From assembly GCF_014678725.1 (NCBI RefSeq), contig NZ_CP061497.1:62001-126000 (forward strand): 64,000 bases of DNA, written 5' to 3'. The position numbers and the translations under genes are program-made. The stretch's first letter is position 1, and every line of letters starts with the position of its first letter. This document shows positions 1-64,000 of the stretch, piece after piece. The notes under the pieces were generated by a model that made no database searches, was not told where the DNA came from, and saw only the letters and a program-made list of their open reading frames with translations. The DNA comes from Thermomonas sp. XSG. GTDB taxonomy: Bacteria; Pseudomonadota; Gammaproteobacteria; Xanthomonadales; Xanthomonadaceae.

Positions 1-2
1 CC

Positions 3-2750
3 GACCGCGCCGACGAGGTGCTCTACAAGCTGCGCGCCATCGTGCTGTCGGTGCGATCGGATGGCCTGATCCGCGCCAACGAGGAAATGACCGCCTGGAT
101 GCGCGGTGAGCGCTCGATGCCCTTCGGCCCCAACAACGAGCATGTGCCGGTGCGGCTGATCGACCTGGATGATCTGGCGCAGAACCAGTACATCGTCACC
201 CAGCAGTTCATCTACCGCGCAGGCCCCACCGAGCGCCGCGCCGATCTGGTGTTGTTGGTCAACGGGCTGCCGCTGGTGCTGATCGAGGCCAAGACGCCAG
301 TCAAGAAGTGCATCAGCTGGGTCGACGGGGCGGTGCAGGTGCACGACGACTACGAGAAGCTCGTACCGGAGCTGTTCGTCTGCAACGTGTTCTCGGTGGC
401 GACCGAAGGCAAGGCTTACCACTACGGGTCCATCGGCCTGCCGGTCAAGGATTGGGGGCCGTGGCATCTGGATGGCAATGGCGAGGATGGTCAGCACCAC
501 CCGCTGAAGTCGCTCAAGCTGTCCGCTGAGAGCATGTTGCGCCCGCATGTGGTGCTGGACATTCTCGGCAGCTTCACCCTGTTCGCCACCAACAAGAAAA
601 AGCAGCGCATCAAGGTCATCTGCCGCTACCAGCAGTTTGAAGCGGCCAACAAGATCGTCGAGCGCGTGCTGGCCGGTTACCCCAGGAAAGGGCTAATTTG
701 GCACTTCCAGGGTTCGGGCAAGTCACTGCTGATGGTGTTTGCCGCGCAGAAGCTGCGCATGCATGCGGGCTTGAAGAACCCCACCGTGCTGATTGTGGTG
801 GATCGGATCGATCTCGACAGCCAGATCACCGGAACCTTCACTGGGGCGGACATTCCCAATTTGGAAAAGGCGGATACCCGCGAGAAGCTGCAGCAGCTGC
901 TGGCGCAGGATGTGCGCAAGATCATCATCACCACGATCTTTAAGTTTGGTGAGGCCGAGGGCGCGTTGAATGAGCGCAGCAACATCATTGCCCTGGTGGA
1001 CGAAGCCCACCGCACGCAAGAAGGCGACCTGGGCCGCAAGATGCGCGAGGCCCTGCCCAACGCGTTTCTGTTCGGCCTGACCGGCACGCCGATCAACCGT
1101 GCCGACCGCAACACCTTCTACGCCTTTGGTGCCGACGAGGACGAGAAAGGCTACATGAGCCGGTACGGCTTCGAAGAGTCGATCCGCGACGGTGCCACGC
1201 TAAAACTGCACTTCGAACCGCGCTTAATCGACCTGCACATTGACAAGGCCGCCCTGGACGCCGCCTACAAAGACCTGACCGGCGGCCTGTCGGATCTGGA
1301 CAAGGACAACCTCGCCAAGACCGCCGCCAAGATGGCCGTGCTGGTGAAGACGCCTGAGCGCATCCGCAAGATCTGCGAAGACATCGTCGAGCATTTCCAG
1401 ACCAAGGTGGAGCCCAATGGTTTCAAGGGCCAGATCGTCACCTTCGACCGCGAGTCCTGCCTGCTGTTCAAGACCGAGCTGGACAAGCTGCTGCCGCCCG
1501 AGGCTACAGACATCGTGATGTCGGTGCAGGCGGCGGACAAGAAGGAACACCCGGAATACACCCAGTACGACCGCAGCCGAGATGAAGAAGAGCGACTGCT
1601 CGACCGCTTCCGCGATCCGGCCGACCCGCTGAAGCTGATCATCGTTACCTCCAAGTTGCTGACCGGTTTCGATGCGCCCATCCTGCAGGCAATGTATCTG
1701 GACAAGCCGCTGCGCGACCACACGCTGCTGCAGGCCATCTGCCGTGTAAACCGCACCTACTCGGAGCAGAAGACCCACGGCTTGATTGTTGATTACCTGG
1801 GTATCTTCGATGATGTGGCAGCAGCGCTGGAATTCGACGACCAGAGCGTCAAGCAGGTGGTCAGCAACATCCAGGAGCTGAAGGACAAGCTGCCCGAAGC
1901 CATGCAGAAGTGCCTGGCGTTCTTCGCCGGCTGCGACCGCAGCGTGCAGGGCTATGAGGGCCTGATCGCCGCGCAGCAGTGCCTGCCCAACAATGAGGTG
2001 CGGGACAACTTTGCTGCTGAGTACAGCGTGCTCAACAAGATCTGGGAGGCGCTGTCACCGGATACCGTTCTGGGCCCCTTCGAAAAGGACTACAAGTGGT
2101 TGTCGCAGGTGTACCAGTCGGTGCAGCCCTCCAGTGGCCACGGCAAGCTGATCTGGCACTCGCTGGGCGCCAAGACCATCGAGCTGATCCACCAGAACGT
2201 GCATGTGGACGCCGTGCGGGATGACCTCGACACCCTGGTGCTGGACGCTGATCTGCTGGAGGCCGTGCTGTCGAACCCCGACCCGAAGAAGGCCAAAGAG
2301 ATCGAGATCAAGCTCAAGCGCCGGCTGCGCGGGCATGGCGGCAACCCCAAGTTCAAGAAACTGTCGGAGCGGCTTGATGCGCTGAAAGACCGGTTCGAGT
2401 CTGGCCAGATCAACAGCGTCGAATTTCTGAAGCAGCTACTGGAAATCGCCAAGGAGACGCTGCATGCCGAGAAGGAGGTCCCGCCTGAAGAGGACGAGGA
2501 TCGCGGCAAGGCGGCGCTCACTGAACTATTCAACGAGGTCAAGACGGCCGAGACGCCCATCATGGTCGAACGCGTGGTCGCGGACATCGACGAAATTGTG
2601 CGACTGGTCCGTTTCCCGGGCTGGCAAGGCACGCAGGCCGGCGAGCGTGAGGTCAAGAAGGCCCTGCGCAAAGCCCTCTTCAAGTACAAGCTGCATGCGG
2701 ATGAAGAATTGTTCGAGAAGGCCTACAGCTACATCCGGCAGTACTACTAA
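3..2750 (+). CDS. hsdR: Type I restriction endonuclease subunit R (HsdR), 5'-truncated by the window edge
   Basis: ATP-dependent translocase and nuclease subunit of a type I restriction-modification complex; it cuts unmethylated foreign DNA far from the recognition site. The frame is open from the left edge, so the N-terminus lies outside the window and about 915 residues are seen (full HsdR is usually about 1000). Counting from the GTG at 18, the PD-(D/E)XK nuclease signature is LVLIEAK near residues 86-92. Helicase motif I is GSGKS near 232, motif II VDEAH near 327, motif III LTGTP near 354 and motif VI AICRVNR near 573. The C-terminal helical part looks intact to a TAA stop. hsdS and hsdM are presumably upstream, outside the window. 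It sits back to back with a CBASS operon, so the two form a defence cluster. Family call is firm; whether the system is complete cannot be judged here. Confidence 0.93.
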   Translation, partial: DRADEVLYKLRAIVLSVRSDGLIRANEEMTAWMRGERSMPFGPNNEHVPVRLIDLDDLAQNQYIVTQQFIYRAGPTERRADLVLLVNGLPLVLIEAKTPVKKCISWVDGAVQVHDDYEKLVPELFVCNVFSVATEGKAYHYGSIGLPVKDWGPWHLDGNGEDGQHHPLKSLKLSAESMLRPHVVLDILGSFTLFATNKKKQRIKVICRYQQFEAANKIVERVLAGYPRKGLIWHFQGSGKSLLMVFAAQKLRMHAGLKNPTVLIVVDRIDLDSQITGTFTGADIPNLEKADTREKLQQLLAQDVRKIIITTIFKFGEAEGALNERSNIIALVDEAHRTQEGDLGRKMREALPNAFLFGLTGTPINRADRNTFYAFGADEDEKGYMSRYGFEESIRDGATLKLHFEPRLIDLHIDKAALDAAYKDLTGGLSDLDKDNLAKTAAKMAVLVKTPERIRKICEDIVEHFQTKVEPNGFKGQIVTFDRESCLLFKTELDKLLPPEATDIVMSVQAADKKEHPEYTQYDRSRDEEERLLDRFRDPADPLKLIIVTSKLLTGFDAPILQAMYLDKPLRDHTLLQAICRVNRTYSEQKTHGLIVDYLGIFDDVAAALEFDDQSVKQVVSNIQELKDKLPEAMQKCLAFFAGCDRSVQGYEGLIAAQQCLPNNEVRDNFAAEYSVLNKIWEALSPDTVLGPFEKDYKWLSQVYQSVQPSSGHGKLIWHSLGAKTIELIHQNVHVDAVRDDLDTLVLDADLLEAVLSNPDPKKAKEIEIKLKRRLRGHGGNPKFKKLSERLDALKDRFESGQINSVEFLKQLLEIAKETLHAEKEVPPEEDEDRGKAALTELFNEVKTAETPIMVERVVADIDEIVRLVRFPGWQGTQAGEREVKKALRKALFKYKLHADEELFEKAYSYIRQYY

Positions 2751-2834
2751 CGGGCTTACGGGGTAGGCGTCGGGTAAGCGATTAGGAATATTCATCGGGG
2801 GTAGGGCAGGTCTGGTCTTGGCCAAGAGCGGACG

Positions 2835-3317
2835 CTAGGCCGTTAATTCCCAACCACTCTGAAGCCTGATGTTGGACTGTATCCGCGTGCCGTCAGGGAG
2901 GTAGGTATGGACGGTGGCAATCAGCCCTCCCTCTAATTCGAGCTTGGCGATCAGCAGCACTGCGAAGTTCGCGCCGACTTCCACGTCCTGGACGATCTGA
3001 AGCATTGACAGGTCATCTGTTCTACTTGGGTAAGGTGCAAATGATGGGTGCGAATGCCATTCGCCAAGATAATTGAACCGGGTGTAGTCATGTCCGGTCT
3101 GTTGGAAGAATGCGCGAAGCCGTACCATGGCGTCCTCGATTCTTCGCACGAATGAGGCGAATGCACCGCGACGATGCACGGTCATCTCCCGGACGATGAA
3201 GAGATTTGGTCCGACATGCTCGCCCATCAGGATTCCACCGACCTCGCGCCGGCCGGCTTTCCGGAGCGCCGCCAGCAGCAACTCGTGCTGCTCAGGCGGC
3301 AGGATCAGCGTCAGCAC
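2835..3317 (-). CDS. cap3: CBASS Cap3, JAB/JAMM-domain deconjugating peptidase
   Basis: A 160-residue single-domain MPN/JAB metalloprotease. The JAMM zinc site is complete: Glu33 in ILMGEH, then His88-Ser-His90, seven residues, Ser98-x-x-Asp101. In type II CBASS this enzyme removes the CD-NTase from its Cap2-made conjugates and so tunes priming. It is the last gene of the minus-strand operon, and its ATG overlaps the end of cap2 by 26 bp, which suggests translational coupling. The product is little more than the catalytic core, as expected for Cap3. A convergent gap of 84 bp separates it from hsdR; no clear terminator is visible there. The alternative reading, a stand-alone RadC/JAB protein, is unlikely given the neighbours. 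Confidence 0.9.
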   Translation of the reverse strand: MLTLILPPEQHELLLAALRKAGRREVGGILMGEHVGPNLFIVREMTVHRRGAFASFVRRIEDAMVRLRAFFQQTGHDYTRFNYLGEWHSHPSFAPYPSRTDDLSMLQIVQDVEVGANFAVLLIAKLELEGGLIATVHTYLPDGTRIQSNIRLQSGWELTA

Positions 3318-5058
3318 GCTTTTGTCCTTCGTACATCCTCAACAACGCTTCCACGACGGCATGCCTGTCTTCGCCAGTCCCGGCGTCCTCGCCGCGCTCC
3401 CAACCAAGGCCCTGCACGGCGACCGGGCGCGTGTCGAACGGTGCCTCGAAGATCCACTCGCGGCGCATGCCCAACAGGTACACCGAATAGGGAAACTCGC
3501 TTGAATCCTGGGACAACGCGGTATCGATGGCCAGCCGGGTCAGCGCGGTCGCTACGAAGCCGACGTCGCTGTCGTATGCGACCAACGGTTGTTCTTCGGT
3601 TCCGTCGTAGCCTGCCGTGTTCTTGAAAGGCGCGTCGGGAAGGGTCGCCAGGTAGGCGTGGTAGGCGTCGCGAACCGCCAACGGGTTCGGATCGCGTCCC
3701 GGGCGCGCCCGCGCGATCATCCCGCCGTAACCGCCGGCGAATATCTCGCCCCAACATAGCGGCGTTTCCTGCCGCGTCGCTAACGCTGCCAGCAGCAGGA
3801 AGACTTCCGGATTAGCGGTGGCATCGATCAGCAGGTCGCAGTTGGACAGATCCTTGAGCGCGGCTGCCGCGGTCACCGCTGACTCCTGACCGGCGAGACG
3901 AGTGGTTCGCGTATCCACCTGCACTCCAGCGGCAATCAGTGACAGTGCGTCACGCGCCGCTCGTGCCTTGTGCGTTCCCACGTAGGCCCAAGACAGCTCG
4001 TGGCGCACCATGTTGCCGGGCGCGAGGTAGTCGTCGTCCACCAACAGGAAGCGGCGGACACCGGATCGCGCCAATGAAACCGCGATCTTGCTGCCCATTG
4101 ATCCGAGCCCGACGATGCCGACGCGGACATTGGACAGTCGTTGCGATTCCTCCGACAACCTGAAATCGGAAGGCGACGGCCACACGATCCTGTGCTCCAG
4201 CAACTCCGGCTGCTCGCCCGAGTCGATCAGGAACACCTGCAGCGACGACAACGCCGTGCCCAGCAGCACGATGGTTCTGGCCTTGTACTTGCCGGCCTCC
4301 TGCACCAGGACGTCGTCGGTGGCAAATCCCGCCTCTGCTAGCACTCGCACCAACGCCTCGGCGGATTCGACGGATTGGCGCTGGTCGAAGACTTCGCTAT
4401 GAAAGATCCATCCATCGCCGGACAGAGAGAACAGCGGGAGCGATGTTGCGATACCTTCCGGAACGTCGGCCACGTCTTGCAGCACGTCCTGCGCGTCGGC
4501 GACTTTCGCCGCGAACATGACGACTGCACCCAGGTTGTACACGATCGCCGATTTCAGCCGGGTTCGGGACGGTAGCGGGAGCGCCGTCCACGTGGCCAGT
4601 AGCCCGGTGGTGGCCACGAAGCGCTGGCCCGCGCCGCGCATGTCCTGTCCCTCCGTCAGGCGGTGCGCCGAGGGCACCGTGTTCGGCAACTCGGGATGCT
4701 GTTCAGTGCTCAGCAGTTCGTGTGCGCTACGCACCATGTCTGCACCCGTCACGTCGGGATGCCAGTTGTCTGCCCGCCACTGCAGGCACAGCGGGCCGCC
4801 GGCCCCGTACTGGTGGCCGGACCATCGCTCGGATCTGTCTCGCGGACAGATGTAGGGCGGCGAGTCCGGAAACATGGCCGGATAGGTCATCCGCCCCGCA
4901 AAGACGCGGCCATGGATGGTCATGTCGAGATCGACCGCAATCGAGCCGTCATCGGACATGCGCCAGGCCGTGCTCAGCCAGCCGGCCTCGGCTTCGAGAC
5001 GATCGAGTTCCGCACGCTCGCTCAGGAAGCGCGCGGGATCGTCCATGGCCCATTTCAT
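3292..5058 (-). CDS. cap2: CBASS Cap2, E2-E1 fusion ligase that conjugates the CD-NTase
   Basis: A 588-residue two-domain protein. The N-terminal part (about 1-150) is E2-like, with the probable catalytic cysteine Cys91 in GPLCLQW followed by WHPD. The C-terminal part is a ThiF/E1 adenylation domain with the nucleotide loop GLGSMG at 317-322, an acidic DDD at 341-343, and a candidate E1 cysteine Cys435 in TPLCWGE. Cap2 adenylates the C-terminus of the CD-NTase and transfers it to targets, boosting second-messenger synthesis. The ATG at 5058 shares one base with the stop of the nucleotidyltransferase gene (TGATG), which fixes the start; the frame continues open upstream but only as a shadow of that gene. 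Order capV-cdn-cap2-cap3 defines type II CBASS. Confidence 0.92.
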   Translation of the reverse strand: MKWAMDDPARFLSERAELDRLEAEAGWLSTAWRMSDDGSIAVDLDMTIHGRVFAGRMTYPAMFPDSPPYICPRDRSERWSGHQYGAGGPLCLQWRADNWHPDVTGADMVRSAHELLSTEQHPELPNTVPSAHRLTEGQDMRGAGQRFVATTGLLATWTALPLPSRTRLKSAIVYNLGAVVMFAAKVADAQDVLQDVADVPEGIATSLPLFSLSGDGWIFHSEVFDQRQSVESAEALVRVLAEAGFATDDVLVQEAGKYKARTIVLLGTALSSLQVFLIDSGEQPELLEHRIVWPSPSDFRLSEESQRLSNVRVGIVGLGSMGSKIAVSLARSGVRRFLLVDDDYLAPGNMVRHELSWAYVGTHKARAARDALSLIAAGVQVDTRTTRLAGQESAVTAAAALKDLSNCDLLIDATANPEVFLLLAALATRQETPLCWGEIFAGGYGGMIARARPGRDPNPLAVRDAYHAYLATLPDAPFKNTAGYDGTEEQPLVAYDSDVGFVATALTRLAIDTALSQDSSEFPYSVYLLGMRREWIFEAPFDTRPVAVQGLGWERGEDAGTGEDRHAVVEALLRMYEGQKRADADPAA

Positions 5059-6122
5059 CAGGCGAAGCCCGAGGACTTGTTCGGCACCACCGGGCGGCTG
5101 GGGAAAGTGAGGCCAGCGGCAGCGGCGGCGGCAGGCTGGAGCAGGGACTTGGCCGCAGCGGCGTCCTTGGCGATCTGGGCGCTGAAATAGTCCGTGTTGA
5201 ACACCTTGTCCCAGGCGTCGCCCGCCTTCTTGCGCGTGCAGTCGTATTCGTCGAGAACTTTTAGTGTCTCCAGTGCCTCGCCCAGGCAATCGCGGAAGAA
5301 GATCACGCCCTCGTCGCCTTCCTCCGCGAGATTCTTGTCCGCATACACCGGATGGCCGATGCGCTGACTGAAAACCAGTTGCGCCTTGATCGCCTTCCAA
5401 GTGTCGCGCAGGGCGTCATCGTCCCGGCCGAGACGTGCCACGAAGTGGTCTACGACCAGTTTCGAAATGCAGATGCCGCTGCTGGTCTTTTTCTTCCAGG
5501 CAACGCGGCTGCGGGCCATCTTCTTGGTCAGCTTGGTGATCCGCCGCAGTTGGCTGGTATCGGACTGTCCCGCCTTCAGTTCCGAGCCGACCGCATCGTT
5601 GTACCAGCGCGTCACCTTGCGGGCATCCGACTTGACCCAGTCATCGCCGCTGGCCAGTTCGTACTCGACGACCTCGTTGCCCCAGAAATCCTTTGTGCAG
5701 ATCGTGCGGTAGACGGGGATGTCGATGTGGTAGCCGTCCGGATACTGCTGGCGCACGCAATTGGTCTTGACCATCGCGTCGTAGGCCAACCGGTCGTCCT
5801 TCAGCGCGTTGCAGGCCCGGGTGCGGGCCTCGCGTGCGCCGAGGTAGTTGCCATTGGCGTCCTTCAGGTCTTCCTTGTCGAAATACACGCCATCGTCGAT
5901 GTCGTAGTCGCAGGCATCATCCTGGACCATGGTGCGCATCGCATAGGAGCCCTGCGAGCTGAACTCCTTGGGCAAGGGATGGCCGGCCTTGGCCAACCCG
6001 TTCTTGAGGCGCGTGCGGCCGCTGTCGCGGCGGTTGCGCATCTCCGTCTGGTCGTCGTTCGAGAGATTCACCTCGTCCGCGTGATACCCCTTCATTTCTT
6101 TGTTGCAGTCAATGGTGGTCAT
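5058..6122 (-). CDS. CBASS CD-NTase (cGAS/DncV-like nucleotidyltransferase)
   Basis: A 354-residue cyclic-oligonucleotide synthase. The nucleotidyltransferase core shows the GS motif in QGSYAMRT (58-59), the metal-binding pair in DYDIDDG (Asp74 and Asp76) and the third acidic residue in YHIDIPVYR (Asp134). DIDDG is shared with DncV. With a CapV phospholipase as partner, 3'3'-cGAMP is the likely product and a clade A-type enzyme the likely class; both are inferences. The C-terminus ends in SSGFA: a free small residue at the end is what Cap2 conjugates in known type II systems. Its first codons overlap the capV stop by 14 bp. No sensing domain is fused, so activation must come through folding, ligands or conjugation. 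Confidence 0.9.
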
Positions 6123-7242
6123 GGGCTTGTGCCTCGGGCTGCTGGCGACTGGGATCGGACGCGCCCGCCAGTGCAGTGCGGAACGCGCTCATCCGATCGT
6201 CTGATTCAGTCGTCGCCCAGGCGAAATGGACGTCGGAGATGGCTTGCCGGGCGAGCGCGTTGAGTACCTTGGGACGCGCGTCGTCCATGTTTTCCAGATA
6301 CCTGTGGAGCTCGCCGGACGGGCATTGCGCCGGCAGCCGGTAGGCGAAGCTGCCGTGCCCCCGCAGCTCCGCGATCTTCTGCGCGAGGTAGCCGTATGCG
6401 ACCGCCTGTGCGTTTATGCTCGCGGCGATGGCCTTGAGGCCGCTGTCCCAACCCAGCGCCCCGCGGTGCAGTTTCTTGGCGCTCTTGAGTTCTTCGCCGC
6501 CCTGTACGGGAAGCGTGCCGAGCATGTACAGGTGGATCGGGCGATCGGCCTCGCCGCGCCGCTGAAGGATCTCGTGCGCTTCGATCATGCCCACCGCCCC
6601 CGGGTTGTTCGCCCACAAGCCACCGTCCACGTAGTCGACGGTGGCCTTGCCGCCACCGGGTTCGGTCAGGCGTGCGATCGATCGCAAGATGGGGGCAGCG
6701 CTGGTCGCCATGCAGGCGTCCACCAATAGCCGCTCGTTGTCGCGCCCGTTGAGACGGTCCATGTGCGGGGTCTTGAACACCACAGAGGCATGGCGGTTCA
6801 AATCCACCGTGGTGATCGCCAAGCCGATGCCGCGGCGCGCGTAGACCTGCCCCATGGTCTCGGTGCCGAAGGCATCGGTAAGCACGGCATGCAAGGCCCG
6901 GTCGCCGGCGGCAAGGCCGGAGAACAGGCCTCGGACGTATTTGCCCAGCTTCGGCACTGCCCGCAGCCGCTGCCGCGGGAAAATCTCCCTGCCATGAACT
7001 TGGTACAGCGCCAGCACCTTGCGGAGCGGGATGCCCGCTGCCAGGGCGCAGGCGACAATCCCGCCGGTACTGGTGCCCACCAGCAAGTCGAATGCCCGGC
7101 CCGGATCGATCTCTCCAGTACCTGAGACGCGGAGCCGCTGCGCGAATGTGTCGAGATACGTCGCCTGGTAAACGCCGCGCATCCCGCCGCCGTCCAGGCA
7201 CAGGACTCGAAATGGCTCGGCAGTCCCCATATATGCACCCAC
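6109..7242 (-). CDS. capV: CBASS effector CapV, patatin-like phospholipase
   Basis: A patatin-fold phospholipase and the killing effector of the system: cyclic dinucleotide binding switches on membrane phospholipid hydrolysis in infected cells. The oxyanion motif is GGGMRG (18-23), the nucleophile elbow GTSTG (Ser58), and the catalytic Asp lies in DGG (206-208), followed by NNPG. This gives the complete Ser-Asp dyad. There is no signal peptide, as expected for an enzyme acting from the cytoplasm. Two starts are possible: GTG at 7242, preceded by an AAAGAG-like site, and ATG at 7230; the domain begins just after either. First gene of the operon, overlapping the CD-NTase by 14 bp. Confidence 0.9.
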
Positions 7243-7259
7243 GCTGGCTCTTTGACCAC

Positions 7260-7288
7260 CAGATATGGGCCACGGCGCACGTTTTCAA
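7260..7288 (-). promoter_or_regulatory. Weak candidate promoter of the CBASS operon
   Basis: On the minus strand TTGAAA (7288-7283) is followed after 17 nt by TATCTG (7265-7260), about 18 nt before the GTG of capV. Only three of six bases match the -10 consensus, so this is a suggestion; no other promoter-like sequence stands out in the 144 bp between capV and the recombinase gene. Confidence 0.25.
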
Positions 7289-7386
7289 GGGGTTCAGGAT
7301 GGCGGACTTGCTGAAGGCCGCCAGCTAGATCCTGCACCGACTATGGCTGTATGGGCTGCTCCGGGTCGTAGTGGCCGGAGCGGAGG

Positions 7387-8466
7387 TCACTTCAGCAGGC
7401 GCGCTGCAGGATTTTCCTCGGCCGCGCCTACTTGAAAGTACCCAATCACGCTGGCCACTGAACGATGCTCGGTCATTGCCATCACCGCCGGCAGTGACAC
7501 ACCTTGCTTCCCGGCCTCGGTCACAAACCCCGATCGCAGGCTGTGTGCCCCAAAGTCCCCCTCCAAGCCCGCCAGGCGAGCCCGGCGCTTCACGATTTCG
7601 GCCACTGAGCCCGGGAGCAGGCCAGGGCCGACGCGATCTTTCCAGATCCGCCGGAAGATCGCCCCTTCGTGAATATCTGCCGCATCGAGCCAAGCCGCGA
7701 GCGCTTCGGCGCTGCGCCCCAGGATCGGTTTATCCGGCGTCGAATCCGCTTTTACCCCCGCCTGCTGGGTCTTCGAGTACTCCAGCCGGTAGATGTAGCC
7801 GTCCTCGCCGACCTTGCGCAGGTCGCGCATGTCCGCGGCGGCGATCTCGCTACGTCGCCGCCCGCCACTGGCAAACCCGAAGCAAAGCAGGGCACGGTCA
7901 CGCAGGCCGTCCAGGCTGTCGTCGCAGGTGGCCAGCATGGCCTCCAGCTCGGTGCGGGTGATCGCGGTCTTTTTGGTGGGACGCTCGCCGCGTTTGACTG
8001 AGGCTCGACGGGCACGGCTCAACAGTGTTCTGACGCTGGGCAGTTCGCAGGGGTTCGCCAGCCGCTTGAGCTTATGTGCGGTCGAGAGCACCGCGACACG
8101 CTGAACTACGGTCGACAGCTTCAACGGCCCGACCTTGGCCTTGAGCCCGGCGGCCACCAAGGCCTGATCGAGTTCCGGCGGCAGCTCGCTAACTAGCCCG
8201 GTCTTGCCTTTGCGCTGGATGTGGTCGACCAGGAACTGGATCACCACGGCTTCGCTAACAGGCAGCGCCAATTCGACCCCGTAGCGGCCCTGGTGCCAGC
8301 CAGCCCAGTAGCGCAGGGCCGTCGCGTAGCTGCGGGTGGTGTTGGCGGCAGCGGCTTCGGCCAGCAGTTCACGAACCGCATTGGCGGCATTCTGGGCCAG
8401 TTGTTCTGGCAGGACCAGGCTGGTAGTCGTCGCAGCGCTGGCCGGAAGTGTGCTATTACGTTTCAT
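7387..8466 (-). CDS. Tyrosine recombinase / site-specific integrase
   Basis: A 359-residue phage-integrase-family recombinase. An N-terminal SAM-like core-binding region (about 25-150) precedes the catalytic domain. Catalytic residues are visible: Arg203 in SGGRRRSE, Lys232 region SKTQ, His308-x-x-Arg311 in AHSLRSGF, His334 in MTEHRS and the nucleophile Tyr343 in IGYFQ. The C-terminus ends 16 residues later. It is transcribed divergently from a KfrA-like DNA-binding gene with a 103-bp gap containing dyads. That arrangement matches the TnpS/TnpT cointegrate-resolution pair of Tn4651-group Tn3 transposons, although no transposase is nearby. It could equally be the integrase of the defence island, since a dif-like site lies 2 kb away. 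Confidence 0.88.
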   Translation of the reverse strand: MKRNSTLPASAATTTSLVLPEQLAQNAANAVRELLAEAAAANTTRSYATALRYWAGWHQGRYGVELALPVSEAVVIQFLVDHIQRKGKTGLVSELPPELDQALVAAGLKAKVGPLKLSTVVQRVAVLSTAHKLKRLANPCELPSVRTLLSRARRASVKRGERPTKKTAITRTELEAMLATCDDSLDGLRDRALLCFGFASGGRRRSEIAAADMRDLRKVGEDGYIYRLEYSKTQQAGVKADSTPDKPILGRSAEALAAWLDAADIHEGAIFRRIWKDRVGPGLLPGSVAEIVKRRARLAGLEGDFGAHSLRSGFVTEAGKQGVSLPAVMAMTEHRSVASVIGYFQVGAAEENPAARLLK

Positions 8467-8569
8467 ACTATGTAATGGATGCTACGGAATAGGGCATCTA
8501 CTAGCGATAATCATCACTTATCGTGAGTACGGAATCAACAGAGTAGGGCGGCCGCGTAGGAGGCGTTTC
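8467..8569. promoter_or_regulatory. Divergent recombinase/KfrA-like control region with dyad
   Basis: The 103-bp gap carries the inverted repeat CGATAA-N7-TTATCG (8505-8523) and two copies of TACGGAAT, at 8483 and 8528. It must hold both promoters. In TnpS/TnpT modules the recombination core lies in the equivalent gap, so this may also be a recombination site. The bases are clearly more AT-rich than the flanking chromosome. Confidence 0.5.
8483..8497 (+). repeat. Left copy of a 14/15-bp repeat also present beside the dif-like site
   Basis: TACGGAATAGGGCAT here matches TACGGAATGGGCAT at 10541-10554 except for one extra A. Just upstream, 8465-8475 (ATACTATGTAA) matches 10528-10538 in the dif-like site at 10 of 11 positions. 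The pair may be the scar of integration or excision between two dif-related sites. Confidence 0.5.
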
Positions 8570-9523
8570 ATGGCTCGAGGCATCACCGAAATCGACGTGC
8601 ACACCGCCGCCGACGCGTTGGTCGCGGCTGGCGAACGCCCAACCGTCGAGAGGATCCGCGCACACCTCGGCACTGGCTCACCGAACACCGTGACGCGCTG
8701 GCTGGAGACCTGGTGGCAGGGACTCGGCCAGCGTCTGGACGGTCATCAGGCGCGCTTGGCCGTGCCAGAGGCCCCGGAAGCGGTCGCCCGGGCGGCGGGG
8801 CAGTGGTGGGGCCTCGCGCTGGAAGCGGCCAAAGCGAGTCTTGAGGAGAAGCTTTCGGTCGAGCGCGCGGCCCTCCAGGCCGACCGAGATGCCCTGCTGA
8901 AAGATCGCGAGGCGCTGGATGCCGAAGCGACAACACTGCGGAGCGAAAATGAAACTGCATCGACTGCGAAACGACTCGCCGAGGCGCAATCGACAGAACT
9001 TGCGAGGCTTGTCTCGCGTCTCGAGGCCCAGATTGAAGAAACTACCCTTCAGCGGGATGCCGCCATTGCGCGAGAGGCTGAGATCGTGGCTTCCCGGCAG
9101 GCGCTCGAACAACGGTTCCAGGCGCTTCAGACAAGCGCCGATGCGGAACGTGAGGGATTCCTACAACACATCCGCGCTGTCGAGGATCGGGCTAACGCTG
9201 AGGTCGATCGCACGCGCCAGGAAGTGAAGGAGCTGAAGATCCAGCAAATTGAACTGGTGAAGGCACACACTGCGGCCGACAAGGCCATGCAACTACTACT
9301 CGACCAGGCGAAAGCGGAATCCAAAGACGCCCAACAAGAACTGAGTCTTCAGCGCACGCGTACGGAGGCGGCGGAAAGTCGTCTTGGCCAGCTCCAGGAG
9401 GTGTCCGATGCTGTGGAGGCCGCTATACGTCGGGCGAGAGCGTCATCGGGATCCGCAGCTGGACGAAAGAAGACTTTCAGCCCATCACCAAAGAAACGAT
9501 CTAAGATTGCCGGGAGTAAGTAG
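8570..9523 (+). CDS. KfrA-like / TnpT-like DNA-binding coiled-coil protein
   Basis: A 317-residue protein with two parts. Residues 1 to about 60 resemble the KfrA N-terminal DNA-binding domain (ERPTVERIRAHLG, then SPNTVTRWL). About 90-290 is an alanine-, glutamate- and arginine-rich coiled coil without glycine breaks. A basic, serine-rich tail (KKTFSPSPKKRSK) ends it. The start ATG follows a good TAGGAGG ribosome site at 8557-8563; the frame is open further upstream but only by chance. It is divergent from the tyrosine recombinase. KfrA proteins help plasmid segregation, and TnpT proteins assist the recombinase TnpS in resolving transposon cointegrates; either role fits. No plasmid replication or partition genes are nearby, which favours the recombination-accessory reading. 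Confidence 0.75.
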   Translation: MARGITEIDVHTAADALVAAGERPTVERIRAHLGTGSPNTVTRWLETWWQGLGQRLDGHQARLAVPEAPEAVARAAGQWWGLALEAAKASLEEKLSVERAALQADRDALLKDREALDAEATTLRSENETASTAKRLAEAQSTELARLVSRLEAQIEETTLQRDAAIAREAEIVASRQALEQRFQALQTSADAEREGFLQHIRAVEDRANAEVDRTRQEVKELKIQQIELVKAHTAADKAMQLLLDQAKAESKDAQQELSLQRTRTEAAESRLGQLQEVSDAVEAAIRRARASSGSAAGRKKTFSPSPKKRSKIAGSK

Positions 9524-9534
9524 GGTATCGCCAC

Positions 9535-9903
9535 ATGACCCTTCAGCTTCCTCCAGACACACCCGCCTCAGCGGCACGGCGCCGTGCGATCTACGGCATT
9601 TGGCAGTCTGGGAAACCATTGCACGGAAGCAGCCAGACCTCGAATGGCTCTCTGGCGAGGATCAAATCTTGGCTGTTTGGGTTCACGAGGAAGCCAAACA
9701 CCGGCACCCCGACTTCCAACGAAACAAATCCATCAGGCTGGCTAAAGGTGGAGTGGCTTTACGCGCGCCATGTACCGTTGGATGGTAGGTCGGCTGCGGA
9801 ATGCTTTCAGGCGGAACCCACACGCATTGCGGCGCTCGCGAGGCAAGAATTCGCGCTAGATCACTTTGCGCAGCGACAGGATCAGGTACGGCAATATCTA
9901 TGA
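9535..9903 (+). CDS. Small hypothetical protein upstream of a ParS-like antitoxin
   Basis: A 122-residue frame of unknown function beginning 11 bp after the KfrA-like gene and sharing ATGA with the next frame. Overlap and spacing argue that it is translated. Its second half (EWLYARHVPLDGRSAAEC) looks protein-like. Between about 9595 and 9720 another forward frame reads more convincingly (EWLSGEDQILAVWVHEEAKH), so an old frameshift inside one gene is possible. I do not recognise a family with confidence. The last 50 residues are vaguely like the C-terminal helix region of ParS/MbcA proteins. Confidence 0.4.
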   Translation: MTLQLPPDTPASAARRRAIYGIWQSGKPLHGSSQTSNGSLARIKSWLFGFTRKPNTGTPTSNETNPSGWLKVEWLYARHVPLDGRSAAECFQAEPTRIAALARQEFALDHFAQRQDQVRQYL

Positions 9904-10133
9904 GCAATCTCACGTCCGAAATGCGCCAACTGCTGCAGATCGTCCACGGCATGGTTAAAGCACAGGATCATGTGCCGCAGGATTTTGACGCGGAAGCATG
10001 GCTTTTCAGATGGGTTGAAAGACCTCAGCCTAGCCTTGGCGGCAAGACGCCTAAAGAGGTTCTCGGGACCTATGGTGGCCTGGAAGTGGTTCGCCGTCTT
10101 CTGGGTGCGGCTGCTAGTGGTGCCTATCAATAG
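9900..10133 (+). CDS. ParS/MbcA/Xre-type antitoxin-like protein (toxin-binding domain)
   Basis: A 77-residue protein. The C-terminal half matches the DUF2384/MbcA-ParS-Xre toxin-binding pattern: AWLFRWVERPQPSLGGKTP, then KEVLGTYGGLEVVRRLLG. In complete modules such proteins neutralise RES-type ADP-ribosylating toxins. No RES toxin frame follows: the next 480 bp have no convincing gene. It is therefore an orphan antitoxin, an anti-addiction protein or a relic. The start ATG overlaps the stop of the preceding frame by 4 bp. A small AGACG/CGTCT hairpin lies immediately after the stop (10135-10148). Confidence 0.55.
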   Translation: MSNLTSEMRQLLQIVHGMVKAQDHVPQDFDAEAWLFRWVERPQPSLGGKTPKEVLGTYGGLEVVRRLLGAAASGAYQ

Positions 10134-10513
10134 AAGACGTAAGCGTCTATCGAAAATCACATGGATCAGGGGCGCAGCTGTTTGCGTTGCACCCGGATGC
10201 CCCATGAACGCGAGCGTTGGACTGTGGGGACAATTACGCACTTCATTGGGGGGTGTTTTCGCGGCTGCGGGCCTTGGTTGACCGCGTCCAACACCAGGAC
10301 AATGAGGCGACCGCATGCGAGCAGAAGTCATTTGTCTGGCAAGCCTGAATCCCCTGAAGAACCGATCCAGGCACTCGCGTCAGCAAAGTTGTGACAATCG
10401 CGAGCGGCGCAGTGGAGTTGTGACAAGGCCGAGAACGGGCCGATAAATCACAGTTTTACCGAGCCCGGTTCCCGGTTGCCACGCCGTCATGGCGCCAATG
10501 AGCCTCATTCATA
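10134..10513. other. Gene-poor end of the accessory island
   Basis: No reading frame here has convincing protein character; the longest ones are short, disagree in frame and match nothing I recognise. The stretch carries the duplicated TTGTGACAA motif described separately. It is probably degenerate mobile DNA leading to the dif-like site. Confidence 0.5.
10387..10426. repeat. Duplicated TTGTGACAA palindrome
   Basis: AGTTGTGACAA occurs at 10387-10397 and again at 10416-10426, one copy every 29 bp. Each contains the near-perfect palindrome TTGT-G-ACAA. Spacing close to three helical turns suggests a protein-binding array or the end of a decayed insertion sequence; no adjoining gene identifies the protein. 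Confidence 0.45.
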
Positions 10514-10541
10514 ACTTCGCATAATGCATATTATGTAAAAT
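10514..10541 (+). other. dif: dif-like XerC/XerD recombination site
   Basis: The 28 bp read as an 11-bp XerC-type arm ACTTCGCATAA, a 6-bp centre TGCATA and an 11-bp XerD-type arm TTATGTAAAAT. Against the Escherichia coli dif arms (GGTGCGCATAA, TGTATA, TTATGTTAAAT) I count 8/11, 5/6 and 10/11 matches, 23/28 in all, with the inner dyad CATAA/TTATG perfect. This is either the chromosome-dimer resolution site, placing the window at the replication terminus, or a copy carried by an element that integrates at dif. It lies precisely where the accessory DNA stops and the phrB promoter begins, supporting integration of the island at dif. Confidence 0.85.
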
Positions 10542-10554
10542 ACGGAATGGGCAT
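10541..10554 (+). repeat. Right copy of the 14/15-bp repeat, overlapping the dif-like site
   Basis: TACGGAATGGGCAT directly follows the XerD-type arm and repeats the sequence at 8483-8497, which has one extra A. Its last base is shared with the phrB promoter, so it lies in chromosomal flank rather than in the island. Confidence 0.5.
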
Positions 10555-10582
10555 GCATCGGTTACGCCCCATTTCGCGTATA
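10554..10582 (+). promoter_or_regulatory. Sigma/ChrR-type promoter of phrB
   Basis: TGCATCGG (10554-10561), 15 nt, then CGTATA (10577-10582), 36 bp before the phrB start. It shares both elements and the exact spacer with five other sites in the window. The -35 element is the least conserved of the set, with GG in place of CA or CG at its end. Confidence 0.7.
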
Positions 10583-10617
10583 TAGCCGGTCCTCTTTGAA
10601 GCAGGCTCGATCCCCCG

Positions 10618-12033
10618 ATGTCCACGGCCCTGGTGCTGTTCCGCCAAGACCTCCGCCTGAGCGACAACGCCGCGCTGACTGCCGCGTGCCTTGCCCATGA
10701 GCGCGTGCTGCCCGTCTACGTGCATGCGCCGGCCGAGTTGGCCCCCTGGGAACCCGGTGCGGCCAGTCGCTGGTGGTTGCATCATTCGATCGAGGCATTG
10801 CGCGGAGCTTTGGCGGCGCAAGGCGGTGACCTGCATGTGGGCGTCGGCGACACGCTCGGGCAGTTGCGCGCGCTGATCCGCGCCAGCGGCGCCACCGAGG
10901 TCCACTGGAACCGCCGCTACGAGCCCGCCGGGATTGCCGTTGACACCGCCCTGAAGGCGGCGCTGCGCGAGGACGGCATCACCGTGCACAGCCACGCCGG
11001 CGCGCTATGGAACGAGCCGTGGACGCTGGCCACCGATGCCGGCCAGCCGTATCGGGTGTTCACCCCGTTCTGGCGCAAGCTGCGCGCTGGCCTGCCTGAT
11101 GCGGCACCGCTGCCATCGGCGAGCGCGCGGGAGTGGCTGCGACTGCCGGGCAGCCTGCCGACGGACGCTCTTGGCCTGTTGCCTGCGATCCGCTGGGACG
11201 CCGGCCTGCAGTCCAGCTGGACGCCGGGGGAAGCCGGTGCAAAGGAGCTGCTGGAGGTCTTCGCCGACGATGCCGTGTCGGATTATGCGAAAGGCCGCGA
11301 CCTGCCGGCGCGCCACGGTACCTCGCGTCTCTCGCCGCACCTGCATTTCGGTGAAATCACCCCGGCGCAGATCCAGCGCGTGCTGCAGGACCGTGCCGCC
11401 TGCACAGACGCCCGTAAACGCCCCGACCTCGAACCCTATCTGCGCGAACTGGGGTGGCGCGAATTTGCCCACCACCTGCTCTATCACTTCCCGCACACCC
11501 CGGAAGCCAACTTCAACCCACACTTCGATACCTTCCCGTGGGCCGCTGCCGACGGCGCGCTGCTGGACCGCTGGCAGCGCGGCCGCACCGGCATTCCGCT
11601 GGTCGATGCCGGCATGCGCGAGCTGTGGCACACCGGCTGGATGCACAACCGCGTGCGCATGGTGGTGGCCAGCTTCCTGACCAAGAACCTGCGCCAGCAC
11701 TGGCGGCATGGCGCGCACTGGTTCTGGGACACGCTGGTGGATGCCGACCTGGCCAGCAACACCTTGGGCTGGCAGTGGGTGGCCGGCTGCGGCGCCGATG
11801 CGGCGCCCTACTTCCGCGTGTTCAACCCGTACCTGCAGGCGGCGAAGTTCGACCCGGACGCCGCTTACCTCAAGCGCTGGCTGCCGGAGCTGGCGTCGCT
11901 GCCGGCGAAGGCACTGCACGAGGCATGGCGCCACCCGGCTGCGCTTGCCGCGAAGGGCTACCCTGCTCCGATGGTCGACCTCGGCGCCTCGCGCGATGCC
12001 GCGCTGGCGGCTTGGGGGGCGCTGACCGCCTGA
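10618..12033 (+). CDS. phrB: Deoxyribodipyrimidine (CPD) photolyase
   Basis: A 471-residue class I photolyase that uses light and FADH- to split cyclobutane pyrimidine dimers. The N-terminal Rossmann antenna domain starts with ALVLFRQDLRLSDN, the typical VWFRxDLRLxDN motif. The C-terminal FAD domain shows WREFAHHLLYHFP, the RTGIPLVDAGMREL block, WMHNRVRMVVASFLTKNL and DADLASNTLGWQWVAG, the last containing residues of the electron-transfer tryptophan chain and the flavin-binding Asn. The length is normal. The stop codon abuts the stop of the convergent GGDEF gene with no gap. A sigma/ChrR-type promoter lies 36 bp upstream, linking repair to the singlet-oxygen response. Confidence 0.95.
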   Translation: MSTALVLFRQDLRLSDNAALTAACLAHERVLPVYVHAPAELAPWEPGAASRWWLHHSIEALRGALAAQGGDLHVGVGDTLGQLRALIRASGATEVHWNRRYEPAGIAVDTALKAALREDGITVHSHAGALWNEPWTLATDAGQPYRVFTPFWRKLRAGLPDAAPLPSASAREWLRLPGSLPTDALGLLPAIRWDAGLQSSWTPGEAGAKELLEVFADDAVSDYAKGRDLPARHGTSRLSPHLHFGEITPAQIQRVLQDRAACTDARKRPDLEPYLRELGWREFAHHLLYHFPHTPEANFNPHFDTFPWAAADGALLDRWQRGRTGIPLVDAGMRELWHTGWMHNRVRMVVASFLTKNLRQHWRHGAHWFWDTLVDADLASNTLGWQWVAGCGADAAPYFRVFNPYLQAAKFDPDAAYLKRWLPELASLPAKALHEAWRHPAALAAKGYPAPMVDLGASRDAALAAWGALTA

Positions 12034-13320
12034 TCAGTCGGGATCCGCAGCCTCCACCCGGTTGCGGCCACCGCTCTTGGCGCGGTACATCGCCTCGTCC
12101 GCCCGCTGCAGCAGCGCGCCAGCGGTTTCCCCGGCTGCCAGCTGCGCGACCCCCAGCGACACCGTGACCGGACCGGCCGCCGGAATCCCGGCACGCGCCA
12201 CGCCGGCGCGCAGGCGGCCGGCCAGCTCCATTGCCTGCGCGAGCGCGCATCCGGGCGCCAGCACCAGGAACTCCTCGCCGCCCCAGCGGATCGCCAGGTC
12301 ATCGCCACGGATGCCCGCCTGCAGGACTCCGCCGACCGCGATCAGGGCATCGTCGCCCGCCTGATGACCGCGCGAATCGTTGATGTGCTTGAAATGATCC
12401 AGATCGGCCAGGATCACGCTGAAAGGCTTGCCTGCAGCCTGCGCATCGGCGATCAGTGCCTCAAGCATCCGCGTACCGGCCAGCCGGTTGTACAAGCCGG
12501 TCAGGGCGTCGCGGCTGGCGATTTCAAGCAGGTGGCGCTCGCGCTCGACCCGCTCGCTCACGTCCTTGCCGGTGCTGATGTAGTGGGTGATGCGCCTGGC
12601 ACCATCGAGTACCGGCGAGATGCTCTGCTCGACATAGAACGGGCTGCCGTCCTTGCGACGGTAGGTGAACGTGGCGCGGAACGCCTTGCCTTCGCGCAGG
12701 GAGGTCCGCAGGTTGCGGTAGAACATCGGGTCGCGATGGGAGGGATACAGCATCCGCGCGGACTGACCCAGGATCTCGTCGGCGGCATAGCCGGTCAGGT
12801 GCCGGAATGCGTCGTTGACGAACACCACGCGGGTATCGCGGTCGGTGATCAGGATCGGGTCCAGCGATGCATGCAGGGCCTGCAGCAACAGCCGGCGCTC
12901 CTGCTCGCCGGCGATGCGCGCGGTGATGTCGTTCTGCACCGAGACGAAGTGCCGGACCGTGCCGTCTGCGTCGCGGACCGGGGCGATCGACCATTCCACC
13001 GTGTAGGCGCGGCCATCGGCCCTGTAGTTGACTGCGCTGGCCGAGAACGCCAGGCCCTGGCGCAGATGCTCCCGCAACGCAGCGAGCATCTTCCGGTCGG
13101 TGCGCGGGCCCTGCAGGATGCGCGGCGACTTCCCGACCAGCTCCTCCAGCCGGTAGCCGCTCATCCGGCAGAAAGCGGGGTTGGCGTGCACGATGAACGG
13201 CCCGCCTCCCGCAAGGTCGGCATCGGTGATGAGCACGGCGTTGGTGGCCTGCATGAAGGCCTGGCCGAACACGTTCGTCGGCTCGTATCCGGTCGCGGCG
13301 GCGCCTGTCATTCCGGCCAT
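12034..13320 (-). CDS. PAS-PAS-GGDEF diguanylate cyclase
   Basis: A 428-residue cytoplasmic sensor making cyclic di-GMP. Two PAS domains in tandem (about 15-135 and 140-255) are followed by the cyclase domain. PAS1 contains GYRLEELVGKSPRILQG, the shape of a LOV/PAS pocket, but the LOV cysteine motif GxNCRFLQ is not present. The active site is RWGGEEF, and an inhibitory I-site RxxD (RGDD) sits five residues before it, so product inhibition is expected. Start ATG at 13320 overlaps the upstream EAL gene; ATG at 13311 gives an ATGA overlap and is equally possible. No transmembrane segment. Confidence 0.9.
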   Translation of the reverse strand: MAGMTGAAATGYEPTNVFGQAFMQATNAVLITDADLAGGGPFIVHANPAFCRMSGYRLEELVGKSPRILQGPRTDRKMLAALREHLRQGLAFSASAVNYRADGRAYTVEWSIAPVRDADGTVRHFVSVQNDITARIAGEQERRLLLQALHASLDPILITDRDTRVVFVNDAFRHLTGYAADEILGQSARMLYPSHRDPMFYRNLRTSLREGKAFRATFTYRRKDGSPFYVEQSISPVLDGARRITHYISTGKDVSERVERERHLLEIASRDALTGLYNRLAGTRMLEALIADAQAAGKPFSVILADLDHFKHINDSRGHQAGDDALIAVGGVLQAGIRGDDLAIRWGGEEFLVLAPGCALAQAMELAGRLRAGVARAGIPAAGPVTVSLGVAQLAAGETAGALLQRADEAMYRAKSGGRNRVEAADPD

Positions 13321-14072
13321 GGAATATCGCCGCCCGGCGTGACCGCCTCGAACAGCGGGCGGCCGAACCAGTAGCCCTGCATCAGCTCGATGCCGAGGTC
13401 GCGCAGGCAGCGCATCTCGTCTTCGGTTTCGATGCCCTCGGCGATCACCCGGATGCCCAGTTCCCGGCACATCGTGGACACCCCCGCGACGATCGCGCGG
13501 CGCGGTTTGTTGGCGTCGATCCCGCGCACCAGCGCCATGTCCAGCTTGACGATATCAGGCTGGAAGTCGGCCAGCAGGTTGAGCCCTGCGAAGCCGGCCC
13601 CGAAGTCGTCGATCGCGGTGAGGAAGCCGATGCGCTGGTATTCGCGCAGCACCTCCGACAGCCACATGCCGTCGTTGACCTGCTCGCCCTCCACCGTCTC
13701 GAAGATGATCCGGTCGATCGGGAAGCGGTGCGTACGCGCCGCCACCAGGGTGGAACGGATGCACAGCTCCGGGCGGTAGATGGCATTGGGCAGGAAATTG
13801 ATCGACAGGAGGGACTGCATGCCCAGTCGCGAGGCGATCTCGATCGCCTTGCCGCGACAGGCCTGGTCGAACTGGTAGCGGTTGCCATCGGTGATCCGCG
13901 ACAGCACCGTCGGCGCCGGCTCGCCGGCTGGCCCGCGCACCAGCGCCTCGTGGGCGAACACTTCGCGTGTCGCCACGTTGACGATCGGCTGGAACGCGTA
14001 GCTGAAGTCGAAGTCGAGGGGCGCCGCATCCCGGCACAGTCCGCAACCCTCGCGTAGTTCCTTTTCCTGCAT
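13308..14072 (-). CDS. EAL-domain cyclic di-GMP phosphodiesterase
   Basis: A 254-residue single EAL-domain protein that should linearise c-di-GMP. Catalytic signature pieces are all visible: AHEALVRG (EAL), SINFLPN, FETVEGE, IDDFGAGFAGL (DDFGTG-like), VKLDMALV and IAEGIETEDE, then MQGYWFGRP. It has a short N-terminus with a CxxC pair (GCGLCRD), which could bind a metal or respond to redox. The start at 14072 is chosen because GGGAG sits 8 nt upstream. It is coupled to the downstream PAS-GGDEF gene by overlap, so opposing enzymes are made together. No sigma/ChrR-type promoter is seen in front. Confidence 0.9.
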   Translation of the reverse strand: MQEKELREGCGLCRDAAPLDFDFSYAFQPIVNVATREVFAHEALVRGPAGEPAPTVLSRITDGNRYQFDQACRGKAIEIASRLGMQSLLSINFLPNAIYRPELCIRSTLVAARTHRFPIDRIIFETVEGEQVNDGMWLSEVLREYQRIGFLTAIDDFGAGFAGLNLLADFQPDIVKLDMALVRGIDANKPRRAIVAGVSTMCRELGIRVIAEGIETEDEMRCLRDLGIELMQGYWFGRPLFEAVTPGGDIPWPE

Positions 14073-14151
14073 GCGGCTTGCTCCCGTCGGGATGGTGGCT
14101 TCAAAGCATACCCGAGGGTGTATGCGGCCCTCTGCGGGCGCACGCACGTGA

Positions 14152-14826
14152 TCAGCCCGATGCGCGGGCGGCGCGGGTGATGCCGGCGTTCTCGATCACC
14201 GCAGGTCGCCCGCGGTCGTCCAGGACCAGCCGCAACATGCACTCCCCGATGGCCCGCGTGCTGGTGAACACGCCCGCCAGGCAGCGCCCGGCCACGGCCA
14301 GTACCGGAGCAGCCAGCGCATACAGCCAGCGCCGCAGCCGATGCGGCGAGGCGATCCCGGACAGCGGCCGCACCACGCCGGGGCGGAGGCTGGTGTGGGC
14401 AAGACCCGAATGGGCCAGCGCCATCTCGGCTTCACCCTTGATCCGCAGCGGCATGAGCCGGCTGGCGGGATCCGCGCCCATGCCGGATATGTACGCGACG
14501 AAACCCCTCGGGTTGGCGGTGGCGTAGGCATCCACGACCCGCGCCAGCGTGGCCACGGTGGCCTCGCTGTAGGCGGCTTCGGTCATTCCCAGCGGCAGTG
14601 GCCCCGCGCAGTACAGGCAGGCGTCCAGGCCGGACAAGTCCAACGCCGCCAGCGCGGCGGCGGAAAACCCGGGCGCCCGCAGCACCCGCAGCTTCGGATG
14701 CGCAAAGGAGAATGGGCCCCGCACCAGCGCGGTGACCTCCGCGATATCGGAAGAGCCCAGCAGGACTTCCAGTACGCCCTGCCCCACCAGACCGGTCGCA
14801 CCGACCAGCAGCACCTGTTTGCCCAT
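14152..14826 (-). CDS. NAD(P)-binding Rossmann-fold oxidoreductase
   Basis: A 224-residue atypical short-chain reductase-like protein (NAD(P)H-binding, YwnB/NmrA style). The nucleotide loop is VLLVGATGLVGQG at the N-terminus. YISGMGAD and the later LRPGVVRP are typical of this group. No YxxxK pair stands in the usual place, so the reaction cannot be named. A GAGGAG ribosome site 7 nt before the ATG at 14826 decides the start. Third gene of the SDR/DUF2256 operon driven by the promoter at 15778; the 11-bp gap to the DUF2256 gene supports co-transcription. Confidence 0.8.
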   Translation of the reverse strand: MGKQVLLVGATGLVGQGVLEVLLGSSDIAEVTALVRGPFSFAHPKLRVLRAPGFSAAALAALDLSGLDACLYCAGPLPLGMTEAAYSEATVATLARVVDAYATANPRGFVAYISGMGADPASRLMPLRIKGEAEMALAHSGLAHTSLRPGVVRPLSGIASPHRLRRWLYALAAPVLAVAGRCLAGVFTSTRAIGECMLRLVLDDRGRPAVIENAGITRAARASG

Positions 14827-14837
14827 CGCCCGGCTCC

Positions 14838-14978
14838 TCACCTGCGCCCCCGGCAACGCCGGGAACAGTAACGCACCGCATCCCAGTCGCGCGTCCATCT
14901 GCGCCGCCACTGGAACGACAGGCCGCAGGTTGCGCACGGCTTGCGTGGCAGTTCGTGCCTTCTTCGCATGCGCGGCAT
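14838..14978 (-). CDS. DUF2256 small zinc-ribbon protein
   Basis: A 46-residue protein that automatic callers often miss. It contains CATCG and, after FQWRRRW and DWDAVRYC, the final CSRRC, giving two CxxC-type pairs for a zinc site. This Trp/Arg-rich pattern is the DUF2256 signature, a family that commonly neighbours photolyases and cryptochromes; its function is unknown. The start at 14978 (MPRMRRR) has an AGG 9 nt upstream, and the next ATG at 14969 has none. It begins 10 bp after the SDR gene stops. Confidence 0.8.
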
Positions 14979-14988
14979 GGATGGCGAC

Positions 14989-15714
14989 CTATTTGCCTGC
15001 CACCGCGCCGCGGCCACCATCGACCCCGAGCACCTGGCCGGTGATCCAGTCGGCCTGCGAAGACAGCAGGAACGCCGCCGTGGCGGCCGCATCCTCCGGC
15101 GTGCCCAGCCGGCCCATCGGATGCGCCTCCGCGATTGCCTCGCGCAGGCGCTGGCTGCCGAGGATGCGCTGCGCCAGGGGGGTGTCGGTCAGCGACAGCG
15201 CGATGGCATTGATGCGCACTGCGGGCGACAACACCGCCGCCAGCGAACGTACCAGCCCGTCCACGGCGGCTTTCGCCATGCCGATGGAGGTGTGCATGGG
15301 GAAGCCGCGCCCGGCCGCCACCGAAGAAAACAGCACGACCGCGGCGCGCTTGGGGGCTGCGCGCAGTGCCGGCAGCGCGGCCTGTACCGCCAGCGCCGCA
15401 CCGGATGCATTCAGGCGGAAATCGCGATCGAAATCCGCGGCGCTCATGCGTTCGAACGGCTTCAGGTTGATGCTGCCGATGGCATACGCCAGGCCGGACA
15501 GCGCCGGCCCGGCGTCTTCTGCCACCTGGGCGAATGCGTCGGGCTGCAGCACGTCGACGGCGGTGAAGGTCGCACCCAGTTCGTCGGCCAAGGCTTGCAG
15601 GCGCGCCGCGTCGCGGGCAACCAGATGCAGGGCGCGACCCTCGCCGGCCAGCCGGCGGCACAATGCGCTGCCGATGCCGCCGGTGGCCCCGTACACCAAG
15701 TATTTCTCCGCCAT
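14989..15714 (-). CDS. SDR-family protein with the catalytic Tyr replaced by Ile
   Basis: A 241-residue classical short-chain dehydrogenase/reductase fold. The cofactor loop is YGATGGIG (8-15), the NxAG-like position reads AYAIGS, and Ser131 of FSSVAAG is kept. At the usual YxxxK site the sequence is SIGMAK: Lys148 is present but the tyrosine is Ile144 (codon ATC). The C-terminal pattern [11 protein letters not shown] is normal. Without Tyr it may be a poor dehydrogenase, or may use another acid/base; it could also be a structural or binding protein. First gene of a three-gene operon expressed from a sigma/ChrR-type promoter at 15778-15750, divergent from the lipocalin operon. Confidence 0.85.
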
Positions 15715-15749
15715 CAGCTTCACCGGTCCCGCGTTCCGTAATGGGCTCC

Positions 15750-15778
15750 GATACGGACGCTGCCTGCGATCGGATGCA
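15750..15778 (-). promoter_or_regulatory. Sigma/ChrR-type promoter of the SDR operon
   Basis: On the minus strand TGCATCCG (15778-15771), 15 nt, then CGTATC (15755-15750), 36 bp before the SDR start codon. It is divergent from the matching promoter at 15799-15827. Confidence 0.75.
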
Positions 15779-15798
15779 CGCCGTGCAGGACGCCCTCC

Positions 15799-15827
15799 TG
15801 CATCCGGACGGCGCGGGCCTGCGTATA
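15799..15827 (+). promoter_or_regulatory. Sigma/ChrR-type promoter of the lipocalin-photolyase operon
   Basis: TGCATCCG (15799-15806), 15 nt, then CGTATA (15822-15827), 31 bp before the lipocalin ATG. Only 20 bp separate it from the divergent promoter of the SDR operon. Confidence 0.75.
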
Positions 15828-15857
15828 GGCGGCATCCCCTTCGATGTCGATCCTCCC

Positions 15858-16433
15858 ATGCGCAGCCTCGCCACCTCCGCCCTGCCCCTGCTGCTGGCAA
15901 CTTTGTTGAGCGGTTGCGCCGAAGCGGGCACGCCCATCCAGACCGTGCACAACGTTGACCTGCCGCGCTTCATGGGTCGCTGGTACGTGATCGGCATCAT
16001 CCCGACCCATTTCGAGCGAGGCAGCCACAACCCGGTGGAAACCTACCGGCTCGATCGCAAGGGCAATGTCTGCACCTGGTACCGCTATCGCCCGGACCGC
16101 TTCGACGCCCCGGTGAAGCTGCTGAAATCCACTGGCCTGGTGGTGCCGGGCACCGGCAATGCCGAGTGGAAGGTGCGCTTCTTCGGGCTGTTCAAAGCGC
16201 AGTACAAGGTTGGCTGGCTGGCTCCGGACTACAACCAGGTACTGATCGTGCGCGACGCCCGCGACTACCTGTGGTACATGGCGCGCACGCCCACCGTGGC
16301 GGAAAGCGATTACCAAGCCATGCTGGCACGGGCCGGCACGCTGGGCTACGACGTAGGCCGCATCGAGCGCGTGCCGCAGCGCTGGCCCGAGACCGACGCC
16401 GGCCGCGACACCTTCGACGGGGACTGCGAATGA
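15858..16433 (+). CDS. Lipocalin family outer-membrane lipoprotein (Blc-like)
   Basis: A 191-residue bacterial lipocalin. A signal peptide ends in the lipobox LLSGC, so it is probably anchored by lipid. The lipocalin signature PRFMGRWYVIG follows the mature N-terminus, and the later blocks PGTGNAEWKV and YLWYMARTP match Blc-type beta-barrels that bind lipids or lysophospholipids. Start ATG at 15858 is the only one giving a signal peptide. First gene of an operon with the TspO-like protein (ATGA overlap) and the iron-sulfur photolyase. A paralogue without lipobox closes the lipid operon at 27741. Confidence 0.88.
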   Translation: MRSLATSALPLLLATLLSGCAEAGTPIQTVHNVDLPRFMGRWYVIGIIPTHFERGSHNPVETYRLDRKGNVCTWYRYRPDRFDAPVKLLKSTGLVVPGTGNAEWKVRFFGLFKAQYKVGWLAPDYNQVLIVRDARDYLWYMARTPTVAESDYQAMLARAGTLGYDVGRIERVPQRWPETDAGRDTFDGDCE

Positions 16434-17191
16434 GGTTCCTGGTTCTCGCGCTGGCGCTGGCGATGCCGCTGGTCGGCTGGCTGTCGAACACCGGCCTGCT
16501 GGGGCCGACCAACGGCGAGATCTCCGACCGCTACCCCACGTTGATCGTCGCGGCCGGCTACGCCTTTGCCATCTGGGGGCCGATCTTCCTGCTCGACGTG
16601 GTGTTCGGCGTCGCCCAGGCCCGCGTGCGCGAGCCGGGCACGCGCCTGCTGCGCATCCGCGTGCTCACCGCGGTGGGCTTCGCGCTGACCTCGCTGTGGA
16701 TGGTGGTGTTCACCCTGCAATGGTTCTGGCTGGCGCTGGCGATCATCTGGGGCAGCCTGTGGTGCCTGCTAGGCGCGGCGTGGCTGGCCTCGCAGACCCG
16801 GCATCATCGCCGCGGGCCGTGGTGGCAATGGCTGCCGCTGTCGCTGCACGCGGGCTGGGTTTCGCTGGCGGTGTTCCTCAACGTGGCGCAGGTGGTGGTT
16901 GCATTCCGGCTGCTGTCCGTCGAGCGGATGCTGCCGTGGACGCTGGTGCTGTTCGCGCTGGCCGGCGTGCTGTTGCTGGTCATGGTGGTGAAGCTGCGCG
17001 GCAATCCGTGGTACGCGCTGGCAGCCGTGTGGGGCCTGCTGGGCGTGCATGCCAAGCAGCAGGCGTCCGCGCTGCCGGGCGCCGACACGGCGGCCAGCGT
17101 GGCGATGGCGATGGCGGTGCTGGTGGCGCTGACCGCGCTCGCCGCAGGTGTCACGGGCTGGCGCACGCGCCGCACTCTACGCACGGGATGA
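16430..17191 (+). CDS. TspO/MBR-like tryptophan-rich membrane protein
   Basis: A 253-residue integral membrane protein with about seven hydrophobic segments. The beginning GLLGPTNGEISDRYPTL leading into AGYAFAIWGPIF is typical of the long TspO-like proteins annotated as tryptophan-rich sensory proteins; Trp is abundant (WFWLA, PWWQWLP). Classical TspO binds porphyrins and regulates oxidative stress; that role is only suggestive here. The ATG shares ATGA with the lipocalin stop, and its own stop shares ATGA with the photolyase gene, so the three are one translational unit. Confidence 0.75.
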   Translation: MRFLVLALALAMPLVGWLSNTGLLGPTNGEISDRYPTLIVAAGYAFAIWGPIFLLDVVFGVAQARVREPGTRLLRIRVLTAVGFALTSLWMVVFTLQWFWLALAIIWGSLWCLLGAAWLASQTRHHRRGPWWQWLPLSLHAGWVSLAVFLNVAQVVVAFRLLSVERMLPWTLVLFALAGVLLLVMVVKLRGNPWYALAAVWGLLGVHAKQQASALPGADTAASVAMAMAVLVALTALAAGVTGWRTRRTLRTG

Positions 17192-18717
17192 CCTGCCTGC
17201 GCCTAGTCCTGGGCGACCAGCTGGACCCTCGGCACCCCTGGTTCGACGCGGCGTCGCCGGATGTCCTGTACGTGCTGATGGAGGTGCGGCAGGAAACCGA
17301 CTACGTGCTGCATCACGCGCAGAAGATCCTCGCCATCTTCGCCGCCATGCGCCGCTTCGCCGACCGGTTGCGCGCGGCGGGCCACCGCGTCGTCTACCTG
17401 CAGATCGACGATCCGGACAACCTGCCCTCGCTGACCGCCAACCTCGATCGGTTGATGGCGCAGCACGGCGCCACCGCGTTCGAGTACCAGGCGCCGGACG
17501 AATGGCGGCTGGATGAGCAGCTGCGCGACTACGCCGCGGACCTGGAAATCCCGGCGCGCTGCGTGGACAGCGCCCACTTCCTGACGGCGCGCGACGAAGT
17601 GGCGCGCTTCTTCGGCACGCGCAAGCGCTGGACCATGGAGCTGTTCTACCGGCACATGCGGCAGCAGCACGGCATCCTGCTGGAGCCGGACGGCGGTCCT
17701 CTGGGCGGGCGCTGGAACTTCGACGCCGAGAACCGAAAGCCCTGGCGCGGCGACCCGCCGGAACCGCCGGACCTGCGGCCGGTGCATGACCACCGCGCCC
17801 TGTGGGCGAGCATCGAAGCCGCCGGCGTCGCCAGCTTCGGTGACCCGTCGGCGGACGCCTTCCGCTGGCCGATCGGCCGCGAGGAAGCGCTGGGCCAGCT
17901 CGACGCCTTCGTCGAGCACGCGCTGCCGCACTTCGGCGACTACCAGGACGCGTTGAGCAGCCGCGCGGCGCGGCTGTTCCACTCGATGCTCTCGTTCGCG
18001 CTCAACGTGAAGATGCTGTCGCCGGCCGAGGTGATTGCCCGGGTGGAAGCCGAAGGCCGCGCCGGCCGCGCGCCGCTGGCGGCGGTGGAGGGCTACATCC
18101 GCCAGATTCTGGGCTGGCGCGAGTACGTGCGCGGCGTGTACTGGGCGGGCATGCCCGCCTACGAGGCCAGCAACGCCTTCGGGCACAACCGCCCGCTGCC
18201 GGAATGGTTCTGGACCGGGCGCACCCGGATGGCCTGCGTGCGCAGCGCGATTGGTCAGTCGTTGGCGCACGCGCACGCCCACCACATCCAGCGGTTGATG
18301 GTCATCGGCAACTTCGCGCTGCTGGCCGGGCTGGACCCGCAGGCGCTGCATCGCTGGTACCTCGGCATCTACATCGACGCCTTCGAATGGGTGGAACTGC
18401 CCAACACCGTGGGCATGAGCCAGTTCGCCGACGGCGGCCTGCTGGCGACCAAGCCCTACATCTCGTCGGCCGCCTACCTGTACCGCATGGGCGACCATTG
18501 TGGCCAGTGCCATTACCGCCGCGACGCCCACACCGGCCCGCGCGGCTGCCCATTCAACGCCCTCTACTGGGACTTCCTGGACCGCAACGGCGAGCGGCTG
18601 GCGGGCAACCCGCGGCTGGCGATGCCCTACCGGCAGCTGGCGCGCATGCCGGACGCGCGCCGCGAGGCGCTGGCGGAGCGTGCCATGCAGGTGTTGGCCG
18701 ACCTAGACAGCCTCTGA
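17188..18717 (+). CDS. Iron-sulfur photolyase / bacterial cryptochrome (FeS-BCP, (6-4)-type)
   Basis: A 509-residue member of the FeS-BCP branch. The N-terminus LRLVLGDQLDPRHPW is diagnostic. The four cysteines of the [4Fe-4S] cluster are at 350 (MACVRS), 438 and 441 (HCGQC) and 454 (GCPF), the same numbering as in Agrobacterium PhrB. PhrB-type enzymes repair (6-4) photoproducts and use 6,7-dimethyl-8-ribityllumazine as antenna; CryB-type ones act in light signalling. The repair function is inferred. It is followed by folE, 104 bp away with its own promoter. ATG shares ATGA with the preceding gene. Confidence 0.92.
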   Translation: MTCLRLVLGDQLDPRHPWFDAASPDVLYVLMEVRQETDYVLHHAQKILAIFAAMRRFADRLRAAGHRVVYLQIDDPDNLPSLTANLDRLMAQHGATAFEYQAPDEWRLDEQLRDYAADLEIPARCVDSAHFLTARDEVARFFGTRKRWTMELFYRHMRQQHGILLEPDGGPLGGRWNFDAENRKPWRGDPPEPPDLRPVHDHRALWASIEAAGVASFGDPSADAFRWPIGREEALGQLDAFVEHALPHFGDYQDALSSRAARLFHSMLSFALNVKMLSPAEVIARVEAEGRAGRAPLAAVEGYIRQILGWREYVRGVYWAGMPAYEASNAFGHNRPLPEWFWTGRTRMACVRSAIGQSLAHAHAHHIQRLMVIGNFALLAGLDPQALHRWYLGIYIDAFEWVELPNTVGMSQFADGGLLATKPYISSAAYLYRMGDHCGQCHYRRDAHTGPRGCPFNALYWDFLDRNGERLAGNPRLAMPYRQLARMPDARREALAERAMQVLADLDSL

Positions 18718-18723
18718 CCCCGC

Positions 18724-18752
18724 TGCATCCAAACCGGATCGCGCGGCGTAAG
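18724..18752 (+). promoter_or_regulatory. Sigma/ChrR-type promoter of folE
   Basis: TGCATCCA (18724-18731), 15 nt, then CGTAAG (18747-18752), 69 bp before the folE start. The bases GC before the -35 element are shared with the lipid-operon promoter at 21023. Confidence 0.75.
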
Positions 18753-18821
18753 CACTGGCACGCGCTGCGCCCGGCAACGGCCCTGCGTCGCGTGCCCTCC
18801 CCCTGCCTTCGAGGCCGCCCC

Positions 18822-19541
18822 ATGTCGCATCCCCTGCGGGAACCCGCCCCCATCCAGCGCCTCGCGTCGCTCACCGCATCGCAGCGCGTCCGCGAACGCC
18901 TGCGCAGCGCCGGCACCCGCTTCCACGCCAACGACAACATCGCCGACTACCTCGAGGACGGCGAGCTGGAGGCGATCGAAGGCGAGGTGGCCGCCAAGGC
19001 GCAGGAGATGCTGCGCGCGCTGGTCATCGACGTCGACAACGACCACAACACCCGCGACACCGGCCGCCGGCTGGCCAAGATGTTCGTGCGCGAACTGTTC
19101 GCCGGACGCTATCAGCACGCGCCCGCGGTCACCGAATTCCCCAACGCCGAGCGCCTGAACGAGCTGATGATCGTCGGCCCGCTGCGCGTGCGCAGCGCCT
19201 GCTCGCACCACCTGTGCCCGATCATGGGGCGGGTCTGGGTGGGCGTGCTGCCCGACGCCGACTCCAACCTGATCGGCCTGTCCAAGTACGCCCGCCTGAT
19301 CGACTGGGTCATGAGCCGGCCGCAGATCCAGGAAGAGGCGGTGAGCCAGATCGCCGACCTGCTTGAGCAGCGGCTGAAGCCGGACGGAATCGCTGTGGTC
19401 ATGGAAGCCGACCACTACTGTATGCACTGGCGAGGGGTGAAGGACGACGAGTCGAAGATGATCAACAGCGTGATGCGCGGCCGCTTCCTGGCCGACCCGT
19501 CGCTGCGCAAGGAATTCCTGTCGCTTCGCCACCGCGGCTGA
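18822..19541 (+). CDS. folE: GTP cyclohydrolase I
   Basis: A 239-residue FolE converting GTP to 7,8-dihydroneopterin triphosphate, the first step to tetrahydrofolate and pterins. Zinc and active-site blocks are present: RSACSHHLCPIMGRVWVG, then IGLSKYARLIDW, QEEAVSQIADLL and ADHYCMHWRGVKD. The last 60 residues are standard. An ATG at 18822 gives a roughly 50-residue N-terminal extension typical of class I FolE. Placement in the photolyase region under a sigma/ChrR-type promoter suggests supply of a folate-type antenna for the photolyases, in addition to any housekeeping role. A strong terminator follows. Confidence 0.93.
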   Translation: MSHPLREPAPIQRLASLTASQRVRERLRSAGTRFHANDNIADYLEDGELEAIEGEVAAKAQEMLRALVIDVDNDHNTRDTGRRLAKMFVRELFAGRYQHAPAVTEFPNAERLNELMIVGPLRVRSACSHHLCPIMGRVWVGVLPDADSNLIGLSKYARLIDWVMSRPQIQEEAVSQIADLLEQRLKPDGIAVVMEADHYCMHWRGVKDDESKMINSVMRGRFLADPSLRKEFLSLRHRG

Positions 19542-19565
19542 CCGGCGCCCACTTCGCCAAGACGG

Positions 19566-19601
19566 ACGGCCCGCATCTCGCGATGCGGGCCGTTTCCTTT
19601 T
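19566..19601 (+). terminator. Rho-independent terminator of folE
   Basis: Perfect 12-bp arms (19566-19577 ACGGCCCGCATC and 19582-19593) around the tetraloop TCGC, followed by a T-rich run TTCCTTTT. The hairpin could also stop transcripts of the convergent sigma-chrR operon, though the T-run favours the plus strand. Confidence 0.88.
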
Positions 19602-19634
19602 GGGACAGGAGAGGCGTTCGGCGGTGGGCCGGGG

Positions 19635-20309
19635 TTACAGGCCCACCATCGGCTGCAGCTTGCGCGCCAGCCAGCCGCGGAATTGCAGCGGGCCGTCCAG
19701 CGCCGCCACGCAGATGCAGGGCACGCCCGGCGAGGTCACCGGCTGGTGCTCGATGTCGCTGTCCAGGTCGGCCATGTCGCCGGGGCCGAAATGGCCCAGT
19801 TCGTCGTCGTAGGCACCCTTGAGGATCTGGGTCAGCTCGCTGCCGCCATGGCTGTGCACCGGCATGCTCTTGCCCGGCGCGATCCTGAGCAGGATCAGGG
19901 TATCGCCGCTGCTCCGCGGCGCCCGGATCATGTGCACGCCCGGTGCCATCCAACGCCAGCGCAGCGCCTTCCAGCTCTTGCCGAAATACGGCTGCAGCGG
20001 GCGGGGCAGCGCGTCCAGCGAACGCGGGGCATTGGTGGTTTCGGACGGGTCATTTGCCGCCGCGGGCAGCGGCTGCTGCAAGCGGGCCAGCATGTCCTCG
20101 CGCAGGCGTGCGGCCTGCTGCGGCTCCGACGCCGCGGGTTGCTGCTGCGAGAGCAGCACGCCGCCGACACGCTCGGCCGCTGCCAGTTGCTGGCGGCAGT
20201 AGGCGCAGCCTTCCAGGTGGGTGTCGGCAACCGCCGCCATTTCCGGCGACAGCGCGCCGGCGGCATGGCTGACCAGGGTGGCCGGATCGAGGTGATGGCG
20301 CGGGGTCAT
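19635..20309 (-). CDS. chrR: ChrR-type zinc anti-sigma factor with cupin domain
   Basis: A 224-residue anti-sigma factor. The N-terminal ZAS domain carries His31-x3-Cys35-x2-Cys38 (HLEGCAYC), which holds zinc and masks the sigma factor. The C-terminal cupin shows His152, His154 and Glu158 (PVHSHGGSE) and His188, a second metal site. In Rhodobacter sphaeroides the ChrR cupin is needed to release sigma in response to singlet oxygen. Its start overlaps the sigma gene stop by 4 bp. It is transcribed from the promoter upstream of the sigma gene. Confidence 0.9.
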   Translation of the reverse strand: MTPRHHLDPATLVSHAAGALSPEMAAVADTHLEGCAYCRQQLAAAERVGGVLLSQQQPAASEPQQAARLREDMLARLQQPLPAAANDPSETTNAPRSLDALPRPLQPYFGKSWKALRWRWMAPGVHMIRAPRSSGDTLILLRIAPGKSMPVHSHGGSELTQILKGAYDDELGHFGPGDMADLDSDIEHQPVTSPGVPCICVAALDGPLQFRGWLARKLQPMVGL

Positions 20310-20881
20310 GTGGCCTCCTGCACGCCCGACTGCAGGCGCAGGAAGGCACGGCGGATGGAGGATTTGACCGTGCCCAGCGGCATCCCGAGTTCATCGGCGA
20401 TCTGCTGGTGGGACTTGGCTTCGAAATAGGACATGCGGATCAGGCGGGCTTGGGTCGCGGACAGGCGCTCGATGCGTTCGTTGAGGTCGGCGTGGGCGGC
20501 AAAGCTCTCCGCGGAGGAGAACGCGGGATTGTCGGTTTCCGCCTCGAACTCCAGCGGCTCCATGTCCACGGCGATCCACTGGTTCTCCCGGCGCAGCCGG
20601 TCGATGTGCAGGTTGCGGGCGATCCGGAACAGCCAGGTGGCCAGCGAGCTGCGGGCCGCGTCGTAGCTGTCGGCGCGTTGCCACAGCCGCAGCAGTGCTT
20701 CCTGCGCCAACTCCTCGGCAACTGCTTCGCGCGCGCCCAGGCCGCGCAGGTACAGCCGCACCCGCGGGGCGAAGTGGTCGTAGATCCGCATGAAGCAGGT
20801 CTGGTCGCGGCGGCGCGCGACCGCCTGCATCTGCCCGGACCAGTAGCCCGGGTCCCCGGGGCTTGCTTCGGCGATGGACAT
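20306..20881 (-). CDS. rpoE: ECF sigma factor partnered with ChrR (RpoE/ECF11-like)
   Basis: A 191-residue sigma-70 family ECF factor. Region 2 contains ELAQEALLRLWQRA and FRIARNLHIDRLR; region 4 ends in RMSYFEAKSHQQIADELG and GTVKSSIRRAFLRLQ. The ATG at 20881 is preferred: the promoter's -10 element at 20974-20979 rules out the farthest upstream start, and the alternative ATG at 20935 has no ribosome site. It should recognise TGCATC-N17-CGTA-type promoters, including its own, giving autoregulation. The divergent lipid operon starts from the other half of a shared palindrome. Confidence 0.88.
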   Translation of the reverse strand: MSIAEASPGDPGYWSGQMQAVARRRDQTCFMRIYDHFAPRVRLYLRGLGAREAVAEELAQEALLRLWQRADSYDAARSSLATWLFRIARNLHIDRLRRENQWIAVDMEPLEFEAETDNPAFSSAESFAAHADLNERIERLSATQARLIRMSYFEAKSHQQIADELGMPLGTVKSSIRRAFLRLQSGVQEAT

Positions 20882-20973
20882 GGATCTGGCCGCCTCGAAG
20901 GGCGACAGGTTTCCGCGGTTGGGGTCGGAACGCATGGTAGGGCAAACACGGCCAGCTGGGACGGACACCAGCC

Positions 20974-21002
20974 TCTACGGTCGCCGCCGCCGATTGGATG
21001 CA
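20974..21002 (-). promoter_or_regulatory. Autoregulatory promoter of the sigma-chrR operon
   Basis: On the minus strand TGCATCCA (21002-20995), 15 nt, then CGTAGA (20979-20974). Its -35 element is half of the perfect inverted repeat TGGATGCAGC / GCTGCATCCA at 20995-21004 and 21021-21030. Confidence 0.75.
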
Positions 21003-21022
21003 GCGAAACCGGCAGGCCCGGC

Positions 21023-21051
21023 TGCATCCATTCCGCGTGCTGTCGCGTAAG
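21023..21051 (+). promoter_or_regulatory. Sigma/ChrR-type promoter of the lipid-modification operon
   Basis: TGCATCCA (21023-21030), 15 nt, then CGTAAG (21046-21051), 28 bp before the desaturase ATG. It forms the right half of the 10-bp palindrome shared with the sigma-gene promoter. Confidence 0.78.
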
Positions 21052-21078
21052 GGCTGCTATCCGAAACGGAAGCCCGCG

Positions 21079-22044
21079 ATGCCCCAGGACCCGGCACCCC
21101 TCCCCTCCCGAGCCGACAACGCCCCCGCGCGCGCGGCCCGGCGCAGCCTGCTGCAATGGTTCGACAGCGCCGCCGTGCCGGCTGCCGGCGGCGCCGACGC
21201 GGACCGGGTGGACTGGCTGCGGGTGCTGCCGTTCGTGTTGCTGCACCTGGGCTGCATCGGGGTGCTGTGGGTCGGTGTTTCGCCGATGGCGGTGCTGGTC
21301 GCCGCCCTGCTCTACGTCGTGCGGATGTTCGCCATCACCGGCTTCTACCACCGCTACTTCTCGCATCGCGCGTTCCGTACCTCGCGTCCGCTGCAGTTCG
21401 TGTTCGCACTGATCGGCGCCGCCAGCGTGCAGCGCGGGCCGCTGTGGTGGGCAGCACACCATCGCCACCACCACCGCCATTCCGATACTGCGGACGACCT
21501 GCATTCGCCCCGCCACGGGTTCTGGCGCAGCCACATGGGCTGGTTCCTGACCCGGCGTGCGTTCGCCACCGACCTCAGCCGGGTGCCGGACTTGGCGCGG
21601 TTCCCCGAACTGCGCTGGCTGGACCGCTATGACGTGGCGGTCCCAGCCGCGATGGCGGTGGGTCTGTATGCGCTGGGCGCACTGCTGGAGCGCTTCGCGC
21701 CGACGCTGGGCACCAGCGGGCTGCAGCTGCTGGTCTGGGGCTTCTTCGTGTCCACCGTGGTGCTGTTCCACGCGACGGTGACCATCAATTCGCTGTCGCA
21801 CCGCTTCGGCCGCCGCCGCTTCCCGACCAGCGACGACAGCCGCAACAACCTGTGGCTGGCGCTGCTGACCTTCGGCGAGGGCTGGCACAACAACCACCAC
21901 TTCTACTCCAGCAGTGCGCGGCAGGGATTCCGCTGGTGGGAGATCGACCTGACCTGGTACGGCCTGCGGCTGATGGCGCTGCTGGGGCTGGTGCGCGACC
22001 TCAAGCCGGTGCCCGAGTGGGTGCTGGCGAAGGCGGAGCGCTGA
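21079..22044 (+). CDS. Acyl-CoA / fatty-acid desaturase
   Basis: A 321-residue membrane di-iron desaturase. The three histidine boxes are HRYFSH (91-96), HHRHHHRH (127-134) and HNNHH near residue 275; hydrophobic segments near 50-85 and 205-260 form the membrane part. It should introduce a double bond into acyl chains using oxygen. The start at 21079 follows the promoter -10 element by 28 bp and has GGA upstream. First gene of an eight-gene operon; the next gene begins 2 bp after its stop. The double bond it makes could be the substrate for the downstream Cfa-type methyltransferases. Confidence 0.88.
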   Translation: MPQDPAPLPSRADNAPARAARRSLLQWFDSAAVPAAGGADADRVDWLRVLPFVLLHLGCIGVLWVGVSPMAVLVAALLYVVRMFAITGFYHRYFSHRAFRTSRPLQFVFALIGAASVQRGPLWWAAHHRHHHRHSDTADDLHSPRHGFWRSHMGWFLTRRAFATDLSRVPDLARFPELRWLDRYDVAVPAAMAVGLYALGALLERFAPTLGTSGLQLLVWGFFVSTVVLFHATVTINSLSHRFGRRRFPTSDDSRNNLWLALLTFGEGWHNNHHFYSSSARQGFRWWEIDLTWYGLRLMALLGLVRDLKPVPEWVLAKAER

Positions 22045-22045
22045 G

Positions 22046-23305
22046 ATGCGCATCGCAGTCGTCGGTTCCGGCATCGCCGGCCTGGCCAGCGCCTGGCTGC
22101 TGTCGCAGGCGCACGAGGTGGTGCTGTTCGAGGCCAACGACTACCTCGGCGGGCACACCCACACCCACGCCGTCGAGCAGGCCGGGCGTTCGTATCAAGT
22201 GGATACCGGCTTCATCGTCCACAACCCGGCGCATTACCCGCTGCTGACCCGCCTGTTCGACACCTTGGGCGTGGCGACGCAGCCCACCACCATGAGTTTT
22301 TCGGTGCACAGTGCCCGCACCGGGCTGGAATACAACGCGACCACGCTGGATACGCTGTTCTGCCAGCGCCGCAACCTGCTGTCGCCGCGCTTCCTCGGCA
22401 TGGTGCGCGACCTGTTCCGCTTCTACCGGCAGGCGCCGTCCCTGCTGGTGGGTGACGGCCCGGGCCCGGGCATCGGCGACTGGCTGGATGCCAATGGCTA
22501 CGGCGCGGCCTTCCGCGACGACCATCTGGTGCCGATGGCCTCGGCGCTGTGGTCGTCGCCGCCGGAGCAGATCCTGCGGTTCCCGGCGCGCTACCTGGTG
22601 CAGTTCATGGCCAACCACCAGATGCTGCAGGTCAGCGGCCGCCCCGAGTGGCGGGTGGTGCGCGGCGGGTCTGCCAGCTATGTCGAAGCGCTGCGTGCGC
22701 GCTGGCAGGTGCAGGAACGCCTGCGCTGCCCCGTGCGCTCGGTAGTCCGCGATGGCCACGGCGTGGTGGTGGAGAGTGCAGCCTGCAGTGAACGCTTCGA
22801 CCAGATCGTGCTGGCCTGCCACAGCGACCAGGCGCTGGCGCTGCTGGCCGACGCCAGCGTCAACGAACGCGACGTCCTCGGTGCGATCGCCTACCAGCCC
22901 AACGAGGTGGTGCTGCACACCGATGCCAGCCTGCTGCCGCGCAACCGCAAGGCGTGGGCGGCATGGAATGCCTTCCTGCCGGGCGACCCGGAGGCGCCCT
23001 GCACCGTCAGCTACTGCATGAACCTGCTGCAGGGCCTGCATTCGCCCGACCCGTTCGTGGTGACGCTGAACCGCAGCGAGGCTATCGCCCCGGACAAGGT
23101 GCTGCGCCGGCTGCGCTACCACCACCCGGTGTATGACGCGGCGTCGGTGGCGGCGCAGCAGCGAAAAGCCGCCATCCAGGGCCACAACCACACCTGGTTC
23201 GCCGGCGCTTACTGGGGCTGGGGCTTCCACGAGGACGGCATGCGCAGCGCCGTAGAAGTCGCGGCCGGGCTGGGCGTGGCGTGGCCGCAGGGTGCGGCAG
23301 CATGA
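22046..23305 (+). CDS. FAD/NAD(P)-binding oxidoreductase (amine-oxidase type)
   Basis: A 419-residue flavoprotein. The FAD-binding loop [13 protein letters not shown] begins at residue 8, followed by [13 protein letters not shown], the typical second motif of this family. The C-terminal [18 protein letters not shown] closes the FAD site. Homologues next to DUF1365 and Cfa genes belong to sigmaE/ChrR regulons in other proteobacteria, where this cluster has been tied to unusual (furan-type) fatty acids; a fatty-acyl oxidoreductase role here is inferred. It shares ATGA with the DUF1365 gene. Confidence 0.82.
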
Positions 23306-24078
23306 GCGCGCGGCTGCACAGCGCGGTTTACGAAGGCGTGGTCCGGCATCGCCGCAGCGCGCCGCGCCCGCATGCGTTCCGTTACCGGATGGCCCAGCTC
23401 TACCTCGACCTCGACGAGATCGACGCCGTGTTCCGCGGCCGCTGGCTGTGGTCGGTCGGGCGCCGCAACCTGGCCGAATTCCGCCGCGCCGATTTCCTCG
23501 GCCCGGCGGAGCGACCGCTCAAGGAAGCGGTGAAGGACCGGGTGGAGGCCGCCATCGGCGAGCGCCCGGCCGGCCCGGTGCGCCTGCTGGCGCACCTGCG
23601 CTACGCCGGCATGGTGTTCAACCCGGTCAGCTTTTATTACTGCTTCGACGCCGACGGCGAAACCCTGCACAGCATCGTCGCCGAGATCACCAACACACCG
23701 TGGCTGGAGCGCCACGCCTACGTGCTGCCGGTGGACGCCGCCAGCGGCAACGGACGGATGCTGCGCTGGGACTTCGACAAGACCTTCCATGTTTCTCCGT
23801 TCCTTGGCATGCAGCGCCGCTACGACTGGCGCTTCACCGTGCCCGCCGACGCCCTGCACGTGAACATGGCGGTGCTGGGTGCGAACGGCCGCGAGTTCGA
23901 CGCGCACCTGCAGCTGCGGCGCCGCCCGATCAGCGCCGACGCGCTGGCGCGCGTGTTGTGGCGCTATCCGCTGATGACCGCGCAGGTGGTCGGTGCCATC
24001 TACTGGCATGCCCTGCGGCTGTGGCTCAAGCGCACCCCCTTCCACGACCATCCACGACTTTCAGGAGGCCGTTCTTGA
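23302..24078 (+). CDS. DUF1365 domain protein
   Basis: A 258-residue protein of the DUF1365 family. Typical blocks are [48 protein letters not shown] and DKTFHVSPF. No catalytic residues are established for the family; it is nearly always beside the FAD oxidoreductase and a Cfa-type methyltransferase, so a role in fatty-acyl modification is likely. Start ATG overlaps the previous stop by 4 bp, and its stop overlaps a TTG start of the next gene. Confidence 0.85.
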
Positions 24079-25325
24079 ACGCCATCGTCCAGACCGCACC
24101 CGCCAGCGCATTCGGCGCCTTCGACAAGTTCCTGCGCCAGCGCGTGCTGCAGCGTCTGTCCGCGCTGGGCCACGGCCACCTGCTGGTCAACGACGCGCTG
24201 GGCAGCGCCGAGTTCGGTCGCGCCGGCGATGGCCCCGCGGTCGTCCTCGATGTGCTGGACCCGGGCTTCTACCGGGCTTTGGCCGGCAACGGCAGCGTCG
24301 GTGCTGGCGAGGCCTACATGGACGGTCAGTGGCGGTGCAGCGACCTGGTCGCACTGGTGCAGCTGCTGGTGCGCAACCGCGACCTGCTGGACGGTATGGA
24401 AACCGGCAGCGCCCGGCTGGGCGGGCTGGCGATGCAGGCACTGCACGCCCTGCGCCGCAACACCCGCGCCGGCAGCCGGCGCAACATCGCCGCGCACTAC
24501 GACCTCGGCAACGACTTCTTCCGCCTGTTCCTGTCCGCGGACCTGATGTATTCCTCGGCGTACTGGGCGGGTGACGACGACACGCTGGAAGCGGCCTCCA
24601 CCCGCAAGCTGGATGTGATCTGCCGCAAGCTGGCGCTGAACCCCGGCGACCATGTGGTGGAGATCGGCACCGGCTGGGGCGGCTTCGCCCTGCATGCCGC
24701 CCGGCACTACGGCTGCCGCGTCACCACCACCACCATCTCGCGCGAGCAGCACGACCTCGCCGCGGCGCGGATCCAGCAGGCCGGTCTGGGCGAACGCGTG
24801 ACCCTGCTGCAGTCCGACTATCGCGACCTTGATGGCCAGTACGACAAGCTGGTGTCGATCGAGATGATCGAGGCGGTGGGCGCGGACTTCCAGGACAGCT
24901 ACTTCTCTCAGATCGGCCGGCTGTTGAAGCCGGAGGGACTGGCGCTGGTGCAGGCCATCACCATCGAGGACCATCGCTACGAGCAGGCGTTGAAGTCAGT
25001 GGACTTCATCAAGCGCCACGTGTTCCCCGGCTGTTTCATTCCCTCGGTCAGCGCGATGCTGGCGTCGAAGACCCGCAGCAGTGACCTGGCGCTGGTCGCG
25101 CTGGAGGATTTCGGCCTGTCCTATGCGCGCACCCTGCATGCCTGGCGCGAACGCTTCCTCGCGCAGCTGGCGGCGGTGCGGGCGCAGGGCTTCGACGAGC
25201 GCTTCATCCGCATGTGGGAGTTCTACCTCGCCTATTGCGAAGGCGGCTTCCGCGAGCGTGCCATCGGCGTGTCGCACCTGCTGATGGCCAGGCCGGGCTG
25301 GCGTCCGCTGGAGCACGGCGCATGA
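24075..25325 (+). CDS. cfa: Cyclopropane-fatty-acyl-phospholipid synthase family methyltransferase (TTG start)
   Basis: A 416-residue SAM-dependent enzyme acting on unsaturated acyl chains of phospholipids. [15 protein letters not shown] and MYSSAYW are Cfa hallmarks; the SAM loop is [10 protein letters not shown] near 197. EMIEAVG and FIKRHVFPG follow as in Cfa. The start is TTG at 24075, with AGGAGG 6 nt upstream and TTGA overlap with DUF1365; no ATG fits. It may make cyclopropane, or methylated precursors of furan fatty acids. It is the first of two such enzymes in the operon. Confidence 0.88.
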
Positions 25326-25855
25326 CCTTCTGGCTGACCCTGCTGGGCTATCAGGCCACCTGGTTCGCGGCGGTGATCGGCGCCGGCCAGGGCCTGTGGT
25401 GGCCGGGCGCCGCCGCCGCCGGGCTGTTCGCGCTGTGGCGACTGTCGGTGTCGCCGCACCGGTTGCTGGAGGCGCGGCTGGTGCTGGTGGCGCTGGCCGT
25501 CGGCCTGGTGCTGGAAAACCTGTGGGTGCGCAGCGGGTTGCTCGACTACGCCGCGGCCTGGCCGTGGGCGGGTTCGCCGGCGTGGATCCTGGCCCTGTGG
25601 TGGGCATTCGCGCTGGCCATCGTGCCGCTGCTGGGCTACCTGCACCGGCGCCTGCTGCTGGCGGCGCTGTTCGGTGCGATCGGCGGCCCGCTGGCCTACC
25701 TTGGCGCCGCGCGCGGCTGGGACGTGGTGCAGTTCGCCAGCCCGCAGTGGCACAGCCTGCTGGCGCTGGCCGCCGGCTGGGCGCTGGCGATGCCCCTGCT
25801 GGCGTGGCTGGCCCGGCGCGGCCTGCAACAGAGTCCCCAGGGAGGTGCCGCATGA
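25322..25855 (+). CDS. DUF2878 membrane protein
   Basis: A 177-residue protein with about five hydrophobic helices and little else, matching the DUF2878 type found in the same Cfa/DUF1365 clusters. SGLLDYAAAWPWAGSPAWILALWW, read in pieces, is a typical loop-helix. No catalytic motif is visible. ATGA overlaps on both sides show tight coupling with cfa and the DUF1295 gene. Confidence 0.75.
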   Translation: MTFWLTLLGYQATWFAAVIGAGQGLWWPGAAAAGLFALWRLSVSPHRLLEARLVLVALAVGLVLENLWVRSGLLDYAAAWPWAGSPAWILALWWAFALAIVPLLGYLHRRLLLAALFGAIGGPLAYLGAARGWDVVQFASPQWHSLLALAAGWALAMPLLAWLARRGLQQSPQGGAA

Positions 25856-26625
25856 GTCCCATCCAGCAACTGCCGTGGATCTGGCTGCTGGCCGCGTTGC
25901 TGATGGTGCTGGGCTGGCTGTGGCAGCGAAGGCGCGACAACGCCGGCATCGTCGACGTGCTGTGGTCCGCCGGTCTTGCCGGTGCGGCGCTACTGCTGGC
26001 GCTGTCCGGCACTGGCGCGACCGGCGCGCGCCTGCTGGTGGGCGTGCTGGCCACCGCGTGGGCGTTGCGGCTGGCCCTGCACCTGTGGGCGCGCGTGCGC
26101 AGCGAACCGGAGGACGGCCGCTACCGCGCACTGCGCGAACACTGGCAGGGAAGCCAGCTGAAATTCTTCGGCTTCTTCCAGTTCCAGGCGCTGCTGGTGG
26201 TGCTGTTCTCGCTGCCGCTGGCCGCGGTGGCCGGGCATCCTGCGCCCGCGCCCTGGCAGCTGGCCGTGGCTGCCGCGATCTGGCTGGTCTCGGTCGGCGG
26301 CGAATCGCTGGCGGACGCCCAGCTGGCGCGCTTCCGCGCCGACCCGGCCAACCGCGGCAAGACCTGTCGCAGCGGGCTGTGGCGGTATTCGCGCCATCCG
26401 AACTACTTCTTCGAATGGCTGCACTGGTGCGCGTACGCGGTCGCCGCCATCGGCGCGCCGCTGGCGTGGCTGGGCTGGCTGGGGCCGGTGGTGATGTACC
26501 TGTTCCTGCGCTACATCAGCGGCATCCCCTTCACCGAACAGCAGGCCCTGCGCAGCCGCGGCGACGACTACCGCGAGTACCAGCGCACCACCCCGATGCT
26601 GTTCCCGTGGTTCCCGAAATCCTGA
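25852..26625 (+). CDS. DUF1295 membrane protein (steroid-reductase / isoprenylcysteine-methyltransferase-like)
   Basis: A 257-residue polytopic membrane protein. The C-terminal block SGLWRYSRHPNYFFEWLHW followed by GIPFTEQQALRSRGDDY is the DUF1295/ICMT-like active region that binds NADPH or SAM in relatives. It may reduce or methylate a membrane-lipid intermediate. ATGA overlap with DUF2878; a 22-bp gap with GGAG precedes the next methyltransferase. Confidence 0.82.
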   Translation: MSPIQQLPWIWLLAALLMVLGWLWQRRRDNAGIVDVLWSAGLAGAALLLALSGTGATGARLLVGVLATAWALRLALHLWARVRSEPEDGRYRALREHWQGSQLKFFGFFQFQALLVVLFSLPLAAVAGHPAPAPWQLAVAAAIWLVSVGGESLADAQLARFRADPANRGKTCRSGLWRYSRHPNYFFEWLHWCAYAVAAIGAPLAWLGWLGPVVMYLFLRYISGIPFTEQQALRSRGDDYREYQRTTPMLFPWFPKS

Positions 26626-26647
26626 CCTAGCAACAAGGAGCGCGCGC

Positions 26648-27727
26648 ATGACCACCGCCACCCTGGACGGCAACGAACTCTCCCGCGACCGAGCCGCGCC
26701 CGGCCTGCTGGGGCTGGCCGAGCGCGGCCTGCTGCCCGACGCCGCCATCCGCGCCGGCATCCGCCGGTTGTGCGCGCAGCGCCTCGAGGACGAGCGCGCT
26801 GGCGGCGTCGAGCTCCAGTCGCTGCGCCAGCAGGAGCTGCTGGAGCTGCTGCGGCAGAGCCCCGTCGCCATCGAGACGGACGCCGCCAACGCCCAGCACT
26901 ACGAGCTGCCGCCGGCGTTCTTCTCCCATTGCCTGGGCCCGCGCCTGAAGTACTCCAGCTGCTACTACCCGCGCGGCAACGAGACCCTGGCCGAGGCGGA
27001 GGAAGCGATGCTGGCGCTGTACTGCGAGCGCGCCGGGCTGGCCGACGGCCAGGACATCCTGGAGCTGGGCTGCGGCTGGGGCTCGCTGACGCTGTGGATG
27101 GCGGAGCACTACCCGAACGCGCGCATCACCGCGGTGTCCAACTCCAACGGCCAGCGCGGTTTCATCGAAGCGCGCTGCCGCGAGCGCGGCCTGACCAACG
27201 TGCAGGTGCTGACCCGCGACGTGAACACCCTCGCCCTGCCCGCCGCCGGCTTCGATCGCTGCGTTTCGGTGGAGATGTTCGAGCACATGCGCAACTACGA
27301 CAGCCTGCTGGGCCGTATCGGCAGCTGGCTGCGCCCGGGTGGCCGGCTGTTCGTGCACATCTTCGTCCACCGCACCCTGCTGTACCCGTTCGAGACGCAG
27401 GGCGAGGACAACTGGATGGGCCGGCATTTCTTCACCGGCGGCCTGATGCCGGCGGCCGACACCCTGCTGCATTTCCAAGGCGCGCTGGCGATCCGCCAGC
27501 AGTGGCTACTGGAGGGCAGCCACTACGAGAAGACCGCCAACCACTGGCTGCAACAGCAGGACGCGCATCGCGATAAGGTGATGGCGATCCTGCGCGAAGC
27601 TTATGGCGACGCCGCCGGCCTGTGGTTCCAGCGCTGGCGCATGTTCTGGATGGCCTGCGCCGAGCTGTTCGGCTACGCCGACGGCCAGGAGTGGATGGTG
27701 TCGCACTACCTGTTTGAGCGTCCCTGA
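26648..27727 (+). CDS. Second Cfa-like SAM-dependent methyltransferase
   Basis: A 359-residue methyltransferase related to, but distinct from, the Cfa at 24075. QHYELPPAFFSHCLGPRLKYSSCYY replaces the classical AxHYDxGNDFF segment; the SAM loop is LELGCGWGSLTLW, followed by AVSNSNGQRGFIE and SVEMFEHM. It lacks the N-terminal Cfa domain. It could methylate the same acyl chain at a second step. GGAG lies 9 nt upstream of the ATG. Confidence 0.82.
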   Translation: MTTATLDGNELSRDRAAPGLLGLAERGLLPDAAIRAGIRRLCAQRLEDERAGGVELQSLRQQELLELLRQSPVAIETDAANAQHYELPPAFFSHCLGPRLKYSSCYYPRGNETLAEAEEAMLALYCERAGLADGQDILELGCGWGSLTLWMAEHYPNARITAVSNSNGQRGFIEARCRERGLTNVQVLTRDVNTLALPAAGFDRCVSVEMFEHMRNYDSLLGRIGSWLRPGGRLFVHIFVHRTLLYPFETQGEDNWMGRHFFTGGLMPAADTLLHFQGALAIRQQWLLEGSHYEKTANHWLQQQDAHRDKVMAILREAYGDAAGLWFQRWRMFWMACAELFGYADGQEWMVSHYLFERP

Positions 27728-27740
27728 CCGGAGTACCACC

Positions 27741-28298
27741 ATGCGCCTGCGACTGCCTGCACGACAGTGGTGGTTATCGGCCGCGCTGCTGTTCATCGGC
27801 AGCGTGGCCGCCAACCTGCCCGCCATCCGCCCGGTCGCGCACGTGGACCTGGCCCGCTTCATGGGTACCTGGTACCTGGTGGGCGGCATCCCCACCCGCT
27901 ATGAACGCGATGCGTGGAATGCAGTGGAAACCTACACGCTGCGTCGCGACGGCAGCATCCGCACCACCCTGACCTTCAACCATGGCCGCGCCGACGGCCC
28001 GCGCAAGCACATCGAGGCGCCGGCACGGGTGCGCCCCGGCACCGGTAACGCGGTCTGGGACGTGCGCGTGTTCGGGCCGATGAAGGCGCAGTACGTGGTG
28101 GCCTGGCTGCGCGACGACTACAGCCTGATGGTGGTGGCCCGCGATGCCCGCGACTATGCGTGGGTGTTCGCGCGCTCGCCCGACGTGGCGGACGCGGAGC
28201 TGGAACGCGCGCGCCAGCGCCTGCGCGGACTGGGCTACGATCTGTCGAAGTGGCGGACGGTGCCGCATTCCGCCACCACTTTCGCGGACAACCGCTGA
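27741..28298 (+). CDS. Lipocalin family protein, last gene of the lipid operon
   Basis: A 185-residue lipocalin, paralogue of the one at 15858. The signature ARFMGTWYLVGGIPTRYE is followed by PGTGNAVWDV and YAWVFARSP. A hydrophobic N-terminus (WWLSAALLFIGSVAANLP) acts as signal peptide or anchor but has no lipobox cysteine, so it is probably periplasmic or inner-membrane tethered. A role in carrying the lipids made by this operon is inferred. It ends 25 bp before a convergent gene. Confidence 0.82.
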   Translation: MRLRLPARQWWLSAALLFIGSVAANLPAIRPVAHVDLARFMGTWYLVGGIPTRYERDAWNAVETYTLRRDGSIRTTLTFNHGRADGPRKHIEAPARVRPGTGNAVWDVRVFGPMKAQYVVAWLRDDYSLMVVARDARDYAWVFARSPDVADAELERARQRLRGLGYDLSKWRTVPHSATTFADNR

Positions 28299-28322
28299 CG
28301 GCGGCAGGCATCCCGCGCCAGC

Positions 28323-28724
28323 TCAGTAACCCCCGCAGACTGCGCGCACCTGTGTATCCAGTGCGCTGAGCTGGTGATAGCTGCGCTTCAGGCCGAGGCG
28401 CTGCAGCGATGCCTCGCGCTTGGCCTTGCCTGCCCGGCAGCGCTGGCTGGCGGTGGATGCGCTGCCCACGCGCAGGATGCGATTGCCGCCGCTGCCGTTC
28501 GCGTAGCGACGCGGCTGCCGTCGCGTTACCTCGGGGACTACCCCGGAACGCGCCACCACCGGTTCTGCCCGGTACTCCACCACCCGGTCCAGCCGCTGCC
28601 GTGCCGCGCAGGGTTGCGACTGGTAGCTCACCGCGCCGTCGCGGCCGAGGCAGCGGTACAGGCTCTCCGCATGCGCGTGCGGCAGCAGGACACAGAGCAG
28701 GCCGATCAGCAGCAGCGGTCGCAT
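28323..28724 (-). CDS. Secreted DUF4124-like protein
   Basis: A 133-residue exported protein of unknown function. A signal peptide (RPLLLIGLLCVLLPHAHA) is followed by SLYRCLGRDGAVSYQSQPC, the usual opening of DUF4124 proteins (a small beta-sheet with two cysteines). The C-terminal part is basic, with QRCRAGKAKREASLQRLG and a last cysteine. The start at 28724 is the only one giving a signal peptide. It stands alone between the lipid operon and cueR. Confidence 0.65.
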   Translation of the reverse strand: MRPLLLIGLLCVLLPHAHAESLYRCLGRDGAVSYQSQPCAARQRLDRVVEYRAEPVVARSGVVPEVTRRQPRRYANGSGGNRILRVGSASTASQRCRAGKAKREASLQRLGLKRSYHQLSALDTQVRAVCGGY

Positions 28725-28879
28725 GGCGTGGCTCCACGGGGCGATGCGGGCAGCCTCCTGCAATCGCACTGACGGGCCAATCGCCGGAGGGCGCGCGCAC
28801 GGGTCGGGGAATGCCGCATCCCGGCGACGGACTTCCCGCTTGCCTACGGCGGTCCGCGTCGCCGTGCCAGCGCCATCTG

Positions 28880-29320
28880 TCAGGACGCCAGATCGTCCAG
28901 GATCGGACAGGTCGGCCGGCCATCGCCGTGGCAGCGCCGCGCCAGGGTTTCCAGCGTGCGCTGCATCGCCTGCAGTTCGCGGATCTTCTCGCCCAGCTCG
29001 GCGGCGTGCGCGCGTGCCAGCTGCTTGACCTCGGCACTGGCGCGCTGCGGGTCGTCCCACAACGCCAGCAGCGCTTCGATCTGCTTGATCGCAAACCCCA
29101 GCGAGCGCGCGCGCTTGATGAAGCGCAGCCGGTGCAGGTCGGCTTCGTTGTACAGGCGGTAGTTGGCGAAGGTGCGCGCAGCCGGCGCGATCAGTCCGAT
29201 GCTTTCGTAGTGGCGGATCATCTTCGCCGACACGCCGGTGAGCGCCGCGGCCTGGCCGATGTTGTGCAGGCCCGCCTCCAGCGCGTCGGCCAGTTCCGGG
29301 CGGATGGTCGTGGATGCCAT
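28880..29320 (-). CDS. cueR: Cu(I)-responsive MerR-family activator CueR
   Basis: A 146-residue MerR regulator. The helix-turn-helix shows IGQAAALTGVSAKMIRHYES and the wing RTFANYRLYNEADL. The metal-binding loop has Cys130 and Cys138 (CHGDGRPTC, C-x7-C), the CueR/HmrR arrangement selective for Cu(I). It should activate the two 19-bp-spaced promoters between copA and copZ. It lies 17 bp after copA on the same strand and is probably co-transcribed. Confidence 0.92.
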   Translation of the reverse strand: MASTTIRPELADALEAGLHNIGQAAALTGVSAKMIRHYESIGLIAPAARTFANYRLYNEADLHRLRFIKRARSLGFAIKQIEALLALWDDPQRASAEVKQLARAHAAELGEKIRELQAMQRTLETLARRCHGDGRPTCPILDDLAS

Positions 29321-29337
29321 GTCGTTCTCCTTGCGGA

Positions 29338-31725
29338 TCAGTCGCGCGCCCGCGGCGACCAGCGCCGCAGCAGCAGGGCATTGCCCACCACACTGACGCT
29401 GGACAGCGCCATCGCAGCGCCGGCGATCACCGGGTCCAGCAGGCCCAACGCCGCAAGCGGGATGCCGATGACGTTGTAGATGAAGGCCCAGAACAGGTTC
29501 TGGTGGATCTTGCGCACGCTGCGGCGGGAGATGTCGATGGCGTCGGCCACCAGCCGTGGGTCCGGCCGCATCAGGGTGATGCCGGCGGCGTGCATCGCCA
29601 CGTCGGTGCCGCTGCCCATCGCGAACCCCACCGTGGCCGCGGCCAGCGCCGGCGCATCGTTGAGCCCGTCGCCCACCATGCCCACCGGGCCCTGCGCCGC
29701 GAGTGCGCGGATCGCCTCCACCTTGTCGGCCGGCAGCAGTTCGGCGCGCACCTCGTCGTCGGCCAGCCCCAATTGGGCCCCCACCGCGCGGGCGGCGGCG
29801 CGGTTGTCGCCGGACAGCATCAGCGGGCGGATGCCCATCGCGTGCAGGGCCTTGATCGCTTCCGCCGACTGCGGCCGCACTGCGTCACCGAAGGCCAGCA
29901 GGCCCAGCAGGCGCCAGCCCGCATCGGTTTCCCGAGCCAGCCACGACTGCGTCTGCCCGGCGTTCGATGCCGCATCCGTCTGCGCCTGTGCGGGCGACAG
30001 GTCGATGCCCAGCTCGCCCATCCAGCGGGCATGCCCCAGCACCACGCGGAACCGCCCCGCCCTGCCTTCGACGCCGCGACCGGTGACCGCCGCAATGTCG
30101 GTGACTTCGGCCGTCGCGATGCCGCGTTCGCGTGCGGCCGCAAGCACAGCCTTTGCCAGCGGATGTTCGCTGCCCTGCTGCAGGCCCGCGGCCAGCGCCA
30201 GCAGCGCCTTCTCGTCACCATCCAGCGCGTGCAGCTGCATCAGCGCGGGCTTGCCCATGGTCAACGTACCGGTCTTGTCGAAGGCCACGCTGCGCAGCTG
30301 GCGCGTGGTTTCCAGCGCTTCCACGTCCTTCACCAGGATGCCGGCACGTGCGGCCACGCCGGTGCCGGCCATTACCGCGGCCGGCGTGGCCAGCCCCAGC
30401 GCGCACGGGCAGGCGATCACCAGCACCGCGACCGCGTTGAGCAGCGCCTGCGCCCAGTCGCCCTTGGCAAAGCCCCAGCCCAGCAAGGTGAGCAGCGCGA
30501 TGGCGATGACCACCGGCACGAATACCGCGCTGACCCGGTCCACGATGCGCTGGATCGGCGCCTTCTTCGCCTGTGCGTCCTCCACCAGTCGCACGATATG
30601 CGCCAGCACCGATTCGGTACCCACCGCGGTGGTGCGCACCAGCAGCCGGCCCTCGCCGTTCACGGCGCCGCCGGTGACCGCATCGCCGGGTGCCTTCGGC
30701 ACCGGCAGCGACTCGCCGGTGAGCAGGGATTCGTCGCCGTGGCTGCGACCTTCCATCACCACGCCGTCCACCGGCACGCGCTCGCCGGGACGGATCACCA
30801 CCAAGTCGTCCACCACGACTTCGGCCAGCGCCAATTCCACCTCCGCGCCATCGCGCAGCACCCGCGCGGTGGCTGGCCGCAGCGCCTGCAGGGCGCGGAT
30901 GGCGTCGCTGGCCTGGCGCTTGGCGCGCGCCTCCAGCCACTTGCCCAGCAGGATCAGGGTGATGACCACCGCCGAGGATTCGAAATACAGCGGCGGCGCG
31001 TGGTGGCCGGACGCGGGCGCCAGCAGGTGGAACACGCTCAGGCCGTAGGCCGCGCTGGTACCCAGCGCCACCAGCTGGTCCATGTTGCCGCTGCGCGCCC
31101 GCAGCGCGGCGAAGCCGGCGCGGTAGAAGCGCGCGCCCAGCCAGAACTGCACCGGCGTGGCCAGCAGCCACTGCACCCAGCCCGGCAACTGCCAGTGCAC
31201 CCCCAGCGCCATCAGCAGCATCGGCAATACCAGCGGCAGCGACAGCGCCGCGGCCAGCAGCACATGCCGCAACTCTTTCGACATACCGGTTGCCGGCGCG
31301 GCCTGCGTCGCCTCCTCGCGCACCCGGTAGCCGGCCTTCACCACCGCGGCCTGCAACGCCGACACCGGGGTGCTGGCCAGGTGCCGCACCTGCGCGGTTT
31401 CGGTGGCGAGGTTCACGCTGGCGGACAGCACGCCCGGCACCTTGCCCAACGCCTTTTCCACCCGGCCCACGCAGGACGCGCAGGTCATGCCCTCGATGGC
31501 CAGGTGCGTCTCATCGGCGGCCACGCCGTAGCCGGCGCGCTCCACCGCCTGCACCAGCTGCGCCAGCGGCAGGCCTGGTGCGCTCACCGAGGCCACCTCG
31601 GTGGCCAGGTTCACCGACGCCTCTTCCACCCCGTCCAGCTTGCGCAGCGCCTTCTCCACCCGGCCCGCGCAGCTGGCGCAGGTCATCCCGGTGATGCCCA
31701 GCTGGATTGTGGAGTCGGTAGTCAT
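29338..31725 (-). CDS. copA: Copper-exporting P1B-type ATPase CopA
   Basis: A 795-residue Cu(I)-translocating ATPase. Two N-terminal heavy-metal domains have GMTCASC at 14-19 and again at 80-85. Transmembrane CPC (IACPCALGL) marks the ion path, and [13 protein letters not shown], the SEHPLA nucleotide motif and GDGLNDAP complete the catalytic machinery. Start ATG at 31725 follows GAGG. It pumps cytosolic copper out; CopZ delivers it. The operator at 31763-31786 lies directly upstream. Confidence 0.95.
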
Positions 31726-31762
31726 GACGGCCTCGCTGCGATGATGTCCGCGGCCAGCTTCC

Positions 31763-31786
31763 ACCTTCCCAACATGGGAAGGTCAA
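31763..31786 (-). promoter_or_regulatory. CueR operator/promoter of copA
   Basis: Perfect dyad ACCTTCCCA-ACA-TGGGAAGGT (31763-31783), overlapped on the minus strand by a TTGACC -35 element (31786-31781). The dyad lies in the long spacer, as in MerR-type promoters. Confidence 0.8.
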
Positions 31787-31801
31787 GCGCGCAGCCTAGG
31801 C

Positions 31802-31832
31802 TTGACCTTGCCACCGTGGCAAGGCCGACACT
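31802..31832 (+). promoter_or_regulatory. CueR operator/promoter of copZ
   Basis: TTGACC (31802-31807), dyad CCTTGCCA-CCG-TGGCAAGG (31806-31824), and a GACACT -10-like element (31827-31832) at exactly 19-bp spacing, the over-long spacing of MerR-type promoters. Confidence 0.8.
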
Positions 31833-31861
31833 GCCCGCATCCACCACACCGGGAGACATCC

Positions 31862-32062
31862 ATGCTGTTCAAGGTCGAAAACATGAGCTGCCAGCACTGC
31901 GTCAACGCCGTCACCCGCGCCCTGCAGGCGCTGGACCCCGCCGCGCAGGTGCGCGTGGACCTGGCCAGGGGCGAAGTGGAAGCCAGCGGCGCCTTCAGCG
32001 CCGACGCCGCCATCGCCGCGCTGGCGGAAGAGGACTACCCGGCGCAGCGCCTCGACGCCTGA
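31862..32062 (+). CDS. copZ: Copper chaperone CopZ (heavy-metal-associated domain)
   Basis: A 66-residue HMA-domain protein with the copper motif MSCQHC (Cys10, Cys13), the common MxCxxC form. It ferries Cu(I) to CopA. It is divergent from copA and carries its own CueR-type promoter 30 bp upstream. Confidence 0.9.
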   Translation: MLFKVENMSCQHCVNAVTRALQALDPAAQVRVDLARGEVEASGAFSADAAIAALAEEDYPAQRLDA

Positions 32063-32166
32063 GCCTTACGCGGGGCGCGGCCGGCAACGCCTCCCGCCCT
32101 CGCCCGCTTCATGGCCAGCACACAGTCCGCCGGCACATTGCCCGCCTGCAAAGGCAGGAGACACAG

Positions 32167-32343
32167 ATGACACCGAAGACACTGAAAACGGCATCGCTGG
32201 CAGTGGCCGCGCTTGGCCTGGCGCTGCTGGTGATGATGGTCACCACCGAAGGCGAACCGGGGGCGTTGCCGCTGGGGCTGGTGTCGGCGGGAGTTGTTGG
32301 TTATGCAACCGCGTGGCTACGTGGGCGGCGCGCGGATCAATAA
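32167..32343 (+). CDS. Small two-helix membrane protein
   Basis: A 58-residue protein with two hydrophobic stretches (SLAVAALGLALLVMMV and PLGLVSAGVVGYATAWL) separated by a short acidic loop and ended by a basic tail (RGRRADQ). GGAG precedes the ATG by 8 nt. No family is recognised. Position after copZ (104-bp gap) suggests, but does not prove, a link with copper. Confidence 0.55.
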   Translation: MTPKTLKTASLAVAALGLALLVMMVTTEGEPGALPLGLVSAGVVGYATAWLRGRRADQ

Positions 32344-32394
32344 GTCGACGCGGCCCCATCTTTCCTCAGGCATCGCGATTGGAATGACGGAAGA

Positions 32395-32751
32395 TCAACG
32401 GGCTTTGCCAGCGCGGCGGCTCTTCCCGGAACGGCGGGTGGCTCTCTCGTAGGACCACGCCACCAGCTCACGCAGGTAGTCCTCCGGTACCGAGGCCACG
32501 TCCACGATCGTGACCCAGTGGAACCGGGCCATGTAGCGGGCGGGCTTGATGCCGGGCACGTCCGTCAATTCCAGGAAGCGCTCCGGGGTGACCCGGACGC
32601 TGAAACGCCACTTCTCCGGCTCGCTGGTCTTGAAGTACGCGAACTTGCGGCCGCCGACGTAGTAAACCAGCACGTTGCTGGGCGGGTCGTACAGCTTCGA
32701 CGAAACGCTTGCGTAGCTGCTGCAGAGGGCTTTTACCGCGGCGACGTCCAT
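32395..32751 (-). CDS. MmcQ/YjbR family protein
   Basis: A 118-residue protein of the YjbR/MmcQ (double-wing, DUF419) type. Features are VKALCSSYASVSSKLYDPPSN near the start, the VYYVGGRKFAYFKTS strand pair, RVTPERFLELTDVPG and the C-terminal HWVTIVDVASVPEDYLRELVAWSY. It probably binds DNA or a small ligand; the biochemical role is unknown. A lysine/arginine tail follows. The start ATG at 32751 is taken from the domain boundary. It stands alone. Confidence 0.8.
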   Translation of the reverse strand: MDVAAVKALCSSYASVSSKLYDPPSNVLVYYVGGRKFAYFKTSEPEKWRFSVRVTPERFLELTDVPGIKPARYMARFHWVTIVDVASVPEDYLRELVAWSYERATRRSGKSRRAGKAR

Positions 32752-33033
32752 TGGATTTTCTTTGACCGATCTTGCGTTGAGGCAGGCCTCACCAAGGAGC
32801 ACCTTCGATTTTGGTATATCCCCACCCTCGCCGTCTGGTCAAGCTGAACTCCAGCGCGGGTTTGGCCCCTTGCTCCGCCCATTCGGCGGCGTGGATGTCC
32901 TTTTCGAACAGGCTCGCCGACTGGGGCTGATCGCCATCCGCCGCTCTCCCGTGTCGAAAGGCACTCCCGCCCCCGCCCCCGCCTGCCGAGAATCCAGCGT
33001 TGGCAGCACGGTCGGCGCTGCGGGGAGAGACAG

Positions 33034-34662
33034 ATGCAACGACGCGAATTCCTGGCACTGTCCGGCTTCGGCCTGGCCGGGCTTATGCTGCCGCACGCGC
33101 GGCTGATTGCCGCCGAGCAGCTGCTGATGCCGGCCGATGCGGCCAAAAACAAGGCGCTGGCGGATGCGGTGCTGGCGCAGGCGCGGGCGGGCGGCGCGAG
33201 TTATTGCGACGTACGGATCGGGCGCTATCTCAACCAGGCCATCCAGACTCGCGAAGACCGGGTGCTGAACGTGACCAACAGCGAGTCGTCGGGCGTCGGC
33301 ATCCGGGTGATCGTGGATGGTGCCTGGGGCTTTGCCGCCACTCATCGGCAGACCGCCGACGGCATGCGTGAGGCCGTGGCGCGGGCGCTGGCGGTGGCAC
33401 GCGCCAATGCGCGGCTGCGCGAACAGCCGGTACAGCTGGCGCCGCAGGCCGGCGTGGGCGAGGTGCGCTGGCAGACGCCGATCCGCAAGAACGCGATGGC
33501 GGTGCCGGTCAAGGACAAGACCGCGCTGCTGCTGGCGGTGAATGCCGCCGCGCGCAATGCCGGCGCCGACTTCATCAATTCGCAGCTGTTCCTGGTCAAC
33601 GAGCAGAAATACTTCGCCTCCAGCGATGGATCGTGGATCGACCAGGACGTGCACCGCATCTGGTTGCCGTTCACCGTCACCGCCATCGACAAGGCCAGCG
33701 GCAAGTTCCGCACCCGCAACGGACTGTCCTCGCCGATGGGCATGGGCTGGGAGTTCCTGGATGGCGATGCCGCCGGCAGGTTCCAGCTGCCCGGCGGCGT
33801 GGTCGGCTACGGCCACTCCTACGATCCGGTGGAGGACGCCATCGCTGCCGCGAAACAGGCGCGCGCCAAGCTCAAGGCGCCGTCGGTGCAGCCTGGCAAG
33901 TACGACCTGGTGCTGGATCCGTCGAACCTGTTCCTGACCATCCACGAAAACGTGGGCCACCCGCTGGAGCTGGACCGCGTGCTGGGCTACGAGGCCAATT
34001 ACGCCGGCACCAGCTTCGCCACTCTGGACAAGCGCGAGGCCGGTTTCCGCTGGGGCAGCGACATCGTCAACTTCACCGCCGACAAGACCGAGCCCTACAG
34101 CTTGGGCGCGGTGGGCTACGACGATGAAGGCGTGAAGACCCGCAAGTGGGATCTGGTGAAGGACGGCGTGCTGGTCAATTACCAGGCCACCCGCGACGAA
34201 GTGCACATCCTCGGCGAGGACGCTTCGCACGGCTGCAGCTATGCCGATTCGTGGAAGAGCGTGCAGTTCCAGCGCATGGCCAACGTGTCGCTGGCGCCGG
34301 GCAAGGCGCCGCTGACACCGGCGCAGATGGTCAAGGACGTGGAGGACGGCCTGTACATCCACGGCCGCGGCTCCTACTCCATCGACCAGCAGCGCTACAA
34401 CGCGCAGTTCGGTGGGCAGCTCTACTACCGCATCCGCAACGGCGAGATCAAAGAGATGGTGGAGGACGCCGCCTACCAGATCCGCACGCCGGAGTTCTGG
34501 AACGCCTGCAACGCGATCTGCGATGCGCGCGACTTCCGCCTGGGAGGTTCGTTCTTCGACGGCAAGGGCCAGCCCAGCCAGGTCTCGGCGGTCTCGCACG
34601 GGTCCGCCACCGCCCGTTTCGACGGCATCAACATCATCAACACCGCACGCAGCCTGGGCTGA
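33034..34662 (+). CDS. TldD-family metalloprotease with Tat signal (copy 1)
   Basis: A 542-residue TldD/PmbA-superfamily peptidase. The N-terminus MQRREFLALSGFGLAGLML is a twin-arginine signal, so export is predicted. The zinc motif is HENVGHPLELDR (HExxxH), and a later DASHGCSY supplies the third ligand region. It is closely related throughout to the next gene (shared IHExVGHPLELDRVLGYEAN and EFWNAC). TldD with TldE matures peptides and degrades antitoxins in other bacteria; substrates here are unknown. First gene of the operon running to 45501. Confidence 0.88.
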   Translation: MQRREFLALSGFGLAGLMLPHARLIAAEQLLMPADAAKNKALADAVLAQARAGGASYCDVRIGRYLNQAIQTREDRVLNVTNSESSGVGIRVIVDGAWGFAATHRQTADGMREAVARALAVARANARLREQPVQLAPQAGVGEVRWQTPIRKNAMAVPVKDKTALLLAVNAAARNAGADFINSQLFLVNEQKYFASSDGSWIDQDVHRIWLPFTVTAIDKASGKFRTRNGLSSPMGMGWEFLDGDAAGRFQLPGGVVGYGHSYDPVEDAIAAAKQARAKLKAPSVQPGKYDLVLDPSNLFLTIHENVGHPLELDRVLGYEANYAGTSFATLDKREAGFRWGSDIVNFTADKTEPYSLGAVGYDDEGVKTRKWDLVKDGVLVNYQATRDEVHILGEDASHGCSYADSWKSVQFQRMANVSLAPGKAPLTPAQMVKDVEDGLYIHGRGSYSIDQQRYNAQFGGQLYYRIRNGEIKEMVEDAAYQIRTPEFWNACNAICDARDFRLGGSFFDGKGQPSQVSAVSHGSATARFDGINIINTARSLG

Positions 34663-34779
34663 GCCGCGCGCCATGCCGAAAGTCATTTGCGCGGCCTGCG
34701 CCCGGCCCGCAAGAATCGGGATGGATCCACCCTGCCCCATCGCCGCACCGCCCATCCCGTTTCCACCAGGAGAGCCGCC

Positions 34780-36414
34780 TTGCAACGACGTGAATTCCTC
34801 GCCCTGACCGGGCTTGCCGCCGGCGGCCTGCTGCTGCCGTCGTTCTTCGGGAATGCCATTGCGGCGGAGCAGCTGCTGATCCCGCTGGACCCGGCGCTGA
34901 AGAAGCGCCTGGCCGACGAGGCGATGGGCGCCGCCCGCGCCGCCGGCGCCAGCTATTGCGACGTGCGCATCGGCCGCTACCTGCGGCAGGCGGTGATGAC
35001 CCGCGAGAACAAGGTGCAGGGCGTGATGAACGGCGAGTCCACCGGCGTGGGCATCCGCGTCATCGCCAATGGCGCCTGGGGCTTTGCCGCCACCAACAAC
35101 CTGACCCCCGACGGCGTGGCCAAGGCCGCGCGCCAGGCCACCGCGATTGCCAAGGCCAACGCGAAGATCCAGAGCGCGCCGGTGCAGCTGGCGAAGGCGC
35201 CTGGCTACGGCGAGGTCAGCTGGCGTACGCCGATCCTGAAGAACGCGATGGAAGTGCCGGTGAAGGACAAGGCCGACCTGCTGCTGGGCGTGAACGCCGC
35301 GGCGATGGCGGCCGGCGCCAGCTTCGTCAATTCCACCCTGTTCGCGATCAACGAGCAGAAGTACTTCGCCTCCACCGACGGTTCCTACATCGACCAGGAC
35401 GTGCACCGGATCTGGGCGCCGATGAGCGTGACCGTGATCGACAAGGCCAGCGGCAAGTTCCGCAGCCGCTCCGGCCTGTCCTCCCCGATGGGCATGGGCT
35501 TCGAATACCTGGACGGCAACGCCGCCGACAAGACCGTGCTGCCGAATGGCGTGACCGTGTACGGCAAGAGCTACGACATGCGCGAGGACGCCATCGCCGC
35601 CGCCAAGCACGCGCAGGAAAAGCTCAAGGCCGCCTCGGTGAAGCCGGGCAAGTACGACCTGGTGCTGGACCCCTCGCACACCTGGCTGACCATCCACGAA
35701 TCGGTGGGCCATCCGCTGGAGCTGGACCGCGTGCTGGGCTACGAGGCCAACTACGCCGGCACCAGTTTCGCCACGCTGGAGAAGCGCGAACAGCGCTTCC
35801 AGTACGGCAGCGAGCTGGTCGACATCTTCGCCGACAAGACCCAGCCCGGCAGCCTGGGCGCGGTCGGCTTCGACGACGAAGGCGTGAAGTGCAAGCGCTG
35901 GGATCTGATCCAGGCCGGCAAGCTGGTGGACTACCAGACCATCCGCGACCAGGCCCACATCCTCGGCAAGACCGAGTCCGATGGCTGCTGCTATGCCGAT
36001 TCCTGGTCCAGCGTGCAGTTCCAGCGCATGGCCAACGTGTCGCTGGCGCCCGGCAAGCAGAAGCTGTCGGTGGATGACCTGGTGAAGGACGTGGAGAACG
36101 GCATCTACATCGTCGGCGACGGCTCGTTCTCGATCGACCAGCAGCGCTACAACGCGCAGTTCGGCGGCCAGCTGTTCTACGAGATCAAGGACGGCAAGGT
36201 GACGCGCCCGCTGGAGGACGTGGCCTACCAGATCCGCACGCCGGAGTTCTGGAACGCCTGCGCGGCCATCGCCGACGAGCGCGACTACCGCCTGGGTGGT
36301 TCGTTCTTCGACGGCAAGGGCCAGCCGGGCCAGGTGTCGGCGGTGTCGCACGGCTCGTCCACCGCCCGCTTCAACGGCATCAACGTCATCAACACCGCGC
36401 GCAACCTGGGTTGA
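34780..36414 (+). CDS. TldD-family metalloprotease with Tat signal (copy 2, TTG start)
   Basis: A 544-residue paralogue of the preceding protease. The start is TTG at 34780, decided by AGGAGAG 5 nt upstream and by the Tat signal QRREFLALTGLAAGGLLLP. The catalytic HESVGHPLELDR is intact, and SDGCCYADSW replaces SHGCSYADSW. Two tandem TldD-like genes with one TldE suggest heterodimers of differing specificity. The upstream gap is 117 bp. Confidence 0.88.
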   Translation: MQRREFLALTGLAAGGLLLPSFFGNAIAAEQLLIPLDPALKKRLADEAMGAARAAGASYCDVRIGRYLRQAVMTRENKVQGVMNGESTGVGIRVIANGAWGFAATNNLTPDGVAKAARQATAIAKANAKIQSAPVQLAKAPGYGEVSWRTPILKNAMEVPVKDKADLLLGVNAAAMAAGASFVNSTLFAINEQKYFASTDGSYIDQDVHRIWAPMSVTVIDKASGKFRSRSGLSSPMGMGFEYLDGNAADKTVLPNGVTVYGKSYDMREDAIAAAKHAQEKLKAASVKPGKYDLVLDPSHTWLTIHESVGHPLELDRVLGYEANYAGTSFATLEKREQRFQYGSELVDIFADKTQPGSLGAVGFDDEGVKCKRWDLIQAGKLVDYQTIRDQAHILGKTESDGCCYADSWSSVQFQRMANVSLAPGKQKLSVDDLVKDVENGIYIVGDGSFSIDQQRYNAQFGGQLFYEIKDGKVTRPLEDVAYQIRTPEFWNACAAIADERDYRLGGSFFDGKGQPGQVSAVSHGSSTARFNGINVINTARNLG

Positions 36415-36514
36415 ACCCTGCAGGGCCGGGCCCGCCCGGCGGCATCGGATCGTCGATCCCACCCCATCACCAGAGCCGCGGAGCCCGCTCCGCGCTGCAA
36501 GGAGAAACACCTAC

Positions 36515-37849
36515 ATGAGCATCCTCACCGAAGCGCAGGCCAAGGCCATCCTCGACAAGGTCATCGCCCTCTCCAAGGCCGACGAATGCAGCGCCTCGCT
36601 GTCCGGGTCGGTCGAAGGCAACATCCGGTTCGCGCTCAACAACGTGTCCACCAGCGGTATCGTCGAAGACACCAGCCTGTCGGTGTCGGTGGCGTTCGGC
36701 AAGCGCGTGGGCATGGCCAGCATCAACGAGTTCGACGACGCCGCGCTGGAGCGGGTGGTGCGTCGCGCCGAGGACCTGGCGCGGCTGGCGCCGGAAAACC
36801 CGGAGTACATGCCGATCCTCGACAAGCAGAGCTACCGCGCCAGCCCGACCTTCAGCGAGTCCACCGCCGCCATCGACCCGGAGTTCCGCGCCCAGGTGGC
36901 CGCCGATTCCATCGCCCCGTGCAAGGCCGAAAAGCTGATCGCCGCGGGCTTCCTGGAGGACGGCCAGAGCTTCGTCGCCTTCGCCAACAGCAAGGGCAAC
37001 TTCGGCTACCAGCGCGCCACCGGCTTCAACTACACCTGCACCGTGCGCACCGAGGACGGCCGCGGCTCCGGCTGGGTCGGCCGCAACCTCAAGGACGCCG
37101 CCGACTTCCGCGCCTCGCAGGACATCGAGATCGCCAAGCGCAAGGCGCTGGCTTCGGCCGACGCCAAGGCGCTGGAGCCGGGCAAGTACACGGTGATCCT
37201 GGAGCCGGCCGCTGCGGCCGGCCTGATCAGCTTCATGATGAATTTCTTCGACGCGCGCAGCGCCGACGAAGGCCGCAGCTTCCTGTCGAAGAAGGGGGGC
37301 GGCAACAAGCTGGGCGAGCTGGTCTACGACCCGCGCGTCAACCTGCATTCCGACCCCTGGCATCCGGAGGCGCCGGTGCTGCCGTGGGATGGCGAAGGCC
37401 TGCCGCGCGAGCGCATGGACATCATCAAGGACGGCCGCATCGCCAATCTCAACTACTCGCGCTACTGGGCGGACAAGCAGGGCAAGACCGCAAACGCGCG
37501 TCCCGGCAACCTGCTGATGGGCGGCGGCGACAAGTCCATCGCCGACCTGGTCAAGGGCACCCAGAAGGGCATCCTGGTGACCCGCACCTGGTACATCCGC
37601 ATGGTCGATCCGCAGACCGTGCTGCTCACCGGCCTGACCCGCGACGGCACGTTCTACATCGAGAACGGGCAGATCAAGCACCCGGTGAAGAACTTCCGCT
37701 TCAACGAATCGCCGGTGATCATGCTCAACAACATCGACGAGCTGGGCAAGCCGGTGCGCGTGGCCGGCGACGAATCCAGCTTCGTGATGATGATCCCGCC
37801 GATGCGCCTGCGCGACTTCACCTTCTCCTCGCTGTCGGATGCGGTCTGA
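36515..37849 (+). CDS. TldE/PmbA-like partner of TldD
   Basis: A 444-residue PmbA/TldE homologue, which lacks the HExxxH motif as expected. Typical blocks are RFALNNVSTSGIVEDTSLS, IAAGFLEDGQSFVAFANSKG and GKYTVILEPAAAAGLISFM. It has no visible signal peptide although its TldD partners do, so co-export as a preformed complex or cytoplasmic retention must be asked. AAGGAGA precedes the ATG. Downstream DUF4159 starts 13 bp later. Confidence 0.87.
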   Translation: MSILTEAQAKAILDKVIALSKADECSASLSGSVEGNIRFALNNVSTSGIVEDTSLSVSVAFGKRVGMASINEFDDAALERVVRRAEDLARLAPENPEYMPILDKQSYRASPTFSESTAAIDPEFRAQVAADSIAPCKAEKLIAAGFLEDGQSFVAFANSKGNFGYQRATGFNYTCTVRTEDGRGSGWVGRNLKDAADFRASQDIEIAKRKALASADAKALEPGKYTVILEPAAAAGLISFMMNFFDARSADEGRSFLSKKGGGNKLGELVYDPRVNLHSDPWHPEAPVLPWDGEGLPRERMDIIKDGRIANLNYSRYWADKQGKTANARPGNLLMGGGDKSIADLVKGTQKGILVTRTWYIRMVDPQTVLLTGLTRDGTFYIENGQIKHPVKNFRFNESPVIMLNNIDELGKPVRVAGDESSFVMMIPPMRLRDFTFSSLSDAV

Positions 37850-37862
37850 GCCGGGCCATGCC

Positions 37863-38561
37863 ATGACCCGCGCCGGGTTCCTGCGGCTGCTGCTGGGCGC
37901 AGCCGCGGGGGCCCTGGTGCCGCCGGTGTTCGCCCAGTCCGGCCGCTACGATTTCTGGTTCACCCGCCTGAAGTACGACTCCGGCGACTGGGACGTGGAT
38001 GCGCGGATGCCGTCCAACCTGATCACCTCGCTGATCGACTACACCTCGCTGCGGGTGGACACGAAGGAACACGTGGTCGAACTGGCCGACCCGAAGATGC
38101 TGCAGGCGCCTTTCTGCTACCTCGCCGGGCACAAGCTGGTGGAGTTCAACCCGGCCGAGCGGCGCAATTTCGAACGCTACCTGCGCAACGGCGGCTTCGT
38201 GTTCGTGGACGACTGCAACCACGACATCGACGGGCTGTTCGCCAAGTCGTTCGAGGCGCAGATGGCGGCGATCTTCGGCAAGGACGCGCTGAAGAAGCTG
38301 CCCAATACGCACCCGCTGTATTCGAGTTTCTTCAAGTTCCCGGAAGGCCCGCCGGCCACCGGCTTCGAGCTCAACGGCTGGGGCGACGACCTGGTCCACG
38401 ACTACCTGCAGGGCATCGAGTTCAACGGCCGCCTGGGCCTGCTTTACAGCAACAAGGACTACGGCTGCGAGTGGGACTACGACTGGCGCAACAAGCGTTT
38501 CCTGGCCGAAGACAATACCCGCTTCGGCGTCAATATCGTGATGTATGCCCTGCTGTCCTGA
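37863..38561 (+). CDS. DUF4159 exported protein
   Basis: A 232-residue protein with a signal peptide (AGFLRLLLGAAAGALVPPVFA) and the DUF4159 domain (FWFTRLKYDSGDWDV, YLAGHKLVEFNPAERRNF, GGFVFVDDCNHDIDG). DUF4159 resembles glutamine-amidotransferase-like folds and commonly travels with MoxR/DUF58/Bat genes. Its function is unknown. An alternative upstream start in frame at 37839 would overlap tldE but bury the signal peptide. Confidence 0.8.
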   Translation: MTRAGFLRLLLGAAAGALVPPVFAQSGRYDFWFTRLKYDSGDWDVDARMPSNLITSLIDYTSLRVDTKEHVVELADPKMLQAPFCYLAGHKLVEFNPAERRNFERYLRNGGFVFVDDCNHDIDGLFAKSFEAQMAAIFGKDALKKLPNTHPLYSSFFKFPEGPPATGFELNGWGDDLVHDYLQGIEFNGRLGLLYSNKDYGCEWDYDWRNKRFLAEDNTRFGVNIVMYALLS

Positions 38562-38574
38562 ACCGGAAAACGCC

Positions 38575-39573
38575 ATGACCCTTGCCGCAAGCGAAGCCAG
38601 CCTCCAGCAGCAGTTCCACCGCCTCGACCGGCTGCGCGAGGCCATCGGCCAGGCCGTGGTGGGCCAGCAGGCGGTGGTGGAGCAACTGCTGATCGGCCTG
38701 CTGGCCTCCGGCCACTGCCTGCTGGAAGGCGTGCCCGGCCTCGGCAAGACCCTGCTGGTGCGCTCGCTGGGACAGGCGCTGGCGCTGCAGTTCCGGCGCG
38801 TGCAGTTCACTCCCGACCTGATGCCCAGCGACATCCTCGGCACCGAGCTGCTGGAGGAAGACCACGGCACCGGCCGGCGCGCGTTCCGCTTCCAGCAGGG
38901 CCCCGTGTTCACCAACCTGCTGCTGGCCGACGAACTCAACCGCACCCCGCCCAAGACCCAGGCCGCGCTGCTGGAGGCGATGGCCGAACGCACCGTCAGC
39001 TATGCCGGCACCACCTACCCGCTGCCGGCGCCGTTCTTCGTGCTGGCCACCCAGAACCCGCTGGAACAGGCCGGCACGTACCCGCTGCCGGAAGCGCAGC
39101 TGGACCGCTTCCTGCTGCACGTGAAGGTGGATTACCCGGACGCCGCCGAGGAGCGCGCGATCATCGCCCAGACCACCGGCAGCGCCAACGCGCAGGTGCC
39201 GATGGTGATGGACGGCAGCGAGGTGCTGGCACTGCAGGCGCTGGTGCGCGAGGTGCATCTGGGCGACGACCTGTTGGACTGGATCACCCGGCTGGTGCGC
39301 GCCAGCCGCCCACGCGATCCGGCCGCGCCGGAAGACGTGCGCAAGTACGTGCGTTGGGGTGCCGGCCCGCGTGCGGGGCAGTCGCTGGTGCTGGCCTCGA
39401 AGGCACGCGCCCTGCTGCACGGCCGCCTGGCCGCGACCCGCGACGACGTGATCGCGCTGGCCGCGCCGGTGATGCGCCACCGCCTGCTGCTGTCGTTCGT
39501 GGCCGAGGCGGAGCAGAAGACCGCCGACGACGTGGTCGCCCTGCTGCTGCGCGACGTGCCCTACGCCGCCTGA
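38575..39573 (+). CDS. MoxR-family AAA+ ATPase
   Basis: A 332-residue MoxR ATPase. Walker A is GVPGLGKT, Walker B LLLADELNR, sensor 1 LATQNPLEQAGTYPLPEAQLDR (the MoxR hallmark, here given in part) and the C-terminal lid contains KARALLHGR. MoxR proteins act as chaperones that insert metals or assemble complexes with DUF58/vWA proteins, which follow here. ATG at 38575 is preferred to the upstream ATG at 38545 because of the preceding gene's stop at 38561. Confidence 0.93.
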   Translation: MTLAASEASLQQQFHRLDRLREAIGQAVVGQQAVVEQLLIGLLASGHCLLEGVPGLGKTLLVRSLGQALALQFRRVQFTPDLMPSDILGTELLEEDHGTGRRAFRFQQGPVFTNLLLADELNRTPPKTQAALLEAMAERTVSYAGTTYPLPAPFFVLATQNPLEQAGTYPLPEAQLDRFLLHVKVDYPDAAEERAIIAQTTGSANAQVPMVMDGSEVLALQALVREVHLGDDLLDWITRLVRASRPRDPAAPEDVRKYVRWGAGPRAGQSLVLASKARALLHGRLAATRDDVIALAAPVMRHRLLLSFVAEAEQKTADDVVALLLRDVPYAA

Positions 39574-39582
39574 TTCCCGCCG

Positions 39583-40467
39583 ATGGTCGCGCCGCTGATC
39601 CCGCCTGACGTCCGCAGCCGGCTGCAGTTCCTGCGCCTGCAGGTGCGGCGTGCGCGCGGCGAACGCGGCATCGGCGCGCATCGCAGCCCCAGCCGCGGCG
39701 CCGGATTGGAGTTCGCGCAGTACCGCGGCTACGAGCCGGGCGACGAACCGCGCCAGATCGACTGGAAGCTGTACGCACGCGCCGACCGCTTCTTCGTCCG
39801 CGAGGCCGAACGCGAAAGCCCGCTGACCGTGTGGCTGCTGCTGGACGCCAGCGCCTCGATGGCGCAAGCCGACCAGGCCAACCCCGACTGGCGCCGGCTG
39901 GACGCGGCGAAATCGCTGGCTGCCTGCATCGCCGAGCTGGCATTGGCGCAGGGCGACCGCTTCGGCCTGGTGGTGCTGGCCGAAGACGGCCTGCAGCTGC
40001 TGCCGCCCGGCCACGGCCCGCGCGGACGCGACCGTTTGTGGCTGGCGCTGCACGCGGTGCAGGCGCGCGGCGGGTTCCCGCAGGGCGATCGCCTCGCCCC
40101 GCTGTGGGAACGGATCGGCGGCCATGACCTGGTGGTGCTGCTCAGCGACGGTTTCGACGAAGGCGCGGTTGCGCTGGCCGAGACGCTGGCCAAGGCCGGT
40201 CGCGAGGTGCTGTTCCTGCAGCTGCTGACGGCGGAGGAGCGCGACTTCCCGTTCACCGATGGCCACCTGTTCCGCGACCCCGAAACCGGTGAACAGCTGC
40301 CCGGCGACGGTCGCCTGCTGCGCGAGGATTACCTGCGCCGCTTCGCCGAGGCCCAGCGCCAGCTGGATGCGCGCCTCGACGCCGCCGGCGTCGTCCACGC
40401 CCGCCACGTGCTGGACGAGCCGCTGGACCAGCCGCTGCGGCAGCTGTTCGCGCCGGGGCGGTCTTGA
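39583..40467 (+). CDS. DUF58 domain protein with MIDAS-type vWA fold
   Basis: A 294-residue DUF58 protein, partner of MoxR. RSPSRGAGLEFAQYRGYEPGDE and PRQIDWKLYARAD are the DUF58 signature; LLLDASASM supplies a DxSxS metal-ion-dependent adhesion site. No transmembrane segment is evident. It begins 9 bp after moxR and shares TTGA with the next gene. Confidence 0.9.
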   Translation: MVAPLIPPDVRSRLQFLRLQVRRARGERGIGAHRSPSRGAGLEFAQYRGYEPGDEPRQIDWKLYARADRFFVREAERESPLTVWLLLDASASMAQADQANPDWRRLDAAKSLAACIAELALAQGDRFGLVVLAEDGLQLLPPGHGPRGRDRLWLALHAVQARGGFPQGDRLAPLWERIGGHDLVVLLSDGFDEGAVALAETLAKAGREVLFLQLLTAEERDFPFTDGHLFRDPETGEQLPGDGRLLREDYLRRFAEAQRQLDARLDAAGVVHARHVLDEPLDQPLRQLFAPGRS

Positions 40468-41612
40468 GCCTGTCCCTGCTCCTGCCCGCCGCGCTGGCGG
40501 CACTGGCCAGCCTGCTGCTGCCACTGCTGCTGCACCTGGCGCGGCGCGACAGCGTGCGCCCGCTGGACTTCGCCGCACTGCGCTGGCTGCGCGCCCGCCC
40601 GCGTCCGCGCCGGCGGCTGCGCTTCGACGAATGGCCGCTGTTGCTGCTCCGCCTGCTGTTGCTCGCGCTGCTGGCGCTGTGGCTGGCACGGCCGGTGCTG
40701 CACGGCGCACCGGACCTGCGACCGATGGTGGTGGTGATGCCGGGCGTGCCGGCTTCCGCCCTGCCCGCGCAGAAGCTGCCGGAAAACGCGCATCGCCACT
40801 GGCTGGCGCAGGGACTGCCAGCGCTCGATGCGCCACCGCCCGCCACGCCGCAGCCCATCGCCAGCCTGCTGCGTGAACTGGATGCGGACCTGCCGGCCGG
40901 CGTGCCGCTGGTGGTGCTGGCCACGGTCCGTTTTGACGGCGCTGATGGGCGCGTTCCGCAGCTGTCGCGGGAACTGGATTGGCGGGTCATCGATTCGGTG
41001 CCGGCCGCATCGAAACCGGCCACCAAACCACCGCCGCCAGCGCTTTACCTGCATGCGGATGCCGGGCACGCAGCCGCCCTGCGCCCGCTGCGCGCGGCGG
41101 CGCATGCGTGGCAGGGAAAGGTTTTCGACCTTGGCGCCGGCGCCACACCCCCGGATACCCGCGCGGTCGCGGTCTGGCTGTCATCCACCTCGATGCCGAC
41201 CGCACTGCGGGATTGGGTTGCGCGCGGTGGTAGCGCGCTGCTCGCGCACGATGCGCCGCTGCCCGCAGGCATCGCGCTGGCGCCCGTCCTGCGCGATGCC
41301 GCGGGTGCACCGCTGCTGGAAAGCGGTGGCCTCGGCCGCGGGCGCCTGCTGCGCTTCCGCCAGCCGCTGCGCCCGGCGGACATGCCGCTGCTGCTGGAAG
41401 CCGAATTCCCGCAGCGCCTGCGCGAGGCGCTGGCACCGGCGATGCAGCCGCCCGCCCGCGCCGATGCCCGCGCCTTCGCACCCACCACCGGCGCCCGCGC
41501 GCAGCCAACGGCGCCACGCGACCTGCAGCCGTGGCTGGGCGTGCTGATCGCGCTGCTGTTCGCCATCGAACGCTGGCTGGCTACCGCCCGCCGCCGCGGA
41601 GCCAGTGCATGA
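40464..41612 (+). CDS. BatA-like membrane protein (TTG start)
   Basis: A 382-residue protein with an N-terminal BatA-type membrane hairpin (LLLPAALAALASLLLPLLLHL, then RPLDFAALRWLRARPRPRRRLRF) and a C-terminal helix near 350-365. Where BatA/vWA proteins have DTSGSM this one reads MVVVMPGVPAS, so no MIDAS is present. TTG start inferred from the TTGA overlap with DUF58. It likely anchors the MoxR/DUF58 complex at the inner membrane. Confidence 0.72.
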   Translation: MSLSLLLPAALAALASLLLPLLLHLARRDSVRPLDFAALRWLRARPRPRRRLRFDEWPLLLLRLLLLALLALWLARPVLHGAPDLRPMVVVMPGVPASALPAQKLPENAHRHWLAQGLPALDAPPPATPQPIASLLRELDADLPAGVPLVVLATVRFDGADGRVPQLSRELDWRVIDSVPAASKPATKPPPPALYLHADAGHAAALRPLRAAAHAWQGKVFDLGAGATPPDTRAVAVWLSSTSMPTALRDWVARGGSALLAHDAPLPAGIALAPVLRDAAGAPLLESGGLGRGRLLRFRQPLRPADMPLLLEAEFPQRLREALAPAMQPPARADARAFAPTTGARAQPTAPRDLQPWLGVLIALLFAIERWLATARRRGASA

Positions 41613-43729
41613 GTGCCGACGCGCTGCCGCATGCCGCCTGGCGCGCCGCTCGGCTTCGCGCGCTCGCCATGCTTGCCGCGTTCGCACTGCCGTGGCTGGC
41701 GGCGCTGGCCGCCATCGCGCAGCGCTTCGGCGGACGCACGCTGGCGATGCTTGTGGTCGGCATCGCCCTGTTGCTGCTCGCCTTCGTCGCCGGCCTGCAA
41801 TGGCGGCGCCTGGACGTGCGCTGGCTGCTGCGCGCGCTCAATGCGCGAAGCGACATGGAGGACAGCGCCGACCTGCTCGCCGCACCGCCCGCGGCCGGTA
41901 CGCTGCGACAGCTGCAGCGGCAGCGCCTGCAGCAGCGGCTGGCGGCAAAGCCTGCCGAGTTGCGCCCTGTGTGGCCGTGGCTGCGGCTGGCGGTATCGAC
42001 GCTGGCGGCTGCACTGCTGCTGGCTGCTGCGTTGTTGTGGCCGCCGCGCCCAGCAGAATTGTCGGTCGGTGTCGTGCCAGCCGCTCCGGCCGCGACCTCA
42101 CCCCTGCGCCTGACATCCAGCCAGCTGCAGATCACGCCCCCGCGCTATACCGGCCTGCCCCCGCGCCGCGTCAGCGCACTGTCTGCCTCCGCACCGCAGG
42201 GCACGCAGCTGCGCTGGGCGCTGGCATTCAACGGCACGCCGGATCGTGTCGCGCTGGTCTTCCTCGATGGCCGGCGCCTGCCGCTGCAACAACGCGACGG
42301 CGGCTGGCATGCCGGGCAGCGGCTCGATGCCTCGGCGCTGTACCGGATCGAGCTGGACGGCCGCCTGCTGGATGCCGGCAAGCCGCATCGTCTCGATGCC
42401 CTGCCCGACCGCCCGCCGCAGCTCAAGGTGCTGGCACCGGCGCGTATCCTGAGCCTCGCGCCACCGACGCAATCCGGCTGGGAGCTGGCCTTCGAGGTGG
42501 AGGACGACTACGGCGTCGCCACGCAGGCCACGCTGCAGCTCACGCTCGCGCAGGGCAGCGGCGAGAACATCACCTTCCGCGAAATCAGCCTGCCGCTGCA
42601 GGGCCAGGGCGCGTCGCTGCGCCGCCGCTTCAGCCATCGCGTGGCGCTGGGCGCTCTCGGCCTGCAGGCAGGCGACGACCTGATCGCCCGACTGGTGGCG
42701 CGGGACAACCGCAGCCCGCAGTCGCAGGTCGTGCGCAGCCCCGCGCTGATCCTGCGCCTGCAGGCCGCCGCCAGCGAGGAGCCCAGCGGCATCGAAGGCG
42801 TGGTCAAGCGCGTCCTGCCCGCGTACTTCCGCAGCCAGCGGCAGATCATCCTCGACGCCGAAGCGCTGCTGAAGCAGAAGCCCAAGCTTGCCGCCGAACG
42901 CTACCTGCAGAAATCCGATGCGCTCGGGGTGGACCAGCGCATCCTGCGCCTGCGCTACGGCCAGTTCCTTGGCGAGGAGGCCGAAGATGGCCCGGCGCTG
43001 CCTACCGCCGATGCGGGCGGACACGAAGCAGACACCGGCGACCATGCCGGCCACGACTACCCCGCGCCTGCGCCCGCCACCACCTTCGGCCAGGACGTCG
43101 ATCTGCTGGAAGCCTACGGGCATACCCACGACCATGCCGAAGCCGCCACCCTGCTCGACCCGCAGACCCGCGCCACCCTGAAGCTGGCGCTGGACCAGAT
43201 GTGGCAGTCCGAACTGCAGCTGCGCCAGGGCCATCCCGAGCGAGCGCTGCCGTTCGCTTACAAGGCGCTGGGCTACATCAAGCAGGTGCAGCAGGCCGAA
43301 CGCATCTATCTGGCGCGGGTGGGCCCCCAGCTGCCGCCAATCGACGAGGGTCGCCGTCTTGGCGGCAAGCGCGAAGGACTGGCACCGCGCCCGGACCCGC
43401 TGCGCGCCGCGCCGCCAAGCGATGGCGATATCACCGCGCTGTGGCAGCAGCTGGACGCCGCGCCGGCGCGTGCGGTGCCCACGCAGTCCTTGGTCACGCT
43501 GCAGGCCTGGTTGCGCCGGCACGGCCAACGCGCCGCCGATCCACTGGCGCTGCAGGCCGCGCTTGATGAACTGCAGCGCGACCCTGCCTGCGCCGAGTGC
43601 CGCGAACGCCTGCGCGCCCAGCTGTGGCCGCTGCTGCCCACGCCGCCGGCAGCGGTCCGGCGCCGGCCGGCGCCGGACGCGCAGGGGCAGCGCTACCTCG
43701 ACGCACTGGATGGGGAGGCGAAGCGATGA
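41609..43729 (+). CDS. DUF4175-type large membrane protein
   Basis: A 706-residue protein with two N-terminal transmembrane helices (about 20-65) and a third near 125-150, then a long extracytoplasmic region. It matches the DUF4175 type seen after BatA-like genes. A histidine/aspartate-rich segment around residues 470-515 (GGHEADTGDHAGHDYP and YGHTHDHAEA) could bind metal. A second part (LKLALDQMWQSELQLRQG) is helical. ATGA overlaps on both sides tie it to the operon. Function unknown. Confidence 0.72.
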   Translation: MSADALPHAAWRAARLRALAMLAAFALPWLAALAAIAQRFGGRTLAMLVVGIALLLLAFVAGLQWRRLDVRWLLRALNARSDMEDSADLLAAPPAAGTLRQLQRQRLQQRLAAKPAELRPVWPWLRLAVSTLAAALLLAAALLWPPRPAELSVGVVPAAPAATSPLRLTSSQLQITPPRYTGLPPRRVSALSASAPQGTQLRWALAFNGTPDRVALVFLDGRRLPLQQRDGGWHAGQRLDASALYRIELDGRLLDAGKPHRLDALPDRPPQLKVLAPARILSLAPPTQSGWELAFEVEDDYGVATQATLQLTLAQGSGENITFREISLPLQGQGASLRRRFSHRVALGALGLQAGDDLIARLVARDNRSPQSQVVRSPALILRLQAAASEEPSGIEGVVKRVLPAYFRSQRQIILDAEALLKQKPKLAAERYLQKSDALGVDQRILRLRYGQFLGEEAEDGPALPTADAGGHEADTGDHAGHDYPAPAPATTFGQDVDLLEAYGHTHDHAEAATLLDPQTRATLKLALDQMWQSELQLRQGHPERALPFAYKALGYIKQVQQAERIYLARVGPQLPPIDEGRRLGGKREGLAPRPDPLRAAPPSDGDITALWQQLDAAPARAVPTQSLVTLQAWLRRHGQRAADPLALQAALDELQRDPACAECRERLRAQLWPLLPTPPAAVRRRPAPDAQGQRYLDALDGEAKR

Positions 43730-45501
43730 CCGCGGCCATGCCCGAAGTGCTTGCCGCCAGCCTGCTGGCGCTGGCCGCGCTGCTGACCTGCGCACGGTTG
43801 CTGCGCGGCCACCTGCGCCGCGATCGCACGCAGCCCCCAACGCGCTGGAAGCTGCCGCTGCTGCTGATGGCGCAGCCGCTGCTGGCGGCGCTGCTGTTCT
43901 TCGGTCTGTTTCCGCCGGCGCGCCCGCTCGATGCCGGGGTGATGACCGTCTATACCGCCGGCGCGAATCCCGCTGCGGCCGATGCCGGCACGCTGCGCAT
44001 TGCACTGCCGGAAGCGCCTGCAGGCACCGGCGCGGAGCTCGCGCCCGACCTAGCCACCGCCCTGCGCCGCCACCCCGGCATCCGCGGCCTTCGGATTGTC
44101 GGCAGCGGGCTGGACGTGCGCGACGTGGACGCGGCCCGCGGCCTCCCGCTGCGTTTCCATCCCGCACCGCGCCCGGCCGGCATCGTTGACCTGCAGGCGC
44201 CGGCGACGGTTGCGCCCGGCAATGCCTTCCGCGTGCATGGTCGGATTGGCGGTATCGAGGCCGGCACGCTGGAACTCCTGGACCCCGCGGTGCGTGTCAT
44301 CGCACGCACGCCCGCCTCTGCAGACGGCGACTTCGCCCTGCAGGGCGTGGCGCGCAGCGTCGGTGCGTTCTCTTTCCAGCTACGCCTGCGCGATGCGAAA
44401 GGCCAGGTCCGCGACAGCCTTCCATTGCCGCTGCAGGTCATCGCGCCCGCCACGCCGCGCCTGCTGGTGCTGGCCGGCGCACCCGATCCCGAACTGAAAT
44501 ACCTGCGCCGCTGGGCGCTGGATGCCGGCGTCGGCCTGCATACGCGGGTGTGTGTCGGTGCCGGACTGGTGCTGGGCGATGCACCGGTGGCGCTGGAAGA
44601 TGCCAGCCTGCGCCGGTTCGACGCCGTGCTGCTGGACACTCGCAGCCTGCAGGCACTGGGCGATGCCGAACTGCGCGCGCTCACCCGCGCCATCCGCGAT
44701 GGCCTGGGCCTGCTGCTGCGGCTGGATGCGCCGCTGTCGCCGGTCGTGCGCTCCCGACTGCGGGGCTGGGGCTATGCGGTGGATGCAGACACCCGCAGCG
44801 CGCCGGTGCAGCTGGCGAACACGACCCTGCAATCGGCTGGCGAGCCCGCCCTGCCCGGCCTGAGCCGAACCGTGGCGGCCGTGCAGGCCGGTGATGCATT
44901 GCCGCTGCTGCGCGACGTGCAGGCGCAGCCGCTGGCATGGTGGCGTCCGCTGGGACGCGGCCGGGTCGGGCTGGTGGCACTGACCGACAGCTACCGGCTG
45001 CCACTGGCTGGCCACGCCGCCATCCATGCACGCGTGTGGAGCGAGATGCTGGCGGGCATCGCCCGCCCCGCCACTGCTGCCACGCCGACACCGCCTGCCG
45101 GTCCGATCTGGGCTGGCCAGCGTGCGGTGGTGTGCGGCGTCGATGGGAACGCCGCGGTGATCGCTCCCAACGGCAACCGCGTGACCTTGGCCATCGATCC
45201 GGCAAGCGGTGCGCGCAATTGCGCCGCGTTCTGGCCGCGCATCTCCGGCTGGCACCGGTTGCAGGCGCGCAACACGCAAACCGCATTCGTGGTTCTGCCG
45301 GCCGGCGTGGGACTGGCCTGGCAGGCGCAGCGGCGCTTCGATGCCACCGCGGCGCTGGCCGCGCAGTCGCCCACGGTGCAGGCAGCGCGCGCTACCGCGG
45401 TTCAACGCGGCGCGTCATGGCCATGGCTGGCCGCGTGGCTGGCGCTCGCAGCGCTGACGTGGTGGTTGGAGCGGCGGCGGACAACGCCGCAGGCGCAGTG
45501 A
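43726..45501 (+). CDS. Large membrane-anchored protein of the MoxR operon
   Basis: A 591-residue protein with two N-terminal hydrophobic segments (EVLAASLLALAALLTCARLL and LLLMAQPLLAALLFFGLF) and one at the C-terminus (WLAAWLALAALTWWLERRR). The middle resembles glutamine-amidotransferase-like/vWA-fold proteins that end MoxR-BatA operons (LRLRDAKGQVRDSLPL, VLLDTRSLQALGDAELRAL). GGGGAGG precedes the ATG, which shares ATGA with DUF4175. Exact function unknown. It ends 1 bp before the convergent fur gene. Confidence 0.7.
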   Translation: MTAAMPEVLAASLLALAALLTCARLLRGHLRRDRTQPPTRWKLPLLLMAQPLLAALLFFGLFPPARPLDAGVMTVYTAGANPAAADAGTLRIALPEAPAGTGAELAPDLATALRRHPGIRGLRIVGSGLDVRDVDAARGLPLRFHPAPRPAGIVDLQAPATVAPGNAFRVHGRIGGIEAGTLELLDPAVRVIARTPASADGDFALQGVARSVGAFSFQLRLRDAKGQVRDSLPLPLQVIAPATPRLLVLAGAPDPELKYLRRWALDAGVGLHTRVCVGAGLVLGDAPVALEDASLRRFDAVLLDTRSLQALGDAELRALTRAIRDGLGLLLRLDAPLSPVVRSRLRGWGYAVDADTRSAPVQLANTTLQSAGEPALPGLSRTVAAVQAGDALPLLRDVQAQPLAWWRPLGRGRVGLVALTDSYRLPLAGHAAIHARVWSEMLAGIARPATAATPTPPAGPIWAGQRAVVCGVDGNAAVIAPNGNRVTLAIDPASGARNCAAFWPRISGWHRLQARNTQTAFVVLPAGVGLAWQAQRRFDATAALAAQSPTVQAARATAVQRGASWPWLAAWLALAALTWWLERRRTTPQAQ

Positions 45502-45502
45502 T

Positions 45503-45901
45503 TCAGCGCTTCTTGCGGACGTACAGCACCAGCGCGTGATCGGCGATCTCGTAGCCGTGTTCGGCAGCGATCTTCTGCTGCAGCTGCTCGATTTCGTCGC
45601 TGTGGAACTCGATCACCTTGCCGCTATCGAGATCGACCATGTGGTCGTGGTGTTCGCCGCGATCCAGCTCGTAGACGGCGGTGCCGCCCTCGAAGTTGTG
45701 CTTGAGCACCAGGCCGGCGGATTCGAACTGGGTCAACACGCGATAGATGGTGGCAAGGCCGATCTCCTCGGACTCGGCCAGCAGCTGGCGGTAGATGTCC
45801 TCCGCGGTCATGTGGCGGGGCTTGGCGTGCTCCAGCAGCTCCAGGATGCGCAGCCGCGGATGGGTGACCTTGAGCCCGGCCTTGCGAAGATCCTGCGACA
45901 T
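45503..45901 (-). CDS. fur: Ferric uptake regulator Fur
   Basis: A 132-residue iron-responsive repressor. The winged helix shows HPRLRILELLEHAKPRH and GLATIYRVLTQFESAG; the metal site includes HHDHMVDL and the C-terminal HALVLYVRKKR. The Cys pairs of E. coli Fur are missing (LDSGKV rather than LDCGKV), as in Pseudomonas Fur. ATG at 45901 has GGAG 8 nt upstream; the ATG at 45907 is too close to it. Divergent from bamE. Confidence 0.92.
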   Translation of the reverse strand: MSQDLRKAGLKVTHPRLRILELLEHAKPRHMTAEDIYRQLLAESEEIGLATIYRVLTQFESAGLVLKHNFEGGTAVYELDRGEHHDHMVDLDSGKVIEFHSDEIEQLQQKIAAEHGYEIADHALVLYVRKKR

Positions 45902-46046
45902 CGACATCTCTCCGTGAATCAATCCAGTGCCGCCTGCCGGCATGTGAACGCCGCCGCCGCGTCTCGCGGCAATACGGGTTGCGGCGGGTCGATGCGACGT
46001 GCCGGGAGTGTATCATCGGCACTTCCGCCACTGCCCCGCCCTGCCG

Positions 46047-46439
46047 ATGCGCAAGCTGCTCGTACTCCTCCTTGCAACCCTGCTGGTCAGCGGCTGCGGC
46101 CTGCTGTACCGGCAACCGGTGTTCCAGGGCAACCTGCTCGACAAGACCGCGGTGGACCAGCTGCAGGCGGGCATGGACCGGCAACAGGTGATGGTGCTGC
46201 TGGGCACGCCGTCGATCCGCGACCCCTTCCACCACGACCGCTGGGATTACGTCGCCAGCCAGCGCATCGGCCGCACCGGCAAGCCGGAGGTGAAGGCCAT
46301 GACGCTGTGGTTCGAGAACGGCCAGTTGTCGCGCTGGGAAGGCGAATATTTCCCCGAACAGGATTCCGAGCTGTCGCGCGACGCGATCCGCTACTTCGGC
46401 CCGAACCTGGCCAAGGACAAGAACAAGCGCCGCCGCTGA
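46047..46439 (+). CDS. bamE: Outer-membrane assembly lipoprotein BamE
   Basis: A 130-residue lipoprotein of the beta-barrel assembly machine. A signal peptide ends with the lipobox LLVSGC. The SmpA/OmlA domain shows GNLLDKTAVDQLQAGMDRQQV, then LLGTPSIRDPFHHDRWDYV. The fur-bamE arrangement is typical of gammaproteobacteria. A TATCAT -10-like element lies at 46012-46017. Confidence 0.93.
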   Translation: MRKLLVLLLATLLVSGCGLLYRQPVFQGNLLDKTAVDQLQAGMDRQQVMVLLGTPSIRDPFHHDRWDYVASQRIGRTGKPEVKAMTLWFENGQLSRWEGEYFPEQDSELSRDAIRYFGPNLAKDKNKRRR

Positions 46440-46446
46440 GACGGCG

Positions 46447-46725
46447 TCAACTGCGCTGGCGCCCGCGTGGCGCCGCGCTCCCGGCGCGCTGCCTGCGCGC
46501 CTGCTTGGGGTCGCACTGCAGGGCGCGCAGCAATTCGATCCGGTCGCCTGCATGCAGGCGCGTCTGCAACGTCGCCGCCTGCCCGAATACCGCCAGCGCG
46601 ACGAACTCGCCCTCCAGCCGCCAGCCGGCCACATCCAGCGCATCGCCGACACAGGCGCCCGCGTCCAGTTCCAGGTCGATGTGCTCGGCGTGATGCGGCC
46701 TCGCGCGCGCCAGTTGCACGCGCAT
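46447..46725 (-). CDS. rnfH: RnfH-family ubiquitin-fold protein
   Basis: A 92-residue RnfH/UPF0125 protein. HIDLELDAGACVGDALDVAG and the C-terminal HAGDRIELLRALQCDPKQAR are characteristic; the tail is basic. It shares TGATG with ratA, the standard gene pair. The function of RnfH is unproven; a ubiquitin-like fold is expected. Confidence 0.9.
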   Translation of the reverse strand: MRVQLARARPHHAEHIDLELDAGACVGDALDVAGWRLEGEFVALAVFGQAATLQTRLHAGDRIELLRALQCDPKQARRQRAGSAAPRGRQRS

Positions 46726-47156
46726 CAGTCTTCCCTCTTGTCCGCCTCGCGCACGAAGTCGTCCACCATGCGGTCGGCCAGTCCCTGCATGCCCAGCTGC
46801 AGCGCGGGCGCCAGCAGGCGGTTCTGCGGCTCGAAATCCAGCCGCAGCGACACCTTGCAGGCCGACTCGTCCAGCGCATGGAACTCCCAGCGCCCCTGCA
46901 GGCGCCGGAACGGCCCGTCGCGCAGCGCCATGTCGATGTGGTGCGGCGGGCTGAGCTGGTTCTCGGTAGTGAACCAGGTGTAGAAGCCGCCGACGCCCAG
47001 ATCCAGCCGCGCTACCAGACGCCCTTCCCCCTCCTCCAGCAACTGCGCCTGCCGGCACCAGTCGAACCGGCGCGGGTAAGCGGCGACATCGTTGACAAGG
47101 GTGAACATCCGGGAGGCTGAATGTTCCACGAGGGCACTGCGCAGAATGACGGGCAT
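46725..47156 (-). CDS. ratA: RatA-type START-domain protein
   Basis: A 143-residue RatA/CoqD-like protein. [26 protein letters not shown] at the start (in pieces) and the end [19 protein letters not shown] match this lipid-binding fold. RatA has been described as a 50S-binding inhibitor of translation initiation, and the family also includes the coenzyme Q-binding COQ10. Start ATG at 47156. Divergent from smpB by 59 bp, a common arrangement. Confidence 0.9.
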
Positions 47157-47215
47157 CGAAAGATCCGGGCCGCGTGGACGCACCGCGGCGCGTCCGGATC
47201 GGCGAGAATGGCGGG

Positions 47216-47710
47216 ATGAGCAAGAAGAACGGCAAGGATAAGCCAAACGGCGGCGGCACCATCGCCCTCAACAAGCGCGCGCGCCACGAATACAGCTTCG
47301 AACAGAAGTTCGAGGCCGGGTTGTCGCTGCAGGGCTGGGAGCTGAAGGCGATCCGCGCCGGGCGCGCCAACATCGGCGATGCCTACGCGGTGGTGCTGCA
47401 GGGCGAACTGTTCCTGATCGGCGCACAGATCACCCCGCTGATCCAGGCATCCACCCACGTCATCGCCAACGACCGCCGCACCCGCAAGCTGCTGTTGCAC
47501 CGGCACGAGATCGACACGCTGATGGGCCGCATCCAGCGTGACGGCTACACCTTGGTGCCGACCGCGCTCTATTGGAAAGGCAACAAGGTGAAGGTCGAGC
47601 TGGCGCTGGCGAAGGGCAAGCAGACCCACGACAAGCGTGAAGCCAGCAAGGAGCGCGACTGGAACCGCGAGAAGCAGCGGCTAATGCGCCGACACAACAA
47701 GGACGCCTGA
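47216..47710 (+). CDS. smpB: SsrA-binding protein SmpB
   Basis: A 164-residue trans-translation factor that escorts tmRNA to stalled ribosomes. [38 protein letters not shown] and the C-terminal basic tail [19 protein letters not shown] are as expected. No ssrA gene is found in the window. Confidence 0.95.
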
Positions 47711-47724
47711 GCTGCGCGCCACGA

Positions 47725-47744
47725 GGCGCGCCTTGTGGCGCGCC
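47725..47744 (+). terminator. Stem-loop after smpB
   Basis: GGCGCGCC, loop TTGT, GGCGCGCC 15 bp past the smpB stop. The stem is strong but there is no T-run, so termination is possible rather than certain. Confidence 0.5.
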
Positions 47745-47831
47745 AATGCATGCGAAGGAAGCGCACAAACGAAAACGGCCGCCACTGGGGCGACCGCTTG
47801 CGTGTGTTGCGACGTCTACCGATTCCGAAGG

Positions 47832-47907
47832 TGGCGTCCCCACGGGGATTCGAACCCCGGTCGCTACCGTGAAAGGGTAATGTCCTAGGCCTCTAGACGA
47901 TGGGGAC
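47832..47907 (-). tRNA. tRNA-Glu (anticodon UUC)
   Basis: Read from the minus strand it begins GTCCCCATCGTCTAGAGG and ends GGGGACGCCA with encoded CCA. The anticodon loop is CTTTCAC, giving UUC. All four stems pair and GTTCGAAT forms the T-loop. A tRNA-Ala follows on the same strand, upstream by 23 bp. Confidence 0.97.
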
Positions 47908-47930
47908 AGAACCGGAAACGCTTTGAAAAA

Positions 47931-48006
47931 TGGTGGAGCCAGGCGGGATCGAACCGCCGACCTCCTGCATGCCATGCAGGCGCTCTCCCAGCTGAGCTAT
48001 GGCCCC
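47931..48006 (-). tRNA. tRNA-Ala (anticodon GGC)
   Basis: Minus strand begins GGGGCCATAGCTCAGC and ends GGCTCCACCA with encoded CCA. The anticodon stem CCTGC/GCAGG surrounds ATGGCAT, giving GGC. It lies 23 bp upstream of tRNA-Glu in the direction of transcription and is probably in the same transcript. Confidence 0.97.
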
Positions 48007-48063
48007 ACGGGGCTGGAAAGACGCGCATTCTGGGGGTGAAATCAGGAACCGTCAAGCGTTTTT

Positions 48064-48546
48064 TCAATAATTTTTCAGCGCGTCTTCATCGGCATGCAGC
48101 GTGGCCACGCCATGCCCGCGTTCTGCGAGGTATTGCAGCCACTTGCCGAGGAAGGTGTTCATGCGCAGGCGGTGGTCGAGGATGCGCTGCGGAGGCGGAT
48201 ACATGCCGATCACGTCCTGCCAGCGGCTGCCGGCATAGCAGTGCGTGGCTTCCACCTGGCGCGCGTCGCGGTACAGGCGCAGGCTCGCCGACGGATCAGC
48301 CATGCCGGTCTGCGGATCGATCAGGCCGTAGCTCATGCGCAGCTCGCTGGTGTAGGCGTGCCGCTCCACCACCTCCAGTCGCACGTCGAGGCCGTCGCCG
48401 ATCGAGGAGACATACGTACCGCAACCGAGATCGGACACTTCGAACAGCCGCTGCAGCTGCGCATGGTTTTCCGAATACAGGCCCATCAGCCAGCCGAAGC
48501 GGCTGATGGAAGGAAGGCGGGCGCGGCGTGCGAGTGCAGTGGTCAT
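48064..48546 (-). CDS. DUF1249 family protein
   Basis: A 160-residue protein of the DUF1249 (YqiB-like) family. WLMGLYSENHAQLQRLF near the start and YGLIDPQTGMADPSASLRLYRDA in the middle (given in pieces) are the family pattern; the end is LKNY. Function unknown. Start ATG at 48546. Confidence 0.85.
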   Translation of the reverse strand: MTTALARRARLPSISRFGWLMGLYSENHAQLQRLFEVSDLGCGTYVSSIGDGLDVRLEVVERHAYTSELRMSYGLIDPQTGMADPSASLRLYRDARQVEATHCYAGSRWQDVIGMYPPPQRILDHRLRMNTFLGKWLQYLAERGHGVATLHADEDALKNY

Positions 48547-48642
48547 GGATCGATCGTACACGCGCACCGATGCCCGCGGCAGGATTGACGCCGGCATCGC
48601 GCAGGCACAGGCTGGTGGGGTTTTCCGTGGCGCGGAAATCGC

Positions 48643-49464
48643 TCAGTACATCTCGCGGTTGATGCCCAGGTGTTTCATCACCCGGCTGGAGATTTCCTCG
48701 ATCGAGGCATTGGTGGTGCTGAGCAGTTCGATGCCCTCGCGGCGCAGCATCGTCTCGGCCTGCGCGACTTCGCGCCGGCAGGTGTCCAGTTGCGCATAGC
48801 GCGAATCCGGCCGCCGCTCCTGGCGGATCTGGTGCAGGCGCAGCGGATCGATGGTCAGGCCGAACAGCTTGCCGCGGTACTGGCGCAGCCTGGCCGGCAG
48901 GCGTTCGCTTTCCAGGTCCTCCGGGGTCAACGGGTAGTTGGCCGCCTTCACCCCGTGCTGCAGGGCGAGGTACACGCAGGTCGGTGTCTTGCCGGCGCGC
49001 GAGACCGCCACCAGGATCACGTCGGCATCCGAGTAGTCCGGCTTGACCCCATCGTCGTGGGTCAGCGCGTAGTTCATCGCGTTGATGCGCTGGTGGTAGA
49101 TGTCGAAGTCCACGATGCCGTGCGCACGGCCGATCTGGGCCTCGCGGCTGCGCCCGAGCTCCTCCTCCAGGGGGGCAATGAACGGTGCGAACACATCCAG
49201 CATCAACGCCCCGCTCTCGGCGAGCAGGTAGTTGAGGTTGGGGTCGACGCAGGAATTGACCACGATCGGTCGCAGCCCCCGCGCCACGCCGGCGGCGCGG
49301 ATGCGCTCGGCGGCCTCCATGGCCTTCTCCGGCGTATCCACGAACGGCAGCCGGTCGCTGGAGAAACGCAGGCCGCTGAACTGGGTCAGCAGGCTGTGGC
49401 CGATGGTTTCGGCGGTGATGCCGGTGCCGTCGGAGACGTAGAACACGGGTCGAGCGGATTCCAT
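48643..49464 (-). CDS. ppsR: PEP synthetase regulatory protein (kinase/pyrophosphorylase)
   Basis: A 273-residue bifunctional DUF299 enzyme that inactivates PEP synthase by ADP-dependent phosphorylation and reactivates it by pyrophosphorylysis. [20 protein letters not shown] opens the protein; the P-loop is VSRAGKTPT, then [21 protein letters not shown] lies just before the ATG. Divergent from ppsA, its target, with 79 bp between start codons. Confidence 0.93.
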
Positions 49465-49543
49465 CGGGATTCCTCGCGGGCGCTCGGGGTAAAATAGCGG
49501 ACTTCCGCGCGCCTGCGCCGACCACGCCCTCACGGAGCCCGCC

Positions 49544-51928
<2,385 letters not shown>

Positions 51929-51938
51929 CGCGTCGCAG

Positions 51939-51969
51939 CGCGACCTTGCCCTTGGGGCAAGGTCGACGC
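51939..51969 (+). promoter_or_regulatory. Relic CueR-type operator/promoter (also a hairpin after ppsA)
   Basis: Dyad CCTTGCCC-TTG-GGGCAAGG (51943-51961) has the same 8-3-8 geometry as the copZ operator. The -35 position reads GCGACC against TTGACC, and GACGCT sits at the -10 position against GACACT in copZ. Extended arms of 11 bp (51940-51950 and 51954-51964) also make a hairpin 12 bp after the ppsA stop, so it may double as a terminator. The decayed CusA-like gene follows it. Confidence 0.55.
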
Positions 51970-52051
51970 TGGATGCGCTTCTCGTCGACAACGAATGCAG
52001 CGGCCTTGGCGTGCCTGCGCGCAGCACGCAGGCCGCCGGGGTCGTGACCTC

Positions 52052-52332
52052 GAGCCTGCGCTGGAAGACATCAAGGCGCACCGCGCGGTGGAAGGCCGGC
52101 GACTTCCGCCTTCTACCTGCACCACCGTCATCACCGGCGCCGTGGAGCGCGTCCGGCCGAAAGGGATGACGTTGGTGGCGATCATGTATAGAAATGGCAC
52201 CAGCCTGAAATCAGGCGTCGGATCGCCGCACCGATGGTGGGTGGCATGGTCCCCTCCGCGCTGATGACGCTGGTGGTGATCCCGATGATCCATGCACTGG
52301 TGAAGCAGCCCTGCCCGGCGCCCACCGACTGA
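52052..52332 (+). pseudogene. Remnant of CusA/CzcA-type heavy-metal RND efflux pump (C-terminus)
   Basis: One frame reads ALEDIKAHRAVEGRRL, then GAVERVRPKGMTLVAIM, the last cytoplasmic loop and helix of CusA-like pumps. About 10 residues later the frame is lost and resumes one frame over as RRIAAPMVGGMVPSALMT and LVVIPMIHALVKQ with a proper TGA at 52330. A small deletion plus frameshift around 52195-52213 explains the break, and everything upstream of about residue 950 of a normal pump is gone. The rest of the gap between ppsA and mscS (51929-52051 and 52333-52443) shows no gene apart from the relic operator. Confidence 0.7.
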
Positions 52333-52443
52333 TCATGCCGGCAAGCCGCGGGGCACGCTGATCGTGCCTTTGCGGCCTGCACGTTATCCTGAAGGCGCCT
52401 GCTGCGATCACATCGCTGCCACACCGCACACACAGGAGCCGAG

Positions 52444-53388
52444 ATGCAGCCCAGCGTTCCCGCCATCACCCCGCAACATGACCAGGCCGCCCGGCTGGCG
52501 AACGAGCTGCGTGGCATCGACTGGCTGCAGCTGCTCGAAGCCTGGGGCCTGCGGCTGCTGGCGGCGCTGGCGATCTTCATGGTCGGCCGCTGGTTGGCAC
52601 GGCGGATGAGCACCGGTCTCGGACGCGTGCTCGGGCGCGCCAACGTGGACGGAACGCTGAGCGGCTTCCTCGGCAACATCGCCTACGCGGTGATGCTCGT
52701 GCTGGTGATCATGACCGCGCTGGCCGCCATCGGCATCCCCACTACCTCGATGTTCGCGGTGCTGGGCGCGGCTGGCCTGGCGGTGGGCCTGGCGCTGAAG
52801 GACTCGCTGTCCAACATCGCCTCGGGGGTGATGCTGATCGTGCTGCGGCCGTTCCGCGCCGGCGACCACGTGGTGATTGCCGGTCAGGAAGGCACGGTGC
52901 TGGAGATCCGGGTGTTCCAGACCAGGCTGCGCGCGTTCGATCACCGCGTGGTGATCCTGCCCAACAGCGAGATCACCACCGCTCCGATCATCAACCATTC
53001 GCAGCTGCCGCAGCGCCGCTTCGATGTCACCGTCGGCGTGGGCTACGACGACGACCTGCACAAGGCCCGCACGCTGCTGCTGCAGATCGCCACCAGCGAC
53101 CCGAAGGTCCTCAAGGACCCGGCGCCGGTGGTGCAGGTGGTCAACCTCGGCGAGAGCAGCGTGGACCTGACCCTGTTCGCCTTCGCCCGCAACGAGGACT
53201 TCGGCGATGCGCGCAGCCGGGTCATCGAGGCGATCCGCAACGAGCTGATCGGCAACGGCCTGAACATCCCCTACCCCCAGCGCGACCTGCACGTCTACCA
53301 TCGCGACGCCGACGGCCGCCCGATCGCCGACATCCTGCTGCGCGGCGTGGCCGATGACGGCGACCTGCCTGCCAGGCGCGAACGCTGA
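52444..53388 (+). CDS. mscS: MscS-family mechanosensitive channel
   Basis: A 314-residue small-conductance mechanosensitive channel. An N-terminal amphipathic stretch and three helices precede the pore-lining segment SMFAVLGAAGLAVGLALKDSLSN. SGVMLIVLRPFRAGDHV and VVILPNSEITTAPIINHSQ mark the cytoplasmic beta domain. It releases solutes on hypo-osmotic shock. CAGGAG precedes the ATG. Confidence 0.93.
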   Translation: MQPSVPAITPQHDQAARLANELRGIDWLQLLEAWGLRLLAALAIFMVGRWLARRMSTGLGRVLGRANVDGTLSGFLGNIAYAVMLVLVIMTALAAIGIPTTSMFAVLGAAGLAVGLALKDSLSNIASGVMLIVLRPFRAGDHVVIAGQEGTVLEIRVFQTRLRAFDHRVVILPNSEITTAPIINHSQLPQRRFDVTVGVGYDDDLHKARTLLLQIATSDPKVLKDPAPVVQVVNLGESSVDLTLFAFARNEDFGDARSRVIEAIRNELIGNGLNIPYPQRDLHVYHRDADGRPIADILLRGVADDGDLPARRER

Positions 53389-53405
53389 GGCTTCCCGGCG
53401 TCGGC

Positions 53406-56400
53406 TCAGCCAGCGATGCGGTTGCGACCGCCCCGCTTCGCTTCGTAAAGCAGGGCATCTGCACGCGCAACCAGATCCTCGATGCGCAGCGTGCCGGCGC
53501 GGTCGGCGATGCCGGCGCTGACCGACAGCCGCCAGTCCGGGGCGTAGGCGCTGCAATCGATCCGTTCCACCGCCTGGCGCATCGCCTCGCAGATGTCGCG
53601 GGCGCGTTCCAGCGGCACCCGCTCGAACAGCACGGCGAACTCCTCGCCGCCCCACCGTGCCAGCATTCCCGCCCCGTCCAGCGCATCACGCAGCGCATGC
53701 GCGACGGCGATCAGCGCCTGATCGCCCGCGGCGTGCGAATAGCGGTCGTTGATCTGCTTGAAATTGTCGATGTCGAACAGCGCGAAACACAGCGGCCGGC
53801 GATTGCGCAGTGCTCTTCCGAACGCCAGCTGCAGCTCCGCGTCCAGGCTGCGGCGATTGCCCACGCCTGTCAGCGCGTCTTCCAGCGCCATCCGCGCGAA
53901 CGCTTCCGACTGCTGGCCCAGCCTGTCCAGCAGCACCGATTTCTCGAGATCGGATTCGCGCAGACGTTCCGCATGCAGGCGGAGGTCGCGCGTGCGCTCC
54001 GCCACCGTATCTTCCAGCAGCGCTGCACGCCTCCGCAGGCTGCCCACCCGCCAGAGGTAGATGGCGTACACGCAGGCCAGCCCCAGCAGGATCGCGGCGA
54101 CAATGAAGCCGCGCCGCTGCCAGGGCTGCGGTGCGATCTCGATGGCAACCGAGGTCACTTCGCTGCTCCAGCCCTGGTCCAGGCCGGGGGCGGACACGTT
54201 GACGTGGAAGCGGTAGCTGCCCGGGTCGAGGTTGGTGTACTGCGCGCTGCGCAGGTTGCCGCGCTCCACCCAGCCAGGATCGAAGCCCTCCAGCTGGTAG
54301 CGGTAACGCAGGAACCGCGGCATCTGGAAGCTCAGCGCGGCGAAACGGAACTCCAGCTTGCGCGTACCCGCCGGCAGCCGCAGCACCTCGTCCAGGTGCA
54401 CGGGCTTGCCGTCGGCCAGCACCTGTTCAACCACCACCCGTGGCAGGCCGTGCCGGTAGCTCTGCAGTGAGCCCGGGTCCACAGCCGCGGCGCCGCGGGC
54501 GGTGGCGATCCAGAGGTTGCCGCGCCCGTCCCGCATTGCCGCTGGCCCGGAGCCGCCGTTGCACTGCGAACTGACCAGTCCGTCCGCTTCGCCGAAGTGG
54601 TCGACGGTCAACTGCGCCCGGCGACCGGCCAGCACGGCCTCCGCCTCGGCGCGCGCGATCCGCAGCACGCCACGGTTGGACGTCAGCCACAGGTAACCCC
54701 GCCGGTCGTCGAGGATCGAGAACAACGTATCCACGGGCAGTCCGTGTTCAAGACCCAGGCCGCGCAGGCGACCCTGGCTGTAGCGCAGCAGCCCACGGTC
54801 CGTGGCCAACCACATCGTGCCATCGGCATCCTCGTGGAAGTCGAAGACATCCTGTGCGCCGCGGACCAGATCCGCATCCAGTGGCACCACCTCGTCATTC
54901 ACGATCCGCGCCACGCCGTTGCTGGTCCCCACCCAGAGCGTGCCGTCGCGGGCCACATGCAGGGCGATGATGAACTCGCGTGGCAGCCCCTGCGCCACGC
55001 CGAACTCGCGGAACTGCCCGCCGCGAAGCCGCGCCAGTCCGCGCGTGGTGCCGATCCAGACGGTGCCATCGTCGCCTTCCGCCAACGCACGGATCTGGTT
55101 GCTGCCCGGCATGCCGTCGGCGGAGTCGTAGCGCGCCACCACCTTGCCGTCGCGCAGCCGCAGCACGCCATCGGTGTAGGTGCCGACCAACAGGCTGCCG
55201 TCGCGTGCCTGCAACAGGCTGAGGATGGAATCGCCGGGCAGGCCTTCGGCCTTGGTGTAGCCGGCAACGATGGCATTGTCGCGCCACAGGTTGAGGCCGC
55301 GCCCGGTGCCGATCCAGATGCCCCCATCCGGCGCCGGCGCCACCGCGCGCACGTAGTCGTCGGTCAGCCCCTGCTCGCTGTTCCAGGTAGTGAACGGCGC
55401 ATCGCTCAGGCGCATCAGGCCGGCATTCGTCCCCACCCAGACGCTGCCTTCGCGGTCGGCCAGCAGGGACGCCACCCGGTTGTTCGGCAGCTCGCGTCGG
55501 CTGGTGAAGTGCTCCACGCCCGAGCCGGACAGCCGGAACAGGCCGTTGTTGATGGTGCCGATCCACAGATGCCCGGCACCGTCCTCGGTGAGGCTGGGCA
55601 CGCCATCCTCGGGCAGTCTGGGGGACAGCCGCTCGAAGCGCCCGCTGCTGGCATCCCGCCGGTACACCCCGCGTTCGGTGCCCACCAGCAGGACGCCAGC
55701 CCGCGTCTGCAGCAGGCGGAACACCGGCGCCTGCGGCAGGCCCGACAATGTGCCCACCCGGATCGCACGGTCGCCCACAACGTGGACCAGGCCAGCCGCG
55801 GTGGCGGCCCACATGCTGCCGTCACGGTCTTCCAGCAGGCTGAACACCACGTCGCTGGGCAAGCGTCCGTTCGCCACGTTGAACTGCAGGGCGCGGCCGC
55901 CCTCCAGCATGCTCATGCCCATGCTTTCGGTCGCCGCCCACAGGCGGCCGCGGCGATCCAGCACGGCGTCGAGGATCTCGTCCTGCGCCAGGCCATCGGC
56001 GCGGGTCCAGGTGCGCCAGCGGTCACCCTGCTTGACCGCCACCCCGCCCCGCGAGGTGCCGATGACCACTGCACCGTCCGCGGCTGCGCGCACCGAGCGC
56101 ACGCCGTTGTCCTTCAGGGCGGGCGTGTTGCTGCGGTCGAACTGATGGAACTCCAGTCCGTTGTAGCGCACCAAGCCTTCCCAGGTGCCGAGCCACAGGT
56201 AGCCGTCAGGCGTCTGGGCGATGGCGTTGATCTGGTTGTGGGGAAGCCCTTGGCGGGTGGTCCAAGTTTCCCGGTAGAAGGCTGAAATCGGTTTCTCCGG
56301 ACGCGCCGGTGCTGGCGCCTGCACTTGCGTGGCCTGCGTGGCCGCGGTCGCGGGCCGGGGCACCACCGACCACGCACACGACAGGGCCAGCAGCCCGAAG

Positions 56401-56441
56401 GCCACCAGCCCCATTGCCCTCCGTACGCCCCCCGCGGACAT
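53406..56441 (-). CDS. Two-component-regulator propeller sensor diguanylate cyclase
   Basis: A 1011-residue membrane sensor. A signal/anchor helix (AMGLVAFGLLALSCAWSVV) is followed by many propeller repeats of the form DGxxWxGTxxGLxR (for example GYLWLGTWEGLVRYNG, GTLWVGTSNGVARI), then a Y_Y_Y domain (LEFRFAALSF, YRYQLEGFD), a transmembrane helix near 810 (GFIVAAILLGLACVYAIYLW), a coiled coil and a GGDEF domain. The active site is RWGGEEF; no RxxD I-site precedes it, so product inhibition is not expected. The periplasmic ligand is unknown. Start ATG at 56441 chosen from the signal peptide. Confidence 0.88.
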   Translation of the reverse strand: MSAGGVRRAMGLVAFGLLALSCAWSVVPRPATAATQATQVQAPAPARPEKPISAFYRETWTTRQGLPHNQINAIAQTPDGYLWLGTWEGLVRYNGLEFHQFDRSNTPALKDNGVRSVRAAADGAVVIGTSRGGVAVKQGDRWRTWTRADGLAQDEILDAVLDRRGRLWAATESMGMSMLEGGRALQFNVANGRLPSDVVFSLLEDRDGSMWAATAAGLVHVVGDRAIRVGTLSGLPQAPVFRLLQTRAGVLLVGTERGVYRRDASSGRFERLSPRLPEDGVPSLTEDGAGHLWIGTINNGLFRLSGSGVEHFTSRRELPNNRVASLLADREGSVWVGTNAGLMRLSDAPFTTWNSEQGLTDDYVRAVAPAPDGGIWIGTGRGLNLWRDNAIVAGYTKAEGLPGDSILSLLQARDGSLLVGTYTDGVLRLRDGKVVARYDSADGMPGSNQIRALAEGDDGTVWIGTTRGLARLRGGQFREFGVAQGLPREFIIALHVARDGTLWVGTSNGVARIVNDEVVPLDADLVRGAQDVFDFHEDADGTMWLATDRGLLRYSQGRLRGLGLEHGLPVDTLFSILDDRRGYLWLTSNRGVLRIARAEAEAVLAGRRAQLTVDHFGEADGLVSSQCNGGSGPAAMRDGRGNLWIATARGAAAVDPGSLQSYRHGLPRVVVEQVLADGKPVHLDEVLRLPAGTRKLEFRFAALSFQMPRFLRYRYQLEGFDPGWVERGNLRSAQYTNLDPGSYRFHVNVSAPGLDQGWSSEVTSVAIEIAPQPWQRRGFIVAAILLGLACVYAIYLWRVGSLRRRAALLEDTVAERTRDLRLHAERLRESDLEKSVLLDRLGQQSEAFARMALEDALTGVGNRRSLDAELQLAFGRALRNRRPLCFALFDIDNFKQINDRYSHAAGDQALIAVAHALRDALDGAGMLARWGGEEFAVLFERVPLERARDICEAMRQAVERIDCSAYAPDWRLSVSAGIADRAGTLRIEDLVARADALLYEAKRGGRNRIAG

Positions 56442-56457
56442 CAGGCAGCCGTCCGGG

Positions 56458-57027
56458 TCAGCCCACGGCCGATCCGGCCATGGTGCCCATGTGTTTGCGA
56501 TAGTGGCGCAGCTCCTCGATCGAATCGTGCACATCACTCAGTGCAGTGTGCGCGGACGTCTTCTTCACGCCCTCGAGCACCGCCGGCGACCAGCGACGCG
56601 CCAATTCCTTGAGCGTGCTGACGTCGAGGTTGCGGTAGTGGAAATGCCGCTCCAGCGCGGGCATCAGTCGATGCATGAAACGCCGGTCCTGGCAGATCGA
56701 ATTGCCGCACATCGGGGAGGCGTTGGCCGGGACCCATTCCTGCAGGAATGCCAGCGTGCGCGCCTCGGCCTCGGCCAGCGGCACGCCCTCTTCCAGCACC
56801 CGGCGCCACAGCCCTGACCCACCGTGCTGGGTGCGGTTCCACTCGTCCATCGCCTCCAGTGTGGCCAACGGATGGGCAACGGCCAGTTCGGGCCCTTCCG
56901 CCAGCACGTTGAGCTGGCCGTCCGTCACCACGGTGGCGATCTCGAGGATGCCATCGCGCTCGGTATCCAGCCCGGTCATTTCCAGGTCGATCCAGATCAG
57001 GCGGTCTTGGGTGGGATCGGCAGCCAT
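56458..57027 (-). CDS. orn: Oligoribonuclease
   Basis: A 189-residue DEDDh 3'-5' exonuclease that removes diribonucleotides, including pGpG from c-di-GMP breakdown. [10 protein letters not shown] carries the first Asp/Glu, [15 protein letters not shown] the second block, and [19 protein letters not shown] the His and last Asp. It is upstream of the propeller-GGDEF gene on the same strand with a 16-bp gap, an interesting pairing because it completes c-di-GMP turnover. Confidence 0.95.
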
Positions 57028-57084
57028 GGGCTCGCACACGCATTGGGGTGAGGGCATGATAGCCGCTCGCCGACGGGACGCCGC

Positions 57085-57579
57085 ATGCTGCAGACCACCG
57101 CCAACGCCATCGGCCACCACGCGATCCTGACCGCGATGCTGGCCCCGGCCTTCTTCCTCACCGCCACCGCCGGCCTGCTGGCCTCTGCCAATACCCGGCT
57201 GGCGCGGGTCGTGGACAGACTGCGCGTGCTGATCGCCAGCTGGGAGCACGATGCAACCGACGCCGGCGAGCGCGAGGAGCAGATCCGCCGCCACCGCCAG
57301 CGCGCGCACCTGGTGCTGCGGGCCTGCCGTCTGCTGTACGGCGCCCTGGCCAGCTTCGTCGGCACCAGCCTGGCGCTGGCCACCGATGCGCTGGTGGGAT
57401 TCCGGATGGGGGCACTGCCCACCGCGATGGCGGTACTGGGCGTGTTGTTCCTGCTGGCCGCCAGCATCGCCATGTGGCGCGAGGTCAGCCTGGCGGTGAA
57501 AAGCTTCGATCTCGAGCTGGACCACAGCATGGCTGCACCGCGACGCCCGACCGCACCAGAAGACCCCGCGGGCCGCTGA
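57085..57579 (+). CDS. DUF2721 membrane protein
   Basis: A 164-residue protein with three transmembrane helices (near 13-35, 85-105 and 110-130). [26 protein letters not shown] is the DUF2721 pattern. The intervening loop is charged. Function unknown. It is divergent from orn. Confidence 0.85.
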
Positions 57580-57595
57580 CGCGGCGGCGATCGGC

Positions 57596-59762
<2,167 letters not shown>

Positions 59763-59828
59763 GTGCTGGCAGTTTTTCGGCATTGGATACAACAAAGGGA
59801 GTCTTGCGGCTCCCTTTGCGTGGATGGA

Positions 59829-61319
<1,491 letters not shown>

Positions 61320-61321
61320 TC

Positions 61322-61327
61322 ATTGTA
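61322..61327 (-). promoter_or_regulatory. Candidate -10 element of guaBA
   Basis: On the minus strand TACAAT (five of six consensus bases) lies 33 nt before the guaB ATG at 61289, in an AT-rich block unusual for this genome. No good -35 hexamer is visible at 17 bp, so the assignment rests on the -10 element alone. Confidence 0.4.
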
Positions 61328-61467
61328 ACCCTTTTTTCGTTTTCACTCCCGAAAACCGGGCCGGCGCCTCTCGCTGGATCGGCCACGGCCGGCCTCGCAA
61401 GCCGCTCCCCGATAGGCCGCCCCGTGGCCGATCCTCCGCACCAGGAGCGCGCATGCAGGAAGAACCT

Positions 61468-62334
61468 TCAGCCCTTCGCGTCCGCCAGCTCCGCGGCCTC
61501 GAGCGTGTTCTGCATCAGCGTGGCGACCGTCATCGGCCCTACCCCGCCCGGCACGGGCGTGATCCAGCTGGCGCGCTTGGCCGCCTCTTCATAGCCTACG
61601 TCGCCAACCAGCCGGCCATCGTCCAGACGGTTGATGCCGACGTCGATGACCACCGCGCCTTCTTTCACCCACTCGCCGGGGATCAAGCCGGGCTTGCCGG
61701 CGGCCACCACCAGGATGTCGGCGTCGCCGACATGGCGCTTGAGCACGTCCATCGGGGTGAACTTGTGGCAGCTGGTCACCGTGCAGCCGGCGATCAGCAG
61801 CTCCTGCCCCATCGGACGGCCGACGTGGTTGGACACGCCGACGATGGTCGCGCTCTGTCCGCGCACCGGCCGGTCGGTCCAAGCCAGGAGGGTGGTGATG
61901 CCGCGCGGCGTGCACGGGCGCAGGCCGAACTGGCGCAGCGCCAGATGGCCGACGTTCTGCGGGTGGAAGCCATCCACGTCCTTGTCGGGGTGGATGCGTT
62001 CGATCAGCGCGCTGGCGTCGCGGATGCCCGGCAGCGGCAGCTGGATCAGGATGCCGTGCACCCGCGGGTCGGCGTTGAGCCGGTCGATCAGCGCCACCAG
62101 CTCGGCTTCGCCGGTGCCCGCGGGCAAGTCGTAGTCGAAGGCCTGGATGCCCACTTTTTCGGCGGCGCGCTTCTTGTTGCGCACGTACACCGATGACGCC
62201 GGATCGCTGCCCACCAGCACCACCGCAAGGCCGGGCCGCGACTTGCCGGCGGCCAGGCGCGCGTCCACCTGCGCCTTCAGGCTGTCGAGGAGCGCGTCGG
62301 CGATGCGTTTTCCATCAAGGATTCTTGCGGTCAT
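61468..62334 (-). CDS. folD: Bifunctional methylenetetrahydrofolate dehydrogenase/cyclohydrolase FolD
   Basis: A 288-residue folate enzyme. The hallmark blocks are [21 protein letters not shown] (in pieces), [22 protein letters not shown], then [16 protein letters not shown] for NADP binding and [20 protein letters not shown]. It oxidises CH2-THF and supplies formyl-THF to purine synthesis, so placement near guaBA is natural. Start ATG at 62334. Confidence 0.96.
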
Positions 62335-62390
62335 TCGGCGGGGCTGGGTAACGGGCGGATGCGCATTATCGCGCAGCGCGCCCGCCCGGC

Positions 62391-63437
62391 CTATTCCGAA
62401 CCCTGCAGCGGCGCGTCCGGCTGTGCCACCTGCGGCACTACCTGGCCAGCGGCGGGGCAGCGCGGCACGCCCGAGCCCACCACGCAGTTCACGCAGCAGG
62501 TCGGCGCCACCGGTGCGCTGGGCAGGAAGCTGGGCGGCTCCACCGGGCCGATCTTCGCCAGCTCCACCTGAGGCTTGAGCTTGAGCACCGCCGCCCAGTC
62601 CTGTCGGTTGAAGCTGCAGGCGAGCAGCGTCTCCGGCGAGCATTCCACATCGCCATCCGAGCGGCGCGGCAAACCCCACAGCTGGCCCTGCGCATTGAGG
62701 TTGAAGATGCGCATGGTCACCGCCTGCTGCACGTTGCCGCCCACCGCATAGGCCTTGCCGTCGACGGTCGCGACGATCAGGTCGCAATGCATCGGCAGGC
62801 TGGTGGTGCTGCCGTCGATCGCCTTCAGCAGACCATCGTGGCCATACACGCGGCCGGTGCGCACGTAGCAGAGCATGTCGCCGGCTTCCAGCTTCGCCGA
62901 CATCGGTTCCAGAAAGCGGTACGGACTGCCGGCGTCATCCTTGCGCGCCGCGCGCACGTAATCGAAATGGCTGGCCGAGCTGCGGAACCCCGGCACGCCG
63001 GCACGCTGCATCACCCAGCTGATGAAGGCGGCGGACCACGGGTTGTCGATGACGAAGCCGCGGCAGCCCAGGCCCGGGTACGCAAGGTTGAGCGCGGCGT
63101 AACCGCAATCGCTGGCCCCAGGCTTGAACCCCATCGGCGACAACAGGCCGCTGGCCTGCCAGTAGAACGCCACCCGCCGCCACGGCGAGCCACCATCCTT
63201 CAGCCCGTTGGCTTCAGCCTCGTAGGCATTGAGGCTGGCCAGCCTTCCGTCGGCGTCAATGAACGGCCGGTTCCAGCGCAGGTGTTCGTCGCAAGCGATG
63301 GCGGCGATACGGGTGGCCACCTGCGGGTCGGACTGGCGCTGCGCCAGCGTCGGGCACTGGTCGGTGGCAAACGCCTGCCCGGCGAACAACAGCAGGCCCG
63401 AGGCCAGCAGGCGACGCATCCATGCGAAATCGATCAT
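62391..63437 (-). CDS. DUF2272 exported protein
   Basis: A 348-residue protein with a signal peptide ([17 protein letters not shown]) and a DUF2272 domain, an NlpC/P60-like fold. [32 protein letters not shown] and [15 protein letters not shown] mark it. The tail is proline- and cysteine-rich (TCCVNCVVG). It starts at an ATG sharing TGATG with the moeB-like gene. Enzymatic activity is uncertain. Confidence 0.78.
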
Positions 63438-64000
63438 CAGTCAGCTCCGGCGCACAGCGCCATGTAGTCGGGATAGCCAGTAAAAGCGCGATCCGGCGCG
63501 CAAACCGGACACTGCGGGTCGGGCTCCACGCGGAATTCCCGGAAACGCATCGCCAGCGCATCGAACTGCAGCAGCCGGCCCGCCAGCGATTCGCCGATGC
63601 CCAGCACCAGCTTGATCGCCTCGGTGGCCTGCAACAGGCCGATCACGCCGGGCAGCACGCCAAGCACGCCGGCTTCGGCACAGTTCGGCGCGGCCTCGGC
63701 CGGTGGCGGCTCCGGGAACAGGCAGCGGTAGCACGGTGCCTGCCCGCGTCGCCGCCCGGCATCGAACACGCTGACCTGCCCCTCGAAGCGATGCACCGCG
63801 CCATGCACCAGCGGCTTGCCAAGATGCACGCAGGCGTCGTTGAGCAGGTAGCGCACCGGGAAGTTGTCGCCACCGTCGAGCACCACGTCCACGCCTTCGA
63901 GCAGGAGTTCGACATTGCCTGCTGCAACCCGTTCGCGCACCGGTTCGATGCGGGTGCGCGGGTTGAGCGCGGACAGCGCGATGGCCGCGGACTCCACCTT
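63437..64000 (-). CDS. moeB: MoeB/ThiF-family adenylyltransferase, 5' part outside the window
   Basis: The C-terminal 187 residues of an E1-like enzyme that adenylates MoaD or ThiS. VVLDGGDNFPVRYLLND and GQVSVFD precede the zinc cysteines CYRC and CPVC, and the catalytic loop NCAEAGVLGVLPGVIG. The frame runs off the right edge. It shares TGATG with the DUF2272 gene. MoeB, ThiF or a sulfurtransferase-fused relative cannot be told apart from this part. Confidence 0.88.
   Translation of the reverse strand, partial: KVESAAIALSALNPRTRIEPVRERVAAGNVELLLEGVDVVLDGGDNFPVRYLLNDACVHLGKPLVHGAVHRFEGQVSVFDAGRRRGQAPCYRCLFPEPPPAEAAPNCAEAGVLGVLPGVIGLLQATEAIKLVLGIGESLAGRLLQFDALAMRFREFRVEPDPQCPVCAPDRAFTGYPDYMALCAGAD

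Follow-up and report, generated by a model that had tools for sequence, protein, structure and literature searches.

Six promoter-like sites in Thermomonas sp. XSG surround the gene of an ECF sigma factor, and their -35 element is not the one published for the group of that sigma factor; the question is which sigma factor reads them, and how. ECF sigma groups are usually assigned one promoter motif each. We predict, with high confidence, that an ECF11-type sigma factor, kept in check by the anti-sigma factor ChrR and respecified by a Leu to Arg substitution to read G at -35, uses the six sites as its promoters. The sites and the genes that they precede are listed in Table 1; the window is the whole 64,000-nucleotide stretch of DNA that was analyzed.

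Table 1. Sites and genes of the locus, with positions in the window
Feature	Position	Strand	Description
Site 1	10554..10582	+	TGCATCGG-N15-CGTATA, 5' of phr; ATCG here, ATCC in the other five sites
phr, DNA photolyase/cryptochrome family	10618..12033	+	PF03441, PF00875
NAD(P)-binding protein, 3' of SDR	14152..14826	-	PF13460
Short-chain dehydrogenase (SDR)	14989..15714	-	PF13561
Site 2	15750..15778	-	TGCATCCG-N15-CGTATC, 5' of SDR
Site 3	15799..15827	+	TGCATCCG-N15-CGTATA, 5' of lipocalin operon
Lipocalin	15858..16433	+	PF08212
ORF, 253 aa	16430..17191	+	Without Pfam match
Photolyase-related protein (DPRP)	17188..18717	+	PF04244
Site 4	18724..18752	+	TGCATCCA-N15-CGTAAG, 5' of folE
folE, GTP cyclohydrolase I	18822..19541	+	PF01227; under NCBIfam cut-offs
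ChrR anti-sigma factor	19635..20309	-	TIGR02451, Cupin_7, HLEGCAYC motif
ECF sigma factor P0001	20306..20881	-	Recognition helix GTVKSSIRRAF; Arg178 is the SigE R176 equivalent
Site 5	20974..21002	-	TGCATCCA-N15-CGTAGA, predicted autoregulatory site of sigma-chrR
Site 6	21023..21051	+	TGCATCCA-N15-CGTAAG, 5' of lipid operon
Lipid operon	21079..28298	+	Pfam; some inner gene starts approximate

A preliminary description of this DNA had listed six matches to TGCATC(C/G)(A/G)-N15-CGTA(A/T/G)(A/C/G), and a search of the window returns exactly these, with the same positions and strands. Its judgment that chance is a very unlikely source agrees with 100 dinucleotide shuffles of the window, which gave a mean of 0.01 matches and a maximum of 1. 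Each site precedes a transcription unit, as had been proposed, with 27-92 bp between site end and ATG (phr 35, SDR 35, lipocalin 30, folE 69, sigma 92, and desaturase 27 bp). In the 3.05 Mb genome, the strict pattern has 10 matches, compared to 0 for a reversed-pattern control, and nine of the 10 lie just 5' of ORF starts; many equal matches inside genes, which would have counted against a regulon, are not what the genome contains. Three of the four matches outside the window precede ATG-started ORFs: one stands 23 bp 5' of the ORF of a catalase-fold protein, one 68 bp 5' of that of a fasciclin protein, and one 48 bp 5' of an ORF for a 256-amino-acid product without a Pfam hit. The fourth (TGCATCGA, L007) is within an ORF and looks like a chance hit.

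The preference for one spacer length is real. Genome-wide, TGCATC-N8..26-CGTA has 57 matches, of which 11 have spacer 17 (equivalent to N15 once the two bases SR are added) and 46 are spread over the other 18 spacer lengths together; without a fixed spacer there is no enrichment (57 vs 67 in the reversed control). Similarly, ATCC-Nk-CGTA occurs eight times in the window at k=16, and no other k between 8 and 26 gives more than four matches. Five of the eight are TGCATCC sites. The remaining three start at 62932+, 9788-, and 8485-, and their -35 bases differ. A pattern search found no TGATCC-N16-CGTA in the window.

This is a sigma/ChrR pair of the ECF11 type. P0001 contains ECF sigma regions 2 and 4 (PF04542, PF08281) and scores above the cut-off of TIGR02937, and its best solved relative is Rhodobacter sphaeroides RpoE-ChrR (2q1z/2z2s, E 2.5e-31). 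ChrR reaches 165.5 bits with TIGR02451 (cut-off 124.5) and 161.9 with the narrower model NF051881, under its cut-off of 300; Cupin_7 is above cut-off and zf-HC2, at 20.7, is just below 22.2. The motif HLEGCAYC in its translation suggests a zinc-type N-terminal domain with a putative zinc site. The core targets described for ECF11/ChrR systems, namely the own operon, a photolyase, a cyclopropane-type synthase, an amine oxidase, and an SDR (PMC5507510), all have sites here, before the gene or its operon. The earlier proposal of an autoregulated sigma/ChrR regulon with a fixed spacer is strengthened by the ChrR score above a curated cut-off, by the presence of the promoter across the family in sigma-bearing genomes, and by the sigma dependence reported for Stenotrophomonas maltophilia KJ (PMC11832516).

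The lipid operon encodes, in order by Pfam, a fatty acid desaturase, a flavin amine oxidase, DUF1365, CMAS, DUF2878, DUF1295, a second CMAS, and a lipocalin. The name TspO, given earlier to the ORF at 16430-17191, is unconfirmed, as the ORF has no Pfam match. Judging from its domain, the NAD(P)-binding protein is possibly the counterpart of S. maltophilia ChrA, which is a guess. The phr site of another genome of the genus (G107, L248) likewise reads TGCATCGG.

In the mechanism we propose, ChrR would hold the sigma factor and, on a signal, release it, letting the sigma-RNA polymerase transcribe the regulon. Candidate signals are singlet oxygen, which in ECF11/ChrR systems activates through ChrR turnover, and blue light. 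The predicted targets in the window are sigma-chrR and the divergent lipid operon, together with folE, SDR, lipocalin, and both genes of photolyase type. Elsewhere in the genome, the fasciclin gene, the gene of the catalase-fold protein, and one for a predicted envelope protein are probable targets. A Leu in the -35 recognition helix would have become Arg (R178 of P0001), and contact between this residue and G-35 would lead the Xanthomonadales sigma factor to read (T)GCATCC-N16-CGTA instead of TGATCC-N16-CGTA.

Across the family, sites cluster around the sigma gene and sit at its autoregulatory position. Genomes with only the ECF11 sigma factor have a mean of 3.81 TGCATCCR-N15-CGTA sites and at least one in 26 of 27 cases, compared to a mean of 0.46 sites, present in 33 of 111 genomes, where neither this sigma factor nor the SigK-like one discussed below is found. 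In six relative genomes, 19 of the 30 fetched sites precede a homologue of a regulon gene, including the fasciclin gene and the 256-amino-acid ORF, and 11 have no regulon homologue 3' of them.

Compared to the published TGATCC-N16-CGTA, the Xanthomonadales element has G for T at -35 and usually C for G at -34, and the Xanthomonadales sigma factor has Arg for Leu at the residue equivalent to Escherichia coli SigE R176. In crystal structures of SigE and SigW, R176 and R175 bond O6 of G-35 (PMC6713349), and SigW R175 aligns with P0001 R178. After 32 of 179 loci without a parsed helix or strict site were dropped, G-35 was present at the sigma autoregulatory sites of 49/49 loci with Arg and 1/98 loci without it, and at divergent sites in 22/22 and 5/70, respectively; in a set of 164 loci, 13 had no sigma factor found. 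One locus (L152) combines a Leu sigma factor with a GC site.

Alternatively, the -35 change could reflect drift by descent, with Arg178 having arisen on that branch by coincidence. We consider this improbable, even though Arg and G-35 arose together in ECF11 in approximately one event (one independent pair on the tree, with both clades well separated), so that the p-value of their association is no evidence of repeated coupling. R173 and base -34 also changed in this clade, on the same branch, and Arg alone may therefore not suffice. However, residue and base are a contacting pair known from two structures (PMC6713349), -35 is G in all 49 autoregulatory and 22 divergent sites of the clade while -34 and -36 vary, and an unrelated SigK-like sigma factor with Arg at the same place has G-35 in 26/26 sites. 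The alphaproteobacterial family f212, examined because it might have acquired a basic residue at this position independently, has Lys in five loci, with bases AA, CA, or TG and not G at -35, and so lends no support to coupling between a basic residue and G-35.

Among the closest known systems, rpoEc-chrR-chrA/smlt2375-smlt2367 of S. maltophilia KJ belongs to the same clade and has the same divergent operon pair, proven sigma dependence, and a reported MEME box (PMC11832516). Loss of chrR in strain KJ raises expression of the two operons that correspond to 20306-28298, by 45-fold on the rpoEc-chrR side and up to 697-fold on the lipid side in one RNA-seq run, and this increase depends on the sigma factor, as it is reverted in the double mutant; the study describes no effect on singlet-oxygen tolerance (PMC11832516). 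The available portion of its text contains neither a comparison with TGATCC nor a link to a residue (PMC11832516). At these operons, S. maltophilia genomes have CTGCATCC and (G/A)CGCATCC, and their loci overlap our main locus sample and are thus not an independent sample. The dependence on the ChrR-linked sigma factor in S. maltophilia (PMC11832516) also argues against the reading of the sites by another sigma factor of the genome, which we regard as very unlikely. Thermomonas sp. XSG has further ECF sigma factors (11 first-look candidates), and the SigK-like sigma factor appears to read the same motif in relatives. That factor, however, was not found in Thermomonas sp. XSG in a search of 196 genomes, and it is the ChrR-linked gene that the sites surround and autoregulate across the family.

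Other related systems differ at -35. R. sphaeroides RpoE-ChrR shares the ChrR anti-sigma factor and photolyase, cyclopropane/furan-type lipid, and fasciclin targets (PMC5507510, PMC6852236, PMC7074977); its helix reads KSRIRLAL, compared to KSSIRRAF in P0001, and its group reads TGATCC where the P0001 side has TGCATCC. TGATCC-N16-CGTA is the published motif of Pseudomonas syringae (PMC5507510) and, with mapped start sites, of Shewanella RpoE2-ChrR (PMC4336711). Both PSPTO_1043 of P. syringae and the Shewanella system share with P0001 the N16 spacer, the -10 CGTA, ChrR, and photolyase and lipid targets, and differ in their -35 TGATCC (PMC5507510, PMC4336711). The locus thus departs from the typical ECF11 promoter in its -35 TGCATCC, with spacer and -10 identical.

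The preliminary description had suggested that this -35 element may mark a lineage-specific variant, which stands, and had called it one base longer than TGATC, which does not and reflects a misplaced register. Upstream of the sigma gene, ATCC-Nk-CGTA at k=16 occurs 49 times in family f1, 22 in f2, 39 in other gammaproteobacteria, 57 in the other-phylum group, and 53 in f212, whereas no other k between 8 and 26 exceeds three in any of the five groups. We rejected a truly longer -35 with a spacer one base shorter, the least credible of the alternatives, since, even though inserting a C into TGATC would yield TGC-ATC and T is common at -36 (40/49 autoregulatory sites of f1 and f2), a distance of 16 between ATCC and CGTA in all groups leaves no insertion between -33 and -10, and Xanthomonadales sites such as GCGCATCC, TGAATCC, or GGGATCC fit substitution at -35/-34 rather than insertion of a base. 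The -35 variant is a mark of the Xanthomonadales in our samples, and a whole order of bacteria appears to read a shifted motif within one ECF group. Because the base and the residue involved are in contact in solved relatives, the shift lends itself to testing in a laboratory host by exchange of one residue and one base.

Relatives without the ECF11 sigma factor often carry the SigK-like sigma factor (P0003) and an RskA anti-sigma factor (P0004) with the same promoter sequence, including 5' of the same lipid operon. The best PDB match of P0003 is 4nqw (Mycobacterium tuberculosis SigK-RskA), its score of 156 with the SigK NCBIfam model is under the cut-off of 226, and P0004 has an RskA_C domain above cut-off. 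P0003 also has Arg at the SigE R176-equivalent position; its helix KSWIRRG differs from KSRMRDA of M. tuberculosis SigK, which has Asp in place of this Arg. SigK-RskA of M. tuberculosis and its relatives has fasciclin-type targets and a lipid gene neighborhood, like this module. The M. tuberculosis SigK regulon includes mpt70/mpt83 (PMC7509140). In the family, 57 genomes lacking the ECF11 sigma factor have the SigK-like one and three have both (odds ratio 0.22, p 0.009, kinship ignored; 198 genomes were searched for the ECF11 sigma factor and 196 for the SigK-like one, the two left out being counted as lacking it).

We lean toward the interpretation that the non-orthologous ECF11-ChrR and SigK-like-RskA modules repeatedly swap as controllers of one fixed Xanthomonadaceae regulon. 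The two switches seem to have replaced each other on a single regulon with a single promoter code. Promoters would be kept through the swap because both sigma factors have Arg at the same recognition position, and respecification of the ECF11 sigma factor from T-35 to G-35 would have made them interchangeable. There is a precedent in Rhodobacter capsulatus, whose RpoE/ChrR is described as SigK/RskA-like (PMC7074977). As proposed for Xanthomonadaceae, such a pair stands in place of RpoE/ChrR; in contrast, this is one species pair, and the description mentions no shared promoter code (PMC7074977). Our literature search found neither a Xanthomonadales -35 variant nor a swap in the family; its scope did not extend to subscription papers, supplements, or the logo figure of the S. 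maltophilia study, so either may be in print. If the swap is true, a regulon keeps its promoters while an unrelated sigma factor and an unrelated stress sensor take the place of its own. This would bear on how regulons are rewired and caution against naming a controlling sigma factor from its promoter alone.

Acquisition of Arg from a SigK-like sigma factor by exchange of region 4 was rejected, as region 4 of the Xanthomonadales ECF11 sigma factors, outside the recognition helix, is nearer to other ECF11 sigma factors (mean identity 0.33-0.38) than to SigK-like ones (0.28). Phylum-wide, 87 of 365 genomes match the SigK-like sigma factor, and ATCC-N16-CGTA occurs only three times upstream in the 30 fetched loci, including at L297 (TGCATCC) and L298. 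Sharing of the promoter code is therefore shown in family f1 only. Four of the 111 family genomes with neither sigma factor (G040, G068, G100, and G121) have four sites each.

The window holds a real and well-bounded ECF11-ChrR regulon, a variant with altered -35 specificity for which there is a clear one-residue explanation. Its sigma factor, P0001, has regions 2 and 4 in a domain search, the closest solved sigma is R. sphaeroides RpoE, and the neighboring protein is ChrR, above the curated cut-off in a profile search. A pattern search of the window for TGCATC(C/G)(A/G)-N15-CGTA(A/T/G)(A/C/G) returned precisely the six sites of the preliminary description and no others, 27-92 bp ahead of ORF starts. 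The whole genome (G000) has 10 strict matches, nine directly before an ORF start and the tenth internal to an ORF. With spacers of 8 to 26 allowed, the pattern is not enriched in this genome (57 matches vs 67 for the reversed pattern), and a single spacer length accounts for 11 of the 57. The spacer length is thus special.

Strict sites of Thermomonas sp. XSG and the lipid operon of the window (operon content from domain matches)
Feature	Window position	Gene or content	Distance to ORF
Strict site	10554+	phr	
Strict site	15778-	SDR	
Strict site	15799+	lipocalin	
Strict site	18724+	folE	
Strict site	21002-	sigma	
Strict site	21023+	desaturase	
Strict site	outside window	catalase-fold protein	23 bp
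Strict site	outside window	fasciclin protein	68 bp
Strict site	outside window	256-aa ORF, without Pfam match	48 bp
Divergent lipid operon		desaturase, amine oxidase, DUF1365, two CMAS, DUF2878, DUF1295, lipocalin	

In both divergent pairs the gap between -35 ends is 20 bp (15779-15798 and 21003-21022), probably a coincidence because the distance varies in relatives (e.g., locus L012). An inverted repeat just 5' of the phr site (CATAAT-GCAT-ATTATG, 10520-10535) might be bound by another regulator. Three more ATCC-N16-CGTA stretches, at 62932+, 9788- and 8485-, have differing bases at -36 to -34.

The same two divergent operons, a sigma side and a lipid side, are found in Stenotrophomonas maltophilia KJ. 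As described for that strain, in one RNA-seq run a chrR mutant had the sigma gene up 45-fold and the lipid side up to 697-fold higher, and both operons return to a lower level in the double mutant (PMC11832516). In named S. maltophilia genomes the sigma-side promoter has CTGCATCC and the lipid-side promoter GCGCATCC or ACGCATCC, placing the motif on promoters with shown dependence on a ChrR-linked sigma.

The motif had been thought to have a -35 element one base longer than that of known systems. Published motifs of the ECF11 group are given as TGATCC-N16-CGTA for P. syringae (PMC5507510) and for Shewanella, where starts were mapped (PMC4336711), and as TGATC-N16-18-CGTAW for V. cholerae (PMC5241685). 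ChrR-linked sigma loci were collected over the phylum (164, with the sigma found in 151), and 28 loci of the alphaproteobacterial family f212 brought the set to 179; sites were searched with ATC, spacer and CGTA fixed and bases -36 to -34 free. The ATCC-to-CGTA distance was 16 in all five groups, with no second peak, so the longer element falls away: the window motif is the same promoter with T to G at -35 and G to C at -34.

A site lies 5' of the sigma gene in 30/30 sigma-positive genomes of the window's family and 19/20 sister-family loci. All 49 of these sites carry G at -35, with C (41 sites), A (4) or G (4) at -34, and the residue equivalent to SigE R176 is Arg in every one of the 49 sigmas. 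Crystal structures of SigE and SigW are reported to show this very Arg bonding the -35 base (PMC6713349), and alignment with SigW equates it with R178 of P0001. Among 147 loci with a parsed helix and a site, G at -35 of the sigma-gene promoter accompanied Arg in 49/49 and its absence in 1/98; at divergent sites the counts were 22/22 and 5/70. The sole exception, L152, has TGATCC at its divergent site. The L045 sigma, with Asn at 173, Leu at 176 and TGATC kept, points to 176 rather than 173 as the deciding position. Two caveats apply: where family f212 has Lys at this position, G is not selected, and on a tree the Arg has only about one origin inside ECF11.

Family f212 (L198-L219) has Phe, Asn or Lys at the R176-equivalent position and a -35 element that is loose at -35/-34, most of all in the divergent promoter. 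The sister-family locus L174, possibly an intermediate or a loss, has the sigma helix KSRLRKAF and lacks an upstream strict site. A Xanthomonadales-type sigma also turns up in metagenome bins named Chloroflexota and Steroidobacteraceae (L331, L340), probably on misplaced contigs; the L331 sigma matches two Pseudomonadota bins with equal score.

At E 1e-25, 168/198 genomes of the window's family are without the ECF11 sigma, and many of them still bear the promoter sequence. In genus g14, tandem sites precede a fasciclin gene (4/4 loci examined). In genome G189 a site lies 21 bp ahead of the desaturase, which adjoins a different ECF sigma, the SigK-like P0003 (34% identity to P0001), accompanied by an anti-sigma with RskA_C. 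Adjacency and genome content suggest that P0003 reads these sites. Its relatives occur in 60/196 family genomes. The fetched SigK-like loci have KSWIRR in 30/30 and a strict site near the sigma in 25/30 (24 on its strand), with G at -35 in 26/26 sites; the desaturase promoter, in loci holding the gene, is GCATCC in 20/20 ECF11 and 15/15 SigK-like loci. M. tuberculosis SigK, in contrast, aligns Asp with the Arg of P0003. The 30 SigK-like loci fetched from outside the family mostly have no site 5' of their own sigma gene, and a fasciclin gene adjoins the sigma in 18.

The order SigK-like sigma, RskA, site, desaturase, amine oxidase, DUF1365, CMAS recurs in G183 (the window's genus), G145 and G195 (g30, other species of which have ECF11-ChrR) and G139 (g17); in a fifth region fetched, G002, the module adjoins fasciclin genes, with a site, instead of lipid genes. 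Nine of 13 genera having ECF11 also include species with the SigK-like module, and only three genomes have both switches (odds ratio 0.22, p 0.009, not corrected for relatedness). The simplest reading is that one switch took the place of the other while the regulon stayed, a replacement that the shared promoter code allowed. Such an event has precedent in Rhodobacter capsulatus, for which a SigK/RskA-like pair is noted in place of RpoE/ChrR (PMC7074977). Less certain than the ECF11-ChrR variant, and more interesting, is the idea that two unrelated sigma switches were exchanged for each other and that the window regulon shows one side of this. In a tree built with the recognition helix left out, the two kinds of sigma form separate, fully supported groups. 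Comparison showed no exchange of region 4 between them.

Per-genome site counts track the presence of either sigma: means were 3.81 with ECF11 only (27 genomes, 26 with a site), 3.95 with SigK-like only (57, all with a site), 3.33 with both (3) and 0.46 with neither (111, 33 with a site), and the reversed-pattern control gave 0 to 0.18 in all four classes. The SigK-like sigma's own promoter is GCATCC. In four family loci (L036-L039), two of which lie in genomes with both switches (G176, G178), the promoter of the ECF11 sigma gene itself reads GGATCC, which might insulate it from the SigK-like sigma. Four genomes in which neither sigma was detected (G040, G068, G100, G121) nevertheless have four TGCATCCR-N15-CGTA sites each.
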